From assembly GCF_020171465.1 (NCBI RefSeq), contig NZ_JAIUZR010000006.1, forward strand, positions 248,001 to 312,000: 64,000 nucleotides of DNA. Reading direction: 5' to 3'. The DNA comes from Lutimonas saemankumensis (GTDB lineage: Bacteria; Bacteroidota; Bacteroidia; Flavobacteriales; Flavobacteriaceae). Both the position numbers and the translations under genes were made by a program. Positions within the stretch are counted from its first letter, which is position 1; every line of letters begins with the position of its first letter. The notes under the pieces are model-generated. The model searched no databases, was not told the origin of the DNA, and saw only the letters and a list, made by a program, of their open reading frames with translations. Shown in pieces: positions 1 to 64,000 of this stretch.

Positions 1-726
1 GATCTTACGTATTACGGCCTTGACCTTTACAAAGAAAGAGCTTTGGCCAAACTCCTGAAGGCTTTAGTTAAGGTTGAAGGAATAGAATGGATCCGATTGC
101 ATTACGCCTTTCCTACAGGCTTTCCTTTGGATGTGCTTGATGTCATGAGGACAGAGCCAAAAGTGTGTAATTATCTTGACATTCCCTTACAGCATATAAA
201 TACTGATCTTTTAAAGTCTATGCGCAGGGGAACCAGTGCGGAAAAGACAATGGACCTGATACGAAAATTCAGGGAAGCTGTGCCTGATATGGCTATCAGG
301 ACCACATTTATTGCGGGTTATCCCGGGGAAACAAGAGCTCAGTTTGAAGAGCTGAAGGATTTTGTAAAAAGTGTGAAATTTGAAAGAATGGGTTGTTTTA
401 CCTATTCTCATGAAGAGAACACCCACGCCTACAAACTGAATGATGATGTTCCTGAAGCTGAAAAGGAAAAACGAGTCAGTGAACTCATGGAGATCCAGGG
501 GCAAATATCCTTCGACCTGAATCAGGAAAAAGTTGGAAGGACCTTCAAATGCATATTCGACAGAAAGGAAGGGAATTATTTTATAGGCAGAACGGAGTTT
601 GATAGCCCGGATGTGGATAATAATGTAATTGTTGATGCTACAAAGTATTATCTGCAAGTAGGCCAGTTTATAAACATTACCATTACGGAGGCAACGGATT
701 TCGATCTTTACGGTCATCCGGCTTGA
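1..726 (+). CDS. rimO: Ribosomal protein S12 methylthiotransferase RimO (3' part)
   Basis: The gene enters from the left edge; the frame is open from base 1 (DLTYYGLDLYKE) and ends at TGA 724-726. RimO is a radical-SAM enzyme that methylthiolates a conserved aspartate of ribosomal protein S12. What remains is the second half of the radical-SAM barrel, with the family-typical stretches LHYAFPTGFP, YLDIPLQHI, MRRGTS and RTTFIAGYPGET, followed by a C-terminal TRAM-like domain that ends in DLYGHPA. The cluster-binding cysteines lie outside the window. The D(I)PLQH and RRG(T/S) motifs are shared with MiaB, but the TRAM ending fits RimO better. The 147 bases to the next gene hold no clear terminator. 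Confidence 0.93.
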   Translation, partial: DLTYYGLDLYKERALAKLLKALVKVEGIEWIRLHYAFPTGFPLDVLDVMRTEPKVCNYLDIPLQHINTDLLKSMRRGTSAEKTMDLIRKFREAVPDMAIRTTFIAGYPGETRAQFEELKDFVKSVKFERMGCFTYSHEENTHAYKLNDDVPEAEKEKRVSELMEIQGQISFDLNQEKVGRTFKCIFDRKEGNYFIGRTEFDSPDVDNNVIVDATKYYLQVGQFINITITEATDFDLYGHPA

Positions 727-873
727 TAGGAATCTCCTTTTTTAGAAGAAACTGCATAGTAAAATGCTCAAGTAATTTGTTGTGAAATAAAGCGTCTTAA
801 GGTAAGGTTAAAAAAATCTTCGTGCCTTTGTCAAACTCAAAAAAGGTGTATTTTTACTAAAAACTTCAATTCA

Positions 874-2469
874 TTGAGACAGCATTCTACGATTCACTTT
901 AAGGATACCGGATATTTTTCAAATTTAATGTGCGATTACCTTGATCAAAATGAAAAGGTGAATGCATTTTACAATCACTTTCCAAATATCGAAGGATTCA
1001 GGGCTCAGATAATCGAAAAACAGGATTCGTTTAATAAAGATAAAAGGATTGTCCTGTACGATTGCCTTAGGAGACAATACAAGGGAACAGAGCTTTCTGA
1101 ATCCACGGAGGATAATTTAAAACTGCTCAAAAAAGAAAATACATTTACCATTACAACAGGCCATCAGCTGAACCTGTTTACAGGCCCGCTGTACTTTTTA
1201 TATAAGATAATTTCCGTAATCAATCTAACCAGACAACTGAAGCTTGAATTTCCCGAAAAGAATTTTGTTCCTGTGTACTGGATGGCAACTGAAGATCACG
1301 ATTTTGAGGAAATAAAGTATTTCAATTACAAAGGAAAAAAAATTAAATGGGACCGCGAACCAGGAGGTGCTGTAGGAAAACTGTCAACGGAGGGAATGGA
1401 AGCGGTCTATGACATCATTGAAGAGAGTTTTGGAACTGGATCCAATTCAAAAAGGTTGAAAAGCCTGTTTTATGACTCCTACCTTAAGCATAAAACTTTG
1501 ACAGAAGCAACTAGGTACCTCGCCAATGAGTTATTTGCTGCACATGGGTTGGTCATTGTGGATGGCGACGATTCCGGCCTGAAGAGAGTTTTTACTCCTT
1601 ATGTTGAAAAGGAATTGATTGAAAACAATTGTTTTAAAACCGTTTCGAAAACCAACGAAAGTCTGTCCCTGAATTATCCCATTCAGGTGAACCCCAGAGA
1701 GATCAACCTTTTTTATCTCGATAAGGGACTCAGGGAACGTATCTTATTTCAAAATGAGCGGTTTCAGATAAATAACACAAATCTGGTTTTCGAAAAAGAA
1801 GATTTTATCAATTTGGTAAGGGAGCATCCTGAAAAGTTTAGTCCTAATGTTTTAATGAGGCCCCTTTATCAGGAAGTGATCCTGCCAAACCTTTGTTATA
1901 TAGGCGGGGGAGGAGAGATGGCTTACTGGTTGCAGTTGAAAGGATATTTTAATGAGGTTAAGGTTCCGTTTCCCATTTTGCTGTTACGGAATTCGGTACT
2001 CCTTCTGGATTCCAAATACGAACGTAAAATGGAGGCCTTAGGTATTGAAATTGAAGAGATTTTTTTGAATCGGAATCAATTGATCAAAAATAAAGTCAAA
2101 CAGATTTCCGACATAGAAATTGACTTTTCAAAAGAGAAAATGGCTTTGAGTCAAATGTTCGGCCACCTTAAGTCCTTATCCGACAAAACCGATAAATCTT
2201 TTAGCGGTGCTGTACTGGCCCAGGAAAAAAAGCAATTGAACGGACTGGAGAAATTAGAGAAGCGACTTTTGAAGGCTCAAAAGAGAAAATATGCTGAAAT
2301 TGTCGATCGCATTATTGACCTAAAGGAGCAATTGTTTCCCAAATCCAGTCTTCAGGAGCGACAGGCTAATTTTTCTGAGTTTTATGAGTTGTACGGTGAT
2401 GATCTTATCCCATTGCTCATTGATTGCCTGGATCCGTTAAAGCTGGAATTCGATGTGATCAGGCCCTAA
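874..2469 (+). CDS. bshC: Putative cysteine ligase BshC (bacillithiol synthesis)
   Basis: A 531-residue protein of the usual BshC length. BshC adds cysteine to glucosaminyl-malate in the last step of bacillithiol synthesis, in the cytoplasm. Recognisable blocks are KDTGYFS near the N-terminus, TTGHQLNLFTGPLYFLYK around residue 95, PVYWMATEDHDFEEI around residue 135, and a C-terminal coiled-coil stretch of about residues 430-485. The start is TTG at 874; no in-frame ATG lies close upstream, and family members begin only a few residues before the DTGYFS block. Its stop overlaps the end of the convergent Nudix gene by four bases. Family assignment is secure; the start is less so. Confidence 0.92.
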   Translation: MRQHSTIHFKDTGYFSNLMCDYLDQNEKVNAFYNHFPNIEGFRAQIIEKQDSFNKDKRIVLYDCLRRQYKGTELSESTEDNLKLLKKENTFTITTGHQLNLFTGPLYFLYKIISVINLTRQLKLEFPEKNFVPVYWMATEDHDFEEIKYFNYKGKKIKWDREPGGAVGKLSTEGMEAVYDIIEESFGTGSNSKRLKSLFYDSYLKHKTLTEATRYLANELFAAHGLVIVDGDDSGLKRVFTPYVEKELIENNCFKTVSKTNESLSLNYPIQVNPREINLFYLDKGLRERILFQNERFQINNTNLVFEKEDFINLVREHPEKFSPNVLMRPLYQEVILPNLCYIGGGGEMAYWLQLKGYFNEVKVPFPILLLRNSVLLLDSKYERKMEALGIEIEEIFLNRNQLIKNKVKQISDIEIDFSKEKMALSQMFGHLKSLSDKTDKSFSGAVLAQEKKQLNGLEKLEKRLLKAQKRKYAEIVDRIIDLKEQLFPKSSLQERQANFSEFYELYGDDLIPLLIDCLDPLKLEFDVIRP

Positions 2470-2900
2470 TGAATCAGGCCACAAATTTCAAGCGCCCTTT
2501 TGTAGGCCTCTGACCGATATTCATAATTATAGGAGCTAATTTCCTGAGGCTTAATCCATAATAACCTGTCAAATTCATCATCTTGTGGAATGGTTTCGGC
2601 TTCCAGGCGGTGTTTTATTTTAACAATGGATAATTCTTGCCCCATATACAGGGGGTGGCAATCAGGCGGAAAAGGATAACGGACTTTTTCCTGGTAAACT
2701 TCCAAAACATGATCTTCGTGCAACAGGTAATTCAATTCCTCTTTTAACTCTCTTGCTATTCCCGTAAGTAGGTCTTCGTTATCCTCAAGGCCACCCTGTG
2801 GAAATTTATAACTTTTATCTCTTGGAGAGTATCCAATCAGTACTTTTGCCTCCTCGTTTATGATTACAGCCATGACAGCTTGTCTGTAAATTTTACTCAT
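2466..2900 (-). CDS. Nudix hydrolase (RppH-like)
   Basis: A 144-residue single-domain Nudix protein. The Nudix box is clear at about residues 36-58: G, five residues, E, seven residues, REL-K-EE-L, with Asn where the last Gly of the signature usually sits. The N-terminal part (YRQAVMAVIIN, FPQGG) and the length resemble RppH-type RNA or dinucleotide pyrophosphohydrolases, but specificity cannot be read from the sequence. No signal peptide, so cytoplasmic. It is convergent with bshC (four-base overlap) and separated from the upstream minus-strand gene by a terminator, so it is probably transcribed alone. Confidence 0.85.
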   Translation of the reverse strand: MSKIYRQAVMAVIINEEAKVLIGYSPRDKSYKFPQGGLEDNEDLLTGIARELKEELNYLLHEDHVLEVYQEKVRYPFPPDCHPLYMGQELSIVKIKHRLEAETIPQDDEFDRLLWIKPQEISSYNYEYRSEAYKRALEICGLIH

Positions 2901-2934
2901 CTGGGGTCCAATTAAGGTATAAAATTAAAAAAAA

Positions 2935-2953
2935 TGACCGGCTAAACCGGTCA
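2935..2953 (-). terminator. Rho-independent terminator of the unknown gene at 2986-3510
   Basis: A perfect 7-base-pair GC-rich stem (TGACCGG/CCGGTCA) with a five-base loop. On the minus strand it is followed by an uninterrupted run of eight T and a further T-rich stretch. It begins 33 bases past the stop codon of the gene it serves. Confidence 0.85.
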
Positions 2954-2985
2954 TCTTAATTAATTATTTATGTTGGAAATAGTTT

Positions 2986-3510
2986 TTACGATACGAATAG
3001 AAAAGAAAACATCATTGCAAACTTTCCAATTTTGATTTTATCAACATTGAAAAAGCGACTTATTCCATGAAGTTTAACTTCCGGTTTCTTGGTGTGTTCA
3101 GCAACTAACTCTGATACCTCTCCTATGAGCTGGTAACAGGCGTTTATCAATTTTTCCTCTCTGGGCAGATAGTCACTCTGTGGATAAAGAATCAGTAAAA
3201 AGTCATCGTTACTATCAGGAGAGGTAAAACTTTCCTCAAGGGTCAAGGCTGAACTATTCTTCTGAAATTCAGCATAGATCTCTCTGAAGACCGATAATTT
3301 ACTCTTGTCAATAATTGAAAAATCAATAGAATCAAGCAAGGCATCAGTTTTCTGACTGAAGGTTAGAGCCTTATCGTGATTTCCAAGAAATTCAGAATTG
3401 ATCGAGTCTTTAATATTAAGTTTTTCTGAAAGATAGTCCGTCATTGCACTTTCTATAAACAATGCAGACACAAAAAACTCATTTCTCACTTTTACCTCAC
3501 TTGTCTTCAT
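2986..3510 (-). CDS. Conserved hypothetical protein
   Basis: A 174-residue protein I do not recognise with confidence. It has no signal peptide or membrane segment, is rich in acidic residues and helical, and opens with KVRNEFFVSALFIESAMTDYL. The pattern of an N-terminal FFVSALFIE helix followed by LTFSQKTDALLDS recalls small helical HEPN/MltR-like proteins, but this is only an impression. It is monocistronic: a terminator follows, and the upstream leader carries a perfect inverted repeat (3539-3558) that could be an operator or a hairpin. A minus-strand TATATTTG core about 180 bases upstream could be its -7 element. Confidence 0.6.
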   Translation of the reverse strand: MKTSEVKVRNEFFVSALFIESAMTDYLSEKLNIKDSINSEFLGNHDKALTFSQKTDALLDSIDFSIIDKSKLSVFREIYAEFQKNSSALTLEESFTSPDSNDDFLLILYPQSDYLPREEKLINACYQLIGEVSELVAEHTKKPEVKLHGISRFFNVDKIKIGKFAMMFSFLFVS

Positions 3511-3538
3511 ATTCCTTACTTTCTTTAAATAGATTGTT

Positions 3539-3558
3539 GATTGAACAATAGTTCAATC
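3539..3558. promoter_or_regulatory. Perfect inverted repeat in the leader of the unknown gene
   Basis: GATTGAACAATAGTTCAATC: two perfect 8-base arms around a 4-base centre, 29-48 bases upstream of the start codon at 3510. The TTGAAC-N4-GTTCAA layout looks like a dimeric repressor operator (TetR-like spacing). It lacks a following T-run on the minus strand, so it is not a terminator. Function is inferred from symmetry and position only. Confidence 0.45.
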
Positions 3559-3730
3559 ATTATTATTTAACGCTAACTGAGGGGAGTTATTATAAGGGGA
3601 AGATCAAAAACTTTGCCATTAGCTCCGCTTTAATCTTAAAACAAAGTTAAAAATAAAACCAACTTTTCCTAACAAAGTGCACAAATATACCCGGAATTGT
3701 TGATAAAAACCACCAAAAACCATGAGATAA

Positions 3731-3764
3731 AAAAAGGTCCTTTTGATTATAAAAGGACCTTTTT
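3731..3764 (-). terminator. Terminator downstream of rpmE2
   Basis: Perfect 14-base arms (3731-3744 and 3751-3764) around a six-base loop. The A-rich and T-rich ends give an A-tract, GGTCC stem core and T-tract on either strand. It lies 22 bases after the rpmE2 stop codon. Confidence 0.85.
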
Positions 3765-3785
3765 AATGATTTAAGATGTAAATTC

Positions 3786-4037
3786 TTATTTCTTGAATTT
3801 AGCATATTTAGATTTGAACTTGTCAATTCTACCTGCAGAATCGACCAATTTCATTTTACCTGTGTAATATGGATGTGAGGTACGTGAGATCTCCAATTTG
3901 ATCAACGGGTATTCAACTCCATCTACATCGATAGTTTCTTTTGAATTGGCAGTTGATTTAGTTAAAAAAACATCTCCGTTAGACATGTCTTTAAACGCTA
4001 CCATTCTATAATTTTCCGGATGTATTCCTTTTCTCAT
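3786..4037 (-). CDS. rpmE2: 50S ribosomal protein L31 type B
   Basis: An 83-residue protein matching L31 type B: MRKGIHPENYR at the start, then VFLTKSTA, ISRTSHPYYTGK and a basic C-terminus. It lacks the zinc-binding cysteines of the C+ L31 form, as expected for type B. L31 bridges the two ribosomal subunits. It has its own promoter (4111-4140), a leader of roughly 65 bases and a strong terminator, so it forms a single-gene unit divergent from the glutaminyl cyclase gene. Confidence 0.96.
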   Translation of the reverse strand: MRKGIHPENYRMVAFKDMSNGDVFLTKSTANSKETIDVDGVEYPLIKLEISRTSHPYYTGKMKLVDSAGRIDKFKSKYAKFKK

Positions 4038-4110
4038 CGTTAACTCATTTTAATTTTATACTTTCGCTTCTCTTAAAAAGAAGATTCAGCACCTGCCGAA
4101 TTTGAGAGTG

Positions 4111-4140
4111 CAAATTTAAATATTATTTTTAAATCTCAAA
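4111..4140 (-). promoter_or_regulatory. Bacteroidota-type promoter of rpmE2
   Basis: On the minus strand the sequence reads TTTG, an 18-base spacer, then TAAATTTG. This is close to the Bacteroidota housekeeping sigma-factor consensus (TTTG, about 19 bases, TAnnTTTG). The -7 box is at 4111-4118 and the -33 box at 4137-4140, placing the transcript start roughly 65 bases before the rpmE2 ATG. Confidence 0.75.
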
Positions 4141-4176
4141 CAATATTTTAGTTATTTTAAGTAAAAAAATAATAAT

Positions 4177-5193
4177 ATGAATAAAATTGCTTCGATTATT
4201 GTATTGGTATCACTACTTCTTTCCATGGGATGCGGCAATAAGTATCAATTGAAGTTCGATTCACCTAAAACGATCAAGATAAATAAAGCCTTAAAAATCA
4301 GTGTGAATGAAAAAGGAGGTAATCCTATTGATTCCGTAAGGTATTTTATTAACGGGAAATTGATTGATAACCATGAGTCTTTTGATATCAGTGGGTATAA
4401 ATTGGGTAAACAGGCTTTGTCTGCTGAGGTATACTTTGAGGGAAAAAAAAGACAATTGAATAACACGATCTATTTCCTGAATGACACACCGCCCGAGGTT
4501 TACACCTTTGAGGTCATTCAAGACTTTCCTCACGATGATCAGGCATTTACACAGGGCTTCGTTTACCAAGACGGATATTTTTATGAGAGTACCGGACAAA
4601 ATGGAAGATCTTCTTTGAGAAAAGTGGAAATTGAAACCGGTAAGGTTTTGAAAAAAATAGATCTGGACAGGCAATATTTTGGCGAAGGGATGACCATAAA
4701 AGATGGAAAAATTTATCAGCTAACCTGGAGGAAAAAGATAGGGTTTGTTTATGATCTGGAAACTTTTGAGCTTGAAAAAACGTTTGATTACGGGAAAAGC
4801 AATGAAGGTTGGGGATTGGCTCATAATGGTGAAATGCTGATTAAAACAGATGGTTCAGAACGAATGTGGTTTCTAGATCCTGAGAATTTTAATGAGGTTT
4901 CGTACATAGAAACCTACACAGATAAAAGAAAAGCCGAAAAATTAAATGAGCTTGAGTTTGTAAATGGTAAAATCTATGCCAATATCTGGCAGCAAAATTC
5001 TATTCTGATCGTTAATCCTGAGAATGGTGCAATTGAAGGTATTGTCAGTTTAAAAGGGTTACAGGCAAAAGCCGGTCAAAAAGGGGAAGACAATGTGTTA
5101 AACGGTATTGCTTATGATCAGCAAAATGATCGGTTATTTGTTACGGGTAAAAACTGGAATAAGGTATTTGAAATTAAAATAAAAGAGAAATAA
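4177..5193 (+). CDS. Glutaminyl-peptide cyclotransferase (plant/bacterial type), lipoprotein
   Basis: A 338-residue exported lipoprotein: signal peptide with lipobox LSMGC (Cys19), a short beta-sandwich-like N-terminal part (about residues 25-105), then a five-bladed beta-propeller of the glutamine cyclotransferase family (about 110-335). Family blocks seen are AFTQGFVY, YESTGQNGRSSL, FGEGMT, LTWR, NEGWGL, LIKTDGS, LNELEFVNGKIYANIW and LNGIAYD. The enzyme converts N-terminal glutamine to pyroglutamate. It is four bases upstream of the next lipoprotein gene, so the two are likely co-transcribed. Confidence 0.88.
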   Translation: MNKIASIIVLVSLLLSMGCGNKYQLKFDSPKTIKINKALKISVNEKGGNPIDSVRYFINGKLIDNHESFDISGYKLGKQALSAEVYFEGKKRQLNNTIYFLNDTPPEVYTFEVIQDFPHDDQAFTQGFVYQDGYFYESTGQNGRSSLRKVEIETGKVLKKIDLDRQYFGEGMTIKDGKIYQLTWRKKIGFVYDLETFELEKTFDYGKSNEGWGLAHNGEMLIKTDGSERMWFLDPENFNEVSYIETYTDKRKAEKLNELEFVNGKIYANIWQQNSILIVNPENGAIEGIVSLKGLQAKAGQKGEDNVLNGIAYDQQNDRLFVTGKNWNKVFEIKIKEK

Positions 5194-5197
5194 GTCT

Positions 5198-6721
5198 ATG
5201 TGGCGGATCCTAACCCTTGTTTTTTTGGTTGTTATTGGTTTTCAGTCATGTGCCGAGGATGTTTTTGAGGCAGAGCCTACTACAGGTGAACTCGTTTTTT
5301 CCAGGGACACGGTGTATCTCGATACAGTTTTTTCTAATATAAGTTCAAGCACAAGAACGTTCAAAGTTTATAATCAAAGCAATAATTTTCTTCGTATTCC
5401 TACTGTAAAATTGGCTAATGGCCCTGAATCTTTTTACAGGCTGAACGTTAACGGGCAGTCCGGTAAGAGTTTTGAGAATATTGAGATCCTTCCCAAGGAT
5501 AGTATTTATATTTTCGTTGAGGCAACTATTGATTTTAGCAAGGTTAGTGATCCTTTGTATGAGGATGAGATTGTTTTTGATCAGGGGGAAATCGTTCAGG
5601 AAGTTCAACTTGTCACTTTGGTCCAGGATGCTTATTTTTTGTTCCCTAAACGAGATGAAAATGGCATAAAAGAAACCATAGTTTGGGGAGTTGATGACAA
5701 CGGTGATGAGATAAGGGTAGAGGGATTTTATTTAGAGCAGAATGCTGTGTGGGGCAACGATAAGCCCTATGTCATTTATGGATATGCGGGAGTTAATATT
5801 GGGAATACCTTAAAAATAGAACGAGGGGCTCAAATTCATTTTCATGAGAATTCGGGGCTCTTGGTTGAAAAGAATGCCTCCTTAAAAATTGAGGGGACCT
5901 TGGATCAAAAAGTGGTTATCCAGGGTGACAGGCTGGAACCTTTTTATGAAAATATTGCCGGACAGTGGGGTACCATATGGTTGAAGGCCGGTAGCAAGGA
6001 AAACAGAATCAATCATGCTCTGATAAAAAACAATATTATAGGAATTTTAATGGATTCTATTGGTAGTAAGTCAGAACCCTCATTACAGATTGATAATACG
6101 GAAATTTACAATACGTCCAATTTCGGTTTACTGGGAAGGTCAGCAAATATAAACGGCTCAAATGTAGTGATTGGTAACAATGGGCAATCTTCATTAGCCT
6201 GTACAGCCGGAGGAACTTATAATTTCAAGCATTCTACCTTTGGAAATTTTTGGTCCGAAGGGATTCGTGAGCTTCCTGCAGTTCTGGTTAATAATTTTCA
6301 GCAAACAGGTGCAAATGGTGGTTCATCTGTTACCGTGCCCAATGATCTTTTAGCCGCAAATTTCACCAGTTGTATTATTGAAGGAAATCAAAATATTGAA
6401 TTTATTCTTCAGAAGGATGACAGGGCAGCCTTCAATTTTAAGTTTAAAAACAGTCTTTTACGTTTTATTGATAATGGAAGCGCAGCAGGTGATCCTTTGT
6501 ATGATTTTGAGGATACCTCAATATACGAAGACAATATATTAAACGGAGAGGCGGATTTTAAAAATGTAGATCTAAACCAGTTGATGATAGGTGAGAATTC
6601 CGATTGCATCAACATGGCAGATATTCAGGCTGCACAGGAAGTTCCGTTTGACTTACTCGGAATGTATCGAATAGAATCTCCTGATATAGGAGCATATCAG
6701 CATATGATTTTTGAGCCCTGA
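5198..6721 (+). CDS. Surface lipoprotein with beta-helix-like repeats, function unknown
   Basis: A 507-residue lipoprotein with a signal peptide ending in FQSC (Cys18). An N-terminal Ig-like part (about residues 25-150, with STRTFKVYNQSNNFLRI resembling choice-of-anchor or ASPM-like domains) is followed by a long region with periodic turns (GAQIHFHENSGLLVEKNASLKIEG and similar, about 200-450) typical of right-handed parallel beta-helices. I see no catalytic motif. Such proteins are common and conserved in Bacteroidota as hypothetical lipoproteins. It follows the glutaminyl cyclase gene by four bases and converges on the amidohydrolase gene. Confidence 0.75.
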   Translation: MWRILTLVFLVVIGFQSCAEDVFEAEPTTGELVFSRDTVYLDTVFSNISSSTRTFKVYNQSNNFLRIPTVKLANGPESFYRLNVNGQSGKSFENIEILPKDSIYIFVEATIDFSKVSDPLYEDEIVFDQGEIVQEVQLVTLVQDAYFLFPKRDENGIKETIVWGVDDNGDEIRVEGFYLEQNAVWGNDKPYVIYGYAGVNIGNTLKIERGAQIHFHENSGLLVEKNASLKIEGTLDQKVVIQGDRLEPFYENIAGQWGTIWLKAGSKENRINHALIKNNIIGILMDSIGSKSEPSLQIDNTEIYNTSNFGLLGRSANINGSNVVIGNNGQSSLACTAGGTYNFKHSTFGNFWSEGIRELPAVLVNNFQQTGANGGSSVTVPNDLLAANFTSCIIEGNQNIEFILQKDDRAAFNFKFKNSLLRFIDNGSAAGDPLYDFEDTSIYEDNILNGEADFKNVDLNQLMIGENSDCINMADIQAAQEVPFDLLGMYRIESPDIGAYQHMIFEP

Positions 6722-6729
6722 ACCGATTG

Positions 6730-8004
6730 TTATTCTTTGTAGACTATACCGTCTTTCATGACGAAAATGACGTTTTCAAGAGTTTTGATATTTTGCAGAG
6801 GGTTGTCTTCAACCGCAATGATATCGGCAAAATTTCCTTTTTCCAAACTGCCAATCAGAGGATTCTTTAAAATTTCTGCGTTGATTACGGTGGCTGATTG
6901 AATTGCTTCCATCGGATCCATTCCAACCTCTGTCATGTATCCAAACTCTTTTCCGTTGATGCCATGGGGAAAAACCCCGGCATCCGTGCCAAAGGCTATC
7001 TTGACTCCTTTTTTATAAGCCAGGGCAAAAGTGTTTTGAATTTTTGGGCCAATTTCCAAAGCCTTGGGAACGATTATATCGGGATAATATCCTGAAATCT
7101 TAGCCTTCTCACCAACCTCTTTTCCCGCAGTAATAGTGGGAACATAGTAAACATCATGCTCTTTCATGAGTTCCATGGTCTCTTCACTCATCAATGTCCC
7201 GTGTTCAATAGTTTTTACACCTCCTAATATGGCTCTCTGCATTCCTTCATCTCCATGGGCATGTGCAGCTACGTGCATATCGTAATCCTTTGCCGTTTCG
7301 CAGATCGCCTTTATTTCTTCCACCGTAAATTGTGGATTCTGTCCGTTTTTAGCCATGCTCAACACACCACCTGTAGCCGTTATTTTAATCAGGTCAGCCC
7401 CGTTTTTATAGCGTTGCCTTACGGCTTTTGGAGCATCTTCAACCCCATTGACCACTCCTTCTTTTGGCCCGGGGTCTCCCATAAAATCTTTTCGGAATCC
7501 GTTACTGGGATCAGCATGTCCTCCTGTGGTTCCAAGGGCTTTGCCAGCCGTATAAATTCTGGGCCCTTCAGCAAAACCTTCATTGATTGCGTTTCGTAAA
7601 GAAATATTTGCACCGCTTCCCCCCAGGTCTCTTACAGTTGTGAATCCCGCCATTAAGGTTTTTTTCGCGTAATAACTTCCATGTAATGCCTTGTCAGCGC
7701 TGTTTAAGGTGAATTTTTGCAGATAGGATTTTGGATTCGACTCTCCTTCAAGATGAACATGCATGTCAATCAATCCCGGTAACACGGTTTTTGTCTTGAG
7801 GTCGATCAATACATCTTCTGGAGTTTGTACTTCCAAATATCCTTTTTGAATTGCTGCTATTTTATTCTTATTTACGACTATGGTCATCTTGCTTAAAACC
7901 TTGCCGTTTTTTGTGTCGATTAATTTTCCGCAATGCAAATAGGTTGATTGGCCTATGCAAAGAAAAGAGCTAAATAGAAAAAAGATTATGCTTAAAAATT
8001 TCAT
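6730..8004 (-). CDS. Exported metal-dependent amidohydrolase (imidazolonepropionase-like)
   Basis: A 424-residue protein with a signal peptide (cleavage after CIGQ, around residue 19), so probably periplasmic. Amidohydrolase superfamily metal ligands are visible: GLIDMHVHLEG (about residue 80), AAHAHG (about 247), EHGTLMS (about 269) and FGTDAGV (about 342). A Lys in LIKITATGG may be the carbamylated bridging lysine. Its relatives include Xaa-Pro dipeptidases and imidazolonepropionase-like hydrolases; the substrate is not predictable. The gene is transcribed alone toward the convergent lipoprotein gene, divergent from the SDR gene with a 51-base gap. Confidence 0.88.
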   Translation of the reverse strand: MKFLSIIFFLFSSFLCIGQSTYLHCGKLIDTKNGKVLSKMTIVVNKNKIAAIQKGYLEVQTPEDVLIDLKTKTVLPGLIDMHVHLEGESNPKSYLQKFTLNSADKALHGSYYAKKTLMAGFTTVRDLGGSGANISLRNAINEGFAEGPRIYTAGKALGTTGGHADPSNGFRKDFMGDPGPKEGVVNGVEDAPKAVRQRYKNGADLIKITATGGVLSMAKNGQNPQFTVEEIKAICETAKDYDMHVAAHAHGDEGMQRAILGGVKTIEHGTLMSEETMELMKEHDVYYVPTITAGKEVGEKAKISGYYPDIIVPKALEIGPKIQNTFALAYKKGVKIAFGTDAGVFPHGINGKEFGYMTEVGMDPMEAIQSATVINAEILKNPLIGSLEKGNFADIIAVEDNPLQNIKTLENVIFVMKDGIVYKE

Positions 8005-8055
8005 ATTTTTGACCGTTAAGTTTGTATAAATATAAAAAAGCTTAATGGGATTGGG

Positions 8056-8748
8056 ATGAATTCAAAAAGAATATTGGTTACTGGAGCCAGCAGAGGTATA
8101 GGATTAGAGCTCGTGAAACTTTTATCGGAAAAGGGCCACAGAGTGGTTGCCGTAAGCAGAAATACAAGGAATTTGATGGCAGCGAATGATTCTTACCCCT
8201 CTTTGATTCCCTTACAGGCAGAAATAACATCCAAAGAAGGCTTATTCAAGATCCAGGAGTGGATCAAAAATCAATGGGGTTCCCTGGATGTATTGATTCA
8301 TAATGCAGGCACGTTGCTTTTTAAGCCTTTCAAAGAAACAACTGAAGCTGATTTTATTGCAGTGTATAAAGTAAATGTTTTTGCCGTTGCCGAATTGACT
8401 AGAGTTCTTGACCCCTATTTCAGCTCAGGGGCTCATGTGGTTACAATTAGCAGCATGGGAGGGATTCAGGGTAGTATGAAATTCCCTGGTCTAGCCGCTT
8501 ACAGCTCGTCTAAGGGTGCTGTGATTACCTTAATGGAATTGCTTGCGGAAGAATATAAGGAGCGCAAAGTCTCATTTAATTCCCTGGCACTGGGTGCGGT
8601 TCAAACCGAAATGCTTGCAGAGGCGTTTCCCGATTATAAAGCACCTGTAACGGCAATTGAAATGGCCGAGTACATTGCAGACTTTTCGCTTGGAGGACAT
8701 AAGGTTTTTAATGGGAAAGTATTGCCGGTTTCAAATTCGACACCTTGA
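8056..8748 (+). CDS. Short-chain dehydrogenase/reductase
   Basis: A 230-residue classical SDR. The NAD(P)-binding motif TGASRGIG is at residues 9-16, NAG near residue 84, a catalytic Ser in ISSMGG around 132, and the YSSSK active-site Tyr/Lys pair around 148-152. The Rossmann fold is complete. The substrate is not recognisable. It is the first gene of a likely operon with the SprT-like, manC and DUF389 genes (gaps 23, 1 and 42 bases). Confidence 0.88.
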   Translation: MNSKRILVTGASRGIGLELVKLLSEKGHRVVAVSRNTRNLMAANDSYPSLIPLQAEITSKEGLFKIQEWIKNQWGSLDVLIHNAGTLLFKPFKETTEADFIAVYKVNVFAVAELTRVLDPYFSSGAHVVTISSMGGIQGSMKFPGLAAYSSSKGAVITLMELLAEEYKERKVSFNSLALGAVQTEMLAEAFPDYKAPVTAIEMAEYIADFSLGGHKVFNGKVLPVSNSTP

Positions 8749-8771
8749 TCGAAGAAGTAAAATTTTAACTA

Positions 8772-9374
8772 TTGAAAACAGACTCCAAAATTCTTATTAA
8801 ATATATACCCCAAAATGCACTGGGGGAAGTTAACTCTTTGATAAAAAAATATCCTTGTCATCTGAAAATTGTAAAGAAAAGAAGTACCAAGCACGGAGAC
8901 TTCAGAAGGTACAGGGACGGGCGCGTTCAGATTACGATCAATAACGATTTAAATCCCTATCGATTTTTGATCACGTTAATTCATGAATTTGCACATTTGG
9001 TGACCTTCAGGGAACACAGAGATGTGAAGCCTCATGGTGCAGCGTGGAAAATAAACTTTAAGAGACTGATGCTGCCATTTTTAAACCCCGAAATTTTTCC
9101 GGATGAGATCCTGCGGTCACTGGCAACCTATATGATCAGCCCAAAGGCAAGCACAGATGGAGATATAAATTTGTCAATGGAATTAAGAAAATATGATTCT
9201 GATACTGATAAAACGCTTATTTTTGAAATTCCTGATAAAAGTATATTTCAATACAAGAACAGAACTTTTGTCAAGGAAAGGAAAAGACGTTCAAGATTTG
9301 AGTGCATTGAGGTGCTCACTCATAAAAAATATATTTTCCACCCCCATGCGGAGGTGACCCTTCTAAATCAATAA
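8772..9374 (+). CDS. SprT-like zinc metalloprotease-fold protein
   Basis: A 200-residue cytoplasmic protein of the SprT-like family. The metal-binding HEFAH motif is at about residues 75-79 with a downstream H in KPHGAAWK. The family is a putative zinc peptidase fold related to SPRTN; no experimental role is established for the bacterial version. The start is TTG at 8772, the only suitable start close to the SDR stop. It ends one base before the manC start. Confidence 0.82.
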   Translation: MKTDSKILIKYIPQNALGEVNSLIKKYPCHLKIVKKRSTKHGDFRRYRDGRVQITINNDLNPYRFLITLIHEFAHLVTFREHRDVKPHGAAWKINFKRLMLPFLNPEIFPDEILRSLATYMISPKASTDGDINLSMELRKYDSDTDKTLIFEIPDKSIFQYKNRTFVKERKRRSRFECIEVLTHKKYIFHPHAEVTLLNQ

Positions 9375-9375
9375 T

Positions 9376-10446
9376 ATGAACAAGAATTATTATGCGGTCA
9401 TTATGGCCGGAGGAGTGGGTTCAAGATTTTGGCCTGTAAGTACTCCCGATAACCCGAAGCAGTTTCACGATATGCTCGGTACGGGCAGGTCTCTGATTCA
9501 GCAGACTTTTGATCGCCTGTCAAAACTGATTCCTGCTGAGCAGATTCTTGTGGCAACCAATGAGCGCTACAAGGATCTTGTTATGAGTCATTTACCATCA
9601 ATGTCGGAAAATCAGATCCTGTTGGAGCCGGCCATGAGAAATACAGCGCCCTGTATTTTGTACGCTGCGCTAAAAATTGCAGACCAGAACCCGGATGCTG
9701 TTATGATCGTGGCACCTTCAGACCATTTTATAGAGGATGAAGAGGCTTTTGTTTCTTATGTGGCTTCTGCTTTTGATTCCTGTCAAAAGAGAGACATATT
9801 AATGACCCTTGGGATCAAGCCTTCCGGGCCTAATACAGGTTATGGTTATATACAGTTTGAAGCCACCGAAAATGAAGTAAAGAAAGTAAAGGACTTTACC
9901 GAAAAACCGGATCTCGAAACTGCTAAGAAATTTCTGGCTCAGGGGGATTACCTGTGGAATGCTGGAATTTTTATCTGGAGTGCGCAAAGTATATTAAATT
10001 CATTCAGGATAAGTCTACCTGCTATGTATGGTCTTTTTCAGGCCGGTATGACCTGTTGGAATACAGGAGAGGAAGTGGGTTTTATAAAGGAGAACTATGG
10101 AAAGGCAGAAAATATCTCCATCGATTACGGGATCATGGAAAAAGCGGATAATGTTTACGTGATGGCCACTGAATTTGGATGGAATGATCTGGGGACATGG
10201 GGTTCTTTGTATGAGAAACTGAATAAGGATCATGAAGAAAATGCAATCGTAAATGCCCAGGGTTTCTTGGAAGATGCAAAAAGGAACATGATCAGTACGA
10301 CTCTTAATAAAAAGGTTGTTGTTGGCGGGATAAGTGATTTTATTATAGTAGAGACAGATGATACGCTGATGATATATCCAAAATCCAAGGAGCAAGACAT
10401 CAAAGAAGTTTCCAAGGCCGCCGAATTAAGGTTTGGGAAAGGTTGA
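9376..10446 (+). CDS. manC: Mannose-1-phosphate guanylyltransferase
   Basis: A 356-residue nucleotidyltransferase of the short (GTase-only) type. It contains the pyrophosphorylase signature AGGVGSRFWPVS (residues 11-22), NPKQF, the APSDHFI block, a substrate-binding FTEKPD, and SIDYGIMEKA. It makes GDP-mannose from mannose 1-phosphate and GTP for glycan or exopolysaccharide synthesis. It lacks the C-terminal cupin isomerase domain of the fused ManC/AlgA form. The gene lies between SprT-like and DUF389 genes. Confidence 0.92.
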   Translation: MNKNYYAVIMAGGVGSRFWPVSTPDNPKQFHDMLGTGRSLIQQTFDRLSKLIPAEQILVATNERYKDLVMSHLPSMSENQILLEPAMRNTAPCILYAALKIADQNPDAVMIVAPSDHFIEDEEAFVSYVASAFDSCQKRDILMTLGIKPSGPNTGYGYIQFEATENEVKKVKDFTEKPDLETAKKFLAQGDYLWNAGIFIWSAQSILNSFRISLPAMYGLFQAGMTCWNTGEEVGFIKENYGKAENISIDYGIMEKADNVYVMATEFGWNDLGTWGSLYEKLNKDHEENAIVNAQGFLEDAKRNMISTTLNKKVVVGGISDFIIVETDDTLMIYPKSKEQDIKEVSKAAELRFGKG

Positions 10447-10488
10447 ATGATGACTCCGATGAAATAAATCGTAAGTAAAAAGATCTTT

Positions 10489-11937
10489 ATGGAAGACAAG
10501 AAAAGGGAGAACTTAGAAGAGGATAAGAAATTCCAGGAACAAAAAGAAGAGGTTCAAAAGGAATTTAAAGGCTTTTTTCAAAGTTTAAAGGAATACATAC
10601 CTCAGCTTCTTAACATCAAAAGGGATACGGACAGAGAAGCTACCGCAAGAACTATTCGTGAAGGAATTTCTATCAAAGGGCAAACGGCCTGGATCCTTGT
10701 TTTTTCGATCTTAATTGCTTCCATTGGGTTGAATGTGAGTTCTACGGCTGTTGTGATTGGGGCCATGCTTATATCACCCTTAATGGGTCCGATTCTTGGG
10801 ATTGGATTTTCTATAGGGGTGAACGACGTAGATACCCTTAAAGCCTCAGTGATCAACTTTGGGGCCATGGTTTTTTTGAGTATCATTACTTCATTTATAT
10901 TTTTCAGTATTCCAATTTTTAAGGAAGCTACACCTGAAATCTTAGCGAGGACAAAACCTGATGTCCGCGATGTATTGATCGCAATGGCAGGTGGACTTGC
11001 GCTGATCATTGCGATAAGCAGAAATAAGCCTCAGTTCAACACGGTCGCCGGGGTGGCGATTGCCACGGCACTTATGCCTCCTTTGTGTACCGCAGGATTT
11101 GGCCTTGCAACAGGACAGTTCAATTATTTTGGAGGAGCCATGTTCCTTTTTACAATTAATTGTATCTACATAGCCCTGGCCGCTTTCGCCATCACAAAAT
11201 ATCTAAAGTTTCCGATGCTTAAGTATATCAATCAGGCCAAGAGAAAGCGAATTTCAAGAATCGCATCTCTCATTGCTTTTGTTATTCTTGCTTTCAGTAT
11301 TTACCTGTTCTATCAACTCTATTTACTGAACAATTATACCATCCGGGCAGAAAAGTTTATTAAGGATCTGAAGGAAGAAGGAGTAAATATCATTGGTGAC
11401 AATTCAGAAAGTATCAATTATCAGGAGAAAGAGATCAAGTTATATGTATTCGGAAATGATTACTCTGTAAGGGATATGGAAAGATGGGAAGAGCATATGG
11501 AGGACTTAGGTCTAAGAAATACAAAACTGACCATTTTAAAGAGTCAGGATGATACCGGGATCAGAGAGGATATAGATCAAATCAAGGAATTATACATCAA
11601 TTCGCATCAGATGCTGAGCTCCAGGGATGAAACCATAAAAGAAAAAGACTTAAGAATTTCGGAACTGGAAAAGGATTTGAGAAGATATTACGCCAATGAG
11701 GTTCAGTTCAACAGGGTCATTGAGGAAATCAGGATCAATTACTCAGACCTGCAGGAAATAAGGTTTGCAAGAGAATTTGCTTCTAATTTTGAAAAAATTG
11801 ACACCTTGAATATTGTTTCGGTCAAATGGAAAAACAAGCTCAACAACCGAAAGAGAAAGCAACAGGAAAAACAATTGCAGGAATGGTTAAAGACACGTCT
11901 TAACCTAAAACAACTTGAGGTAAGACAACTCAATTAA
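10489..11937 (+). CDS. DUF389 membrane protein with coiled-coil tail
   Basis: A 482-residue integral membrane protein. A charged cytoplasmic N-terminus (about 1-60) is followed by the DUF389 hydrophobic core of six or so membrane segments (about 65-285), with the family-typical VIGAMLISPLMGPILGIG and GVAIATALMPPLCTAGFGL. A soluble tail (about 300-482) includes a predicted coiled coil near RDETIKEKDLRISELEKDL. The family's function is unknown. It ends the SDR-SprT-manC cluster and converges on mlaF, with no clear hairpin between. Confidence 0.85.
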   Translation: MEDKKRENLEEDKKFQEQKEEVQKEFKGFFQSLKEYIPQLLNIKRDTDREATARTIREGISIKGQTAWILVFSILIASIGLNVSSTAVVIGAMLISPLMGPILGIGFSIGVNDVDTLKASVINFGAMVFLSIITSFIFFSIPIFKEATPEILARTKPDVRDVLIAMAGGLALIIAISRNKPQFNTVAGVAIATALMPPLCTAGFGLATGQFNYFGGAMFLFTINCIYIALAAFAITKYLKFPMLKYINQAKRKRISRIASLIAFVILAFSIYLFYQLYLLNNYTIRAEKFIKDLKEEGVNIIGDNSESINYQEKEIKLYVFGNDYSVRDMERWEEHMEDLGLRNTKLTILKSQDDTGIREDIDQIKELYINSHQMLSSRDETIKEKDLRISELEKDLRRYYANEVQFNRVIEEIRINYSDLQEIRFAREFASNFEKIDTLNIVSVKWKNKLNNRKRKQQEKQLQEWLKTRLNLKQLEVRQLN

Positions 11938-11955
11938 GTCTTATAGGTCTTAGGA

Positions 11956-12717
11956 TTATCCTTTGTTGTAGGCCTCTCTGACCTTTTTGTATAAGTTGGA
12001 AGAATAAACAAAATCCGTCACGGCTTCGTTGTCTGTCTTGAAAATGGTTTTATATGAACCTTCCCATTCCTTTAATCCCTTTTTGAGAAAGATTATTTTT
12101 TCTCCTATTTCCATGACGGAATTCATGTCATGGGAATTGATGATTGTGATCATTTGATATTCATCTGTAATTTCCTGGATCAAATTATCGATCACAATAG
12201 CGGTTTTTGGGTCCAGTCCTGAGTTGGGTTCATCGCAAAACAGATATTTTGGATTCATGACAATAGCCCTCGCTATGGCAACTCTTTTCTGCATTCCCCC
12301 GGAAAGCTCTGCCGGAAATTTATCGTTTACATTTTCCAGGTGTACCCTGTTTAAAACAAAATTGACTCGCTCCTTCATCTCCTCTTCAGACTGATCCGTA
12401 AACATCTTTAAAGGGAATTTGATATTGTCCTCAATAGTCTCTGAATCGAACAGGGCCCCACCCTGAAACACCATTCCTATTTCTTTTCGCAGGTCTCTTT
12501 TTTCAGAAATTGACATTTTGCTGTAAAATCGATTATCATAGCATATATCTCCTTTTTCGGGCGAAAAAAGGCCTAAAAGGCACTTGAGAAATACAGTTTT
12601 ACCGGAACCGCTGGTGCCAATAATCATGCTTGTTTCCCCTTTATGAAACGTTGCAGAAATCCCCTTTAATATGTGTTGATCCCCAAAAGATTTATGAATG
12701 TCTTTGACTTCTATCAT
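11956..12717 (-). CDS. mlaF: MlaF-type ABC transporter ATPase
   Basis: A 253-residue ABC ATPase. Walker A GTSGSGKT is at about residues 33-40, Q-loop VFQGG near 84, the signature LSGGMQKRVAIARA near 139, Walker B YLFCDEPNSGLD near 160, and the H-loop His in NSHD near 196. EPNSGLDP and the shared unit with an MlaE permease identify the phospholipid-transport (Mla) subfamily, which maintains outer-membrane lipid asymmetry. The gene starts immediately after the mlaE stop (TAG then ATG), indicating translational coupling. No mlaD-like substrate-binding gene is in this stretch. Confidence 0.9.
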   Translation of the reverse strand: MIEVKDIHKSFGDQHILKGISATFHKGETSMIIGTSGSGKTVFLKCLLGLFSPEKGDICYDNRFYSKMSISEKRDLRKEIGMVFQGGALFDSETIEDNIKFPLKMFTDQSEEEMKERVNFVLNRVHLENVNDKFPAELSGGMQKRVAIARAIVMNPKYLFCDEPNSGLDPKTAIVIDNLIQEITDEYQMITIINSHDMNSVMEIGEKIIFLKKGLKEWEGSYKTIFKTDNEAVTDFVYSSNLYKKVREAYNKG

Positions 12718-13458
12718 CTATCCCAGTAGCATTTGTGTTAAGAAATAATTCAGTAAAATGATCACGATACTTGTCCAAACAACCGCCTTGGTACTGGCTT
12801 TACCCACTTCCAATGAGCCTCCTTTAACGTAAAATCCATAAAAGGATGGAATTGTAGCAATGACAAAGGCAAAGACCATGGTTTTGATCAAGGCATATCG
12901 GATCAAATAAGGATTGAAGTCTAGCCGGATACCTTCAATATAACTGTCAGAAACAAAAAGTCCGGTCATGAATCCTGATACCCATCCTCCAAAGATCCCC
13001 AAAAACATGGCTAGTAAAACAATAAAAGGATAAAAGAAAACGGCAGCTATTACTTTAGGCAGAACCAGATAATTTAGCGCATTCACCCCCATGACCTCCA
13101 GGGCATCAATTTGCTCAGTAACTCTCATGGTTCCAATACTTGATGTAATATAAGATCCTACCTTTCCAGCTAAAATTATTGACATAAAGGTAGGAGCGAA
13201 TTCCAGGATGATCGATCTTTTTGTAGCAAAACCTATAAGATATTTCGGGATCCAGGGGCTGTCTACGTTCAAAGCAGTCTGAATGGCAACAACTCCACCT
13301 ACGAAAAAAGAAATAAACGCAACTATTCCCAAAGATTTGAGTCCGAGTTCTTCTACTTCTTTAAATAAACTTTCTCTAAATACTGATCTCTTTTGAGGTT
13401 TTTTAAAAACCTGTGAGAGCATAATAAAGTAAAGTCCAATGTTGTGAAAGTATTTCAT
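12718..13458 (-). CDS. mlaE: MlaE-type phospholipid ABC transporter permease
   Basis: A 246-residue inner-membrane permease of the MlaE family. It has an amphipathic N-terminal part, then five membrane segments, with family blocks GGVVAIQTALN, GSYITSSIGTMRVTEQIDALEVMGVN and LVLPKVIAA. It pairs with the MlaF ATPase encoded directly downstream on the same strand. The gene begins 95 bases before the divergent alkaline phosphatase start. Confidence 0.92.
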   Translation of the reverse strand: MKYFHNIGLYFIMLSQVFKKPQKRSVFRESLFKEVEELGLKSLGIVAFISFFVGGVVAIQTALNVDSPWIPKYLIGFATKRSIILEFAPTFMSIILAGKVGSYITSSIGTMRVTEQIDALEVMGVNALNYLVLPKVIAAVFFYPFIVLLAMFLGIFGGWVSGFMTGLFVSDSYIEGIRLDFNPYLIRYALIKTMVFAFVIATIPSFYGFYVKGGSLEVGKASTKAVVWTSIVIILLNYFLTQMLLG

Positions 13459-13527
13459 ATGATTTTGAATAGTGCTAAAATATTAAAATTTAACTGAGAT
13501 TTAAAGATTAAAACTGCCTTTTATGTT

Positions 13528-13535
13528 TAAATTTG
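13528..13535 (+). promoter_or_regulatory. -7 promoter core of the alkaline phosphatase gene
   Basis: TAAATTTG, an exact TAnnTTTG match, ends 18 bases before the ATG at 13554. The nearby TTG at 13533 lies inside this element and is therefore unlikely to be the start codon. No good TTTG box is seen at the -33 position. Confidence 0.5.
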
Positions 13536-13553
13536 CGCTCAAAATTTACTCGT

Positions 13554-15191
13554 ATGAAAAGGATTTTCTTATTCACTTGCCTCTTTTTGATGTTTATGCC
13601 GGTTATGGCTCAGGAAACTACAAAAGTTGACAGGCCGAAGCTGGTGGTTGGAATTATAGTTGACCAGATGCGTTATGACTTTTTAACCCGGTTTTATCAC
13701 AGATACGGGGAAGATGGTTTCAAAAGACTGCTTAAGGAGGGGTATAATTTTGAAAATGCCCATTTTAATTATGTTCCAACGGTGACAGCCGTGGGCCATG
13801 CATCTGTGTATACCGGTACCTCTGGAAGTGGTCATGGAATCATAGCCAATGACTGGTATGATAAATTTCAAAGAAAGATGATCTACTGTGTGGATGACCT
13901 TAATTTTAAGGCTTTGGGAACGGAATTGGAATATGAACAAAAGGCTCCTACCAGATTGTTGGCTACAACCCTGACAGATGAACTTCGATTAAGCCAGAAT
14001 ATGCGGGGAAGGACCATAGCAATGGGATTAAAAGACAGGTCCGCGGTGTTGCCGGGAGGACATACCTCAAACGGTTCCTATTGGTTTGTTGGAAAGGATG
14101 AAGGAAAATTCATTACCTCTACATTCTATATGGATGAGCTCCCTAAATGGGTGAATGATTTTAATAAAAGTGGTATTGCAGAGAAAGTATTTAAAAACGA
14201 ATGGGAGACGTTGTATCCGATTTCAAGTTATGACGAAAGTATTGATGATGACAACCCGTATGAAGGTCTTTTTTATGGTGAAGAAAAGCCTGTTTTTCCT
14301 CACAAGTTGAAAACATTGAGAAAGGATAATGGGAATTTTGATTTGCTAAAAGAGACTCCTTATGGCAATACGCTGTTGATCGAGTTTGCAAAATCCGCTA
14401 TTAAAGGAGAGAAGCTGGGAAAGGGAGATTTTACCGATTTTCTTGCGATAAGTTTTTCAAGTCCTGATTATATTGGACATATGTATGGTCCTGATTCCAA
14501 GGAGATTGAAGATACCTATTTAAGACTTGATAAAGATATTGCTGAATTGTTGAATTATCTGGATAAGCATATTGGAAACGAGAATTACACCTTGTTTTTA
14601 ACAGCAGATCACGCTGTGCTTCCGGTTCCGGCTTATTTGAGCTCATTGAAGATTCCGGCTGGCTATTTTGATTATCCTAAGTTCAGATCCTTTATTGATG
14701 AGTTGACCAATTCGTTTTATGGAGCGAATAACCTTGTCGAAAATATATCCAATAATCAGATCTTTTTCGACAAAACGCGGTTGTCTGAATTAGGATTGAG
14801 TGCCAGCGAGGTTGCAGAGAGGCTTTGTGAAGAAATCATTGATTATCCCGGGGTGAATAAGGTGGTCAGTGCAAAAACGCTGCAGAATACGAATTTCGAC
14901 CGTGGCATCTTGCATCACGTACAAAACGGGTACAATCAAAAACTTTCAGGAGATATTGTTATGGTTCCAAATCCTGCCACGATCTATGTCCGGGAGACAG
15001 GAACTACGCACGGTTCAGGCTATAGTTACGATACACATGTTCCGATTATATTCTTTGGAAAAGGGATTAAAAAGGGAAGAAGCAGGGAGCGTGCTGAGAT
15101 AATTGATATAGCACCCACTATGTCTAACTTACTTCAAATATCTTTCCCGAATTCTTACACTGGAAGAGTGTTGTCAGAAGCCTTAAAATAA
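13554..15191 (+). CDS. pafA: PafA-type alkaline phosphatase
   Basis: A 545-residue protein when started at the ATG, with a signal peptide cleaved after VMAQ (residue 20), so periplasmic. Alkaline phosphatase superfamily features are the metal-binding Asp in VGIIVDQMR, the nucleophile Thr in PTVTAVGHASVYTG (about residue 78), SSPDYIGHMYGPDS, TADHAVLP and THGSGYSYDTHVP. The Thr nucleophile and length match the phosphate-irrepressible PafA monoesterases of flavobacteria rather than PhoA. It has its own promoter core and is followed by a terminator hairpin. Confidence 0.9.
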   Translation: MKRIFLFTCLFLMFMPVMAQETTKVDRPKLVVGIIVDQMRYDFLTRFYHRYGEDGFKRLLKEGYNFENAHFNYVPTVTAVGHASVYTGTSGSGHGIIANDWYDKFQRKMIYCVDDLNFKALGTELEYEQKAPTRLLATTLTDELRLSQNMRGRTIAMGLKDRSAVLPGGHTSNGSYWFVGKDEGKFITSTFYMDELPKWVNDFNKSGIAEKVFKNEWETLYPISSYDESIDDDNPYEGLFYGEEKPVFPHKLKTLRKDNGNFDLLKETPYGNTLLIEFAKSAIKGEKLGKGDFTDFLAISFSSPDYIGHMYGPDSKEIEDTYLRLDKDIAELLNYLDKHIGNENYTLFLTADHAVLPVPAYLSSLKIPAGYFDYPKFRSFIDELTNSFYGANNLVENISNNQIFFDKTRLSELGLSASEVAERLCEEIIDYPGVNKVVSAKTLQNTNFDRGILHHVQNGYNQKLSGDIVMVPNPATIYVRETGTTHGSGYSYDTHVPIIFFGKGIKKGRSRERAEIIDIAPTMSNLLQISFPNSYTGRVLSEALK

Positions 15192-15226
15192 GGTTTCAAA
15201 AGAAGACTACATAACTGAATTAAATC

Positions 15227-15531
15227 AAAAAACTCTCCAATTTACTGGAGAGTTTTCCTTCTTTAACAATAACAATTTTCCCTAGTTTTAAAATAAAAAA
15301 AAACTAATGAGATTATACAACGTGATTAAGTTTTTTATATTGTTGAAAAGGAAAAATAATTTCAAAATAATTTAACTTAATACTTTAAGTGGGTGAAATT
15401 TTAAACCTATTAATGAGTCAAAAAGAGAAATAAAAAAACTCTCCCTTTTACAGGAGAGTTTTCTTCTTTAACAATAACAATTTTCCCTAGTTTTAAAATA
15501 AAAACTAATGAGATAATACAACGTGAATTAA
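15227..15531 (+). repeat. Duplicated ~100-base segment, each copy with a terminator hairpin
   Basis: Two direct copies, about 15227-15330 and 15433-15531, offset by 206 bases. Both have the same hairpin stem (loops differ: AATTTACT and CTTTTACA), followed by an almost identical tail reading TTTAACAATAACAATTTTCC, then CTAGTTTTAAAATAAAA, ACTAATGAGAT and ACAACGTGA. The spacer (15331-15432) and the sequence after copy 2 are AT-rich with only weak resemblance. No coding frame is visible. This fills the 409-base gap between the phosphatase and helicase genes. Confidence 0.85.
15229..15256 (+). terminator. Terminator after the alkaline phosphatase gene
   Basis: A ten-base-pair stem (AAAACTCTCC/GGAGAGTTTT) with an 8-base loop, 37 bases past the stop codon, continuing into a pyrimidine-rich tail. 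A second, nearly identical hairpin follows at 15435-15462. Confidence 0.75.
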
Positions 15532-15600
15532 ATTCTATTATTGTGATTTTGCTAAAAAAAAATCAATAAAAAGTGTATTTGTATCTGATTTCGAGAAAAT

Positions 15601-16941
15601 CTATTTTTTCCCTTTGGTTTTTGGGGGACGGGTTTTGGGTTTTTTATACTTTTTTTTGATTTCCCTTTTGTAGGATCCTCCCAAATTTACTTTCTTGTTT
15701 TTATCACTTTTTTCATGGAAGGCAGGTCCGGGAATATGCGAAGGTTTTTGTTTTCCTCCAATTTCTTTTTCTGAGCTCCTGTCAATTTCTTCAGGCATTA
15801 ATTTTTCAGATATTTCCACCTCTGATGGCAGTTTGTCAATAGGAATTTCTGTCTGCATCAGGATTTCTATTTCAAGGAGCATTTCTTCTTCCAAAGGGGA
15901 GAACATAAAAATGGCTTCACCGCTTTCCCTGGCTCTTCCGGTTCGTCCGATTCTGTGGATGTATTGTTCAGGATATTTAGGGGCGTCGAAATTAATCACG
16001 TGACTAACGCCCAAGATATCCATTCCTCTAGAGACAATGTCTGTTGCAATTAACAGCCTTGTCGTTCCTTTTTCAAATTTTTCTACCGCATTAAATCTGT
16101 AATTCTGCGATTTGTTCGAATGGATGAGGTCCATTTCATTTTCAAATTCATCCTGAAGATCAGTAAAGAGTCTGTCGGCAATTTTTTTGTTTTTTGTAAA
16201 TACCAATACTTTGTCAAAGCCTTCACGTCTTATTAGAAATCTAAGGAAATTTACTTTTGTCTTATAGTTTGGGACAGGGGTTCCTTTTTGAATGATTCGC
16301 TCCAGCGGAGTGCCCACAGGAACAATCTCAATTTTTCTCGGATTTTTAAAGAAGTTTTGTATCAGTTCATCGACTTCTTCTGTCAGGGTGGCTGAGAACA
16401 TGATACTCTGTTTTTTCCTGGGCAGAATATCGAAAATATTAAGCAATTGAGGTCTGAAGCCTTCAAATAACATTTCATCTACTTCATCAAGCACGAGTTT
16501 TTGAATCGAGGCAAGCCTTAAAACTCCTGAGACGGCAAGGTCAAACAGTCTTCCGGGGGTTGCAATAAGAATGTCCAGTCCCTCAACAATCGTTTCTTTT
16601 TGTGTGTTTATGTTTACTCCTCCGTAAACGCCTTCTATCCGAACATTTTGATAAGAAGCCAGTTCTCTGGCAACTTTGACTACCTGGTGCACAAGCTCTC
16701 GGGTTGGAACCAGTATAAGTACACGGGGATGTATTTGATCGGAGTAGGATAAGGAAGTTAATATGGGTAGCAGATAGGCAAGTGTTTTTCCCGTTCCTGT
16801 TTGCGCCAGTCCGACCATGTCATTTCCTGAGTTTACTGCAGGAATTGATTTTTCCTGAATGGGAGTGGGAGAAGAAATGCCCATATCACTTAAGGCTTTA
16901 AGTTGCGGTTTTTTAATTTTAAGGTCCTCAAATGATTTCAT
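15601..16941 (-). CDS. DEAD-box ATP-dependent RNA helicase
   Basis: A 446-residue helicase of the RhlE/CshA-like type. In order: Q motif with PTPIQEKSIP, motif I AQTGTGKT, Ia PTRELVHQ, GG, Ib TPGR, motif II as DEVD (Asp in place of Ala of DEAD), motif III SAT, then IV-VI including IATDIVSRGMD and HRIGRTGR. A lysine-rich tail of about 70 residues follows and probably binds RNA. DEVD in motif II is a tolerated variant. It remodels RNA in ribosome assembly or decay. A good promoter lies just upstream (16962-16990). Confidence 0.92.
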   Translation of the reverse strand: MKSFEDLKIKKPQLKALSDMGISSPTPIQEKSIPAVNSGNDMVGLAQTGTGKTLAYLLPILTSLSYSDQIHPRVLILVPTRELVHQVVKVARELASYQNVRIEGVYGGVNINTQKETIVEGLDILIATPGRLFDLAVSGVLRLASIQKLVLDEVDEMLFEGFRPQLLNIFDILPRKKQSIMFSATLTEEVDELIQNFFKNPRKIEIVPVGTPLERIIQKGTPVPNYKTKVNFLRFLIRREGFDKVLVFTKNKKIADRLFTDLQDEFENEMDLIHSNKSQNYRFNAVEKFEKGTTRLLIATDIVSRGMDILGVSHVINFDAPKYPEQYIHRIGRTGRARESGEAIFMFSPLEEEMLLEIEILMQTEIPIDKLPSEVEISEKLMPEEIDRSSEKEIGGKQKPSHIPGPAFHEKSDKNKKVNLGGSYKREIKKKYKKPKTRPPKTKGKK

Positions 16942-16961
16942 CGGGCAATACTTTTATTTTG

Positions 16962-16990
16962 CAAAATTAGTTATACATTCGGAGATTCAA
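16962..16990 (-). promoter_or_regulatory. Promoter of the DEAD-box helicase gene
   Basis: On the minus strand: TTG, an 18-base spacer, then TAATTTTG (TAnnTTTG). The -7 box is at 16962-16969 and the TTG at 16988-16990, some 20-50 bases upstream of the start codon. Confidence 0.65.
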
Positions 16991-17028
16991 TAAGAAGAGT
17001 TGTATTTATTCGTAATATTCGGGAATTT

Positions 17029-17574
17029 ATGGTTTTAAGGTTCGATTTAAGGGTGCTTATTCTGGCAATTTTTACCTTATATTCTTGTTCATCATCAGAT
17101 GATGTTGTTGAGCCTATTGTAAGTCATTACTTTTTGGAAGGATATGAAACTTTGATTCAGACACAGATGTACCGGGAGTCGTCGGGAGAGCAGGGTGATG
17201 CCGAACAGATACGCTTATTGGAGCCATTGAATAATACTGGCTTGTTTGACTTGATTATTTTTAGCCCGGTTCCCGGTGGTTCAGAGCTGGAAGGTGTTTA
17301 TGTTTACAGTAAGACGGGTGATATTGGGACGTACGATCTGAGCTTTGTCCATTCAACTGATGGAAATGATCAGTGGGAGTGGTATACAAACGGGGAGAAC
17401 GGGCTTAAGCTGAGTATTCAGTACATGGGTAAGACAGATGGGGAAGAGCGTTATAGAGTTATTCTCGAAGATTTCGATTTGAACTACGGATATTGGGATT
17501 ACCTGGCCGGAAAATGGGTTTCAGAGGGAATAAAAAAGTTTAGTTTCGGTTATGAAGGGCCAATAAACGACTAA
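17029..17574 (+). CDS. Small lipoprotein, function unknown
   Basis: A 181-residue protein with a lipoprotein signal peptide (LYSC, Cys20, followed by SSSDD, an acidic Ser-rich linker). The mature part is predicted all-beta, with repeated aromatic turns (QWEWYTNGENG, LNYGYWDYLAGKW). I do not recognise the family. It overlaps the stop of the convergent DUF302 gene by four bases. Confidence 0.65.
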   Translation: MVLRFDLRVLILAIFTLYSCSSSDDVVEPIVSHYFLEGYETLIQTQMYRESSGEQGDAEQIRLLEPLNNTGLFDLIIFSPVPGGSELEGVYVYSKTGDIGTYDLSFVHSTDGNDQWEWYTNGENGLKLSIQYMGKTDGEERYRVILEDFDLNYGYWDYLAGKWVSEGIKKFSFGYEGPIND

Positions 17575-17960
17575 AGAGCATCAACACATTTCTGAAGTCT
17601 GTCCTTTACTTCCATGGCAAGATTTCCCAATTCCGGGTTTTCCACCGCCTGCATAGAGGCCATTGGATCCACCGCCGAAATCTCAATTTTTCCGGGTACT
17701 TTTTCCTGAACAATAACGTTACAGGGGAGCATGGTGCCGATTTTATCTTCAGCTTGAAGTGCCTTATAAGCAAAAGGAGGGTTGCAGGCCCCTAAAATTT
17801 TGTAATTGTAAAAGTCAACATCAAGCTTGTTTTTTAAGGTGGTCTTAAGGTCAATTTCTGTCAGGATTCCAAACCCCTGATTTTTTAAAGATTCGGTTAT
17901 TCTTTTTATTCCTTCTTCGAAAGAAATATCATTTAAGGTTTTGTTGATATAATATTCCAT
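17571..17960 (-). CDS. DUF302 family protein
   Basis: A 129-residue protein when started at the ATG at 17960 (MEYYINKTL); the frame is open 12 codons further upstream, but that extension does not resemble the family. DUF302 blocks are SFEEGIKRITESLKNQGFGILTEIDL, KILGACNPPFAYKAL, and IGTMLPCNVIVQE with a conserved Cys. The function of the family is unknown; the conserved Cys residues suggest redox or metal binding. Cytoplasmic. Confidence 0.85.
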   Translation of the reverse strand: MEYYINKTLNDISFEEGIKRITESLKNQGFGILTEIDLKTTLKNKLDVDFYNYKILGACNPPFAYKALQAEDKIGTMLPCNVIVQEKVPGKIEISAVDPMASMQAVENPELGNLAMEVKDRLQKCVDAL

Positions 17961-18461
17961 GATAAAAACTATTATTTTCAAAAATTCTATAGACATAAAG
18001 TTAAGGGTTTTAAATTTTTTACGCGAGAGTTTTGTAGAGAATTTTTGATCAATTCGAATGGCTGAAATCCAAAAAAAGAATAAGAGAATTTCTTATCAGA
18101 ACAGAAAAAGGGGAGGTGAGTTTTGATTAAAAAAGATAATACAAGTTGTATTTTACAGAAATTTTTAAAAGTTTTTTCATTAGAAACCTTGAAGGCTGTA
18201 AGTGTTTGTAAACCAGACTTTTAACATGTTTATTTTGTCGACTATAGAGGATGCTTATAGTTGCTGTAGTATTGAATTTTCAGTTTTATATAATTTATTT
18301 AAAAAACTTTTAATCAGATGATTAATATTAATTAAGTAAAGTAAAAGTTTATATTAATTAAAAATCTTTAGAAGATTGGATTTTGAGCAGTGGTTTGATA
18401 TAATTATCCAAATTAAGCCAAAGTAAAATAGATAAGATTTCGTATTTTTCAAAAAAAAATT
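17961..18461. other. AT-rich non-coding region upstream of the GH16 gene
   Basis: About 500 bases with no credible gene. It holds a 31-codon open frame (18226-18321) without relatives that I recognise, AT-rich inverted sequences around 18320-18360 (ATTAATATTAATTAA and TATATTAATTAA), and no convincing TAnnTTTG core. It presumably contains the promoter and leader of the first laminarinase gene. Confidence 0.5.
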
Positions 18462-20090
18462 ATGATTATGAAGATTCGGTATTTCTTGTTGTTATTTGTT
18501 TGTTCGTTGGTAATGATTTCCTGTGGAGGTGATAGTGAAGAAATTGCTCCACCCGTTGTGGTCGTAAAAAATCTTAATGTAACATTCGATATACAAGGTG
18601 CAACCTCAGAAAACCCGGAGGGAGACGGAAGTGGAAACGTAACTTTTAAAGCAACCGCCGAGAACGCTACCTCATATAGTCTTGAATACGACGGAAATTC
18701 TCAAAATATGATCAATGGTGAATTGACTGTTACGTTTGATGATCCTGGTATCCAGGATTATTCGGTGAAAGTCACTGCTTCAGGAAGTGGAGGTTCACGG
18801 GCCTCGAAGAGTGTTGATGTTACGGTGAAAAGGGAATATGAAGTTCCTGATGATTTGATGGAATTATTGACCAATAATAGTTCTCAGAAATGGAGAGTAC
18901 AAGCCGAAGTGACCGGACATTTTGGAGTTGGTCCTGGTGGAGCAACCGTTCCTGAGTATTATCAGGCACAGTCTTTTGAAAAAGACTTTTCAGGTATGTA
19001 TGATGATGAATATGTCTTTGATCAGGACAAGTCATTTGCTCATAAAACTAGCGGCACTGTTTACGGAAAGGCAGGTCCTCTGGAGGACGATCTCGGAAGT
19101 ACTTCAGAGCCTGTAAATGACGAAGATGAATATGAGAATTATCCATTAGACGATTACAGTGGAACCTGGACTTATGGGTTTGTTGATGGCAGGGAGACTT
19201 TATATTTATCAGATTTTGGATTTTTAGGTTTTTACGTGGGAGGGACACATGCTTATACCATACTTCAAAGAACTGAAACAGCGATGGTGCTGAGGACCGA
19301 AGGTGCTGATGAATTGGAATGGTTTATTTTGCTTAGTACCGAAGATGAGTACGAAGAGCCTGTATTCAGCAATCTTGTTTTTGAAGATGATTTTAATACT
19401 GATGGTGCTCCCGATGAGGCAAAGTGGAATTATGATCTGGAGGATGGATGCTCTCAGTCCGAGGACCTTTGTGGATGGGGTAATAATGAAGAGCAATGGT
19501 ATACGGACAGATCGGATAACGTTAGAGTTGCGGATGGTAATCTGTACATTACAGCAAAACGCGAAAGTCGAGGAGGAAAATCCTTTACCTCAGCAAGATT
19601 AAAGACAGAAAATAAATATGAATTTACTTACGGAAGAGTTGACGTCAGGGCTAAATTACCTTCCGGGGGAGGTACATGGCCTGCGATATGGATGTTGGGA
19701 GCAGATTATGAAACCAATATCTGGCCGGGATGCGGCGAAATAGATATTATGGAATACGTTGGAAACAATCCGGGAAAAATAACAAGCTCTCTCCATTCTC
19801 CTTCCAGCTTTGGAGCAACAGTAAATACCAAGGAGGTAGATATTGAAAATGAAAATAGTGAATTTCATCTTTATTCGGTTACATGGACCGCAGATCAGAT
19901 TTCATTTTACCTTGACGGACAGCGTTTTTATACCTATTATCCCTTCCAAAAAGATAACAGGAGCTGGCCTTTTGATAAGGATCAGTTTATAATATTGAAT
20001 ATTGCCATGGGTGGAAATCTTGGAGGAAGTATTGATGCTAGTTTTGATCAGGCGGAAATGGTGATTGATTATGTCAGGGTCTATCAGTAG
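18462..20090 (+). CDS. GH16 beta-glucanase (laminarinase-type) lipoprotein
   Basis: A 542-residue surface lipoprotein (lipobox MISC, Cys21; an alternative ATG lies two codons in). In order: a PKD-like Ig domain (about 35-125), an uncharacterised beta-rich domain (about 128-292) opening with LLTNNSSQKW and GHFGVGPGG, and a GH16 catalytic domain (about 303-542). The retaining motif GEIDIMEYVG gives nucleophile Glu426, Asp428 and acid/base Glu431. GTWPAIWMLG and the C-terminal IDYVRVYQ are typical. It should endo-cleave beta-1,3 (or mixed beta-1,3/1,4) glucan. It shares its architecture with the GH16 at 31010 and borders the glucan locus on the left. Confidence 0.92.
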   Translation: MIMKIRYFLLLFVCSLVMISCGGDSEEIAPPVVVVKNLNVTFDIQGATSENPEGDGSGNVTFKATAENATSYSLEYDGNSQNMINGELTVTFDDPGIQDYSVKVTASGSGGSRASKSVDVTVKREYEVPDDLMELLTNNSSQKWRVQAEVTGHFGVGPGGATVPEYYQAQSFEKDFSGMYDDEYVFDQDKSFAHKTSGTVYGKAGPLEDDLGSTSEPVNDEDEYENYPLDDYSGTWTYGFVDGRETLYLSDFGFLGFYVGGTHAYTILQRTETAMVLRTEGADELEWFILLSTEDEYEEPVFSNLVFEDDFNTDGAPDEAKWNYDLEDGCSQSEDLCGWGNNEEQWYTDRSDNVRVADGNLYITAKRESRGGKSFTSARLKTENKYEFTYGRVDVRAKLPSGGGTWPAIWMLGADYETNIWPGCGEIDIMEYVGNNPGKITSSLHSPSSFGATVNTKEVDIENENSEFHLYSVTWTADQISFYLDGQRFYTYYPFQKDNRSWPFDKDQFIILNIAMGGNLGGSIDASFDQAEMVIDYVRVYQ

Positions 20091-20204
20091 GATTTGGCAT
20101 TATGGAAAGGATAGGGTTAGTCTTCTATTTATGAGTTATGTGCCTACATTAAATGGTTCTTTATCGGAAAAATGGTTAGTTCTAATTTTTAATTTTGGAG
20201 GTCT

Positions 20205-23015
20205 ATGAAGATTAAATTGGGCTTATTGGTTCTCCTGATTTTTCTTGCGAGAATACACTTAATTTCACAGGAATTACCTCCTGTTCAAAATTATCAGATT
20301 ATAGATTACGAAGCCGGAAGGCAGAATTGGTCTGTGACCCAGTCTACCGACGGGAAACTTTTTTTTGGGAACAATATAGGTCTGTTGGAATTTAATGGAG
20401 GAGTTTGGCAGTTATATCCTTCGCCAAATGGCACCATCGTCAGAGCTGTGCACGAGAAGGATGGCTTGATCTATTCTGGTTGTTACATGGAGTTTGGATA
20501 TTGGAAACGCAATGAATTTGGAGGGCTTGCATATCATTCATTAACTGACGAGCTCTCAATAGACCTCAAAGAAGATGAACATTTTTGGAACATTACATCG
20601 AGAGATGAGTGGATCCTGTTTCAGTCTCTGGATCGTATTTATCTCTTTAATTCCAGAGATCAGCAGATAAAGGTAATTGAGCTTATCACTCCAAGGGCAA
20701 AAATCTTTAATCTGTCTGAGAACATTTATTTTCAAAAAGGAAGCGGCGGTCTTTATTCCATAAAAAATGGTAAGGCGGTTCTTGAATCCGATAATTCCTT
20801 GTTCACAACGGATTTTATTGTAGGACTTTTTGAGCATCAAGATGGCATGCTTATTCTTACTGAATCGGGAAATTTCTTTTTATGGGAAGGGGATGAGATA
20901 AAATCCTGGAAAACTGATGATCTGGCCTTGGATCGTAATTCTTTTATTTATTGCAGTACTAAACTTCAGGATGGAAGTTTCGTTCTTGGGACCGTATCAG
21001 AGGGGTATATAAGATTGGATGATCAGGGGAAGATTATAGAAAGAGTAAATCAGGAAATGGGCCTTGGCAACAACACTGTGTTGTCTGTTTTTGAGGATTT
21101 GGATAAGAATCTCTGGCTGGGCCTGGACAACGGTATAAGTGTTGTAAATTTAGAATCAGCTTTCAGGATTTTTGCTGATAACAAAGGTAAGATTGGTTCG
21201 GTATATGCTTCTCTTGACAAGGGTAATTGGTTGTATTTAGGGACCAATCAAGGCCTTTATGCAAGGAAAAAGGATGAAACCAACGGGTTCGAATTAATAG
21301 ACGGAACAGCCGGGCAGGTATGGAGTTTAAATGAAATTGAAGGATCTGTCTTTTGCGGACATAACAATGGAACTTTTTTGATAAATGGTGATAAGGCTAC
21401 TCAGGTTTACGATCAATCCGGTACATGGGAGATTAAAAATATTGAAGGAATAGATAATGTTTTGATTCAGGGTAATTACAATGGATTGAGTACTTTGATC
21501 AAAAGGAATGATGACTGGATTTTCAATAACAAAATAGAAGGATTTGATATATCATCAAAGTCTTTTGATTTTTATGATGATAACAGCGTTGTTGTCAATC
21601 ACGAATTTAAGGGGCTTTTTGTTCTTGAACTAAGCAAAGACTTGAGTCGGGTCAAAAGTTCAGTTTCAGTTGAATCGGTTGGGTTCGACTCTCATGTGTT
21701 TCGGTTTCAGGACAAAGTAAAGTACGCCTCAAATGAAGGCGTATTTGATATTGAACGGGATGAATCCAGGCTTGTAAAAGATTCCTTGCTCACGCGTCTT
21801 TTTTACGAAAGGAATGACAGGGTTTACGGGAGGTTGATTCCCGAGATGACAAAGGATCGATTATGGGGTTTTTCTTCACAAAATATTGTTTATCTGGCCC
21901 AGGATAAATTTGACGGGATCCCTGAATTGAATGAAATTTCAATACCAAGATTTTTTCGCCAGAATCAAGGTTTAACGGGTTATGAGAATATTTCGCGGAC
22001 AATAAGTGGAAAATATATTATTGGAACTTCGAATGGTTATGCACAGTTAGATCTCGACAGGCCTCAGGAGTTGGAATATACAATCCAAATTGACAGGATC
22101 CAGAAAAAGTTTCGAAATCGAGATAAATATGATGTATCACTCGTGGAGAAAGGTGTTTTTAAGTTTGATGAGAACAGTTTGATGGTGTCTTTTAGTATCC
22201 CATCTTATAATAAATATACTGAAGTATCTTATCAGTATCAGTTGATCGGATTATATGAGGCCTGGAGTCCATGGGTCGAAGAGTCAACAATATCTCTGGA
22301 AAACCTACCTTATGGTGACTATACCCTAAATATAAGGGGGAAGGTAGGAAACAGATTGACCTCAAATATGATCACCTACAGCTTTCGGGTAGAGAAGCCC
22401 TGGTATTTATCCAATTTTGCGGTGATAATTTATGTGCTTTTTGTGGGCTTGATTATGTTTATAGTAAACAGGCTTTTTGTTCGTTATTACAGGAGCCAAA
22501 GAAATCGCCTTATTGAGGAAAATAAAAAAAAGATGGAGATTTCAAAAATGGAGAGCAGGCAGGAAATCATGAAACTGAAAAATGATCAGCTGAAGAATGA
22601 GCTGGAAAGCAAGAATCGGGAGCTGGCCACAACCGCCATGAGCCTGATAAACAAAAATGAGCTTTTACTGGGAATTAAGCAGGATTTGATGCAACTGGAC
22701 GATAAAGCGAGCCGTGATGAAGTTATTAAAGTTGTAGACAGTAATCTCAGCAACAACAATGACTGGGAGTTTTTTAAAGAGGCATTTAACAATGCGGATA
22801 AGGATTTCTTGAATAAGATGAAGAAAAAGCATCCGGAATTAACCGCGAATGATCTCAAATTTTGCGCTTTTTTAAGGTTGAACCTCAGCTCTAAAGAAAT
22901 CGCTCCTTTGTTAAATATTTCGGTAAGAAGTGTTGAAATCAAGCGATACCGTCTTCGAAAAAAAATGCGATTGGACCATTCAGAGAACCTCATCGACTAT
23001 ATATTGGAGATATAA
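20205..23015 (+). CDS. Transmembrane one-component regulator: beta-propeller, Y_Y_Y and LuxR-type HTH
   Basis: A 936-residue sensor-regulator. Signal sequence (1-22), two-component-regulator-like beta-propeller repeats (about 25-650), a Y_Y_Y domain (about 660-732), one membrane helix (about 737-760), a cytoplasmic coiled coil (about 763-835) and a C-terminal LuxR-type helix-turn-helix (about 878-936; LSSKEIAPLLNISVRSVEIKRYRLRKKM). No histidine kinase, receiver or AraC domain is present, unlike hybrid two-component regulators. It likely senses glucan oligosaccharides in the periplasm and activates the adjacent susCD operon directly. A GGAGG Shine-Dalgarno-like stretch sits just before the ATG, uncommon in this phylum. 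Confidence 0.88.
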   Translation: MKIKLGLLVLLIFLARIHLISQELPPVQNYQIIDYEAGRQNWSVTQSTDGKLFFGNNIGLLEFNGGVWQLYPSPNGTIVRAVHEKDGLIYSGCYMEFGYWKRNEFGGLAYHSLTDELSIDLKEDEHFWNITSRDEWILFQSLDRIYLFNSRDQQIKVIELITPRAKIFNLSENIYFQKGSGGLYSIKNGKAVLESDNSLFTTDFIVGLFEHQDGMLILTESGNFFLWEGDEIKSWKTDDLALDRNSFIYCSTKLQDGSFVLGTVSEGYIRLDDQGKIIERVNQEMGLGNNTVLSVFEDLDKNLWLGLDNGISVVNLESAFRIFADNKGKIGSVYASLDKGNWLYLGTNQGLYARKKDETNGFELIDGTAGQVWSLNEIEGSVFCGHNNGTFLINGDKATQVYDQSGTWEIKNIEGIDNVLIQGNYNGLSTLIKRNDDWIFNNKIEGFDISSKSFDFYDDNSVVVNHEFKGLFVLELSKDLSRVKSSVSVESVGFDSHVFRFQDKVKYASNEGVFDIERDESRLVKDSLLTRLFYERNDRVYGRLIPEMTKDRLWGFSSQNIVYLAQDKFDGIPELNEISIPRFFRQNQGLTGYENISRTISGKYIIGTSNGYAQLDLDRPQELEYTIQIDRIQKKFRNRDKYDVSLVEKGVFKFDENSLMVSFSIPSYNKYTEVSYQYQLIGLYEAWSPWVEESTISLENLPYGDYTLNIRGKVGNRLTSNMITYSFRVEKPWYLSNFAVIIYVLFVGLIMFIVNRLFVRYYRSQRNRLIEENKKKMEISKMESRQEIMKLKNDQLKNELESKNRELATTAMSLINKNELLLGIKQDLMQLDDKASRDEVIKVVDSNLSNNNDWEFFKEAFNNADKDFLNKMKKKHPELTANDLKFCAFLRLNLSSKEIAPLLNISVRSVEIKRYRLRKKMRLDHSENLIDYILEI

Positions 23016-23111
23016 GCCCCTACAAGTGTTAAGAAGACCTCAATTTTACCTCAACATTACCACAACATATGTCTTGAAATCCGCATTTCTGGTGAAAGAT
23101 CAGATATTTTT

Positions 23112-23144
23112 TTAACCGTTCCTTAACTCTTGGTTAACGCTTCC
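23112..23144 (+). promoter_or_regulatory. Direct repeat upstream of susC, possible regulator site
   Basis: TTAACCGTTCC (23112-23122) and TTAACGCTTCC (23134-23144) are 22 bases apart, two helical turns, about 155-185 bases before the susC ATG. The rest of the 282-base gap between regulator and susC is AT-rich with no gene. Assignment to the LuxR-type regulator is inference. Confidence 0.35.
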
Positions 23145-23297
23145 AATGCTCTTTGTTGTAGGTATTCCTGTACTATTTTACCAAATAACTATAGTAAATT
23201 ATCAATTCCTTAAAACCCGTGTGTATCATTTTTGTATAGGTAGAATTTATGGCGTTTAGTCTCTTGGCATTTAATTTTAGGTCTCAAAATTTAGTTT

Positions 23298-26200
23298 ATG
23301 AAATCAAAAATTTTATCGCTTGTATTCTTTTGTTTCGTTGCCGCGGGATTTGCCCAGAACGTAACGGTTCAGGGAACAGTTAATGAAGGTACTGATATGC
23401 CGTTACCCGGAGTTAGTATTTTGATTAAAGGAACAAGTACCGGAACCGCCACAGATTTTGATGGTAATTTTGTTCTGGAAGACGTTCCGATCTCTTCAGT
23501 TCTTGTGTTTTCTTACGTAGGGTTCCAGGATTATGAGGTGGTTATTGAAAATGATGCCCCTCTTACTATTACCCTTCAAGAGGATGCAGAAGCTTTAGAT
23601 GAAGTTGTGTTAATAGGTTATGGTACCCAGGCCAAAAAGGAAATTACGGGTGCCGTTTCCGTCGTGGGATCCGAAACCATTGAAAAACTGAATCCGGTTC
23701 GTGTAGAGCAGGCTTTACAGGGTCAGGTTTCTGGTGTAAGTATTACTGCCCAATCCGGTTCTCCCGGTAGTGCCTCTAACATTCGAATTCGTGGTGTTAC
23801 AACAAATGGGAACAACAACCCTTTGATCCTTGTTGACGGAAACGTAATCGAGGATTTAAGTGTTATTAACCCGAACGATATTGAAAGCATGAATGTGTTA
23901 AAAGATGCAACAGCAGGTATTTACGGGGTTCGTGCGGCAAATGGTGTAATTCTGATAACCACAAAATCCGGGGCTAAAAGCAGTCCATTAAGATTTGAAC
24001 TGGATACTTATGCAGGTGTTCAGGAAACCTCAAGGAAAATTCCGGTTTTAAATGCTACGGAATATGGGGTAATTGTAAATGAAGCCTTTGCAGCTGGCGG
24101 ATCTACTCCTCCTTTTTTGGATTTCACCGAATTAGGAGAAGGTACAGACTGGCAGGATGAAATATTTCAAACAGCACCCATTGCAAATGTAAATTTTGCT
24201 GTAAATAAAGGCTGGGAAGATTCTAAATTATCTGTAGGAACTTCATACCTCACTCAGGACGGTATCGTTGGAGGAAGTGATGCCAATTTTAGCCGTTTTA
24301 CGGGAAGGGTAAACTACAACCTAGACTTTTTTAAGAACTTCAAGTTGAATACTTCCTGGATCTATACCAATACCAACCGAAAAAATTTGCTTGAAAATAC
24401 GCTGGGGTCGGTACTTTTTAATGCCTTGAATATGGCACCAAACTTACCGGTATACGATGAAAACGGTGATTATACATTGGCTGAAGGACTCGGAAATGAA
24501 GTAATTAACCCACAGGCACAAATTGATAATACGCACAATAAAACCTATGTAGACAAAATAAGTGGAGCAATTGGATTGAATTATAGTTTTCTTGAACATT
24601 TTAGTGCAGAATCAAGATTCCAGTTCAATTACTCTGAAGTTTCCGGAAAGGTTTTTTCTCCGGAGGTATACTACGGATCGGGAAAGGTCTTTAACGTAAC
24701 AAGAAACCTGGTTAATGAATACCACAACATCTACAGAGACTATACATGGGACACCTTTCTGACCTATAAGAATTCCTGGGCAGAAAGCCATAACCTAACG
24801 GCTCTTTTAGGGATGTCGGTTCGTCAGGAAAGTGGAAAACTATCGGGCTTAACAGGTTATGATATCCCTGACAATGATCCTGCTAATGCAAGTATTGAAA
24901 ACGCATCCGATGTGGAAGATAATTACCGAAATGGAGGTGATACCTTCGACACAAGGTTACTGTCATATTTTACCAGAGCACAATACGACTATAAGGGAAA
25001 ATATTTAGTATCAGTTGTTTTGAGAAGGGATGCATCGACAAGATTTGGTCCTGAAAACAGAGTGGGATATTTCCCTTCAATTTCTACGGGTTGGGTAGTA
25101 TCAGATGAATCTTTTATGGAAAACACATCCTGGATGAATTTCTTGAAGCTAAGAGTCAGTTACGGTATCGTGGGTAATGACCGAATTCCTGATTATGGAT
25201 ATGTTTCCTTGCTGAATGGAGAAGGGACTTACGTTTTAAATGATGAGCTGATCTTTGGAAAAGCCGAAGGTGCTTTGGCGAATCCGGAAATACGATGGGA
25301 AAAGCAAAAAACCTTTGATATAGGAGTCGATTTTAAATTTCTTGATAACAAATTTGATGTAACCATGGATTATTTCAACAAGAGAACAGATGATCTTTTG
25401 TTGGTGCCGCAGGTTTCGGGTATGCTTGGTGCTTCTGCACCGGGTTCAAGGCCTCCAATTGTGAATGCAGGTTCTGTTGAAAACAAAGGTTTTGAATTTG
25501 CCATAACATACAGTGACGATGTTTCAGACGATTTTAGGTGGAACATTAGCTATAATGTTACCTATCTTCAAAATAATGTATTGTCAGTTGCAGAAGAGAA
25601 TGGTTTTGTAACAGGAGGTTCTTTTGGTGTTGGCCAGGATCCACCGGCAAGAATGGAAGTTGGACAACCCATAGGATATTTTTACGGATTAAAAACAGAC
25701 GGGTTATTCCAGAATCAGGCTGAAGTTGATGCTCATGCCGACCAGGCAAACGCCGCACCAGGAGATTTGCGTTATGTTGATCAGCTTACAGTGGATACTA
25801 ATGATGATGGTATTCCGGATGCAGCCGATGGCGTAATCAACGAAGATGACCGAGTCTATATTGGAGACCCGATTGCACCATGGACCATGGGACTGAATTT
25901 GGGACTGAATTACAGAAACTGGGATTTCGGAGCTTATTTCTTCGCCTCGCTAGGTAACGAAATTGTCCGTAACTATGAGCGTAACCAGCCCTTGACGAAC
26001 AGAAGTTCTTACTTCCTGAATCGTTGGACAGGTGAAGGAAGCACAGATTCCTTTCCAAGAGTTACTACAGGAGCCAATTCAAATGGCTTGTTCTCTGATT
26101 TCTACGTCGAGGACGGTTCCTACTTAAGAATTCAGAATATTCAACTAGGATACACGTTCAATTCAGATGAATGGAAGAATGTTGATAGGTTCAGGATTTA

Positions 26201-26348
26201 CGCCTCAGTGAACAATGCTTATACCTTCACGAAATATACGGGTTACGACCCAGCTGCCTCAACCGGAGAACCAATAGGAGGCGGTATCGATCAGGGATTC
26301 TATCCCATTCCAAGAGTTTATATGCTTGGACTAAATCTTAAATTTTAA
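23298..26348 (+). CDS. SusC-like TonB-dependent outer-membrane glycan importer
   Basis: A 1016-residue SusC/RagA-family receptor. Signal peptide (cleavage after GFAQ, residue 20), a CarboxypepD_reg-like domain (about 22-105; VTVQGTVNEG, LPGVSILIKGTSTGTATDFDGNF), a plug (about 110-235; DEVVLIGYGTQ, SNIRIRGV, ILVDGNVIED, MNVLKDATAGIYGVRAANGVILITTK) and a 22-strand-type barrel to the C-terminus ending in YMLGLNLKF. It imports oligosaccharides across the outer membrane using TonB energy, with SusD as its lid. It is followed by susD after two bases and probably starts the operon reaching the terminator at 32659. Confidence 0.96.
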   Translation: MKSKILSLVFFCFVAAGFAQNVTVQGTVNEGTDMPLPGVSILIKGTSTGTATDFDGNFVLEDVPISSVLVFSYVGFQDYEVVIENDAPLTITLQEDAEALDEVVLIGYGTQAKKEITGAVSVVGSETIEKLNPVRVEQALQGQVSGVSITAQSGSPGSASNIRIRGVTTNGNNNPLILVDGNVIEDLSVINPNDIESMNVLKDATAGIYGVRAANGVILITTKSGAKSSPLRFELDTYAGVQETSRKIPVLNATEYGVIVNEAFAAGGSTPPFLDFTELGEGTDWQDEIFQTAPIANVNFAVNKGWEDSKLSVGTSYLTQDGIVGGSDANFSRFTGRVNYNLDFFKNFKLNTSWIYTNTNRKNLLENTLGSVLFNALNMAPNLPVYDENGDYTLAEGLGNEVINPQAQIDNTHNKTYVDKISGAIGLNYSFLEHFSAESRFQFNYSEVSGKVFSPEVYYGSGKVFNVTRNLVNEYHNIYRDYTWDTFLTYKNSWAESHNLTALLGMSVRQESGKLSGLTGYDIPDNDPANASIENASDVEDNYRNGGDTFDTRLLSYFTRAQYDYKGKYLVSVVLRRDASTRFGPENRVGYFPSISTGWVVSDESFMENTSWMNFLKLRVSYGIVGNDRIPDYGYVSLLNGEGTYVLNDELIFGKAEGALANPEIRWEKQKTFDIGVDFKFLDNKFDVTMDYFNKRTDDLLLVPQVSGMLGASAPGSRPPIVNAGSVENKGFEFAITYSDDVSDDFRWNISYNVTYLQNNVLSVAEENGFVTGGSFGVGQDPPARMEVGQPIGYFYGLKTDGLFQNQAEVDAHADQANAAPGDLRYVDQLTVDTNDDGIPDAADGVINEDDRVYIGDPIAPWTMGLNLGLNYRNWDFGAYFFASLGNEIVRNYERNQPLTNRSSYFLNRWTGEGSTDSFPRVTTGANSNGLFSDFYVEDGSYLRIQNIQLGYTFNSDEWKNVDRFRIYASVNNAYTFTKYTGYDPAASTGEPIGGGIDQGFYPIPRVYMLGLNLKF

Positions 26349-26350
26349 TC

Positions 26351-27817
26351 ATGATGAAAGAACTTAGAATAAAACCCATACTGTTATTATTCATCTATAT
26401 GATGGTTTCTTCATGTAGTGATGATTTTGTAGATGTTGAATCTCCTGATCAAAACTCAGAAGACTTTTTTAACAATGAAGGTGATTATCAGGATGCCCTG
26501 ATTGGAGCCTATGATCTTTTACAAGCTTCTTACATTAATGTGATGCTTGGAGAAATTGCTTCAGACAATACCCTGGCGGGTGGAGAAAGTGCTACAGACG
26601 TTATTGGAATACAGGAAATCGATGACATGATCCATACGCCTGTCAATCAACAGCTGAGAGACATATGGAGCTGGATGTACGCAGGGACAAACCGCGCAAA
26701 CTACATCCTGGAGTTTCAGGATAAAACTGATTTCCAGGGAAAGAACATCGTTTTGGCCCAGGCCAGATTCTTAAGAGCATATTATTACTTTGAGTTAGTA
26801 AAATGGTTTGGAGATGTTCCGTTGTCGGTAGATAAAAGAATTCAGTTTGGTGACCAGTTTGAATTGGAAAGAACGCCAAAAGCTGAGGTATATGCCCAGA
26901 TAGAACAAGACCTGATCTATGCTTCCGAGAATTTACCTGTTTCATGGGAAGAAGCTGAAACCGGCAGAGCTACAAAAGGCGCGGCACAGGCCTTATTGGG
27001 GAAAGCTTATTTGTACCAGGAAAAATGGACTGAAGCTGCAAATGCATTTGAACTTGTGATTGCGGGTCCTTACGATCTGGTAACGGATTACGAAAGTATA
27101 TTCGAACAGGAAGGAGAAAACAATATTGAGTCCGTGTTCGAAGTCCAGTATACTGACAAGGAAGGAGCAGGCTTTGGTTGTTTGCAATGTAGTGAAGGAA
27201 ATGTAGCCGTAGGTTTTAACGGTATCAGAAATTACAGTGGTCCTAAATTTGATTCAGGATTTAGCTTTAATGTCCCTACACAAAAGGCTGTTGATTTTTA
27301 CACAGATGAAGATATCAGAAAGGATGTAGCGATTTTGGACATCGAAGCCTGGGCCGCAGAAACAGGGGCAACTTTTGCCAAAGGATACGAGCATACGGGA
27401 TATTACAATCGTAAATATATTGCCCGTCAGGGAGACCTCAATACGGGAGATGCGAACCTTACAAACCCTAATAATTACAGATCCATCAGATTTGCTGATG
27501 TTTTACTGATGGCCGCAGAAGCTTACAATAGAGGAGGGCTTGGCGATGCAGTTGCATTAAGGTACCTGAACAGAGTCAGGACAAGAGCCGGGTTGGAAGA
27601 GACCAACGCTAACGGGTCAGAATTAACCGAGGTAATTTACAATGAAAGAAGACTTGAATTACTGGGAGAGGGTCATCACTTTTTTGACCTCGTTAGAACC
27701 GGTAGAGCCTCTCAGGAAATAAGCGGTTTTGTTAGCGGAAAACATGAACTTTTCCCAATTCCGTCCATAGAAATAGAATTAGCAGGAAATCGCTGGGCAC
27801 AAAATCCAGGATATTAA
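26351..27817 (+). CDS. SusD-like surface glycan-binding lipoprotein
   Basis: A 488-residue RagB/SusD-family lipoprotein (lipobox VSSC, Cys22). TPR-like helical blocks typical of the fold are visible: AQARFLRAYYYFELVKWFGDVPL, TKGAAQALLGKAYLYQEKW, YRSIRFADVLLMAAEAYN, LRYLNRVRTRAGL and VIYNERRLELLGEGHHFFDLVRTG, ending in the usual NPGY. It caps the SusC barrel and binds glycan. A segment with two close Cys (FGCLQCSEGN, about residue 278) is unusual and could form a disulphide. The gene is tightly linked to susC. Confidence 0.96.
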   Translation: MMKELRIKPILLLFIYMMVSSCSDDFVDVESPDQNSEDFFNNEGDYQDALIGAYDLLQASYINVMLGEIASDNTLAGGESATDVIGIQEIDDMIHTPVNQQLRDIWSWMYAGTNRANYILEFQDKTDFQGKNIVLAQARFLRAYYYFELVKWFGDVPLSVDKRIQFGDQFELERTPKAEVYAQIEQDLIYASENLPVSWEEAETGRATKGAAQALLGKAYLYQEKWTEAANAFELVIAGPYDLVTDYESIFEQEGENNIESVFEVQYTDKEGAGFGCLQCSEGNVAVGFNGIRNYSGPKFDSGFSFNVPTQKAVDFYTDEDIRKDVAILDIEAWAAETGATFAKGYEHTGYYNRKYIARQGDLNTGDANLTNPNNYRSIRFADVLLMAAEAYNRGGLGDAVALRYLNRVRTRAGLEETNANGSELTEVIYNERRLELLGEGHHFFDLVRTGRASQEISGFVSGKHELFPIPSIEIELAGNRWAQNPGY

Positions 27818-27836
27818 AAAATTAAATAGTAAAAAG

Positions 27837-30800
27837 ATGAAATATTTAAAGGCAATTTTAGTATTAATTATTTTTGGAGCGACCTTTGTTGCTTGTGAAA
27901 AGAATGAGGTTTCCTATGCTTTTCAGGAAATATCTGCTCCAACAAAAGTAACAGCTGTTTTTGATATCGCTCAAGACGATTCAGGAACAGTAGTTGTAAC
28001 CCCATCCGGAGAAGGAGCTCAATCCTTCAATGTTTATTTTGGTGATGTGGAGGATGAAGAACCTGAGGTAGTTACCCCGGGAGGATCATTAGAACACGTT
28101 TATGGAGAAGGTGAGTATCAGGTACGTGTAGTAGGTGTGGGGTCAACGGCCCTTACCAGTGAGTTTACCCAGGTTATCACGATCTCTTTCAGTGCACCCG
28201 AAAATTTAGAAGTTACCATTGATCAGAGTGATCCGAATCCGAAACTGGTTAAAGTAAGTGCCAAAGCTGATAATGCAACGATGTTCGATGTTTATTTTGG
28301 CGACGTTGAAGATGAAGAACCCACTCCGTTAATGCCGGATGATGTTGCAGAGCATATTTATGCGGAAGCCGGTGATTATACAATTCGAGTGGTAGCCGTT
28401 GGGGCCGGATCAGAAACTTTGGAATATTCTGAAGAAATCACCATCGGAGATGCTGAAGGAGCAATGGAATTACCAATAACATTTGATGACCCAACAGTAA
28501 ATTATGCATTCGGAACATTTAACGGTACCACCTTCGAAGTTGTTGATAACCCGGATGAGTCAGGTGCTAATGATACAGCTTCCAAAGTTGGTGCGATTAC
28601 GAATTCAGGTGTAAACTGGGAAGGTATAGCTGCAACGTTGGGAACTCCGGTTGATTTTAGCGGAGACAATAAAACGATCATGATGAAATTCTGGTCAGAC
28701 GTTGAACTACCTGTTTTGTTAAAATTTGAAGACGGGGTGGATGACGCTAGACAAACTGAAGTTACAGCTACTCACGGTGGTACTGGATGGGAAACCTTGA
28801 GTTTTAATTTTGCTACGGATGCGATCAAGAGTTATATCGATGGAACCCAGGGAGCAGGTGAACCATTTGTTCCAACCGGTCAATACAACACCATAGTAAT
28901 CTTTGTTGATGGCCCTGGCCAGGCAGCTGGTACATTCTATCTTGATGATATTGAGCAAGAAGCTCTTGAGTTAAATTGCGTCTCGGAAATGGATGAAAAT
29001 ATTGATCCTGCCAACGGAGATATCAACTGGACATTTAAAACAAAAGATTTTGATCATACATTTGAGCCATTTGGCAACATTGCTTCAGAAATCGTTGACA
29101 ACCCAAATCCAACAGGCATTAATGAAAGCTGTAATGTACAGCAATATGTCAAAACAGCAGGATGTGAAACCTGGTCTGGCGTTGGAAAAGGATTGGCTAA
29201 TGCCATCGATCTGACTACTTCTCCAAATAAAGTATTCAAGTTGATGGTATACGGTGAGGCCAAAACAACTACGGTTACCTTGCAGCTTGAATTTGAGCCA
29301 TTCCCAAATACGGATCCTTTGGTAGCCATAAATCAGGAAATGACCAAAGTTGGGGAATGGGAAGAATTGACCTTTGATTTTTCAGAGCACACAGATAAAA
29401 CTTTCAAAAGTATCATCGTATACTTCGACAGGGACAATACCTGCGATGACGCGGTTTATTATTTTGATAACTTAGTGCAAGTAGAAGGCGGTGGGTCCGG
29501 TCCTGCACCTCAGGATCCAACAGAAGCTGCTCCGGCACCTGTTGAGGACGAGGCGAATGTAACTTCTGTTTACAGTGACTCTTATACGGATGTGGCAGGA
29601 ACAGACTTCTTCCCGGATTGGGGGCAGTCTACATCCTTTGAGGAAGTTGATTTTAATGGAAATAAAGCGATTAAATACACAAACCTGAACTATCAGGGTA
29701 TTTCATTGGGAAGCCAGGTGGATGCCTCAGTTTATGAAACCATTCACATTGACGTATGGTCTAATGATTATACTTCTGTACCTTTCTTTTTGATCAGTGC
29801 AGGTTCGGGAGAAAAGAGTGTAGCATTAAACCTCAGCCCAAATCAATGGAACAGCATTGATATTCCACTATCAGAGTTCACTGATCAGGGACTGGCTATA
29901 AATGATATTTTCCAGTTCAAGTTTGATGTACAGCCTGATACAGGAGGAGCGATCTATATTGACAATATTTACTTTTATAAGTCAGGAGGAAGTGCGCCTA
30001 GCGGGCCAACAATGGCAGCACCTGTACCGGGTCAGGATGCATCAGATGTAACCTCTGTCTTTAGTGATGCCTACACCGATGTTGCGGGAACAGACTTTTT
30101 CCCGAACTGGGGGCAGTCTACCACTTACGAGCAGGTTGACTTAATGGGAGATGCGGCGATCAAATACTCAAACATGAATTATCAGGGGATAAGCCTTGGT
30201 GAAAACGTTGACGCATCAGTTTATCAGACCGTCCATATTGATGTTTGGTCAGATGATTATACCTCGGTTCCTTTCTACTTGATAAGCGCAGGATCCGGAG
30301 AAAAGAGCGTCGCCTTGAGTTTGACTCCAAATCAATGGAACAGTATTGATATTCCTTTATCTGAATTCACGGATCAGGGCTTAGCCGTAAATGATATTTT
30401 CCAGTTCAAGTTTGACGTACAGCCTGATAACGGAGGAACGATTTATATTGACAACCTTTATTTCCATGGAAAAGATTCAGGTGGTGCCGCGGGTAAACTG
30501 GAGTTGCCAATAAGTTTTGATGATCCAACAGTAACCTATGAGTTTGGAACTTTCAACGGGGCATCCTACGAAGTGGTTGATAACCCTGATCCTTCGGGAG
30601 CAAACCCAACAGTTTCCAAAGTTGGAGCCATCACGAATTCAGGTGGACCATGGGAAGGAGGACTTTTCAATCTGGAAACGGCAGTTGATTTCAGTGGATC
30701 GAATAAGACGATTACGATCAAATTCTGGTCCAACGTGGCAACGCCGCTGTTACTGAAATTTGAGGGTGGTGTAAATGGTGAAAGACAGAACGAGGTTGTC

Positions 30801-30998
30801 GCAAATCATGGAGGAACTGGATGGGAAACGATCAGTTTTGATTTTGCCTCAGATGCCATTAAAAGTTATATAGATGGATCACAAGGAGCAGGTGAACCCT
30901 TTGTCCCAACCGGACAATATGCGTCCTTGGTATTATTTGTAGATGGACCAGGAAACACAGCAGGGACATTTTATATGGATGATATAATTCAAGAATAA
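27837..30998 (+). CDS. Large modular surface glycan-binding lipoprotein
   Basis: A 1053-residue lipoprotein (FVAC, Cys20) with no catalytic motif. Modules by self-comparison: two PKD/Ig-like domains (about 32-117 and 120-204, both with FDVYFGDVEDEEP-like turns), module A1 (211-374), a distinct module B (about 381-550), modules C1 (567-715) and C2 (728-877), and module A2 (889-1053). A, B and C modules end in a (Y/F)xDNxY or YxDDI strand, like beta-sandwich carbohydrate-binding modules. Position after susD makes it the surface glycan-binding protein that recruits beta-glucan. The C1/C2 linkers are Pro/Ala-rich. Binding specificity is not predictable by eye. Confidence 0.88.
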   Translation: MKYLKAILVLIIFGATFVACEKNEVSYAFQEISAPTKVTAVFDIAQDDSGTVVVTPSGEGAQSFNVYFGDVEDEEPEVVTPGGSLEHVYGEGEYQVRVVGVGSTALTSEFTQVITISFSAPENLEVTIDQSDPNPKLVKVSAKADNATMFDVYFGDVEDEEPTPLMPDDVAEHIYAEAGDYTIRVVAVGAGSETLEYSEEITIGDAEGAMELPITFDDPTVNYAFGTFNGTTFEVVDNPDESGANDTASKVGAITNSGVNWEGIAATLGTPVDFSGDNKTIMMKFWSDVELPVLLKFEDGVDDARQTEVTATHGGTGWETLSFNFATDAIKSYIDGTQGAGEPFVPTGQYNTIVIFVDGPGQAAGTFYLDDIEQEALELNCVSEMDENIDPANGDINWTFKTKDFDHTFEPFGNIASEIVDNPNPTGINESCNVQQYVKTAGCETWSGVGKGLANAIDLTTSPNKVFKLMVYGEAKTTTVTLQLEFEPFPNTDPLVAINQEMTKVGEWEELTFDFSEHTDKTFKSIIVYFDRDNTCDDAVYYFDNLVQVEGGGSGPAPQDPTEAAPAPVEDEANVTSVYSDSYTDVAGTDFFPDWGQSTSFEEVDFNGNKAIKYTNLNYQGISLGSQVDASVYETIHIDVWSNDYTSVPFFLISAGSGEKSVALNLSPNQWNSIDIPLSEFTDQGLAINDIFQFKFDVQPDTGGAIYIDNIYFYKSGGSAPSGPTMAAPVPGQDASDVTSVFSDAYTDVAGTDFFPNWGQSTTYEQVDLMGDAAIKYSNMNYQGISLGENVDASVYQTVHIDVWSDDYTSVPFYLISAGSGEKSVALSLTPNQWNSIDIPLSEFTDQGLAVNDIFQFKFDVQPDNGGTIYIDNLYFHGKDSGGAAGKLELPISFDDPTVTYEFGTFNGASYEVVDNPDPSGANPTVSKVGAITNSGGPWEGGLFNLETAVDFSGSNKTITIKFWSNVATPLLLKFEGGVNGERQNEVVANHGGTGWETISFDFASDAIKSYIDGSQGAGEPFVPTGQYASLVLFVDGPGNTAGTFYMDDIIQE
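28467..30995 (+). repeat. Internal module repeats of the glycan-binding lipoprotein gene
   Basis: Two repeat families within one gene: A modules at 28467-28958 and 30501-30995, and adjacent C modules at 29535-29981 and 30018-30467. The pairs share long identical peptides, for example SAGSGEKSVAL and SIDIPLSEFTDQGLA for C, and TGWET, KSYIDG, QGAGEPFVPTGQY for A. The layout A-B-C-C-A suggests duplication of C in tandem and copying of A to the end. Confidence 0.9.
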
Positions 30999-31009
30999 AA
31001 ACACATAAA

Positions 31010-32644
31010 ATGAAAAATATACTTTATTTATTTGCTGCATTTCTTTTTTTCGGCACCATTGTTTGGAGTTGTCAGGAAGAAGTACCCGAACTGGGAACCT
31101 TATATGTTCCCACAAACCTGGGGGTTTCGGTGGATATTCAATCGGACGGTTCAGGATTGGTGAACTTTCAGGCAAGTGCCACAGATGCGTTAAACTATCA
31201 TTTCTATTTTGGGAACAGCCCATCTGAAGATCCTTTTGTTTCTTCTGATGGTAAGGCCTCAAATTTTTACAAAAAAACCGGAACAAACGACTATCTGGTA
31301 AAAATAGTAGCCTTTGGTGCCGGAGGTGTGTCTTCGAGTATAACTGAAGAGATTACTGTTTTTGTTGATTTTGAAGTGCCTTCTGAAATTATTAAGGCGC
31401 TTACCAACAACGGTTCTAAAGAATGGTACTGGAAACAAGATGTTTCGGGTCACCTTGGCGTAGGACCTCAGTTTAATGATGCTGGAGAAGTAGTTTCGGA
31501 CCCGACATATTATGCTGCGGCACCCAATGAAAAAGAAGGGCTTTGCCTTTATGAGGATGTTCTAACTTTTACTGATAATGGTGACGGGACCTTTGGATAT
31601 ACTTTGGAAAACCAAGGAGATACATTCTTCCATACGGATGAAATACAGGATGCTGTTGGGGAACCAAGCCCGGGATATGACGCATGCTATGCTTATGACA
31701 CTACCGGAAATAAAGATGTTCTTTTTAGCCCAACGGATTCAGGGGTAAATCCATCGACAGGTATAAATATGGAATTTACCAACGGAGGCTTCATGAGCTA
31801 TTACCTAAATTCAAGTTCGTACGAAATTATGTATATCACGGATACTGAGATGAAAGTCAGGGTAATACAGAAAAGAAATGGCCTGGCTTGGTACCATATT
31901 TTTACCTCAGAGAAAACGGCTTCACCTGATCCTGAATTTACAGACCTGGTCTGGCAGGATGAGTTTGATACGGATGGAGCCCCTGCAGATGCCAACTGGA
32001 ACTATGATATTGGAACCGGAAGCAATGGTTGGGGTAACTTTGAAGAGCAGTACTATACGGACCGTCCTGAAAATGTTATCGTTGCCGACGGAGTCTTGAA
32101 AATTACCGCCAGAAAAGAGAATTTTTCAGGAAAAGGATATACCTCAGCAAGGCTTAAGACGCAGGATAAATTTGATTTCACTTATGGAAGAGTTGATGTC
32201 AAAGCTAAGGTTGCAGGCGGAGGAGGTACCTGGCCCGCAATTTGGATGCTTGGGTCGAGTATAACCACTGTAGGCTGGCCAAAATGTGGCGAAATGGATA
32301 TCATGGAATATGTAGGGAATAAACCGGGATACGTACAGAGTGCGATCCATACCCCTTCCAGTTCAGGTGCCACAGTAAATGTAAAATCAACAACAATCGA
32401 GAATGAAACCACTGAATTCCATGTGTATTCGGTAATCTGGTCAGAGGGCCAAATTAGTTTCCTTATTGATGATCAAAGATTCTATACCTATAAACCTGCA
32501 GAGCAGAATGATAGCACCTGGCCTTTTGATGCACCTCAGTTCCTAATTCTGAATGTGGCTATGGGAGGTAACTTAGGTGGTGCTATTGATCCAAATTTTA
32601 CTGAATCTACCATGGAGATTGATTATGTAAGAGTGTATCAGTAA
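31010..32644 (+). CDS. GH16 beta-glucanase (laminarinase-type) lipoprotein
   Basis: A 544-residue lipoprotein (VWSC, Cys21) with the same plan as the GH16 at 18462: a PKD-like domain (about 30-120), the LTNNGSKEW...GHLGVGP domain (about 123-305) and GH16 (about 308-544). The active site GEMDIMEYVG gives Glu428, Asp430 and Glu433. It ends in IDYVRVYQ. It is the fourth gene of the susCD operon, 11 bases after the glycan-binding protein gene and before a strong terminator. It should act at the cell surface, cutting polymer for SusCD import. Confidence 0.93.
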   Translation: MKNILYLFAAFLFFGTIVWSCQEEVPELGTLYVPTNLGVSVDIQSDGSGLVNFQASATDALNYHFYFGNSPSEDPFVSSDGKASNFYKKTGTNDYLVKIVAFGAGGVSSSITEEITVFVDFEVPSEIIKALTNNGSKEWYWKQDVSGHLGVGPQFNDAGEVVSDPTYYAAAPNEKEGLCLYEDVLTFTDNGDGTFGYTLENQGDTFFHTDEIQDAVGEPSPGYDACYAYDTTGNKDVLFSPTDSGVNPSTGINMEFTNGGFMSYYLNSSSYEIMYITDTEMKVRVIQKRNGLAWYHIFTSEKTASPDPEFTDLVWQDEFDTDGAPADANWNYDIGTGSNGWGNFEEQYYTDRPENVIVADGVLKITARKENFSGKGYTSARLKTQDKFDFTYGRVDVKAKVAGGGGTWPAIWMLGSSITTVGWPKCGEMDIMEYVGNKPGYVQSAIHTPSSSGATVNVKSTTIENETTEFHVYSVIWSEGQISFLIDDQRFYTYKPAEQNDSTWPFDAPQFLILNVAMGGNLGGAIDPNFTESTMEIDYVRVYQ

Positions 32645-32658
32645 TTTAGTTATTAAGC

Positions 32659-32693
32659 AAAAACGCAAGTAATGGGGACTTGCGTTTTTTTTT
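32659..32693 (+). terminator. Rho-independent terminator of the susCD operon
   Basis: A 12-base-pair stem (AAAAACGCAAGT/ACTTGCGTTTTT) with a seven-base loop and an extended T-run, 14 bases after the GH16 stop codon. It separates the susCD-GH16 operon from the GH30 gene cluster. Confidence 0.9.
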
Positions 32694-32771
32694 ATCAAGC
32701 ATTGTCAAATTAAGACTAAATAAACTTGTCAGTTTATATTATTTTTACATGAATTTTAAAGAAATTAGGAC

Positions 32772-34253
32772 ATGATAAATAAAAAAATAGTACTGATTCT
32801 TGTATTTTGTTCCCTGGTTATTGGCTCCCTGATAACTGGTTTTTCAGGGGAAACTGGTATCAATAAGTCTGAAGTGTTAAATTTCTCAAATACAAAAGTT
32901 TACACAACGGCTCACGGTACTGAATTTAATCTCAAGGAAACAGGAGAAGTTGAATTCGGGAAGTTTAAACAACCTCTTGAAACGGAAGCCTCGATTTTGG
33001 TGAATACAGATCGATTACATCAAACGTTCGTAGGTATTGGAGCTGCATTGACTGATGCTTCAGCAGAAACTTTTTACAAGCTGGACAAAGATCAACAGGA
33101 TCTTTTTATGGAGGCTTATTACAGTATTGACAAAGGAATTGGATATTCTTTAGGAAGAACGATTATTCATAGTTGTGATTTTTCATCAGGTAGCTATACC
33201 TATGTTGAAGAAGGGGATGCAGATTTAAAAACCTTCAACATTGATCACGACCGTCAATTCAGATTGCCATTTACGAAAAAAGCCATTGAAGCTGCCGGTG
33301 GAGAATTACTGATGTATGCAAGTCCCTGGAGCCCTCCTGCCTTTATGAAGACCAACGGAAATATGCTACAAGGAGGTAAATTGAAGCCTGAGTATTATCA
33401 GTCGTGGGCCAATTATTACGTGAAATTTATAGAGGCTTATGAAAAAGAAGGAGTTCCAATTTGGGGCTTGAGCATTCAAAATGAGCCCATGGCAACACAA
33501 AGATGGGAGTCATGTATTTATTCGGCGGAAGAGGAGAGAGATTTTTTGAAGAATTTTTTGGGCCCCACGCTTGAAAAATCAGGAATGGGAGATAAGAAAG
33601 TAATCGTTTGGGATCACAACCGAGATTTGCTTTTTGAAAGAGCCAATGTGATCCTAAGTGACCCTGAAGCCAATAAATATGTTTGGGGAACCGGGTTTCA
33701 CTGGTATGAAGACTGGAAAGACGGGACACCAATGTTTAAGAATGTGGCGGGTGTTAATGATGCATATCCGGATAAAAAACTTATCTTCACAGAAGGATGT
33801 AACGAAGGTTATAATATCGAGCGGCTCGAGAAGGACGATCCGACCCTGGCAGAAAGGTATGGCAAAGCCATGATAAACGATTTTAACAACGGAACGGTAG
33901 CCTGGACAGACTGGAATATTTTACTGGATGAAACAGGAGGGCCAAATCATGTTCAAAATTTGTGTTTTGCCCCGGTCCATGGTAATACGAAAACGGGAAA
34001 ACTCATGTTTACCAGGTCGTTCTATTATATCGGGCATTTTTCGAAATTTATCAGGCCGGGAGCAAGAAGAATTTCTACCGGTACAACGGCCAATCATTTG
34101 AGTGCCACTTCCTTTTTGAACAAGGATGGAAGTGTTGTAGTTGTGGCCATGAATACCAGTGATAAAGAGTTGAATTATATGTTGAGTATTGACAATAAAA
34201 CAGCAGAACTGAGTATGCCGGCACATGCCATTCAGAGCATTATCCTAAAATAG
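32772..34253 (+). CDS. GH30 family glucosidase/glucanase
   Basis: A 493-residue GH30 enzyme. An uncleaved or Sec-type signal sequence (about 1-25, no clear lipobox) precedes a (beta/alpha)8 barrel with a beta-sandwich at the C-terminus. FVGIGAALTDASAETF, YASPWSPPAFMK and WGLSIQNEP are family hallmarks. Acid/base is Glu238 (QNEP) and the nucleophile Glu341 (IFTEGC). In laminarin loci GH30 enzymes typically remove beta-1,6-linked glucose branches; that role is inferred from context. It opens the second gene run of the locus and is a paralogue of the GH30 at 41694. Confidence 0.9.
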   Translation: MINKKIVLILVFCSLVIGSLITGFSGETGINKSEVLNFSNTKVYTTAHGTEFNLKETGEVEFGKFKQPLETEASILVNTDRLHQTFVGIGAALTDASAETFYKLDKDQQDLFMEAYYSIDKGIGYSLGRTIIHSCDFSSGSYTYVEEGDADLKTFNIDHDRQFRLPFTKKAIEAAGGELLMYASPWSPPAFMKTNGNMLQGGKLKPEYYQSWANYYVKFIEAYEKEGVPIWGLSIQNEPMATQRWESCIYSAEEERDFLKNFLGPTLEKSGMGDKKVIVWDHNRDLLFERANVILSDPEANKYVWGTGFHWYEDWKDGTPMFKNVAGVNDAYPDKKLIFTEGCNEGYNIERLEKDDPTLAERYGKAMINDFNNGTVAWTDWNILLDETGGPNHVQNLCFAPVHGNTKTGKLMFTRSFYYIGHFSKFIRPGARRISTGTTANHLSATSFLNKDGSVVVVAMNTSDKELNYMLSIDNKTAELSMPAHAIQSIILK

Positions 34254-34292
34254 TTTAAGAAATAAAAAATCAATGAACCAATCCTTTCATCT

Positions 34293-35804
34293 ATGAATAA
34301 ATCCTACACACTTTTCATTAGTTTTATTGTTGCTCTTGGTGGCTTTCTTCTTGGATTTGACAGTGCTGTAATTTCCGGAGCAGTTAGCGGAATTCGAACC
34401 TATTTTGAAATGTCCGACTGGGAACTGGGATTTTCAGTGGGCTGTGTGATTTTTGGCGCCATGGCGGGTAACATTGTTGCCGGACCAATGAGTGATAAAT
34501 TTGGAAGAAAAAAGGTGCTGCTGGTAACCGCGATGCTATTTACTATATCGGCTTTATGGTCAGCACTGGCAACCACATATGTCGCATTTGTTACGGCAAG
34601 AATTATCGGAGGTATAGGAATAGGAGGTGCCATCCTTATAGCACCAATTTATATTGCGGAGATAGCTCCTCCAAAACTAAGAGGAAGCCTGGTTTCATTG
34701 AATCAGCTGAATATTGTGGTGGGTATATCGGTAGCTTACTTTTCCAATTATTTTCTTAAAGATTTGCAGGGTGAGAGCTGGAGATGGATGCTAGGGGTCG
34801 AGGTTATACCGGCTTTCCTCTATTTTGTTGCTCTTTTTGCTGTTCCCAGAAGCCCCAGATGGCTTATTCAGAAATTGAATCTTGTTGAGGTGGCCAGAAA
34901 AATATTGATAAAGATTGGCGGGAAGGAGTATGCAGATATAACCGTCGATGAAATTCAAAGAGGGGTTGCCAAAAAAGAAAAAGCCGGGACACTCAGGGAA
35001 TTGTTCAGCAGCCGGATGGCAACTATTATGACCATAGCTTTTGGAATTGCTTTTTTTCAACAGATAACAGGTATTAACGCAATCTTTTATTATGCACCTA
35101 CCATATTTGAACAGGCAGGTGGAAGTACCGACAGTTCGTTTTTACAGGCCATCGTTGTAGGCCTGACAAACCTGGTGTTCACTTTGGTGGCTATTCGGTT
35201 AATTGACAAGTTAGGTAGGAAACCACTCCTGATTATTGGTACAGGGGCCATGACAGTAGCCTTGTCAATGGCCACAATGGCTTTTAATAACGCCACCTAT
35301 GATATCAATGAAGAGACCTTGTCAACAATCCAAAACGAAGAGATGAGAACGGCGATGAGTGAATTATCAGGTAATACCTACTATTCTCAAAAAGAGATTT
35401 TTGCAGCTGTTACGCCAGTGCTGAATCAAGACCAGCTATTTAGTTTCAAAAGAAATGAAGTAAAAGGGTTTATCAGTATTAATGCAACTTTGGTTTTGAT
35501 AGCAATCTTGCTGTATGTTGCAGCATTTGCGATTTCATTGGGGCCTGTCATGTGGACCTTATTGTCGGAGATTTTCCCAGGCCACATCAAAGGAATTGCA
35601 ATTTCGGTAGTTGGTTTCTTCAATTCATTGGTGAGTTATACGGTTACGCAGTTTTTCCCATGGGAGCTGACCAATCTGGGGCCAACATGGACCTTTGCCA
35701 TCTATGCGATCATGGCGGCTCTTTCATTACTGTTTGTAATGAAATTTGTCATCGAAACCAAAGGGAAAAGCCTGGAAGAAGTAGAAGAATTATTGATTAG
35801 CTGA
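34293..35804 (+). CDS. MFS sugar-porter family symporter
   Basis: A 503-residue inner-membrane transporter with 12 membrane segments. Sugar-porter motifs: GFDSAVISGAV in TM1, DKFGRKK after TM2, RIIGGIGIGG, PRSPRWL after TM6, QQITGINAIFYYAPTIFEQ in TM7, DKLGRKPLL after TM8, and ETKGKSLEEVEELL at the C-terminus. A loop of about 70 residues between TM9 and TM10 (about 333-400) is longer than usual and should face the periplasm. It sits between GH30 and GH149 genes, so it probably imports glucose or short beta-gluco-oligosaccharides for the phosphorylase. Confidence 0.9.
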   Translation: MNKSYTLFISFIVALGGFLLGFDSAVISGAVSGIRTYFEMSDWELGFSVGCVIFGAMAGNIVAGPMSDKFGRKKVLLVTAMLFTISALWSALATTYVAFVTARIIGGIGIGGAILIAPIYIAEIAPPKLRGSLVSLNQLNIVVGISVAYFSNYFLKDLQGESWRWMLGVEVIPAFLYFVALFAVPRSPRWLIQKLNLVEVARKILIKIGGKEYADITVDEIQRGVAKKEKAGTLRELFSSRMATIMTIAFGIAFFQQITGINAIFYYAPTIFEQAGGSTDSSFLQAIVVGLTNLVFTLVAIRLIDKLGRKPLLIIGTGAMTVALSMATMAFNNATYDINEETLSTIQNEEMRTAMSELSGNTYYSQKEIFAAVTPVLNQDQLFSFKRNEVKGFISINATLVLIAILLYVAAFAISLGPVMWTLLSEIFPGHIKGIAISVVGFFNSLVSYTVTQFFPWELTNLGPTWTFAIYAIMAALSLLFVMKFVIETKGKSLEEVEELLIS

Positions 35805-35870
35805 AAGAAAATTAATTAACATAAACCTCGAGATAATGGTACAGCTTGATGTGCCGTAAAAACAGGAATA

Positions 35871-38800
35871 ATGAGTAAGAATCAGATTTATTTAGGAGAG
35901 ACGGAAACATCGTTTGAAGCAAAAGAAGTTACGGGAAAGTTAATTTCTTTCGAAAATGAAAATTACTATAAAATAGAGAACAGCGATGCAATGAGGCCTT
36001 TTTTCATGAGCATTGTGAGCGATTCAAATCACTGGATGTTCATTTCCAGCAATGGAGGGCTTTCTGCCGGAAGGAAGGATAGTGAATCATCGTTATTTCC
36101 CTATTATACTGATGATAAAATTACAGAATCCGCTGATATCACCGGAAGCAAAACCTTATTACAGGTGCATAAAGGTGAAAAGACCTATCTGTGGGAACCA
36201 TTTTCTGATCGATTCTCAGGAATTTATAAAGTTCATCGTAACCTGTATAAGAATAGTTACGGGAACAAAGTCCTTTTTGAAGAAATCAATGAAGACCTGG
36301 GCCTTACATTCCGATACCAGTGGAACTCAAGTAACCGATTTGGTTTTGTAAGAAAATCAAGTCTGATCAATAATTCTTCATCTGCGATTGAAACAACGGT
36401 TCTTGATGGTATTCAGAACATTTTACCCTATGGCGTTAATGAAGGATTACAGAACAGCCGAAGTAATTTGGTGGACGCTTATAAAAAGTGTGAACTCGAG
36501 GCTGATGTGGGAATCGGGATTTATGCCCTCAGTGCTATTATTGTTGATAAGGCAGAACCAAGTGAAGCCTTAAAGGCCACCACGGTTTGGTCAGTGGGGA
36601 CGGAGAACCCAACCTACCTGCTTTCGTCTTTACAGGTAGACAATTTTAGAAGGGGCAAAGAGATTACCCAGGAAGTAGATATTAAAGCCGAAAAGGGAGC
36701 CTATCTGGTATGTCAGAACCTGGTTGTCGAGCCTGACTCTGAGAAGAACTGGATGTTGGTGGCCAATGTAAATCAATCCATGCTTGACGTAAGCGACATT
36801 GCTCAGATGCTAAAATCAGACGAGGACCTTGAGTCCGTGGTTCAGGAAGATATTGAGCTGGGATCGAAAAACTTACTGGAGTTGAATGCGGCCTCTGATG
36901 CCTTGCAGCTAACGGCGGATAAATTGATGAATACAAGGCACTTTGCCAATACGCTTTTCAATATTATGCGTGGAGGTATCTTTGATGATGGCTACCAGAT
37001 TGAAAAGTGGGATTTTGTTAAATATCTGGAAATAGCCAATAAAAAAGTATTCAAGAAAAAGGAAACGCTTCTCGCCAATCTACCCGATAAATTCACCTTA
37101 AGTCATTTAAAGGGACTGGCTCAAAATGATGACGATAAAAATTTCAAAAGGCTGGCAACGGAGTATATGCCTTTAAAATTCAGTAGAAGGCATGGGGACC
37201 CCAGCAGGCCCTGGAACAGATTTTCGATCAATACTACAAGTGAACTGGATGGTTCCAAAATATTGGATTACGAGGGGAACTGGAGGGATATCTTTCAAAA
37301 CTGGGAAGCGCTTGCGCATTCCTATCCTGAGTTTATCGAGAGCATGATCCATAAATTTTTAAACGCCACAACTTTTGATGGTTACAATCCTTATCGGGTT
37401 ACAAAAGACGGATTTGACTGGGAGACCATTGAGCCGGATGATCCATGGTCTTATATTGGATACTGGGGCGATCATCAGATCATCTATTTACTGAAGTTCC
37501 TGGAATTCATTGAAGATCACTACCCAAATCAACTGGGCAGCTATTTTCAAAAGGATTTTTTCGTTTATGCCAATGTACCTTACAGAATCAAGAGTTACGA
37601 GGATATTTTAAAAAACCCAAAGGATACCATTGATTTTGATCATGATTCTGATCAGAGAATCGCACAGAAAAGAATTGAATTAGGAGCGGACGGAGCCTTG
37701 TTGAGAGATAAGAATTTCTTCATTTACAAAGTAAATCTCATTGAGAAATTACTGGCAACCGTTCTGGCTAAATTATCCAATTTTATTCCCGAAGGAGGGA
37801 TATGGATGAATACCCAGCGGCCCGAATGGAACGATGCCAATAATGCGCTTGTTGGGAACGGTGTGTCCATGGTAACCTTGTATTATTTAAGGCGATTTCT
37901 GAATTTCTTTGAAGGAATTGTAGAAAAAGTTGCTGACGGAGATAATGAAGTCTCCATTGAACTTGCAGAATTTTTTAATAAAGTACACGCAACGTTCATT
38001 GAGAATAAAGGAATTCTTGCCGGAAAAGTATCAGATAAGGAAAGAAAGGTTGTCTTAGACGGATTGGGTCATGCAGGCAGTGATTATCGTCTAGGGATTT
38101 ACGAAAATGGATTTTCAAGTGATAAGGGTGCAATTTCTAAAAAGGATCTCTTGAGTTTTCTTGAGATCTCAAAAAAGTACCTGGAGCATTCTATCGAGGC
38201 AAACAGGAGAAGCGACAAGCTTTATCACGCCTATAATCTAATGACTGTTGAAAACGATGAAGAGGTTTCTATTTCTTATCTGCCTGAAATGTTAGAGGGT
38301 CAGGTGGCGGTCTTAAGTTCAGGCTACATCTCTGGTAAAGAATCGCTTGAACTCTTAAATGCCTTAAAAAGCAGTGCCCTGTTTAGAGAGGACCAGTACA
38401 GTTATATTCTTTACCCTGATAAAGAATTGCCTCGATTTGATGTGAAAAACAATATTGATAGTGACAGGGTCAAGGAATCAGCCCTGTTGACAAAATTATT
38501 GGCAGATGACAACAGACAAGTCATTGAAAAAGATATTCAGGGCGTATGTCACTTTAACGGAACTTTCAATAATGCTGACAGTTTGAAAAAAGCATTGTCT
38601 GAGCTGCCTGAAAGCTATTCCGTTTTAGTTGAAAAGGACACCCAATTGGTACTTGATATTTTTGAAGACATCTTTGACCACAAATCCTTTACAGGAAGAT
38701 CAGGAACTTTCTTTGGTTATGAAGGATTAGGTTCAATATACTGGCACATGGTTTCCAAGCTGGTACTGAGTATCCAGGAAACCTGTCTTGCGGCTATTGA

Positions 38801-39329
38801 AGAAGGGCTTGATGATGTTACCATTGGGAAGCTTCTCGAACACTATTATGAGGCGAGTGAAGGTATTGGAGTCCATAAATCACCGGAACTTTATGGTGCC
38901 TTTCCTACGGATCCCTATTCACATACGCCTGCAACCAAAGGTGCGCAGCAGCCGGGAATGACAGGACAGGTCAAGGAGGATATTTTAAGTCGCTTTGGAG
39001 AGTTAGGTGTATTTGTCAGACAAGGAGAAATATACTTTGAACCTAACCTGTTGAGAAAGGAAGAGTTTTTGCGAAATCGGCAAACTTTCAGTTATGTTTC
39101 TATAGACAAAGAGTTAAAGGAAATAGAGGTAGATAAAAACTCCCTATGTTTTACCTATTGTCAAACACCTGTAATCTATAAGTTAGATAGCGAAGAAGGT
39201 TTACAATTGATATTTAATAAGGGCAAGGAAGTTAAATCTTCTGAATTGAAACTGGACGCGGATACGAGTAAAAAGTTATTTCAAAGAACCGGAGAGATTC
39301 ATCAGATTATAGTTTCCATTAAAAAATAG
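35871..39329 (+). CDS. GH149-type beta-1,3-glucan phosphorylase
   Basis: An 1152-residue cytoplasmic protein (no signal peptide) whose length and blocks fit the GH149 beta-1,3-glucan phosphorylases. N-terminal beta-sandwich region (about 1-330), a helical linker, an (alpha/alpha)6 barrel (about 430-1000) and a beta-jelly-roll tail. NTQRPEWNDANNALVGNG carries the probable catalytic Asp655, equivalent to the Asp of GH94 enzymes in DWND; DPWSYIGYWGDHQIIYLLK and FSRRHGDPSRPWNRF are other family-like blocks. It should phosphorolyse beta-1,3-gluco-oligosaccharides from the non-reducing end to glucose 1-phosphate. It follows an MFS sugar porter and precedes a GH17 gene after eight bases. Confidence 0.85.
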   Translation: MSKNQIYLGETETSFEAKEVTGKLISFENENYYKIENSDAMRPFFMSIVSDSNHWMFISSNGGLSAGRKDSESSLFPYYTDDKITESADITGSKTLLQVHKGEKTYLWEPFSDRFSGIYKVHRNLYKNSYGNKVLFEEINEDLGLTFRYQWNSSNRFGFVRKSSLINNSSSAIETTVLDGIQNILPYGVNEGLQNSRSNLVDAYKKCELEADVGIGIYALSAIIVDKAEPSEALKATTVWSVGTENPTYLLSSLQVDNFRRGKEITQEVDIKAEKGAYLVCQNLVVEPDSEKNWMLVANVNQSMLDVSDIAQMLKSDEDLESVVQEDIELGSKNLLELNAASDALQLTADKLMNTRHFANTLFNIMRGGIFDDGYQIEKWDFVKYLEIANKKVFKKKETLLANLPDKFTLSHLKGLAQNDDDKNFKRLATEYMPLKFSRRHGDPSRPWNRFSINTTSELDGSKILDYEGNWRDIFQNWEALAHSYPEFIESMIHKFLNATTFDGYNPYRVTKDGFDWETIEPDDPWSYIGYWGDHQIIYLLKFLEFIEDHYPNQLGSYFQKDFFVYANVPYRIKSYEDILKNPKDTIDFDHDSDQRIAQKRIELGADGALLRDKNFFIYKVNLIEKLLATVLAKLSNFIPEGGIWMNTQRPEWNDANNALVGNGVSMVTLYYLRRFLNFFEGIVEKVADGDNEVSIELAEFFNKVHATFIENKGILAGKVSDKERKVVLDGLGHAGSDYRLGIYENGFSSDKGAISKKDLLSFLEISKKYLEHSIEANRRSDKLYHAYNLMTVENDEEVSISYLPEMLEGQVAVLSSGYISGKESLELLNALKSSALFREDQYSYILYPDKELPRFDVKNNIDSDRVKESALLTKLLADDNRQVIEKDIQGVCHFNGTFNNADSLKKALSELPESYSVLVEKDTQLVLDIFEDIFDHKSFTGRSGTFFGYEGLGSIYWHMVSKLVLSIQETCLAAIEEGLDDVTIGKLLEHYYEASEGIGVHKSPELYGAFPTDPYSHTPATKGAQQPGMTGQVKEDILSRFGELGVFVRQGEIYFEPNLLRKEEFLRNRQTFSYVSIDKELKEIEVDKNSLCFTYCQTPVIYKLDSEEGLQLIFNKGKEVKSSELKLDADTSKKLFQRTGEIHQIIVSIKK

Positions 39330-39337
39330 ATGACATC

Positions 39338-40624
39338 ATGAAAAACTATTTGAAAAGTTTAGTCGCATTACTGGTCATTTTGATGCTAGTGTCATGCGGA
39401 AAAAATTCTAAAAAAGAAGAGCAATCAGAGAACAATGAAAATCATATGACGACATCAAAAGAACTTACAGCAGCTGATATACTGGGAAATCCAAAATATC
39501 TGGCCATGTCTTACGGAGGATATCGATACGCGGATCATGATATTGAACCAACAATCGATGAGCTTAAGGAGGATATGAAAATATTATCCGCAATGGGAAT
39601 CGGGATTGTTCGGACCTACAAAGTTCATTTGCCACAAGCTGCCAATTTACTTCAGGCGATCACTGAGTTAAAAGAGGAAGATGAAAATTTTGAGATGTAC
39701 GTTATGTTAGGGATTTGGATCGATTGTAAAAATGCATGGACGGACAAGGAGCCGGATCACACTGTTGAAAGTGAAGCCAACAAGCCTCAGGTTGAAGAGG
39801 CCGTAAGGTTAGCCAATAAATACCCCGATATAGTAAAGGTAATGGCTGTTGGGAATGAGGCCATGGTTCATTGGGCGGCAACTTATTTTGTTCAGCCTTC
39901 TGTTATTTTAAAATGGGTTAATTATTTACAGGACCTTAAAAAATCTGGTAAACTTCCAAAAGATATGTGGATTACAAGTTCTGATGACTTTTCTTCCTGG
40001 GGTGGAGGCGGAGCTGAATACCACACGGAGGATCTTGAAAAATTATATCATGTTGTAGACTATGTGTCCATGCACACCTATCCTTATCACAACACGCATT
40101 ACAACCCAGAATTCTGGATCATTGAAGACGATGAGAAATTAACGGAAATTGAAAAAATTGATGCAGCGATGCTTAGAGCCAGGGATTTTGCAAAGAAGCA
40201 GTATGACAGCGTTGCCGGGTACATGAAAAGCATTGGGGTAAATAAACCTATTCATATTGGTGAGACAGGCTGGGCAACGGTATCTGACGGTTTTTATGGA
40301 GATGACGGGTCAAGAGCAACAGATGAATACAAAGAAGGTACGTACTATAAGCTCATGAGAGATTGGACGAACAAGGAAGGTATATCTTGCTTCTATTTCG
40401 AAGCTTTTAATGAACCCTGGAAAGATTCAAAAAACCCAATGGGCTCAGAAAATCATTTTGGATTGATGACCGTTGAAGGGGTCGCAAAGTATGCCATCTG
40501 GGATCATGTAGATGCCGGTACCTTTAAAGGCTTGTCCCGAGGAGGGAATCCTATAACAAAATCTTTTGGAGGTGATAAGGAAGACTTGATGAAAACAGTT
40601 TCAGCGCCACCAACAACTGAGTAA
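39338..40624 (+). CDS. GH17 beta-1,3-glucanase-like lipoprotein
   Basis: A 428-residue lipoprotein (LVSC, Cys20) with an acidic, Asn/Glu-rich linker to about residue 45. The GH17 barrel shows the acid/base Glu174 in AVGNEAMVHW, MHTYPY, and nucleophile Glu309 in HIGETGWAT, then FEAFNEPWK. It acts outside the cytoplasm on beta-1,3-glucan, probably as an exo-acting or oligosaccharide-trimming enzyme. Its C-terminus has an extension after the barrel (about 400-428) without a recognised fold. Its TAA is directly followed by the ATG of the next gene. Confidence 0.88.
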   Translation: MKNYLKSLVALLVILMLVSCGKNSKKEEQSENNENHMTTSKELTAADILGNPKYLAMSYGGYRYADHDIEPTIDELKEDMKILSAMGIGIVRTYKVHLPQAANLLQAITELKEEDENFEMYVMLGIWIDCKNAWTDKEPDHTVESEANKPQVEEAVRLANKYPDIVKVMAVGNEAMVHWAATYFVQPSVILKWVNYLQDLKKSGKLPKDMWITSSDDFSSWGGGGAEYHTEDLEKLYHVVDYVSMHTYPYHNTHYNPEFWIIEDDEKLTEIEKIDAAMLRARDFAKKQYDSVAGYMKSIGVNKPIHIGETGWATVSDGFYGDDGSRATDEYKEGTYYKLMRDWTNKEGISCFYFEAFNEPWKDSKNPMGSENHFGLMTVEGVAKYAIWDHVDAGTFKGLSRGGNPITKSFGGDKEDLMKTVSAPPTTE

Positions 40625-41650
40625 ATGAAAAAAAATATTCTATTTATACTGTTCTTAACTGTAATTGGAATTGCAGGGGCAGTAGTTTCATGCAAAGTAC
40701 CTGACGAGTTACAGGAAGTAACGGTATCAGGAAGAAGAATCATGGTCAACAATGAACCTTATATTATCAAAGGAATTTGTTATCATCCTGTTCCAAAAGG
40801 AAGCGATCAAAGAAGTTTTCAAAGTTTATCCCGGGATCTTGAACTTATGAAGGAAGCGGGTATAAATACGATCAGGGTTTACGCACCGATTGATGACATT
40901 GAAGTTTTAAATGCTTTTGATGCTGCAGGTATAAAAGTTATTGTTGGATTTGGCTACAATCAGGATGGAAATTTTGACATTCTTTCCGGATCATTTATCG
41001 AATATGTGAATAAATACAAATCGCATAAGGCCATTTTATTATGGGAACTGGGTAATGAATACAATTATCATCCTGAATGGTTTGAAGGCGATCTGAAAAA
41101 CTGGTACAGGGCAATGAATGAGGCTGCTGAATTGATCCATAAAAATGACCCTGACCATCCTGTGACAACAGCTCACGGGGAATTACCCGATGACCTGGCG
41201 CTTTCTTCCTGTCCGAACATTGATGTTTGGGGCATGAATGTTTATCGTTGGGATGATCCAAATGACATATTCTCTCAATGGGAAAAGATAAGTAATAAAC
41301 CCATGTATTTGTCAGAAGCCGGAGGTGATAGTTATATGACGATTTCCAAGAGTGGATATGAGAAAGGTGTGAATGAAAAAGCTCAGGCTGGTGCAAATGC
41401 TAAAATTCTGGAAAGTGTTTTTAACCATATGGATGTAGGTTCTGGAGTCACACTATTTTCCTTTACTGATGGATGGTGGAAAGCCGGAAACAATGCCACG
41501 CAAGATATAGGTGGTTGGGCTCCAAACAGTACAGGGGTTCCCTATGACGGGACTCCAAACGAAGAATTTTGGGGGATTGTTGATATTGACAGAAATAAAA
41601 AAGAAACTTTTGAAATCGTAAAACAGAAGTATAACGAGTTATCAAAATAA
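40625..41650 (+). CDS. Clan GH-A glycosidase lipoprotein (GH2 TIM-barrel/GH5-like)
   Basis: A 341-residue lipoprotein (VVSC, Cys23). The TIM barrel resembles the catalytic domain of GH2 and some GH5/GH72-like enzymes: GRRIMVNNEPYIIKGICYHP, LELMKEAGINTIRVYAP, acid/base Glu145 in WELGNEYNYHP, VWGMNVYRWDDP and nucleophile Glu231 in YLSEAGGDSY. It lacks the GH2 sandwich domains, so a family number is uncertain; a glucanosyltransferase is also possible given the GH72-like N-terminal strand. The start codon abuts the preceding GH17 stop (TAAATG), implying translational coupling. Confidence 0.75.
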   Translation: MKKNILFILFLTVIGIAGAVVSCKVPDELQEVTVSGRRIMVNNEPYIIKGICYHPVPKGSDQRSFQSLSRDLELMKEAGINTIRVYAPIDDIEVLNAFDAAGIKVIVGFGYNQDGNFDILSGSFIEYVNKYKSHKAILLWELGNEYNYHPEWFEGDLKNWYRAMNEAAELIHKNDPDHPVTTAHGELPDDLALSSCPNIDVWGMNVYRWDDPNDIFSQWEKISNKPMYLSEAGGDSYMTISKSGYEKGVNEKAQAGANAKILESVFNHMDVGSGVTLFSFTDGWWKAGNNATQDIGGWAPNSTGVPYDGTPNEEFWGIVDIDRNKKETFEIVKQKYNELSK

Positions 41651-41693
41651 GTATTTCTAATTAGCAATTCAGTGTTTAAGAGAGTAAGGTTTT

Positions 41694-43193
41694 ATGAAAC
41701 ATAGTAATTATTTGATCTTGATTTTAGTTTTAGCCATAGCACAGGGATGTGAACCGAATGATAAGAGGCTTGAGGTAGTTGTCTATGAAACTTCCATTGC
41801 AGGAAAAAAACTTTCAAGAGTAACCGATTTTCCAGAAACGATTGGGCGAGAAACGTTAAAAATTGTACCTGAAGAAACCTATCAGACCATTACCGGTTTT
41901 GGAGGGGCCTTTACAGAAGCTTCGGCCTACTTGTTGAATAAAATGGGAAAGGAGAATCGCAAGAAAATAATCGATGCGTATTTTAGTCAAGAGGGAGCTA
42001 ACTATTCTCTGACAAGAACACATATGAATTCTTGTGATTTTTCTTTAAATAATTATTCTTATGCCCCAATTGAAGGCGATAAAGAATTGGAACATTTTTC
42101 GATAGAAGAAGACATAGATGATCTGATTCCTTTTATTAAAGACGCTATGGAGGCCTCTGAAGATGGTTTCAAGATCTTTGCTTCCCCATGGACAGCACCC
42201 CCTTGGATGAAAGACAACAATGATTGGGTTGGTGGGAAATTATTACCCAAATACTATGATACCTGGGCCTTATTCTTCTCTAAATACGTTGATGCTTATA
42301 AGGAAGAGGGCATTGATATTTGGGGTTTCACGGTGGAAAACGAACCTCTTGGTAATGGAAACAATTGGGAGAGCATGCATTTTTTACCCGATGAAATGAC
42401 ATACTTTGTTGAGCATCATCTAGGTCCAAAATTAGAGGCGGATGGTAAGGGAGAACTCAAAATATTAGGATACGATCAAAACAGAGAACACTTAAAGGAA
42501 TGGGTAGATTCTCAATATAAAAATGAGGAGAGCGCAAAATATTTTGATGGAACGGCCATACATTGGTATGCAAGTACTTTTGAAGTATTTCCCGAGGAGT
42601 TGCAATATGCCCATAAAAAGGCACCGGACAAGTTACTCATCCAATCTGAAGCCTGTATAGACGCTGAAGTTCCCGTTTGGAAAGATGATAAGTGGTATTT
42701 TGAAAAAGAAGCAACAGATTGGGGATGGGACTGGGCCCCGGAAAAGGACAAATATTTGCACCCAAAATATGCACCAGTTAATCGATATGCAAGGGATATT
42801 ATAGGCTGTTTGAATAACTGGGTAGACGGTTGGGTAGACTGGAATATGGTACTTGACAAAAAAGGTGGGCCTAACTGGTTTAAAAACTGGTGTATTGCAC
42901 CTGTGATTGTAGATCCGGAAAAGGATGAAGTGTATTTGACCCCACTTTATTACACCTTAAGTCACTTCAGCAAATTTATAAGGCCCGGAGCCACTCGAAT
43001 TGGGTTTGAGAATTCTGATAGTTCACTGATGGTTACGGCTGCTCAGAATGAAGATGGCTCGATTGCTGTAATTGTTTTCAATGAAGACGATCAATCAAAG
43101 AGCTTTAACTTGTCCTTACATGGAAAAATAAAGACAATCAATATTGATAAACAAGCAATTCAAACAATATTGGTCGCAAATTTACAGGAGTAA
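41694..43193 (+). CDS. GH30 family glucosidase/glucanase lipoprotein
   Basis: A 499-residue lipoprotein (AQGC, Cys19) of GH30. Family blocks ITGFGGAFTEASAYL, MNSCDFS, FASPWTAPPWMK and WGFTVENEP are present; acid/base Glu217 and nucleophile Glu319 (IQSEAC). It is a diverged paralogue of the GH30 at 32772 and, unlike it, has a clear lipobox, so the two may act in different places. A beta-1,6-glucosidase role on laminarin branches is the likeliest inference. It is 35 bases before the MFS-GH17 fusion gene. Confidence 0.92.
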   Translation: MKHSNYLILILVLAIAQGCEPNDKRLEVVVYETSIAGKKLSRVTDFPETIGRETLKIVPEETYQTITGFGGAFTEASAYLLNKMGKENRKKIIDAYFSQEGANYSLTRTHMNSCDFSLNNYSYAPIEGDKELEHFSIEEDIDDLIPFIKDAMEASEDGFKIFASPWTAPPWMKDNNDWVGGKLLPKYYDTWALFFSKYVDAYKEEGIDIWGFTVENEPLGNGNNWESMHFLPDEMTYFVEHHLGPKLEADGKGELKILGYDQNREHLKEWVDSQYKNEESAKYFDGTAIHWYASTFEVFPEELQYAHKKAPDKLLIQSEACIDAEVPVWKDDKWYFEKEATDWGWDWAPEKDKYLHPKYAPVNRYARDIIGCLNNWVDGWVDWNMVLDKKGGPNWFKNWCIAPVIVDPEKDEVYLTPLYYTLSHFSKFIRPGATRIGFENSDSSLMVTAAQNEDGSIAVIVFNEDDQSKSFNLSLHGKIKTINIDKQAIQTILVANLQE

Positions 43194-43228
43194 TATTCAA
43201 GAAGATTATTAATTAAAAACCAAATTTT

Positions 43229-45574
43229 ATGTCTGCTATTACAAATAAGGTTCCCTTCGGTCAAAAATTGGCCTTTGGAGTTGGGATGTTTGCCAATCAA
43301 ATGTTTCCTGCTATTCTTGGAATATTTATGGTCTCTTTGGTCCAATCTTTTGGATTTAGTGGATGGATGTGGTCTCTTGTTTATTTTTTCCCCAGAATTT
43401 TTGATGCCATAACTGATCCCATCATGGGTTTCATTTCTGATAATACGAAATCGAAATACGGAAGACGCAAACCCTATGTTTTTATTGGAGCAGTTTTAAT
43501 GGGCGTGGCATTCACAGTCATGTGGCAGATCTATTCAGATAATGCTTTGCAATATAATTTTTGGTATTTCTTTTTATGGTCCGTTGTTTTTTATTTAGGG
43601 CTAACCTTTTTTAGTGTACCCTATGTCGCTATGGGCTATGAAATGAGTAATGACTTTCACGAAAGAACAAATATCATGGCTGTTGCTCAGTGGATCGGTC
43701 AATGGGCATGGGTCATCGCTCCATGGTTTTGGGTAATCATGGATGATCCGGACTGGTTCACATCTCAAGAGGTTGCGATTCGTGAATTGGCTGCATGGGT
43801 TGCCGTACCTTGTGCAATTGCCGCGATGATACCGGCTATATTCATTAAGAGTAAGTCCACACTCGATGAGAATTATGAGCCGCTGAATACCTCTAACATA
43901 GGAGGAAGTCTTTTGAAAATCCTGCAAAGCTTTGTAGATGCTTTTAAAATAGCAGAGTTTAGAAAGATATGCGGTGCAACGTTTTTGATTTTTAATGCAT
44001 TTAATACGGTAGCTGCCCTCACTTATTTTGTAATAGTCTATAAATTGTTTAATGGTGATGCTGCTGCCACTGGAATCTGGGTTGCCTTGTTTGGCTGTAT
44101 CGGGGCATTGGGGACAACCTTTATCGTCATTCCGGCGGTTACCAGGATGTCCAAAAAAATGGGAAAGATAAGGGCATTTATGTGGTCACAGGGGATTTCC
44201 CTCATAGGCTACACCATGATGTATTTTCTTTTTGTACCTGGTAAACCCTGGTTATATCTTTTCGCCTTGCCCTTTTTCTCTTTTGGAATTGGGAGTTTAT
44301 TTACGATAATGATGTCAATGACAGCCGATGTAATTGATATTGACGAATTGAATTCAGGAAAAAGACGAGAAGGTATTTTTGGTGCCATTTATTGGTGGAT
44401 GGTTAAGGTCGGTTTTGCGATTGCCGGAGCATTGAGTGGTATTATCATTGGTGTTGTAGGCTTCAATCCTGATTTAGCAACTACTGACCAGCAAGGGGCT
44501 GTTGATGGATTACACGCTTTCTTTTGCTTTTTTCCGGCGGTAGGAACCATCTTTGCAATGCTCATTATGAAGAGTTATGATGTAACAGAAGATCGTGCCA
44601 ATGAAATTCGTGAGGAACTGGATCGTCGCAAATCGGACATAAACCCGGACCTGGATGCAAAATATCAAGGTGGGAAACTACTTTCTTTGGTATCAAAGGA
44701 TTTGAAAGGCAGCGCCGGAACAGATATTGATTTTTCTGGAAAATCAAGTTCAGAAATAAAGAAACTGTATTTAGGTTCCTTAAAAAAAGGACTGCATGGA
44801 TTATGTTTCAGTCCCTATGCAGAAGGACAGGATATTGGTGATATCTTGTCTGAAAACCAAATTCGTCATCGAATGGAGGTTATAGCGCCTTATACAAAAT
44901 GGGTGCGCTCATTTTCCTGTACTGAAGGAAACGAATTCATTCCTGTAGCGGCTCGTGAAAAAGGGTTGAAAACCATGGCTGGAGCCTGGATCGAAGATAA
45001 TGAGAAGGAAAATGATCTGGAAATTCAGGCCTTGATCGAACAGGCAAGAAACGGAAATGTCGACATGGCCGTAGTTGGTAACGAAGTATTGTTAAGAGGT
45101 GAGTTAAGTACCGAGGATATAATTGATTATATCAAATTGGTCAAAGAAGCCCTGCCGGGTATACCTGTTGGATACGTGGATGCTTATTATCAGTTTGTGC
45201 AGAACCAGGACCTCGTAGATGCCTGTGATGTAATTCTTGTGAATTGTTATCCATTTTGGGAAGGATGTCATATAGATCAATCTACGCAGTATTTGCAGGA
45301 GATGTACAAGGCGGTTAAGAAAGTTTCCAAAGGTAAACCGGTGATCATTTCTGAAACGGGTTGGCCAAGTGAGGGAAGTACAACGGGTGATGCTGTAGCT
45401 TCTCAAGGTAATGCGATAAAGTACTTTATAAATGTTCAGAGTTGGGCTAATAAGGAAGGAATAGAAATATATTATTTCTCTTCTTTCGATGAATCCTGGA
45501 AGGTTCATCATGAAGGTGATGTGGGTCAGCGCTGGGGAATATGGGATAAAAACGAAAAACTAAAAAATATTTAA
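43229..45574 (+). CDS. GPH-type MFS symporter fused to a cytoplasmic GH17 domain
   Basis: A single 781-residue frame with two complete parts. Residues 1-470 are a 12-segment glycoside-pentoside-hexuronide symporter (DAITDPIMGFISDNTKSKYGRRKPY, PYVAMGYEMSNDFHERT, DVIDIDELNSGKRREGIFGAIYWW and the usual charged tail NEIREELDRRK). A 40-residue linker leads to a GH17 barrel (about 513-781) with acid/base Glu619 (VVGNEV) and nucleophile Glu709 (ISETGWPS). GPH termini are cytoplasmic, so the hydrolase should sit at the inner mouth of the transporter. The linker's GKLLSL resembles the N-terminus of the next gene's protein (GKLRSL), pointing to a duplication. Function: import and immediate processing of beta-1,3-gluco-oligosaccharides (inferred). 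Confidence 0.9.
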   Translation: MSAITNKVPFGQKLAFGVGMFANQMFPAILGIFMVSLVQSFGFSGWMWSLVYFFPRIFDAITDPIMGFISDNTKSKYGRRKPYVFIGAVLMGVAFTVMWQIYSDNALQYNFWYFFLWSVVFYLGLTFFSVPYVAMGYEMSNDFHERTNIMAVAQWIGQWAWVIAPWFWVIMDDPDWFTSQEVAIRELAAWVAVPCAIAAMIPAIFIKSKSTLDENYEPLNTSNIGGSLLKILQSFVDAFKIAEFRKICGATFLIFNAFNTVAALTYFVIVYKLFNGDAAATGIWVALFGCIGALGTTFIVIPAVTRMSKKMGKIRAFMWSQGISLIGYTMMYFLFVPGKPWLYLFALPFFSFGIGSLFTIMMSMTADVIDIDELNSGKRREGIFGAIYWWMVKVGFAIAGALSGIIIGVVGFNPDLATTDQQGAVDGLHAFFCFFPAVGTIFAMLIMKSYDVTEDRANEIREELDRRKSDINPDLDAKYQGGKLLSLVSKDLKGSAGTDIDFSGKSSSEIKKLYLGSLKKGLHGLCFSPYAEGQDIGDILSENQIRHRMEVIAPYTKWVRSFSCTEGNEFIPVAAREKGLKTMAGAWIEDNEKENDLEIQALIEQARNGNVDMAVVGNEVLLRGELSTEDIIDYIKLVKEALPGIPVGYVDAYYQFVQNQDLVDACDVILVNCYPFWEGCHIDQSTQYLQEMYKAVKKVSKGKPVIISETGWPSEGSTTGDAVASQGNAIKYFINVQSWANKEGIEIYYFSSFDESWKVHHEGDVGQRWGIWDKNEKLKNI

Positions 45575-45576
45575 AA

Positions 45577-46464
45577 ATGTCAGGAAGAGCGGGAAAATTA
45601 AGGTCCTTAACAGGAATTGATTACGAAGATAAAACGCAAAAAGGATTACAGAATTTATTCAAAAGGCTATTAAAGAACGGAATGCATGGTCTTTGTTTTA
45701 GCCCTTATGAAGAGGGTCAGGAACCAGGAGATCAGATCACCGAGGAGCAGATAAGAAGAAGAATGAAAATCATTGCGCCTTACACAAAATGGATTCGATC
45801 GTTTTCATGTACCGATGGAAATGAGGCCATCCCCAGAATTGCCAGAGAATTTGGATTAAAGACCATGGTAGGTGCATGGTTGGGGGATGATCCTGAAATT
45901 AATAAAAAAGAAATCGCCAAATTAATAGAGCTTGGAAACGAGGGCTATGTGGACATAGCGGCAGTAGGTAATGAGGTGATGTACCGAAAAGATCTGTCAG
46001 AAGAAGAGTTACTGGAATTTATGTATCAGGTTAAAGAGGCCCTGCCAGAGATTCCTATGGGGTATGTAGATGCCTATTATGAATTCTCAAACAGACCAAG
46101 AATAACGGATGCATGTGATGTTATATTAGCCAATTGTTATCCGTTTTGGGAAGGCTGCCCTCTGGAATATTCATTGGTCTATATGAAAGAAATGTACAAC
46201 CAGGCGGTGAGAGCAGCTAATGGTAAAAAGGTAATTATATCAGAAACGGGCTGGCCGACTATGGGAGCCAGCTTTGAAGGTTCACATCCTTCTTTTCACA
46301 ATGCGGTAAAGTATTTTATCAATACACAGCAATGGTCGGCGGCCGACAATATCGAGGTTTTCTACTTCTCCTCATTTGACGAGTCATGGAAAGTGGGAGC
46401 AGAGGGTGATGTTGGAGCCTATTGGGGAATCTGGGATAAGGACGAAAAACTAAAAAAGTTTTAA
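45577..46464 (+). CDS. Cytoplasmic GH17 enzyme, paralogue of the fused domain
   Basis: A 295-residue GH17 protein without a signal peptide. Acid/base Glu133 (AVGNEVMY) and nucleophile Glu223 (ISETGWPT) are intact. It aligns closely along its whole length with the C-terminal domain of the preceding fusion (shared HGLCFSPY, IAPYTKW, RSFSCT, ANCYPFWEGC, FSSFDESWKV, WGIWDK). It starts two bases after the fusion stop. It probably hydrolyses or transglycosylates imported beta-1,3-oligosaccharides; the two copies may differ in chain-length preference. Confidence 0.9.
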   Translation: MSGRAGKLRSLTGIDYEDKTQKGLQNLFKRLLKNGMHGLCFSPYEEGQEPGDQITEEQIRRRMKIIAPYTKWIRSFSCTDGNEAIPRIAREFGLKTMVGAWLGDDPEINKKEIAKLIELGNEGYVDIAAVGNEVMYRKDLSEEELLEFMYQVKEALPEIPMGYVDAYYEFSNRPRITDACDVILANCYPFWEGCPLEYSLVYMKEMYNQAVRAANGKKVIISETGWPTMGASFEGSHPSFHNAVKYFINTQQWSAADNIEVFYFSSFDESWKVGAEGDVGAYWGIWDKDEKLKKF

Positions 46465-46504
46465 ACGATTCTTACCCTCTTACAATATTAACTAAACTCA
46501 ATTC

Positions 46505-47434
46505 ATGAATTATACAAAAGCTCTGAACATAGAGGCAGGAAATGCTATCTGTTATTCAGGATATAGAAAAGGACAATGGCCCGGGGGAAGCAGCCCCAGT
46601 TATGATGAAATCAAAGAGGATCTTTTGATACTTCAAAAAAACTGGAAATATCTCAGATTGTATGACTGCAATGAACATTCCGAAATGGTGTTGGAGGTGA
46701 TTCGAAAGGAAAAGTTTGATTTTAAGGTAATGCTCGGTGCCTATATTGTGGCAGAAGCCAATAATTATGGTTGCCCCTGGGGAGGAACCTATTCAGAATC
46801 TAAATTAGAGGAGAACAAAAAGATCAATATAAAACTCATAAAAAAACTGATCCGGCTGGCAAATGAGTATCCTGATATCGTTTTTTCTCTTTCTGCCGGT
46901 AATGAGGCCTGTGTTGACTGGACGGATCATTTTGTTCCCGTTGAGAATGTTATAAACTATGTGAGGATGATAAAAAAAGAGGCAAAGCAGCCTGTTACTT
47001 TTTGTGAGAACTACCTTCCCTGGTTGGATAAAATGAAGGACCTCGCTGAAGAAGTAGATTTTATTTCCATCCATACCTATCCTGTCTGGGAATACAAAAG
47101 AATTCATGAAGCGATGGATTACACAGTGAGTAATTACCTGTCTGTGGCCAATGCCTATCCTCATAAGCCGGTTGTTATTACAGAAGCAGGATGGACTACT
47201 TTTTCAAACGGAAAAGGAATTTATCCGAGTAACGTAAATGAGGATTTTCAAAGGATTTATTATAACGACCTTGTGGAATGGAGTGAAAAAGAAAATGTTC
47301 TAACATTTGTGTTTGAGGCCTTTGACGAATCCTGGAAAGGTTCTGATGATATGCTTGAACCCGAAAAGCACTGGGGCCTTTTTACTGAAGACAGGAAGCC
47401 CAAAAAAGTAATGCAGGAGAATTTGGGTAACTGA
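46505..47434 (+). CDS. Second cytoplasmic GH17 enzyme, divergent
   Basis: A 309-residue GH17 protein without a signal peptide, only distantly like its two neighbours and closer to the GH17 lipoprotein at 39338 in some blocks (SIHTYP, FEAFDESWKG). Acid/base Glu134 (SAGNEACVDW) and nucleophile Glu227 (VITEAGWTTF) are present. NYGCPWGGTYSESK after the third strand is a distinctive loop. Cytoplasmic action on oligosaccharides is inferred from the missing signal. It ends at TGA 47432-47434, beside a GH16 remnant. Confidence 0.88.
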   Translation: MNYTKALNIEAGNAICYSGYRKGQWPGGSSPSYDEIKEDLLILQKNWKYLRLYDCNEHSEMVLEVIRKEKFDFKVMLGAYIVAEANNYGCPWGGTYSESKLEENKKINIKLIKKLIRLANEYPDIVFSLSAGNEACVDWTDHFVPVENVINYVRMIKKEAKQPVTFCENYLPWLDKMKDLAEEVDFISIHTYPVWEYKRIHEAMDYTVSNYLSVANAYPHKPVVITEAGWTTFSNGKGIYPSNVNEDFQRIYYNDLVEWSEKENVLTFVFEAFDESWKGSDDMLEPEKHWGLFTEDRKPKKVMQENLGN

Positions 47435-47486
47435 TTCAATTTTTCCTCGCGAATTTATCATAGACTACATTAGGGTATATCAATAG
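47430..47486 (+). pseudogene. 3' scar of a GH16 gene
   Basis: In a frame different from the preceding GH17 gene, the sequence translates to VTDSIFPREFIIDYIRVYQ-like residues and ends at TAG 47484-47486. IDYIRVYQ-stop is the diagnostic C-terminus of GH16 laminarinases, identical in position to IDYVRVYQ-stop of both intact GH16 genes here. No GH16 coding sequence precedes it; the GH17 gene ends there instead. The rest of the 203-base gap to the CotH gene holds a weak hairpin with T-rich surroundings near 47537-47561 and no other gene. Confidence 0.72.
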
Positions 47487-47637
47487 TTTCTTAGAAATCC
47501 GTTTCTTGAATGATAAATGTCAGACCTGAAATAAAAAAAACTTTCTATTTTTGGAAGGTTTGAATTTATTCAGGAACGAAATGACTTTCTAAATTCAGAC
47601 AAGTTATTAGTAAATCACCTATAGAATATATATTGTT

Positions 47638-49143
47638 ATGAAAAAATTATGGTCAGCAATTGTGATCATCTCCTTGATGGCACTTTCTTCATGTAATGAC
47701 GATTCGCCTGTTATTGAACCCGAGGTCCAAGGCACAGAAATTACCCGATTTTCATTTTTAAAATCAAATAATCCGAACCTGGATAAAGACAGATACGCGA
47801 CCATTGACAATGACTTGATTCAGGGGAGGCTGCCTCTTGGGGTCAACATTGAAAAGATGGTTGCCAGTTTTGATCATACAGGGCAAGAGGTCAAAGTTAA
47901 TAATACGAGCCAGGTAAGTGGCGAAAGCATCAACGACTTTACTGAAATTCAACTCTATACGGTTTCCACAAAGGATGGGAAATCAGGTCAGTACGAGGTT
48001 GACATGACCTATTTTACAGGCCTGCCCATCATTTATATAGAGACTGAAAATAACCAGGAGATCGATTCCAAGGAAGATTATTTTGAAGGTACGATTTCCA
48101 TAGATGGCGGACGTTATTTTTCGGATTTCTCTTCTGCTTCCATGAAGATACGTGGTCGTGGGAATTCAACCTGGATGCATCCCAAAAAACCCTTTCAAAT
48201 GAAGTTTCCTGAAAAGACTGAAATGCTGGGGATGCCTGAGGATAAAAAATGGGTTTTCCTTGCTGAATTTTCTGATAAAACGCTAATTCGAAACACCATT
48301 GCCTTTGAAATGGGGTATTTGAGCGATTTGGATTATACCCCGGAAAGTGTATTTGCCGAAGTGGTGATCAATGGTGTTTATAACGGCACTTATAACATTT
48401 CTCAAAAAGTGGAAGAAAGTGATAATCGCGTGGTTTTGGGAGATACAGGATATTTGCTGGAAATTGATCAGTTGGAAAGGCTGGATCCTGATGATGTTTA
48501 TTTTAGAACCGATAGATTTTTAATCAACATAAAGGAACCTGACACGGAGTACAATAGTGACACCTATAATTATGCCAGAGATTTGATCAATGAATTTGAG
48601 GATGTTTTGATGGGACCTGGGTTTGCAGACCCAGATTCCGGATATTCCAAATATATCGATATTGATAGTTTTATTGACTGGTATCTCATCAGTGAAATTG
48701 TAAAAAATCAGGATTCAAGGAGTTTTTCAAGTATTTTTCTCAATGTAATTCCGGGAGAAAAGATAAAAATGGGCCCACTCTGGGATTTTGACCTGGCATT
48801 TGGGAATGTTGACTATTCTGAATGTGAGCATCCAACAGGTTTTTGGGTGAAAGATCATGACTGGTATGCACGCCTTTTTGAAGATCCTGTATTTGTGGAG
48901 AAAGTGAAGTCAAGATTTCAGTATTACAGGGAGAATCAAAATTTTATTCTCGATAAAATGGATTTTTATGCCACCCAGTTGAAATGGTCACAGTATGAAA
49001 ATGATGAAAAATGGGATCTCTTTGGAAGATATGTATGGCCAAATCCAGTAGTCCATGATTCGCATCATGCAGAAGTTGCTCATTTGAAAGCATGGTACAG
49101 GGAAAGAATGGACTGGCTTGATGCCGCATATGGCGCAATGTAA
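47638..49143 (+). CDS. CotH-family lipoprotein (putative secreted protein kinase fold)
   Basis: A 501-residue lipoprotein (LSSC, Cys19). After an N-terminal beta-rich part (about 25-135), a CotH domain (about 140-480) has the family blocks MKIRGRGNSTWMHPKKPFQMKF-like segment near residue 170, WVFLAEFSDKTLIRNTIAFEM, EVVINGVYNGTYNISQKVEES, and the LWDFDLAFGN metal/active-site block near residue 382. CotH proteins are atypical kinases in Bacillus spores; the Bacteroidota lipoproteins occur in carbohydrate loci with unknown role. It lies between the GH17 cluster and an MFS gene. Confidence 0.85.
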   Translation: MKKLWSAIVIISLMALSSCNDDSPVIEPEVQGTEITRFSFLKSNNPNLDKDRYATIDNDLIQGRLPLGVNIEKMVASFDHTGQEVKVNNTSQVSGESINDFTEIQLYTVSTKDGKSGQYEVDMTYFTGLPIIYIETENNQEIDSKEDYFEGTISIDGGRYFSDFSSASMKIRGRGNSTWMHPKKPFQMKFPEKTEMLGMPEDKKWVFLAEFSDKTLIRNTIAFEMGYLSDLDYTPESVFAEVVINGVYNGTYNISQKVEESDNRVVLGDTGYLLEIDQLERLDPDDVYFRTDRFLINIKEPDTEYNSDTYNYARDLINEFEDVLMGPGFADPDSGYSKYIDIDSFIDWYLISEIVKNQDSRSFSSIFLNVIPGEKIKMGPLWDFDLAFGNVDYSECEHPTGFWVKDHDWYARLFEDPVFVEKVKSRFQYYRENQNFILDKMDFYATQLKWSQYENDEKWDLFGRYVWPNPVVHDSHHAEVAHLKAWYRERMDWLDAAYGAM

Positions 49144-49263
49144 CAAATCGGAAAGCTCACTCATAGATGCACCTAATAAACTTCAAAAACTCATCAAGTA
49201 CTATAATTAATCAAAAATAACTTCTATCTTGCTGAGCAAATTTTTTAAAATCACTTCAAAATT

Positions 49264-50721
49264 ATGGGACAAACTAGCACAAAAAGAATCAATATTTATT
49301 TTGTAACCATTGTAATTACCCTTGGGGGATTGCTTTTTGGTTATGATACCGGGGTAATCAATGGAACTCAATTTTATTTTTCAAAATATTTTGAATTAAC
49401 AGGCTGGTTGAAGGGTTTTATAGTGAGTAGCGCTTTATTGGGAGCTTTGTTGGGGGCGGCATCAGCAGGAATAATCAGTAAAGCCATAGGAAGAAAAAAG
49501 TCGTTGATTATAGCCGCTATATTTTTCGCTGTTTCGGCGTGGGGGTCCGGATTACCTGAAATGTTGCCTGAATCTATGGCCCTGATGGTATTTTTTAGAA
49601 TTCTTGGAGGTATCGCCATTGGTATGGCCTCGATGAACGCGCCCATGTACATTGCGGAAATATCTCCTGCCGAAAACAGAGGAACCCTTGTCACTTATTA
49701 TCAAATGGCCGTAGTAATAGGATTTTTCGTTGTATTCCTTGTAACCTATTTCATTGGTAACGGATTAACGGAACAACAAAATATTGATTACGGATGGAGG
49801 TATATGTTCTGGTCAGAACTTGTTCCTGCTCTTGCGTTTCTGCTGTTGCTTTTTATGGTCCCTAAAAGTCCAAGATGGTTAATGATTAAGGGAAAGGAAG
49901 AAGAGGCTAAAAATGTTTTGGTAGCTATTCACGGTCAGGAAACCGCCGATAGAGAATTTGTTGAGATCAAAGAGTCGATTGAAAAGGAAGGTTCAATTGA
50001 AAAAGTTTCAATTTTCAAGAAATCTTTGTTCCCTATTGTAATTATCGGGACGGTACTATCCATATTGCAACAATTCACAGGAATAAATGCGGTACTTTAT
50101 TACGGAGCTGATATTTTTGAACAGGCCCTTGGTTTTGGAAAAGAAGATATCTTATTACAGCAAATTCTGTTGGCAACGGTAAACTTACTGTTTACCTTCA
50201 TAGCCATGTTCACGGTTGATAAACTGGGAAGAAAGCCACTTCTGATCATTGGAGGTGTTGGAATGCTAGTAGGTTTCCTCATCATGGGATTCACCCTTTA
50301 TATGAGTGATTATTCACAGGTCAATTCTGCAGGATTACCTACCATATCCAGTGCGGAAGGTATTTTGTGCCTTGTGGGCATCTTGTTATTTATAGGTTCT
50401 TTTGCGATGTCCATGGGACCAATTGTTTGGGTATTGTTATCTGAGATTTTCCCTAATAGTATAAGAAGTACTGCAATGGCTATTGCCGTGGCCGCTCAAT
50501 GGCTGGCAAATTACTTCGTTTCTCAGACCTTCCCGATTGTGGTTGAAAGCGATGCCAATAAACTTATCATGGACGGAGGTACATGGAATAATTCCTTGCC
50601 TTACTTTATTTTTTCAGCCTTCATCATATTCATCATATTCTTTACATGGAAATGGATTCCTGAAACAAAAGGGAAGACCCTGGAAGAAATGGAAGCCATA
50701 TTTAATAAAGGAAAAAGCTAA
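49264..50721 (+). CDS. MFS sugar-porter family symporter
   Basis: A 485-residue inner-membrane transporter with 12 segments. Motifs: LLFGYDTGVINGTQ in TM1, RKK after TM2, RILGGIAIGMASMNAPMYIAEISP, PKSPRWL, QQFTGINAVLYYGADIFEQ, DKLGRKPLL, PETKGKTLEEMEAIF. It resembles glucose/xylose proton symporters and is a paralogue of the gene at 34293 but without that protein's long periplasmic loop. It starts a gene run with the GRP transporter and ribokinase and likely imports a monosaccharide such as glucose. Confidence 0.9.
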   Translation: MGQTSTKRINIYFVTIVITLGGLLFGYDTGVINGTQFYFSKYFELTGWLKGFIVSSALLGALLGAASAGIISKAIGRKKSLIIAAIFFAVSAWGSGLPEMLPESMALMVFFRILGGIAIGMASMNAPMYIAEISPAENRGTLVTYYQMAVVIGFFVVFLVTYFIGNGLTEQQNIDYGWRYMFWSELVPALAFLLLLFMVPKSPRWLMIKGKEEEAKNVLVAIHGQETADREFVEIKESIEKEGSIEKVSIFKKSLFPIVIIGTVLSILQQFTGINAVLYYGADIFEQALGFGKEDILLQQILLATVNLLFTFIAMFTVDKLGRKPLLIIGGVGMLVGFLIMGFTLYMSDYSQVNSAGLPTISSAEGILCLVGILLFIGSFAMSMGPIVWVLLSEIFPNSIRSTAMAIAVAAQWLANYFVSQTFPIVVESDANKLIMDGGTWNNSLPYFIFSAFIIFIIFFTWKWIPETKGKTLEEMEAIFNKGKS

Positions 50722-50767
50722 AAGAGCGTATTTAATACGAGCTTAACTCTCTTAATATAGATTGTTT

Positions 50768-51772
50768 ATGGTCATAATAGAATCCTTTACTACGGCAGTG
50801 GTATTGCTTATCATAACAATGTTGTGCTGGGGTTCTTGGGCAAATACGCAGAAACTTGCATCCAAATCCTGGCCCTTCCAACTCTTTTACTGGGATTATG
50901 TTATAGGGATTCTGTTCTGTTCACTGATATTGGGTTTAACCATGGGGAGTATCGGAGAGGAAGGACGTCCTTTTGTTGACGACCTTCTTCAGGCTGATTT
51001 CTCGTCCTTTCTGTCTGCTTTTATAGGCGGGGTCATCTTTAATATAGCTAACATTTTATTGGTTGCAGCTATCGATATTGCGGGAATGGCGGTTGCTTTT
51101 CCGATAGGAATTGGTCTGGCACTTGTCATTGGGGTTGTTGTAAATTACATCAAATACCCTGTAGGAGACCCCTTGTTTTTGTTTGCAGGTGTTTTTTTGG
51201 TGGTGGTTGCCATATTAATGGATGCTAAAGCCTATAAAAATATCTCTAAAGGCGATAGTCAAATTTCTCGTAAAGGAATACTTCTATCTCTTTCCGCCGG
51301 TGTTTTGATGGGATTCTTTTTCAGATTTGTCGCTGATTCTATGGTAACCGACAACTTGAGTCCCGAGAAGGGTAAGTTTACTGCATATGGAGCATTTTTT
51401 GTGTTTGCTCTTGGAATTTATGCATCCAATTTTCTATGGAATTCATATGTTATGGCTAAACCATTTTCAGGAAAACCGGTTAAGTACAGGGAGTATTTTT
51501 TAAATGGAAATTTAAAGTTACACAGTATTGGATGGTTAGGTGGTATGATTTGGGCCATCGGAATGTCCTTTAGCCTTATAGCCTCTGAACAGGCGGGCTT
51601 CGCCATTTCTTACGGTTTAGGCCAGGGGGCAACCATGGTAGCTGCCATATGGGGCGTTTTTGTCTGGAAGGAATTTAAGAATGCAGATCAAAAAACACAA
51701 AGAATGATCAATTGGATGTTCGTTTTTTTCATAGTGGGTCTAATCTCTATAATCTATGCCAGACTAAAATAA
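50768..51772 (+). CDS. GRP-family (DMT superfamily) sugar transporter
   Basis: A 334-residue protein with ten membrane segments when started at the ATG at 50768 (a TTG lies two codons upstream). The N-terminal TM1 block LCWGSWANTQKLA and the following FQLFYWDYVIGILFCSLILG fit the glucose/ribose-porter-like family common in Bacteroidota. PIGIGLALVIGVVVNYI and SYGLGQGATMVAAIWGVFVWKEFK support a DMT fold. Placed directly before ribokinase (six bases), it probably imports the sugar that the kinase phosphorylates. Confidence 0.82.
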   Translation: MVIIESFTTAVVLLIITMLCWGSWANTQKLASKSWPFQLFYWDYVIGILFCSLILGLTMGSIGEEGRPFVDDLLQADFSSFLSAFIGGVIFNIANILLVAAIDIAGMAVAFPIGIGLALVIGVVVNYIKYPVGDPLFLFAGVFLVVVAILMDAKAYKNISKGDSQISRKGILLSLSAGVLMGFFFRFVADSMVTDNLSPEKGKFTAYGAFFVFALGIYASNFLWNSYVMAKPFSGKPVKYREYFLNGNLKLHSIGWLGGMIWAIGMSFSLIASEQAGFAISYGLGQGATMVAAIWGVFVWKEFKNADQKTQRMINWMFVFFIVGLISIIYARLK

Positions 51773-51778
51773 GATCTT

Positions 51779-52690
51779 ATGAAAAAAATACTTGTAATCG
51801 GTAGTTCCAATACGGATCTGGTCATCAAAACTTCACAGTTTCCGGTACCCGGAGAAACGGTTATCGGAGGAGTATTTAATACGTTCGCGGGAGGTAAAGG
51901 TGCAAATCAGGCGGTTGCAGCAAAACGCCTGGGAGCAGAGGTGACCTTTCTTGCCTGCCTGGGTCAGGACGATTTTGGGCGAAAGGCGATTCAGGATTAT
52001 AAAAATGAAGGTATTGATACCCTTTATATCTCGATGGACAGAGATCATCCCACCGGAGTAGCTTCCATAATCATTAACGAAAATGGAGAAAATTCAATCG
52101 TGGTGGCACCGGGTGCAAATAACATGCTTTCCAGGAAGGATGTAAAGAGAATCATACCCGTTATGGAAATTGTTGATATGGTATTGGTTCAACTGGAGGT
52201 TCCTATCGAAACGATCGATTACGCAATTAGAAAGGCTCATAAGCTGAACAAAAAAGTTATTCTTAATCCTGCGCCGGCAACGACGTTAAATGACGATCTA
52301 TATAATTGCATTGATGTAATTACACCAAATGAATCTGAAACGGAACTAATTTTAGGTAAAAAAGTATCAGATATAGAATCGGCTTTAGATGCTGCACAGA
52401 TTTTTCTGGACAAGGGGGTCAAGAATGTTATAATTACCCTTGGAGAAAGGGGGGCTTTTTTTAAAAACGCTGATGAAGAGTTTCTTGTTCCGGCCTTCAA
52501 AACGGATGTGGTTGATACCACTGCAGCAGGCGACACTTTCAACGGCGCTCTGGCTGTGGCCTTATCAGAAGGCATGAACTGGAGAGAGGCAATACGGTTT
52601 TCAAATCAGGCTGCGGCGATTAGTGTGACACGGTTGGGAGCTCAAAGTTCAATACCTTTTCGAAGGGAAGTTGAATCTTTCAAGGAATAA
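51779..52690 (+). CDS. rbsK: Ribokinase (PfkB family)
   Basis: A 303-residue sugar kinase. N-terminal IGSSNTDLVIKTSQFPVPGETV, substrate-binding GGKGANQAVAAKRLG (about residues 38-52), and the PfkB catalytic signature DTTAAGDTFNGALAVAL around residue 245 with the base Asp. It closely follows RbsK family patterns. It phosphorylates ribose or a related sugar with ATP. Its place in a beta-glucan locus is unexplained. Its last codons and stop lie in a 22-base tandem duplication. Confidence 0.9.
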   Translation: MKKILVIGSSNTDLVIKTSQFPVPGETVIGGVFNTFAGGKGANQAVAAKRLGAEVTFLACLGQDDFGRKAIQDYKNEGIDTLYISMDRDHPTGVASIIINENGENSIVVAPGANNMLSRKDVKRIIPVMEIVDMVLVQLEVPIETIDYAIRKAHKLNKKVILNPAPATTLNDDLYNCIDVITPNESETELILGKKVSDIESALDAAQIFLDKGVKNVIITLGERGAFFKNADEEFLVPAFKTDVVDTTAAGDTFNGALAVALSEGMNWREAIRFSNQAAAISVTRLGAQSSIPFRREVESFKE

Positions 52691-52721
52691 TTTCAAATCT
52701 TTCAAGGAATAATTTTAAATC
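52678..52721 (+). repeat. 22-base tandem duplication across the ribokinase stop codon
   Basis: Two adjacent copies, 52678-52699 and 52700-52721, identical except for one C/T change. The unit contains TTTCAAGGAATAA, that is the codons Phe-Lys-Glu-stop of ribokinase, so the second copy is a non-coding duplicate of the gene end. Confidence 0.9.
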
Positions 52722-52751
52722 TTTAATTTTTCAATAAAAGCATTCGTTAAT

Positions 52752-52777
52752 GACAAAATAGTATTAATAGTTTTGTC
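52752..52777 (+). promoter_or_regulatory. Palindromic box upstream of the GPH-GH94 operon, probable regulator site
   Basis: GACAAAA (52752-52758) and TTTTGTC (52771-52777) are inverted arms 12 bases apart. Bases 52752-52768 (GACAAAATAGTATTAAT) match 57877-57893 at 16 of 17 positions. The box lies just upstream of a TTG and a TAATTTTG core (52788-52795), 45-70 bases before the ATG, where an activator would bind. The AraC gene at 56950 is the obvious candidate. Confidence 0.6.
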
Positions 52778-52821
52778 AGGAGATATGTAATTTTGAAACG
52801 CAAATATTAAGACCCATTAAC

Positions 52822-54435
52822 ATGTCAGAATCTAATAAGTTATCCATCAGGGAAAAGCTAGGCTATGCCCTTGGAGATGGTGCGGCCAATATAGCCTGGA
52901 GGGGAGTAGCTACTTTTCTTTTTATTTTTTATACTGATGTATTTGGTCTAAGCCCTGTAACAGTCGGTGTATTAATGTTGGTGGCACGTTTCAGTGATGG
53001 TATCAGCGATGTTTTGATGGGAGTAATTGGTGACCGAACGAATTCCAAATATGGTAAATTTCGACCTTGGATTCTATGGACTGCTGTTCCATTGGGGGTG
53101 ATTCTTGCCTTATTGTTTACTTCTCCGGAATTGGGAGATTCTGGTAAAATAGTATATGCCTACATCACCTATATATTTTTCACATTAATTTATACGGCAA
53201 ACAATATTCCTTACGGCGCTCTAATGGCCGTTATGACCGGAGATGATAAGGAGAGAACAAGCCTGGGTTCATATCGAATGGTGGGTGCGTTTGGAGGTGG
53301 AATGCTGGTCCAGGGGGCCTTGTTGTTTTTGGTAGCCTATTTTGGTAATGTAAATCCTGAAATTGCCATTGACCAGTTGGAAGAAGAGAAATTTAAGGTA
53401 ACGGTTTCGGCGCCAACGGATGTTGCCAGCGTAAATATTAAAACTGAAAACGGTATTGCGGATTTTGTATGGGAAAGCCCTGAAATGAAGGCTAAAGATA
53501 ATGAGCCGACCCATGCTAAAAGCTTCAAAATGGAAGCTGATAAAGAATACACATTTATCGTAACAGGTGAACCAAATATTGGTGAAGGCAGTATTTCACT
53601 CATTGACCAGAAAAGAGGTTATAGCAATTCAATGTACATCATGGCTTTCTTTTTAAGCCTGTTCATGTTTATTACCTTTTATTCTACCAAAGAAAGAATT
53701 CAACCCCCCAAATCCCAGAAGAACAACCTGAAAAGAGATTTGAAAGACCTGGTAACCAATAAACCCTGGCTGGTCCTTCTTGTGATCGGTTTATTGTTCA
53801 ATGTTTATAATTCGATCAAGCAGGGTATCGTTATCATTTATTTTACTCATTATTTGAATAACCAGCTTCTGGCTGCCTCATTTCTTGTTGCCCTGATGCT
53901 GGCTTCGGTTGCAGGGGCAATGGCAACCGCTCCATTGGGAAAAAGGTTTGGGAAAAGAAATCTGTTCATTGCTGCTTTACTCTTTTCGGGAGGTGTCAAT
54001 TCCCTGTTCTTTTTCCTTGGGCCTACAGATGTTGAAGCTGTATTCACTATAGGAGTCATCTCAGAGTTTGCCTCAGCTATTTTCCCAACCCTGTTTTTTG
54101 TGATGTTAGGGGATGCTGCGGATTATTCAGAGTTTAAGAACGGACGAAGGGCAACAGGTCTTATTTATTCGGCCGGGTCATTTGCCACAAAGTTTGGTGG
54201 TGGAATCGCAGGTGCGATCATAGGTTTTGTTCTTGGAGCTTTTGCCTATGACGGGCAAAATGCCAGTTCGATCGAAGGAGCCATTCCCGGCATTATCATG
54301 CTGATGAGTTGGATTCCCGCGGTGATTACAGTTATTGCCGCAGTATTTATGTTGATCTATCCTTTAAATCAAAAGAAGATCGATGAGGTAACCACAGAAT
54401 TAAATAACCGAAGACTTCAGGAAAGTCAAAATTAG
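52822..54435 (+). CDS. GPH-type MFS symporter with a periplasmic insert
   Basis: A 537-residue inner-membrane symporter. GPH motifs: ARFSDGISDVLMGVIGDRTNSKYGKFRPW after TM2, IPYGALMAVMTGDDKERTSL, and DAADYSEFKNGRRATGLIYSAGSFATKFGG in TM9-10. A 90-residue insert (about 176-266) between TM5 and TM6 is predicted beta-rich and should face the periplasm; ordinary family members have only a short loop there. It probably imports cellobiose or other beta-glucobioses for the GH94 phosphorylase, whose gene starts 21 bases later in the same operon. Confidence 0.9.
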   Translation: MSESNKLSIREKLGYALGDGAANIAWRGVATFLFIFYTDVFGLSPVTVGVLMLVARFSDGISDVLMGVIGDRTNSKYGKFRPWILWTAVPLGVILALLFTSPELGDSGKIVYAYITYIFFTLIYTANNIPYGALMAVMTGDDKERTSLGSYRMVGAFGGGMLVQGALLFLVAYFGNVNPEIAIDQLEEEKFKVTVSAPTDVASVNIKTENGIADFVWESPEMKAKDNEPTHAKSFKMEADKEYTFIVTGEPNIGEGSISLIDQKRGYSNSMYIMAFFLSLFMFITFYSTKERIQPPKSQKNNLKRDLKDLVTNKPWLVLLVIGLLFNVYNSIKQGIVIIYFTHYLNNQLLAASFLVALMLASVAGAMATAPLGKRFGKRNLFIAALLFSGGVNSLFFFLGPTDVEAVFTIGVISEFASAIFPTLFFVMLGDAADYSEFKNGRRATGLIYSAGSFATKFGGGIAGAIIGFVLGAFAYDGQNASSIEGAIPGIIMLMSWIPAVITVIAAVFMLIYPLNQKKIDEVTTELNNRRLQESQN

Positions 54436-54456
54436 AAACACAATAAATATAAAGCG

Positions 54457-56892
54457 ATGAAATACGGTCATTTTGACGATGCGAACAGAGAATATGTGAT
54501 CACGGATCCTAAAACTCCATATCCGTGGATTAATTATCTTGGAAACGAAGATTTCTTCTCATTGACTTCAAACACTGGTGGAGGTTATACCTTTTACAAG
54601 GATGCAAAATTCAGGAGATTAACGCGTTACAGATATAACAATGTTCCTGTAGACGACGGAGGAAAGTACTTTTATATCAAGGATGGCGATACGGTCTGGT
54701 CCCCTGGCTGGAAACCGGTGAAAACGGAGCTTGATCAGTACGAGTGCCGCCACGGAATGAGTTACACCAAATTCAAAGGGGCTAAAAATGGGGTGACGGC
54801 TGAAGTATTGCAATTCATTCCCCTGGGTTTTTGGGGTGAAATTCAAAAGTTCAGTTTAAAAAATGAAAGTCAGGAAGTAAAAAATTTAAAACTGTTTTCT
54901 TTTATTGAATGGTGCCTTTGGAATGCGGAAGATGACATGACGAATTTTCAGCGAAATTTCAATACGGGTGAAGTTGAAATAGAGGACAGCGTAATTTATC
55001 ATAAGACAGAATTTAAGGAAAGACGTAATCATTATGCCTTTTATTCTGTAAACAGTGATATTCAGGGTTTTGATACGGATCGGGAAACCTTTGTAGGACT
55101 TTACAATGGTTTTGATGCTCCTGATGCCGTTTCAGAAGGAGCTCCAGGAAATTCTGTGGCCCATGGCTGGTCACCCATCGCTTCGCATTACCTGGAAATT
55201 GAATTACAGCCCGGAGAGCAAAGAGACTTCATCTTTATGTTGGGTTATGTGGAAGTTTCAGAAGAAGAAAAATGGGAAGCTAAATCAGTGATCAACAAAC
55301 TTCCCGCCAAGGAAATGATCAAAAAGTTTGATACGGTTGCCAAAGTGGATCAGGCTTATGATGAACTACGAACCTATTGGGATGATCTGTTAAATACCAT
55401 TTCGATTCAGTCAGGGGATGAAAGGCTGGACAGAATGGTAAATATTTGGAACCAGTACCAGTGTATGGTGACCTTTAACATGTCACGTTCGGCTTCATTT
55501 TTTGAATCTGGAATAGGGCGTGGAATGGGATTCAGGGATTCTAATCAGGACCTGATCGGATTTGTACACCAGATACCGGAAAGAGCCCGTGAAAGAATTT
55601 TTGACATTGCCTCGACTCAGTTTGAGGACGGTTCATGTTATCATCAATATCAGCCCCTGACAAAAAAAGGAAATTCAGCTATCGGAGGTGACTTTAACGA
55701 CGATCCTTTGTGGTTGATCCTTTCCACGACGGCCTATATCAAAGAAACCGGAGATTTTTCTCTTTTGGATGAGATGGTGCCATTTGATAATGATGCTTCA
55801 AGGGCTAAACCCCATTTTGATCATTTGACAGCCTCATTTTATCATGTTGTCAATAATTTGGGCCCTCATAAACTGCCTTTGATCGGGAGAGCCGATTGGA
55901 ATGACTGTTTAAACCTGAATTGTTTTTCAAGTGATCCTAATGAATCTTTTCAAACCACAGGAAACAAAAAAGGAGATACAGCAGAATCACTTATGATTGC
56001 AGGGCTATTTGTGGTCTATGGTAAAGAATATGTTGATTTGTGCAGGTATATCGGGAAAAATGAAGAGGCTGATAAAGCGGAAGGACATGTAAATGACATG
56101 ATCGAAGCTGTTAAGCAACATGGATGGGATGGCGACTGGTATCTAAGAGCCTATGATTATTATGGTAAAAAGATCGGGACCAATGAAAACGAGGAAGGAA
56201 AGATCTTTGTGGAATCTCAGGGCTGGTGCTCTATGGCAGAGATCGGAAAGGATGAGGGTATGGTAACCAAGGCATTGGATTCGGTCAAAGAGCATCTGGA
56301 CTGTGAATATGGAGTCGTACTTAACTATCCTGCCTTTACCAAGTATCATATTGAATACGGAGAAATTTCAACCTATCCAGCCGGATACAAGGAAAACGGA
56401 GGGATCTTTTGCCATAATAACCCGTGGATCATGATTGGAGAAACGATGATTGGCCGAGGAGATAATGCTTATGACTACTACACGAAAATTGCACCGGCTT
56501 TTTTAGAGGAAATTTCTGAATTGCATAAGGTTGAGCCTTATGTATACTGTCAGATGATTGCAGGCAAGGAAGCCTTTAAACCCGGAGAGGCCAAAAATTC
56601 ATGGTTGTCGGGAACGGCTTCATGGAACTTTTATGCGATCACGCAGTATATTCTTGGAGTCAGACCTGAATATGACGGTTTGAAAGTAGATCCTTGTATA
56701 CCTAAGAAGTGGGACGGATTCCATATGCAAAGGAAATTCCGGGGAGCCACTTATAATTTAGAAATTAAGAATCCTGATCATGTAAGTAAAGGTGTAAAAG
56801 AGATCCTTGTTAACGGAGAAAAATTAAACTCAACTATAATTCCACTACTTGAGAAAGGTAAGAACCATAAAGTCGAAATAATAATGGGATAA
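54457..56892 (+). CDS. GH94 disaccharide phosphorylase (cellobiose phosphorylase-like)
   Basis: An 811-residue cytoplasmic protein of the length of cellobiose phosphorylases. N-terminal beta-sandwich (about 1-290), helical linker, (alpha/alpha)6 barrel (about 320-735) and C-terminal jelly roll. The blocks [44 protein letters not shown] and [15 protein letters not shown] (catalytic Asp483) are those of cellobiose phosphorylase; [17 protein letters not shown] and [12 protein letters not shown] also fit. It converts cellobiose (or laminaribiose) and phosphate to glucose 1-phosphate and glucose. Its motifs favour cellobiose, while the locus suggests beta-1,3 linkages. Confidence 0.92.
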
Positions 56893-56915
56893 AGGGCTTT
56901 TGTTTTTACTGAAAG

Positions 56916-56947
56916 AAACTCCCAATGGTCCTGGCCACTGGGAGTTT
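56916..56947. terminator. Bidirectional terminator between GH94 and araC-family genes
   Basis: A 13-base-pair stem with one mismatch (56916-56928 and 56935-56947) and a six-base loop. A-rich and T-rich flanks on the two sides allow it to serve both convergent genes; it starts 23 bases after the GH94 stop and ends just before the AraC stop. Confidence 0.85.
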
Positions 56948-56949
56948 TC

Positions 56950-57822
56950 TTATAATACTCTTTGCATACCTACGAATTCCTTTCTAAATTCACTTGGAGT
57001 ACAGTCTTTGGACTTCTTAAAGATTCGGTTAAAATTGGCAATATTATTAAAACCACACTGAAAACTGATTTCTCCTATACTTTTTTCTGATTCAATAAGC
57101 CATCGACTGGCATAGCTGATTCGTGTATCGTTCACATAGTTTATAAAAGTTTTACCCGTCCTCTTTTTAATGAACCTGTTAAAGGAGACAGGGCTCATAT
57201 TTACCAGTTGTGAAATCTCATTCAATCCTATTTTTCGATGATAATTTTCCTGGATATATTCATAAACTTTTTTGATCCTTTCACTGTTCTGAAAATCATT
57301 CATCTCTGAAAATTGTGTCGACAGGAGAGTTTGATCTTCCGACAAGGCGAGATCATTCAGTATAGAAATGAATTCCAGAAAATACTGAATACCATGCAAT
57401 TTAGAAAGCACCATCAACCGCGGCATGATCTCGGCGGTGGTTTCCTGAGAAAATAGGATACCATGTTTGGATCTGTTGAACATTTCCCTGATACTTTTAA
57501 AAATCCGCCTTGAAAGCATTTTATCATTGAGCAGGTCCTGTTGAATGTGAACAGTGATCTCGTAAATTTCCTTGCAGGTACACTGATTCAATTCCCAGCC
57601 ATGGATAAGATTAGGGCCTACAAGAACAAGTTCCATATCGTCAATTACGCTGGTATGATCACCCACGATCCTGCGAACTCCTTTGCCCTTGTAGATAAAA
57701 TTCAATTCAAATTCAGGATGAAAATGTATTGGAAAATCAAAGTCATCTTTTACTCTTTCATATACTAAAAAACTATCTTCCGGGCTTAATTGTGTTATTT
57801 CTCTGTGTACGCGATTCCTCAT
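56950..57822 (-). CDS. AraC-family transcription regulator with cupin sensor domain
   Basis: A 290-residue regulator. An N-terminal cupin (about 15-100; DFPIHFHPEFELNFIYKGKG, LVGPNLIHGWE) is followed by a linker and two helix-turn-helix motifs (about 185-285; IGLNEISQLVNMSPVSFNRFIKKRTGKTF and IGEISFQCGFNNIANFNRIFKKSKDCTPSEFRKEF). It likely responds to an imported sugar and activates the GPH-GH94 operon, whose promoter shares a 17-base box with the region upstream of this gene. It also has three 11-base direct repeats close to its own start. Confidence 0.92.
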   Translation of the reverse strand: MRNRVHREITQLSPEDSFLVYERVKDDFDFPIHFHPEFELNFIYKGKGVRRIVGDHTSVIDDMELVLVGPNLIHGWELNQCTCKEIYEITVHIQQDLLNDKMLSRRIFKSIREMFNRSKHGILFSQETTAEIMPRLMVLSKLHGIQYFLEFISILNDLALSEDQTLLSTQFSEMNDFQNSERIKKVYEYIQENYHRKIGLNEISQLVNMSPVSFNRFIKKRTGKTFINYVNDTRISYASRWLIESEKSIGEISFQCGFNNIANFNRIFKKSKDCTPSEFRKEFVGMQRVL

Positions 57823-57843
57823 GGTTCATCTAAACTGCTGAAA

Positions 57844-57876
57844 GATCAATAAATGATCAATAAATGATCAAAAATT
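57844..57876 (-). promoter_or_regulatory. Three 11-base direct repeats upstream of the AraC-family gene
   Basis: GATCAATAAAT (57844-57854), an identical copy (57855-57865) and GATCAAAAATT (57866-57876) run head to tail, 22-54 bases before the start codon at 57822. An 11-base period keeps the units on one face of the helix. The next 11 bases (GACAAAATAAT) open the shared box and look like a fourth, degenerate unit. Likely autoregulation site, by inference. Confidence 0.55.
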
Positions 57877-57893
57877 GACAAAATAATATTAAT
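57877..57893 (+). promoter_or_regulatory. Second copy of the shared 17-base box
   Basis: GACAAAATAATATTAAT, matching the box at 52752 at 16 of 17 positions. On the plus strand it is followed by TTTCTTG, 18 bases, then TAATTTTT, a promoter-like array that points to the GH3 remnant starting at 57962. It also lies 55-71 bases upstream of the AraC start on the other strand. Confidence 0.55.
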
Positions 57894-57961
57894 GTTTCTT
57901 GCGGGCTCCAAATATATTGTAATTTTTTTAAATTTAGATGTTTTGAGAAACTTTGATTCTT

Positions 57962-58380
57962 ATGAAGTTGCTAAGTAGATCATTACCAGTTTCATACCGT
58001 TTTTGTTTTAATATTCATTTTGCGTGCAACGGGAGAATTGTATGCAAAGGATCAAAATTCTTCTGAAGAAAAAGTGATAAAATCCGATCAGTCCAATCGG
58101 ACCGATATTGAGTAAAATATCGATAGTTTTTTGTCGCTTTTTACCTAAAATAAAAGGTAGTTGTGTATTATTAGCGGTCAAAGAATTAAAGGCCCTTAAA
58201 ACATTCAGGCTATAACCCGGAGATCAAACCCAGTTAAATGTAGATATATCTGTTCAGGATCTGGCTTTTTAAGATGAATCAATTTCCGACAGGATCATTG
58301 AGCCTGGAGGCTATTCTCTTTACATTGGAAATGCCTCAGATAAGATTTATAAAAAAATCAAAATTAGGATTGCTAATTGA
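57962..58380 (+). pseudogene. Decayed GH3 beta-glucosidase (start and end only)
   Basis: Fragments of an exported GH3 enzyme in several frames. ATG at 57962, then (after a shift) a signal peptide HTVFVLIFIL...ELYAKDQ, then after a stop NIDSFLSLFT, another two stops, and LC, which match the GH3 opening IDSLLS-LTLEEKVALC. From 58177 in another frame come VKELKALKTFRL, stop, PGDQTQLNVDISVQDLAF, stop, DESISDRI and EPGGYSLYIGNASDKIYK, ending at TGA 58378-58380. That is the C-terminal fibronectin III-like domain of GH3. About 600 central codons are gone. It was divergent from the AraC gene. It overlaps the DUF2807 gene end by eight bases. Confidence 0.82.
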
Positions 58381-59125
58381 TTTGATGGATCGTAGCCTCT
58401 CCCAGGACAAGCCCTCTGTTGACCATCGGACTTCCTTTGTAATGAATGGAGGCCTCTCCATAGGCCGTAACTTTTAATTCGTCTGATACCTTGAGTTTGA
58501 TCTTACCTTCTCCGTAAGCGGTTACTTTGGCGGTTGTATTCTGCACCCCAAAGGTATTAACTTCTCCCTCACCGTATGAAATGACCTTTTGTCTTTTTGC
58601 ATTTCCTTCTTTTATTTCAAGATAGGCTTCTCCGTACATGGTAGCGTATAATTCATCGACATCTATTTCATTGAGATATACCTCACCTTCTCCGTAAATT
58701 TTCAGCGTAAGTTTGGAGGTTTTCACCGGACTGATGACTTTATGTATTTCTTCACCACGAAGAGATAATTCCACTAATTCCTTATAATAAACCTTAGCAG
58801 TTACTTTGGTTCCCTGATAAATCGCCTGTTTACTTTTGTAGTCATCATTCTTTATTTTTTCAGATTTGGTATATACCTTGGCATCGTCAAGATAAATGTG
58901 CAGGGTACCTCCCTTAACTTCAACATTGAGTTTATCCATGGAAACATCAATATCTTCAATAACTACAGATTCTCTGTCCGACTTTTCAAAAACAACTTCA
59001 ATATGGGGGCTGATGATAACTTCATCGAAGGAATCTACATTGAAGGTTTTTTGCTGACCCAGGATCAAAGGCGTCGCTCCAATTAAAAAAAGAAGTACAA
59101 AAAGTTTAGTGGCTGTTGTTTTCAT
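58373..59125 (-). CDS. DUF2807 (head-GIN-like) exported protein with YGE repeats
   Basis: A 250-residue exported protein when started at the ATG at 59125 (signal peptide ending around ILGQ, residue 23); an in-frame TTG lies five codons earlier. The mature part is a right-handed beta-helix type of the DUF2807 family with a repeated turn every 18-20 residues: YGEGEVYL, YGEAYLEI, YGEGEVNT, YGEGKIKL, YGEASIHY, LGEATIH. Such proteins are anchored or periplasmic with unknown role. Its 3' end overlaps the GH3 remnant. Confidence 0.82.
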   Translation of the reverse strand: MKTTATKLFVLLFLIGATPLILGQQKTFNVDSFDEVIISPHIEVVFEKSDRESVVIEDIDVSMDKLNVEVKGGTLHIYLDDAKVYTKSEKIKNDDYKSKQAIYQGTKVTAKVYYKELVELSLRGEEIHKVISPVKTSKLTLKIYGEGEVYLNEIDVDELYATMYGEAYLEIKEGNAKRQKVISYGEGEVNTFGVQNTTAKVTAYGEGKIKLKVSDELKVTAYGEASIHYKGSPMVNRGLVLGEATIHQIN

Positions 59126-59225
59126 AAGGCTAAGTTTCAAATAAATTTCCCGGTAAAGTATTGACCGGGTTCATATATATAGATTTCACTTTCCGGCAAT
59201 TGTTACAGTTTGAATGAAAAAACTG

Positions 59226-60923
59226 TTATTTCTTAGTCATGGACTGAACTCCCTTCCAGTCTTCATCTATTTCTTCAGTAATCAGATGTGCGGCCCTGTT
59301 GAGGAATAATTTTGCTGTCAGATCTTTTTTATTCTGTTTGAATACCTTTTGAAAGGTAACAGCTGCCATGGCAAATTCCCTCTTGAAATAAAGTCTCATG
59401 CCCTCGTCGAAAGTTTCTAGGGTTTTTGATTTGTGTTCAAACAGGGAGTTTTGGTCACCGTTAATGCATTCGTATAATTTGATCGGTTTTTGTTTTCCGA
59501 TTACCTGTACGGGTCCAAGGTAGCGAAAAACAAATTCTTTAGGATTTGACAAATTCTTCAAACACTTTTCTGTCATCAGTATCGAGGTTGAAAAGTGCTT
59601 TGATAGCCCTTCAATTCTCGAGGCTGTATTGACTGTGTCTGAAATGATGGCTGCATCAAGCCTTTCCACGTCCCCTGTAATTCCCATGATCAGGTTACCA
59701 TTCTGCATTCCGATGCCAACTTTAACCGGTGCCCTTTCCTTCTGTTTTCTGATCTTATTGTAGTCTTCCAGAGATTTATGCATTTCAACTGAAGCTCGCA
59801 GCGCATCCTGAGATCCGTCCGGGAACAGCGCCATAAAACCATCTCCGAGATACTGCATGATGAATCCGTTGTTTTGGCGAATGATAGGCCCCATCCGTTT
59901 GTTAAAGGCATTGATGAACAAAAAATTATCCTTGGGGCTTAGATTCTCTGAAATACTTGTAAATTCCCTGATATCAACAAACATCACAGTTACTTCCTTT
60001 TCCGTGAGGTCTCCCAAGGCTACCTCTGTCAACCTGTTCTTCCCCAGTGATTTGATAAATTCTGTTGGAACAAATTTTTGACTCACGTTGTGGATTCTTT
60101 TGATGGCATCCTCTCTTTCCTGGGCTTCTCGCAATCCTTTTTGATACAAGTGGGCGCTTTCAATGGCAACTGCGGACTGAGAAGCAATGGTGGTCAATAA
60201 TTTCAGGTCAGCGGCCCTGTATTCTTTTTCCTGATCATGCCCCAGAATAACCATGCCCAGGGTTTTGTTTTTAACTTTAAGAGGAGCATACATCATGGCC
60301 CTTAAATGTCTTAAAGCCGGGTTTGTCTGGATGATGTCTTTGCTTACAATGGATGAGGTTCCTTTTTTTATAAGATCTTTTAGTCTGTGATTTTGTTCCT
60401 GAATGTTTTTCTCTCTATTCGGATCCTTTCCAAATGCAGACAGTATATCAACATGATCTGATTCCTGATTATGTAGAAGAAATAACCCATGTGAAGTATC
60501 GAGGATCTGGGAGGCTTCTGAAAGGGCCATTTCAGCTATGGATTTTTCCTCGATGATTTCAGAAAGTTTCTCACTAAAGTCATAAATCATATTTATTTCC
60601 CTGTAAAGTCCCAAAACCTCGTTGCCAATATTTTTCTTTTCAAGCTCCTTGTTGACCAGGGAAACAATGAGTTCAGCTATGATCTTTCCTGAGCTTTTAT
60701 CTGAATAAAGCGTCCCAAAATGAATGTTTTTATGGATCAGTTCAGACTTATTTGATAAATTACCATTCTTGCCCCAAAGGATAGATTTTCTATGATCTTC
60801 AAGGGAGAATTCAAGATTCAATTCGTCCGAAAGAGAGACTAGAAGTTCTCTTATTTTTTCATCTTTTAGCAGATGCCTGAGCGCTCTGGTTTTATTTCTT
60901 ATTTTTTTTTCGGGGCTGGTCAT
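59226..60923 (-). CDS. GAF-domain class III nucleotide cyclase
   Basis: A 565-residue cytoplasmic protein. An N-terminal helical region (about 1-110), a GAF domain (about 115-260), a short coiled-coil linker, a class III cyclase domain (about 307-460) and a helical tail. Metal-binding Asp317 (FVDIREFT) and Asp361 (YLGDGFMALF) and the transition-state Asn432/Arg436 (VNTASR) are present. The purine-specifying Lys position is Gln357, while the partner Asp429 is kept, so ATP preference is uncertain. The gene starts one base after the response-regulator stop, so the three signalling genes form one operon. Confidence 0.9.
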   Translation of the reverse strand: MTSPEKKIRNKTRALRHLLKDEKIRELLVSLSDELNLEFSLEDHRKSILWGKNGNLSNKSELIHKNIHFGTLYSDKSSGKIIAELIVSLVNKELEKKNIGNEVLGLYREINMIYDFSEKLSEIIEEKSIAEMALSEASQILDTSHGLFLLHNQESDHVDILSAFGKDPNREKNIQEQNHRLKDLIKKGTSSIVSKDIIQTNPALRHLRAMMYAPLKVKNKTLGMVILGHDQEKEYRAADLKLLTTIASQSAVAIESAHLYQKGLREAQEREDAIKRIHNVSQKFVPTEFIKSLGKNRLTEVALGDLTEKEVTVMFVDIREFTSISENLSPKDNFLFINAFNKRMGPIIRQNNGFIMQYLGDGFMALFPDGSQDALRASVEMHKSLEDYNKIRKQKERAPVKVGIGMQNGNLIMGITGDVERLDAAIISDTVNTASRIEGLSKHFSTSILMTEKCLKNLSNPKEFVFRYLGPVQVIGKQKPIKLYECINGDQNSLFEHKSKTLETFDEGMRLYFKREFAMAAVTFQKVFKQNKKDLTAKLFLNRAAHLITEEIDEDWKGVQSMTKK

Positions 60924-60924
60924 T

Positions 60925-61302
60925 TTATCGATTCAGAACTTCTTCGGCAACAGATAACATTTCGTCAGGGTCGAAAGGTTTTGTCATATATCGGTCAGCT
61001 CCCATTTCAAGCCCTTTCTGCCTGTCAACTTCCTGTCCTTTTGCCGTCAGCAGAATGATATAAACATGAGATAGGTTCAGTTCTTTTTTAACCTTATAAC
61101 AGACTTCCATACCATTCATTTTTGGCATCATGACATCAAGGAAAACCAGATTAGGTTCTTCTTTTTGGATCAATTCAAGTGCCTGTTCACCATTTTCGGC
61201 AAATAAAAGTTCTACTCCGTCATCTTCAAGATCTTCAAGGGTTTGTTCGATGAGCATCCTGATATGCGATTCATCATCAACAATTAATAATTTCTGTTCC
61301 AT
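60925..61302 (-). CDS. Single-domain response regulator
   Basis: A 125-residue stand-alone receiver domain of the CheY/Spo0F type. Acidic pocket DDE at residues 9-11, phospho-acceptor Asp in FLDVMMPKMNG (about residue 55), the switch Thr in LLTAKG and Lys in MTKPF are all present. No output domain. It probably relays phosphate or signal from the hybrid kinase encoded upstream to the cyclase encoded one base downstream. Confidence 0.93.
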   Translation of the reverse strand: MEQKLLIVDDESHIRMLIEQTLEDLEDDGVELLFAENGEQALELIQKEEPNLVFLDVMMPKMNGMEVCYKVKKELNLSHVYIILLTAKGQEVDRQKGLEMGADRYMTKPFDPDEMLSVAEEVLNR

Positions 61303-61329
61303 TTTATTTTTTTTCGGTTAAGTTGGATT

Positions 61330-64000
61330 TTATTCATAAATGAAAAACATTGTGTTTTCCATACCTTTCTGTTTTTTCAGATCCTTTATCATTTTTTGAT
61401 TCGCGTCAAACACTGAATTCAGCATGATAATATCCGGTTTGGATTGGGTTGCCGTTTCAATTAATTTGTTCGGATCGCTCTCCATTACTTTGTAACCTCT
61501 TGCGCTCAGTACATCCGATAGTGTTTTGACTGCTGTGGCATCTTCATCCACAACAAGGACTTTTTTCTTGGAAACACCCTGTTCAAGGAGTTCGTCAACT
61601 TCATGGAAAAGCTGTTCCGTATTGATAGGCTTGGTCAGGTACCTGTCTACGCCAATTTTAAGGCCTCGCTCTTTATCCTGCACAATTGATAAAATGATGA
61701 TTGGAATATCCATGGTAGCAGGATCATTTTTGAGTACCGCAGCAACATCAAAACCGTTTATTTCAGGCATCATCACATCCAGAATGATCAGATCAGGTTT
61801 TGACAGCCGGACCATGTCAAGAGCAGCCTTTCCATTCGCCGCTTCTTTTACCTGATAGCCTGCCTCTCCTAATTCCTGTCTCAATAAGGACCTGATAGGA
61901 GTATCATCATCTACCACCAGAATTGTCGGGACATTTTTTACATCAGTTAAAGAAGAATGCTTAATCTGCTTTTTGAGACTATTCAAGATACGGTCAAGCT
62001 GAATAGGTTGTTCGGCTCCTGATTCTCCCATGGTCGGAATCGTAAAGAAGAATGAGCTACCCACTCCGTGCTCACTTTTCATCCAGATTATACCACCATG
62101 ATGTTCAATGATCTCTCTGCATATGGGTAAACCAAGTCCGGTTCCTTTAGGTTTATCCGTCAATGTATCCCCGGCCTGACGAAAACGTTCAAAGATTTTA
62201 TGCTTGTCTTCTTCTGCTATACCAATACCCGTGTCCTGTACCTCCACCATGATCTGCCCATTATCTAAATAGGCTTCAATACTCACTTTTCCTTTGTCCG
62301 TAAATTTAACTGCATTGGATAACAGGTTGATCACTACCTGAATCAGCTTGTCTTCATCGGCACTGACAATTGGAAGGTCGGGACTTATATTGGTTTTCAG
62401 TTTTAAATTCTTTTCTTCGAATAGAGCTGAGGTGCTGGCGATAGCTCTGCTAATCACATCCTGCAAAAAGACGGGCCTTAAATGCCATTCCATGCGGCCG
62501 GATTCTATTTTTGCCAGATCAAGGACATCATTAATCAAATTCGTTAATCGCTCTCCCTCTGAAACTACAACATTAAGGTTTTCACTTACCTGTTTCATGG
62601 TTCTCTTAATCTTCTGATCTTCCACATTGACTGAAGGAAAAATCTTGTCCTCCAGTCTTTTTCGAATAATTTTTGCAAAACCCAGAACCGAAGTAAGAGG
62701 GGTTCTCAATTCGTGACTTACCGTAGACAAGAATGCCGATTTGGCCTCATTGGCATCTTCCGCCTTAGCTTTTGCCTCTTTAGCTTCTTCATAGAGCTCA
62801 GCGTTATGTAGTGCAACGCCGACATTAATTGCAATAGTACTAAGCAGGCTTTTGTCTTCTTCGGTGAATCTGCTTGCCTGTTTCGTACTTTGTACACTCA
62901 GGACCCCTATGATTGTATCCTCCACAGGGATAGGTACCCCTAAATATGAAATTGCTCTTTTACCCGTTTGCTCCACACCAATTTTATCGTAGGTAGCCAT
63001 AATGTCTTTATCCTGATTGATCAGTAATGACTCTCCTGTTTTGATAATACTGGAAGTAAGCCCTTCCCCATATTTCATCGGTGGCATAGAATCTCCGTCC
63101 TGATATGGAAAATTGATGACCTTTTTATCATTATCGAGAATGGCCAGATAAGTTATATCAGATTTAAACAGGTTTTTCATTTGTTCACCTACCATTTTGA
63201 TGAGCTCCCCTAATTCCAGTTTTTGAGTCAGTGCCTGACTCACATCATTTACAGTAGCCAGTTCTTCGAGCCTTTGATTTACTTCAGCAGTTCTTTCTTC
63301 AACTTTATCTTCCAGGGCTTTTCGCTGATTGATAAGAATACGCGTTCGAGATCTCACGATCACATAAACGAGCAGAAGGAACCCTAATCCGTAAAGAAAA
63401 TAGGCCCACCAGGTTCTGTACCAGGGAGGGATTATAGTGAAATCAAATATGGCCTCATCAGTCTCATCTCCGAACTGGTTTTTTGATTTAACCTTAAAAG
63501 CGTATTTCCCGGGAGGGAGGTTTATATATTCTCTTGAGGTTTGCTTGCTCCATTCCGACCATTCCGAATCAAGGCCCTCGAGAAAAGTCTTGTATTGAAT
63601 TTCGTTTTGGGAAATGAAGAGAGGAGCTGCAAATCCTATATTCACATTGTTGTTTTCAAAGGGGATCTGTATTTTTTTCTCCAGTTCCATTCCTCCTGCA
63701 TACAAGAGAGAATCCCCCGTCATTTTTACGCTTCTTATTAAGGTATTAAAATCGGGAATACTTGATTTCTCAAGCTTACCCTGATACCTGAAAACTCCAT
63801 CCGGGCTGTTTAACCAGACAACACGGGTTCCGTCAGGCCTTGGTTTTTCAGGTACAATTCCCCAGAGGTTTATATTCCTGAACTCCTGAAAGGCCGAAGA
63901 ATTCATCTTGTATTTACCATCATCGCCTTTTTCACTGATCACAATCTGACCGTTTACCCTGAACCAAATCTTTCCATCATCATCCTTCAATGGTTTTAGA
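61330..64000 (-). CDS. Hybrid sensor histidine kinase (Y_Y_Y, GAF, kinase, two receivers), 5' end outside window
   Basis: The reading frame is open at the right edge (LKPLKDDDGKIWF at the first bases); 886 or so codons are visible. Part of a sensor propeller, a Y_Y_Y domain (visible residues about 125-195), a membrane helix (about 195-212), a coiled coil, a GAF domain (about 250-400), HisKA with SHELRTPL, HATPase (NAVKFTDKG, DTGIGI, GTGLGL), a complete receiver (ILVVDDD, LDVMMP, LTKP) and a final receiver-like segment of about 80 residues. The last one has LNSVF where the phospho-Asp should be and stops early, so it is probably inactive. Confidence 0.92.
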   Translation of the reverse strand, partial: LKPLKDDDGKIWFRVNGQIVISEKGDDGKYKMNSSAFQEFRNINLWGIVPEKPRPDGTRVVWLNSPDGVFRYQGKLEKSSIPDFNTLIRSVKMTGDSLLYAGGMELEKKIQIPFENNNVNIGFAAPLFISQNEIQYKTFLEGLDSEWSEWSKQTSREYINLPPGKYAFKVKSKNQFGDETDEAIFDFTIIPPWYRTWWAYFLYGLGFLLLVYVIVRSRTRILINQRKALEDKVEERTAEVNQRLEELATVNDVSQALTQKLELGELIKMVGEQMKNLFKSDITYLAILDNDKKVINFPYQDGDSMPPMKYGEGLTSSIIKTGESLLINQDKDIMATYDKIGVEQTGKRAISYLGVPIPVEDTIIGVLSVQSTKQASRFTEEDKSLLSTIAINVGVALHNAELYEEAKEAKAKAEDANEAKSAFLSTVSHELRTPLTSVLGFAKIIRKRLEDKIFPSVNVEDQKIKRTMKQVSENLNVVVSEGERLTNLINDVLDLAKIESGRMEWHLRPVFLQDVISRAIASTSALFEEKNLKLKTNISPDLPIVSADEDKLIQVVINLLSNAVKFTDKGKVSIEAYLDNGQIMVEVQDTGIGIAEEDKHKIFERFRQAGDTLTDKPKGTGLGLPICREIIEHHGGIIWMKSEHGVGSSFFFTIPTMGESGAEQPIQLDRILNSLKKQIKHSSLTDVKNVPTILVVDDDTPIRSLLRQELGEAGYQVKEAANGKAALDMVRLSKPDLIILDVMMPEINGFDVAAVLKNDPATMDIPIIILSIVQDKERGLKIGVDRYLTKPINTEQLFHEVDELLEQGVSKKKVLVVDEDATAVKTLSDVLSARGYKVMESDPNKLIETATQSKPDIIMLNSVFDANQKMIKDLKKQKGMENTMFFIYE

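Follow-up and report, generated by a model that had tools for sequence, protein, structure and literature searches.

The stretch of Lutimonas saemankumensis DNA analysed here (64,000 nucleotides, called the window below) carries a laminarin PUL whose genes encode SusC- and SusD-like proteins, a PKD-domain protein, two GH16 and two GH30 proteins, a sugar porter, a phosphorylase, a GH17A-like protein, a gene joining an MFS transporter to a GH17 domain, and two further GH17 proteins. The features used in the analysis are as follows.

23298..34253 (+), SusC-like, SusD, PKD-domain protein, GH16 and GH30 of the laminarin PUL
35871..39329 (+), β-1,3-oligosaccharide phosphorylase, no signal peptide by eye (phmmer to 6hq6, 1636 bits, residues 6–1150)
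39338..40624 (+), GH17A-like protein, lipoprotein-like start by eye (Pfam GH17, 27.1 bits, just under the 28.2 cut-off)
41694..43193 (+), GH30 protein, lipoprotein-like start by eye (Pfam GH30)
43229..44569 (+), GPH-type MFS symporter domain, residues 1–447, 12 membrane helices (Pfam MFS_2, TIGR00792, sequence and fold like melibiose permease, MelB)
43403..43417 (+), Asp59 and Asp63, aligned with MelB Asp55 and Asp59 (phmmer alignment to MelB)
44570..44746 (+), charged linker, residues 448–506, in parts of low confidence (pLDDT)
44747..45571 (+), GH17 β-1,3-glucanase domain, residues 507–781, cytoplasmic by predicted topology (Pfam, phmmer, model, Foldseek)
45083..45085 (+), Glu619, catalytic proton donor position (aligned with MlGH17B Glu133)
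45092..45094 (+), Leu622, at the position held in the free GH17 by the acceptor-platform Tyr136 (alignment)
45353..45355 (+), Glu709, catalytic nucleophile position (aligned with MlGH17B Glu223)
45577..46464 (+), free GH17, 295 aa, similar to MlGH17B and in tandem with the fusion, no signal peptide by eye (identity to the fused domain 58%)
46505..47434 (+), third, divergent GH17, 309 aa, no signal peptide by eye (Pfam GH17, 29.9 bits; 28% identity, both catalytic Glu aligned)

We take the phosphorylase at 35871..39329 to be of the GH149 type. Downstream of the genes named above, the window holds a second GPH symporter and a GH94 phosphorylase; judged by eye, the phosphorylases and the free GH17s have N termini without a visible signal peptide. 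A search of the organism's own genome gave four GH17-domain matches at E 1e-5, all within the window. Three other genes lie in or near the locus: a 341-aa protein between GH17A and GH30 (40625–41650) with a lipoprotein-like start and weak matches to a GH2 barrel and to GH72; a CotH-kinase-type protein with a lipoprotein-like start, inside the locus (47638–49143); and a 936-aa protein (20205–23015), parts of which resemble hybrid two-component sensor proteins, and for which no Pfam match was found at 1e-5.

Domain architecture and predicted topology

The gene at 43229–45574 (+) is a single ATG-started ORF of 781 aa with no internal stop, which confirms the uninterrupted frame described in the first-pass annotation. 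Its product begins with a GPH-type MFS symporter of 12 helices, which a ~60-residue linker joins to a GH17 barrel. An AlphaFold2 model, computed with 52 fused proteins as input, has a mean pLDDT of 85.8 and a pTM of 0.64, and in Foldseek it matches MelB (target-normalised TM-score 0.85) and 4wtr (0.87).

Pfam MFS_2 (PF13347) covers residues 16–454 of the transporter half (203 bits, cut-off 27); profile positions 2–427 of 427 are matched and twelve helices can be counted in the helix list of the model, so the symporter is complete, as had been claimed. The full-length profile match, the MelB-like fold and the cation-site Asp pair together place it among GPH-like MFS_2 proteins, and melibiose permease is the closest solved structure by sequence (phmmer, E 3.9e-12). 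The NCBIfam gph model TIGR00792 gives 176 bits, below its curated cut-off of 231, and we therefore describe the protein as a divergent GPH-type symporter. In MelB, Asp55 and Asp59 belong to the cation site (a PDB title has 'cation-site mutant D55C') and Asp19 and Asp124 to the sugar site. Residues D59, D63 and K393, aligned with MelB Asp55, Asp59 and Lys377, are kept in 80/80 fused transporters of the clade to which the window protein belongs (clade 1), and Gln24 and Ser129 stand at the Asp19 and Asp124 positions in the same 80/80; the 24 unfused members among the 104 clade-1 transporters are identical to the fused ones at all five positions. A working cation site is plausible from these residues. 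The sugar-site pair, in contrast, is replaced, so the sugar carried cannot be read off from sequence. The window symporter thus shares with MelB its fold and cation-site Asp pair, and differs in its Gln and Ser and in bearing an enzyme domain.

The Pfam GH17 profile (51.8 bits, cut-off 28.2) matches only the C-terminal third of the second half (residues 688–779). A phmmer search with a 276-aa GH17 query extends the similarity, with its residues 38–259 matching the Rhizomucor miehei GH17 β-1,3-glucanosyltransferase 4wtp (E 2.8e-37), the closest solved structure, and in the model the barrel starts at about residue 507. In the alignment, Glu619 and Glu709 fall on Glu133 and Glu223 of the GH17 encoded next door, which at 295 aa has the same length as Muricauda lutaonensis MlGH17B and matching catalytic residue numbers; the available part of the MlGH17B paper (PMC11005184) gives Glu133 as proton donor and Glu223 as nucleophile. 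Both catalytic residues were said to be intact, and they are invariant in 52/52 aligned fusions (the window and 51 of 67 fused loci), with Glu at the 619 position in 82/82 fused domains. With the two catalytic Glu and the barrel fold, the domain belongs to GH17.

Between the halves, the charged tail expected after TM12 is present (residues 448–505, on average 10.5 K+R and 9.1 D+E). The model defines it poorly around residues 471–496 (pLDDT <50 at 471–478 and 493–496), and the positions of residues 447 and 525 have 72–85 residues between them in the 52 fusions; a long linker of variable length, taken with a pTM of only that size, does not indicate a fixed docking position. The idea that the linker is a remnant of the start of a free GH17, based on a GKL-x-SL motif, was not supported: the motif occurs in 23/83 fused linkers and 5/120 standalone starts (control, 1/498 stretches of the transporter part).

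With loop borders set from the model and the C-terminal tail excluded, K+R averages 17.5 per sequence in inside loops versus 2.7 in outside loops and is greater inside in 52/52 sequences, which predicts a cytoplasmic GH17 domain; inside loop L4 averages zero K or R over the 52. The even helix number of the MelB fold agrees, and the cytoplasmic placement proposed by the first-pass annotation is thus upheld by computation: the domain is probably on the cytoplasmic side of the membrane. LacS-type GPH transporters have a cytosolic C-terminal IIA domain of regulatory function; the window protein resembles them in its extra, predicted cytosolic C-terminal domain, and differs in that this domain is a hydrolase by family rather than a regulator. 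A periplasmic GH17 supplying the transporter with glucose from outside, as the wording on coupled hydrolysis and product uptake in the available part of PMC6246565 could be read, is disfavoured by the charge bias and helix count, by the lack of a signal peptide by eye and by a free sister GH17 that likewise has no export signal by eye. We consider it very improbable.

A known fusion and the predicted activity of its GH17 domain

The first-pass annotation knew of no described MFS–GH17 fusion; one has in fact been described and its GH17 part assayed. According to the available part of Unfried et al. 2018 (PMC6246565), FORMB_24740 of Formosa sp. Hel1_33_131 encodes an N-terminal 12-helix MFS transporter and a C-terminal GH17 (FbGH17B) in one gene. 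There the GH17 part, for which kinetics are given, hydrolysed only debranched laminarin, converted FbGH17A products to glucose and was named an exo-β-1,3-glucosidase; the same text calls the fusion common among marine Flavobacteriia and states that, to its authors' knowledge in 2018, no such transporter–CAZyme fusion had been described for other bacteria. FbGH17B is also referred to in the portions available of PMC11005184 and PMC13188888, the accessible text of PMC11345257 does not contain the word 'fusion', and an additional description elsewhere in the literature is possible. The fusion itself is therefore already known, and the window gene is a further member alongside FORMB_24740. Like it, the window gene joins a 12-helix MFS to a C-terminal GH17 in a single gene and lies inside a laminarin PUL with GH17A and GH30; of FORMB_24740, the GH17 part alone was assayed (PMC6246565, as far as its available text goes). 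The likeness rests on architecture, on gene neighbourhood and on a locus from a Formosa MAG (L036) that is 66% identical to the window protein.

The first reading left open whether imported sugars are cut or transglycosylated, and of these two, cutting is probably correct. The contrast is with MlGH17B and the free GH17 next door, which share with the fused domain a homologous barrel and its catalytic residues (MlGH17B and FbGH17B are 53% identical; PMC11005184, available part). MlGH17B is a free transglycosylase, predicted to be cytoplasmic, whose Tyr136 serves as acceptor platform in the accessible text of that paper, whereas the fused domains form a separate clade mostly without this Tyr. 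At the Tyr136 position, the 160 standalone domains have Tyr in 146 and Leu in the other 14; the 82 fused domains have Tyr in 2 (L090 and L116), Leu in 44, Met in 18, His in 15 and Phe in 3. The window domain, with Leu622, thus departs from the MlGH17B-type transglycosylase at the Tyr and keeps the Trp and Glu of the acceptor site. These residues (MlGH17B Trp191 and Glu192) are retained in 82/82 fused domains, so in the present set the Tyr alone is lost; the portion of PMC11005184 available to us states that the trio Tyr/Trp/Glu is not conserved in FbGH17B.

Transglycosylation of imported oligosaccharides to branched products, as by free MlGH17B, gains from the retained Trp and Glu and from the 58% identity to the MlGH17B-like neighbour, and the available text of PMC11005184 leaves room for an undetected transglycosylase activity of FbGH17B. 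The Tyr argument is also weakened by the 14 standalone domains that likewise have Leu, some of which may by their sequence be hydrolases. We nevertheless judge this activity improbable: Tyr136 is replaced in 80/82 fused domains, replacing the equivalent Tyr, Trp and Glu by Ala abolished transglycosylation in Rhizomucor RmBgt17A (PMC11005184, same portion), and the assayed homologue FbGH17B released glucose (PMC6246565). From its residues, we predict that the tethered GH17 hydrolyses its substrate rather than transglycosylating it, next to a free enzyme of the transglycosylase type.

The Leu-bearing free GH17s include those at L012 (12313), L028 (12331), L031 (12316) and L035 (12316), besides 10 other rows. 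They had been equated with an extra gene between two GPH transporters, wrongly, as these are different rows. That extra standalone GH17 is found at L017 (8822), L038 (9932), L083 (9938), L087 (6135), L092 (6073), L093 (5454) and L103 (6034), and the seven form one clade in the GH17 tree.

Conservation, history and proposed role of the fusion

The first-pass annotation had named a stop or frameshift hidden near base 44640 as the way in which the fusion could be an error. This, and an assembly artefact in general, is rejected. The frame is open in a second genome of the same genus (G025, 99% identical) and in a third genome (G253, 82%), and among the best 80 of 261 relatives in the genome collection, kept as loci, it is fused in 67 (one of which, L055, has a shortened GH17), the other 13 having a transporter without the fused domain; the ratio is biased, since resemblance to the fusion was the criterion by which these 80 were picked. 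In a family sample not chosen for fusion, 100/299 genomes match at E 1e-30 and at least 19/299, by reading of the rows listed, read through the junction in one uninterrupted frame (one row is cut by a contig start, and in G037 and G165 the contig breaks off short of the junction, which leaves these two matches undecided). A phylum sample gives 46/395 genomes matching at E 1e-60 and the fusion in 15/395 (12 rows of full length, and three more labelled as fused: G174, G640 and G338); both samples contain the window's own genome. Across ten fusion pairs, dN/dS ranges from 0.01 to 0.46 in transporter, linker and GH17 alike (29/30 values computable, dS being saturated for the GH17 part of the window–L007 pair), which means that the linker, too, is translated and constrained. 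The fusion junction is under purifying selection. Still larger multi-domain fusions, suggested by frames of 1025–1121 aa, were rejected, as transporter and GH17 are separate frames in 6/6 listed loci checked (L087, L088, L091, L092, L093 and L103). The window gene is thus a real, conserved and, judged by its residues, catalytically intact symporter–hydrolase fusion, whose enzyme is predicted to face the cytoplasm.

The history of the GH17 half was followed in 243 domains: 203 remained from 207 after removal of four under 230 residues (the fused L055 among them), and 40 standalone domains were added from 39 of 40 loci picked among listed hits; the standalone sample is not random. Three identical rows recur among the 82 fused and four among the standalone. 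In a FastTree phylogeny, 82/83 fused domains form one clade that holds 0/160 standalone domains, and IQ-TREE supports this clade at 97/81 (65 rows, 21 chosen and 44 random). The only fused domain outside is that of L124 (487 onward, genome G338), where a clade-1 transporter is joined to a free-type, Tyr136-bearing GH17 in a second, independent fusion; placing it inside the clade is rejected on the 65-row tree (AU p 0.0003, an optimistic value, as the groups were defined with the first tree already in view).

The transporter tree behaves differently. FastTree gives 17 fused/unfused changes among 140 rows (a few of them identical), 12 forced by starred branches, and IQ-TREE gives 14 among 68 rows (42 of 80 fused clade-1, 23 of 24 unfused and 3 outgroup), 10 forced; on the 68-row tree the label is clustered beyond chance, only 1/500 shuffles being as low. 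The simplest reading of these sequences is one old fusion followed by many whole-domain losses, plus the second fusion in L124, although gains of GH17 by gene transfer are also conceivable on a GH17 tree without a root. Close relatives can differ: at L084 (8525–9961) the transporter is 91% identical and unfused, with GH17A upstream, and no fused-type or free GH17 was found in the rest of that contig.

The fused GH17 lineage also occurs on a different GPH clade, at L089 and L129 (both G174), L130 (G640) and L090 (G069, on a long branch and of unsure placement); the transporter halves of L089 and L090 are 38% and 40% identical to that of the window. Synonymous divergence of the two halves differs, with non-overlapping 5–95% resampling ranges, in 4/7 pairs (L042/L044, L077/L080, L021/L022 and L036/L040) and does not differ in 3/7. 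The imbalance runs in both directions: the GH17 half is the more diverged in three pairs (for example, 0.85 against 0.18 for the transporter in L077/L080) and the transporter half in one (L042/L044, 0.53 against 0.15). Recombination between the halves, near the junction, is the likely cause on this sequence evidence, differing codon constraint being a possible other one. What is new here is the single fused GH17 lineage set against repeated switches on the transporter tree, the second GPH clade and the loss of the acceptor-platform Tyr.

We think it probable, with some reserve, that the gene supplies the inner-membrane step of laminarin utilisation, its symporter importing short β-1,3-gluco-oligosaccharides and its tethered cytoplasmic GH17 trimming them. 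The GH16, GH17A and GH30 enzymes would make these oligosaccharides outside the cytoplasm, the cation-driven symporter would take them in, and the C-terminal hydrolase would, alongside the free GH17 and the β-1,3-oligosaccharide phosphorylase, cut them to glucose and shorter oligosaccharides; removing imported sugar at the exit may keep a reversible symporter running inward. Import followed by immediate trimming is, from the sequence, the likely mechanism; that laminari-oligosaccharides are the cargo, and that the tether helps by clearing them at the exit, we infer.

A sparer account is that the fusion does no more than supply the two functions in equal amounts and place them at the membrane, with no hand-over of sugar, and that glucose or laminaribiose may be the main cargo of the transporter. 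The long, variable linker and moderate pTM agree with it, as does the replaced sugar-site pair, which leaves the substrate unreadable. Unfused transporters are, moreover, common (the 13 loci and 24 clade-1 proteins above). Against import with trimming, this also means that many species retain the locus and do without the tether; and since more energy would be saved by a phosphorylase in the same compartment than by hydrolysis, the use of a fused hydrolase is not obvious. Mere dosage, however, predicts neither a fused lineage that holds none of the 160 standalone domains nor its presence on a second GPH clade (L089, L130 and L090), and we regard this account as unlikely, if still a serious competitor. 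Import with trimming remains our preferred reading. That the fused lineage was not found free among the 160 standalone domains looks as if the role of the domain needs the tether, and the evolutionary pattern suggests that the fused domain performs a task different from that of the free enzyme. More tentatively, and at somewhat less than an even chance, the fused GH17s may be an obligately tethered hydrolase module, existing only on GPH transporters, lost whole rather than freed, moved to a second transporter clade and recombining against its transporter half, and selected for physical coupling itself.

Laminarin is a major marine carbon store (PMC6246565 and PMC11345257, in their available parts), and coupling its uptake and hydrolysis in one protein could affect the rate at which bacteria use it up. 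Closely related loci that have or lack the tether, such as those of Croceivirga (L008 fused; L013 and L086 unfused), constitute a natural experiment, and whether tethering a hydrolase to a symporter helps is directly testable.
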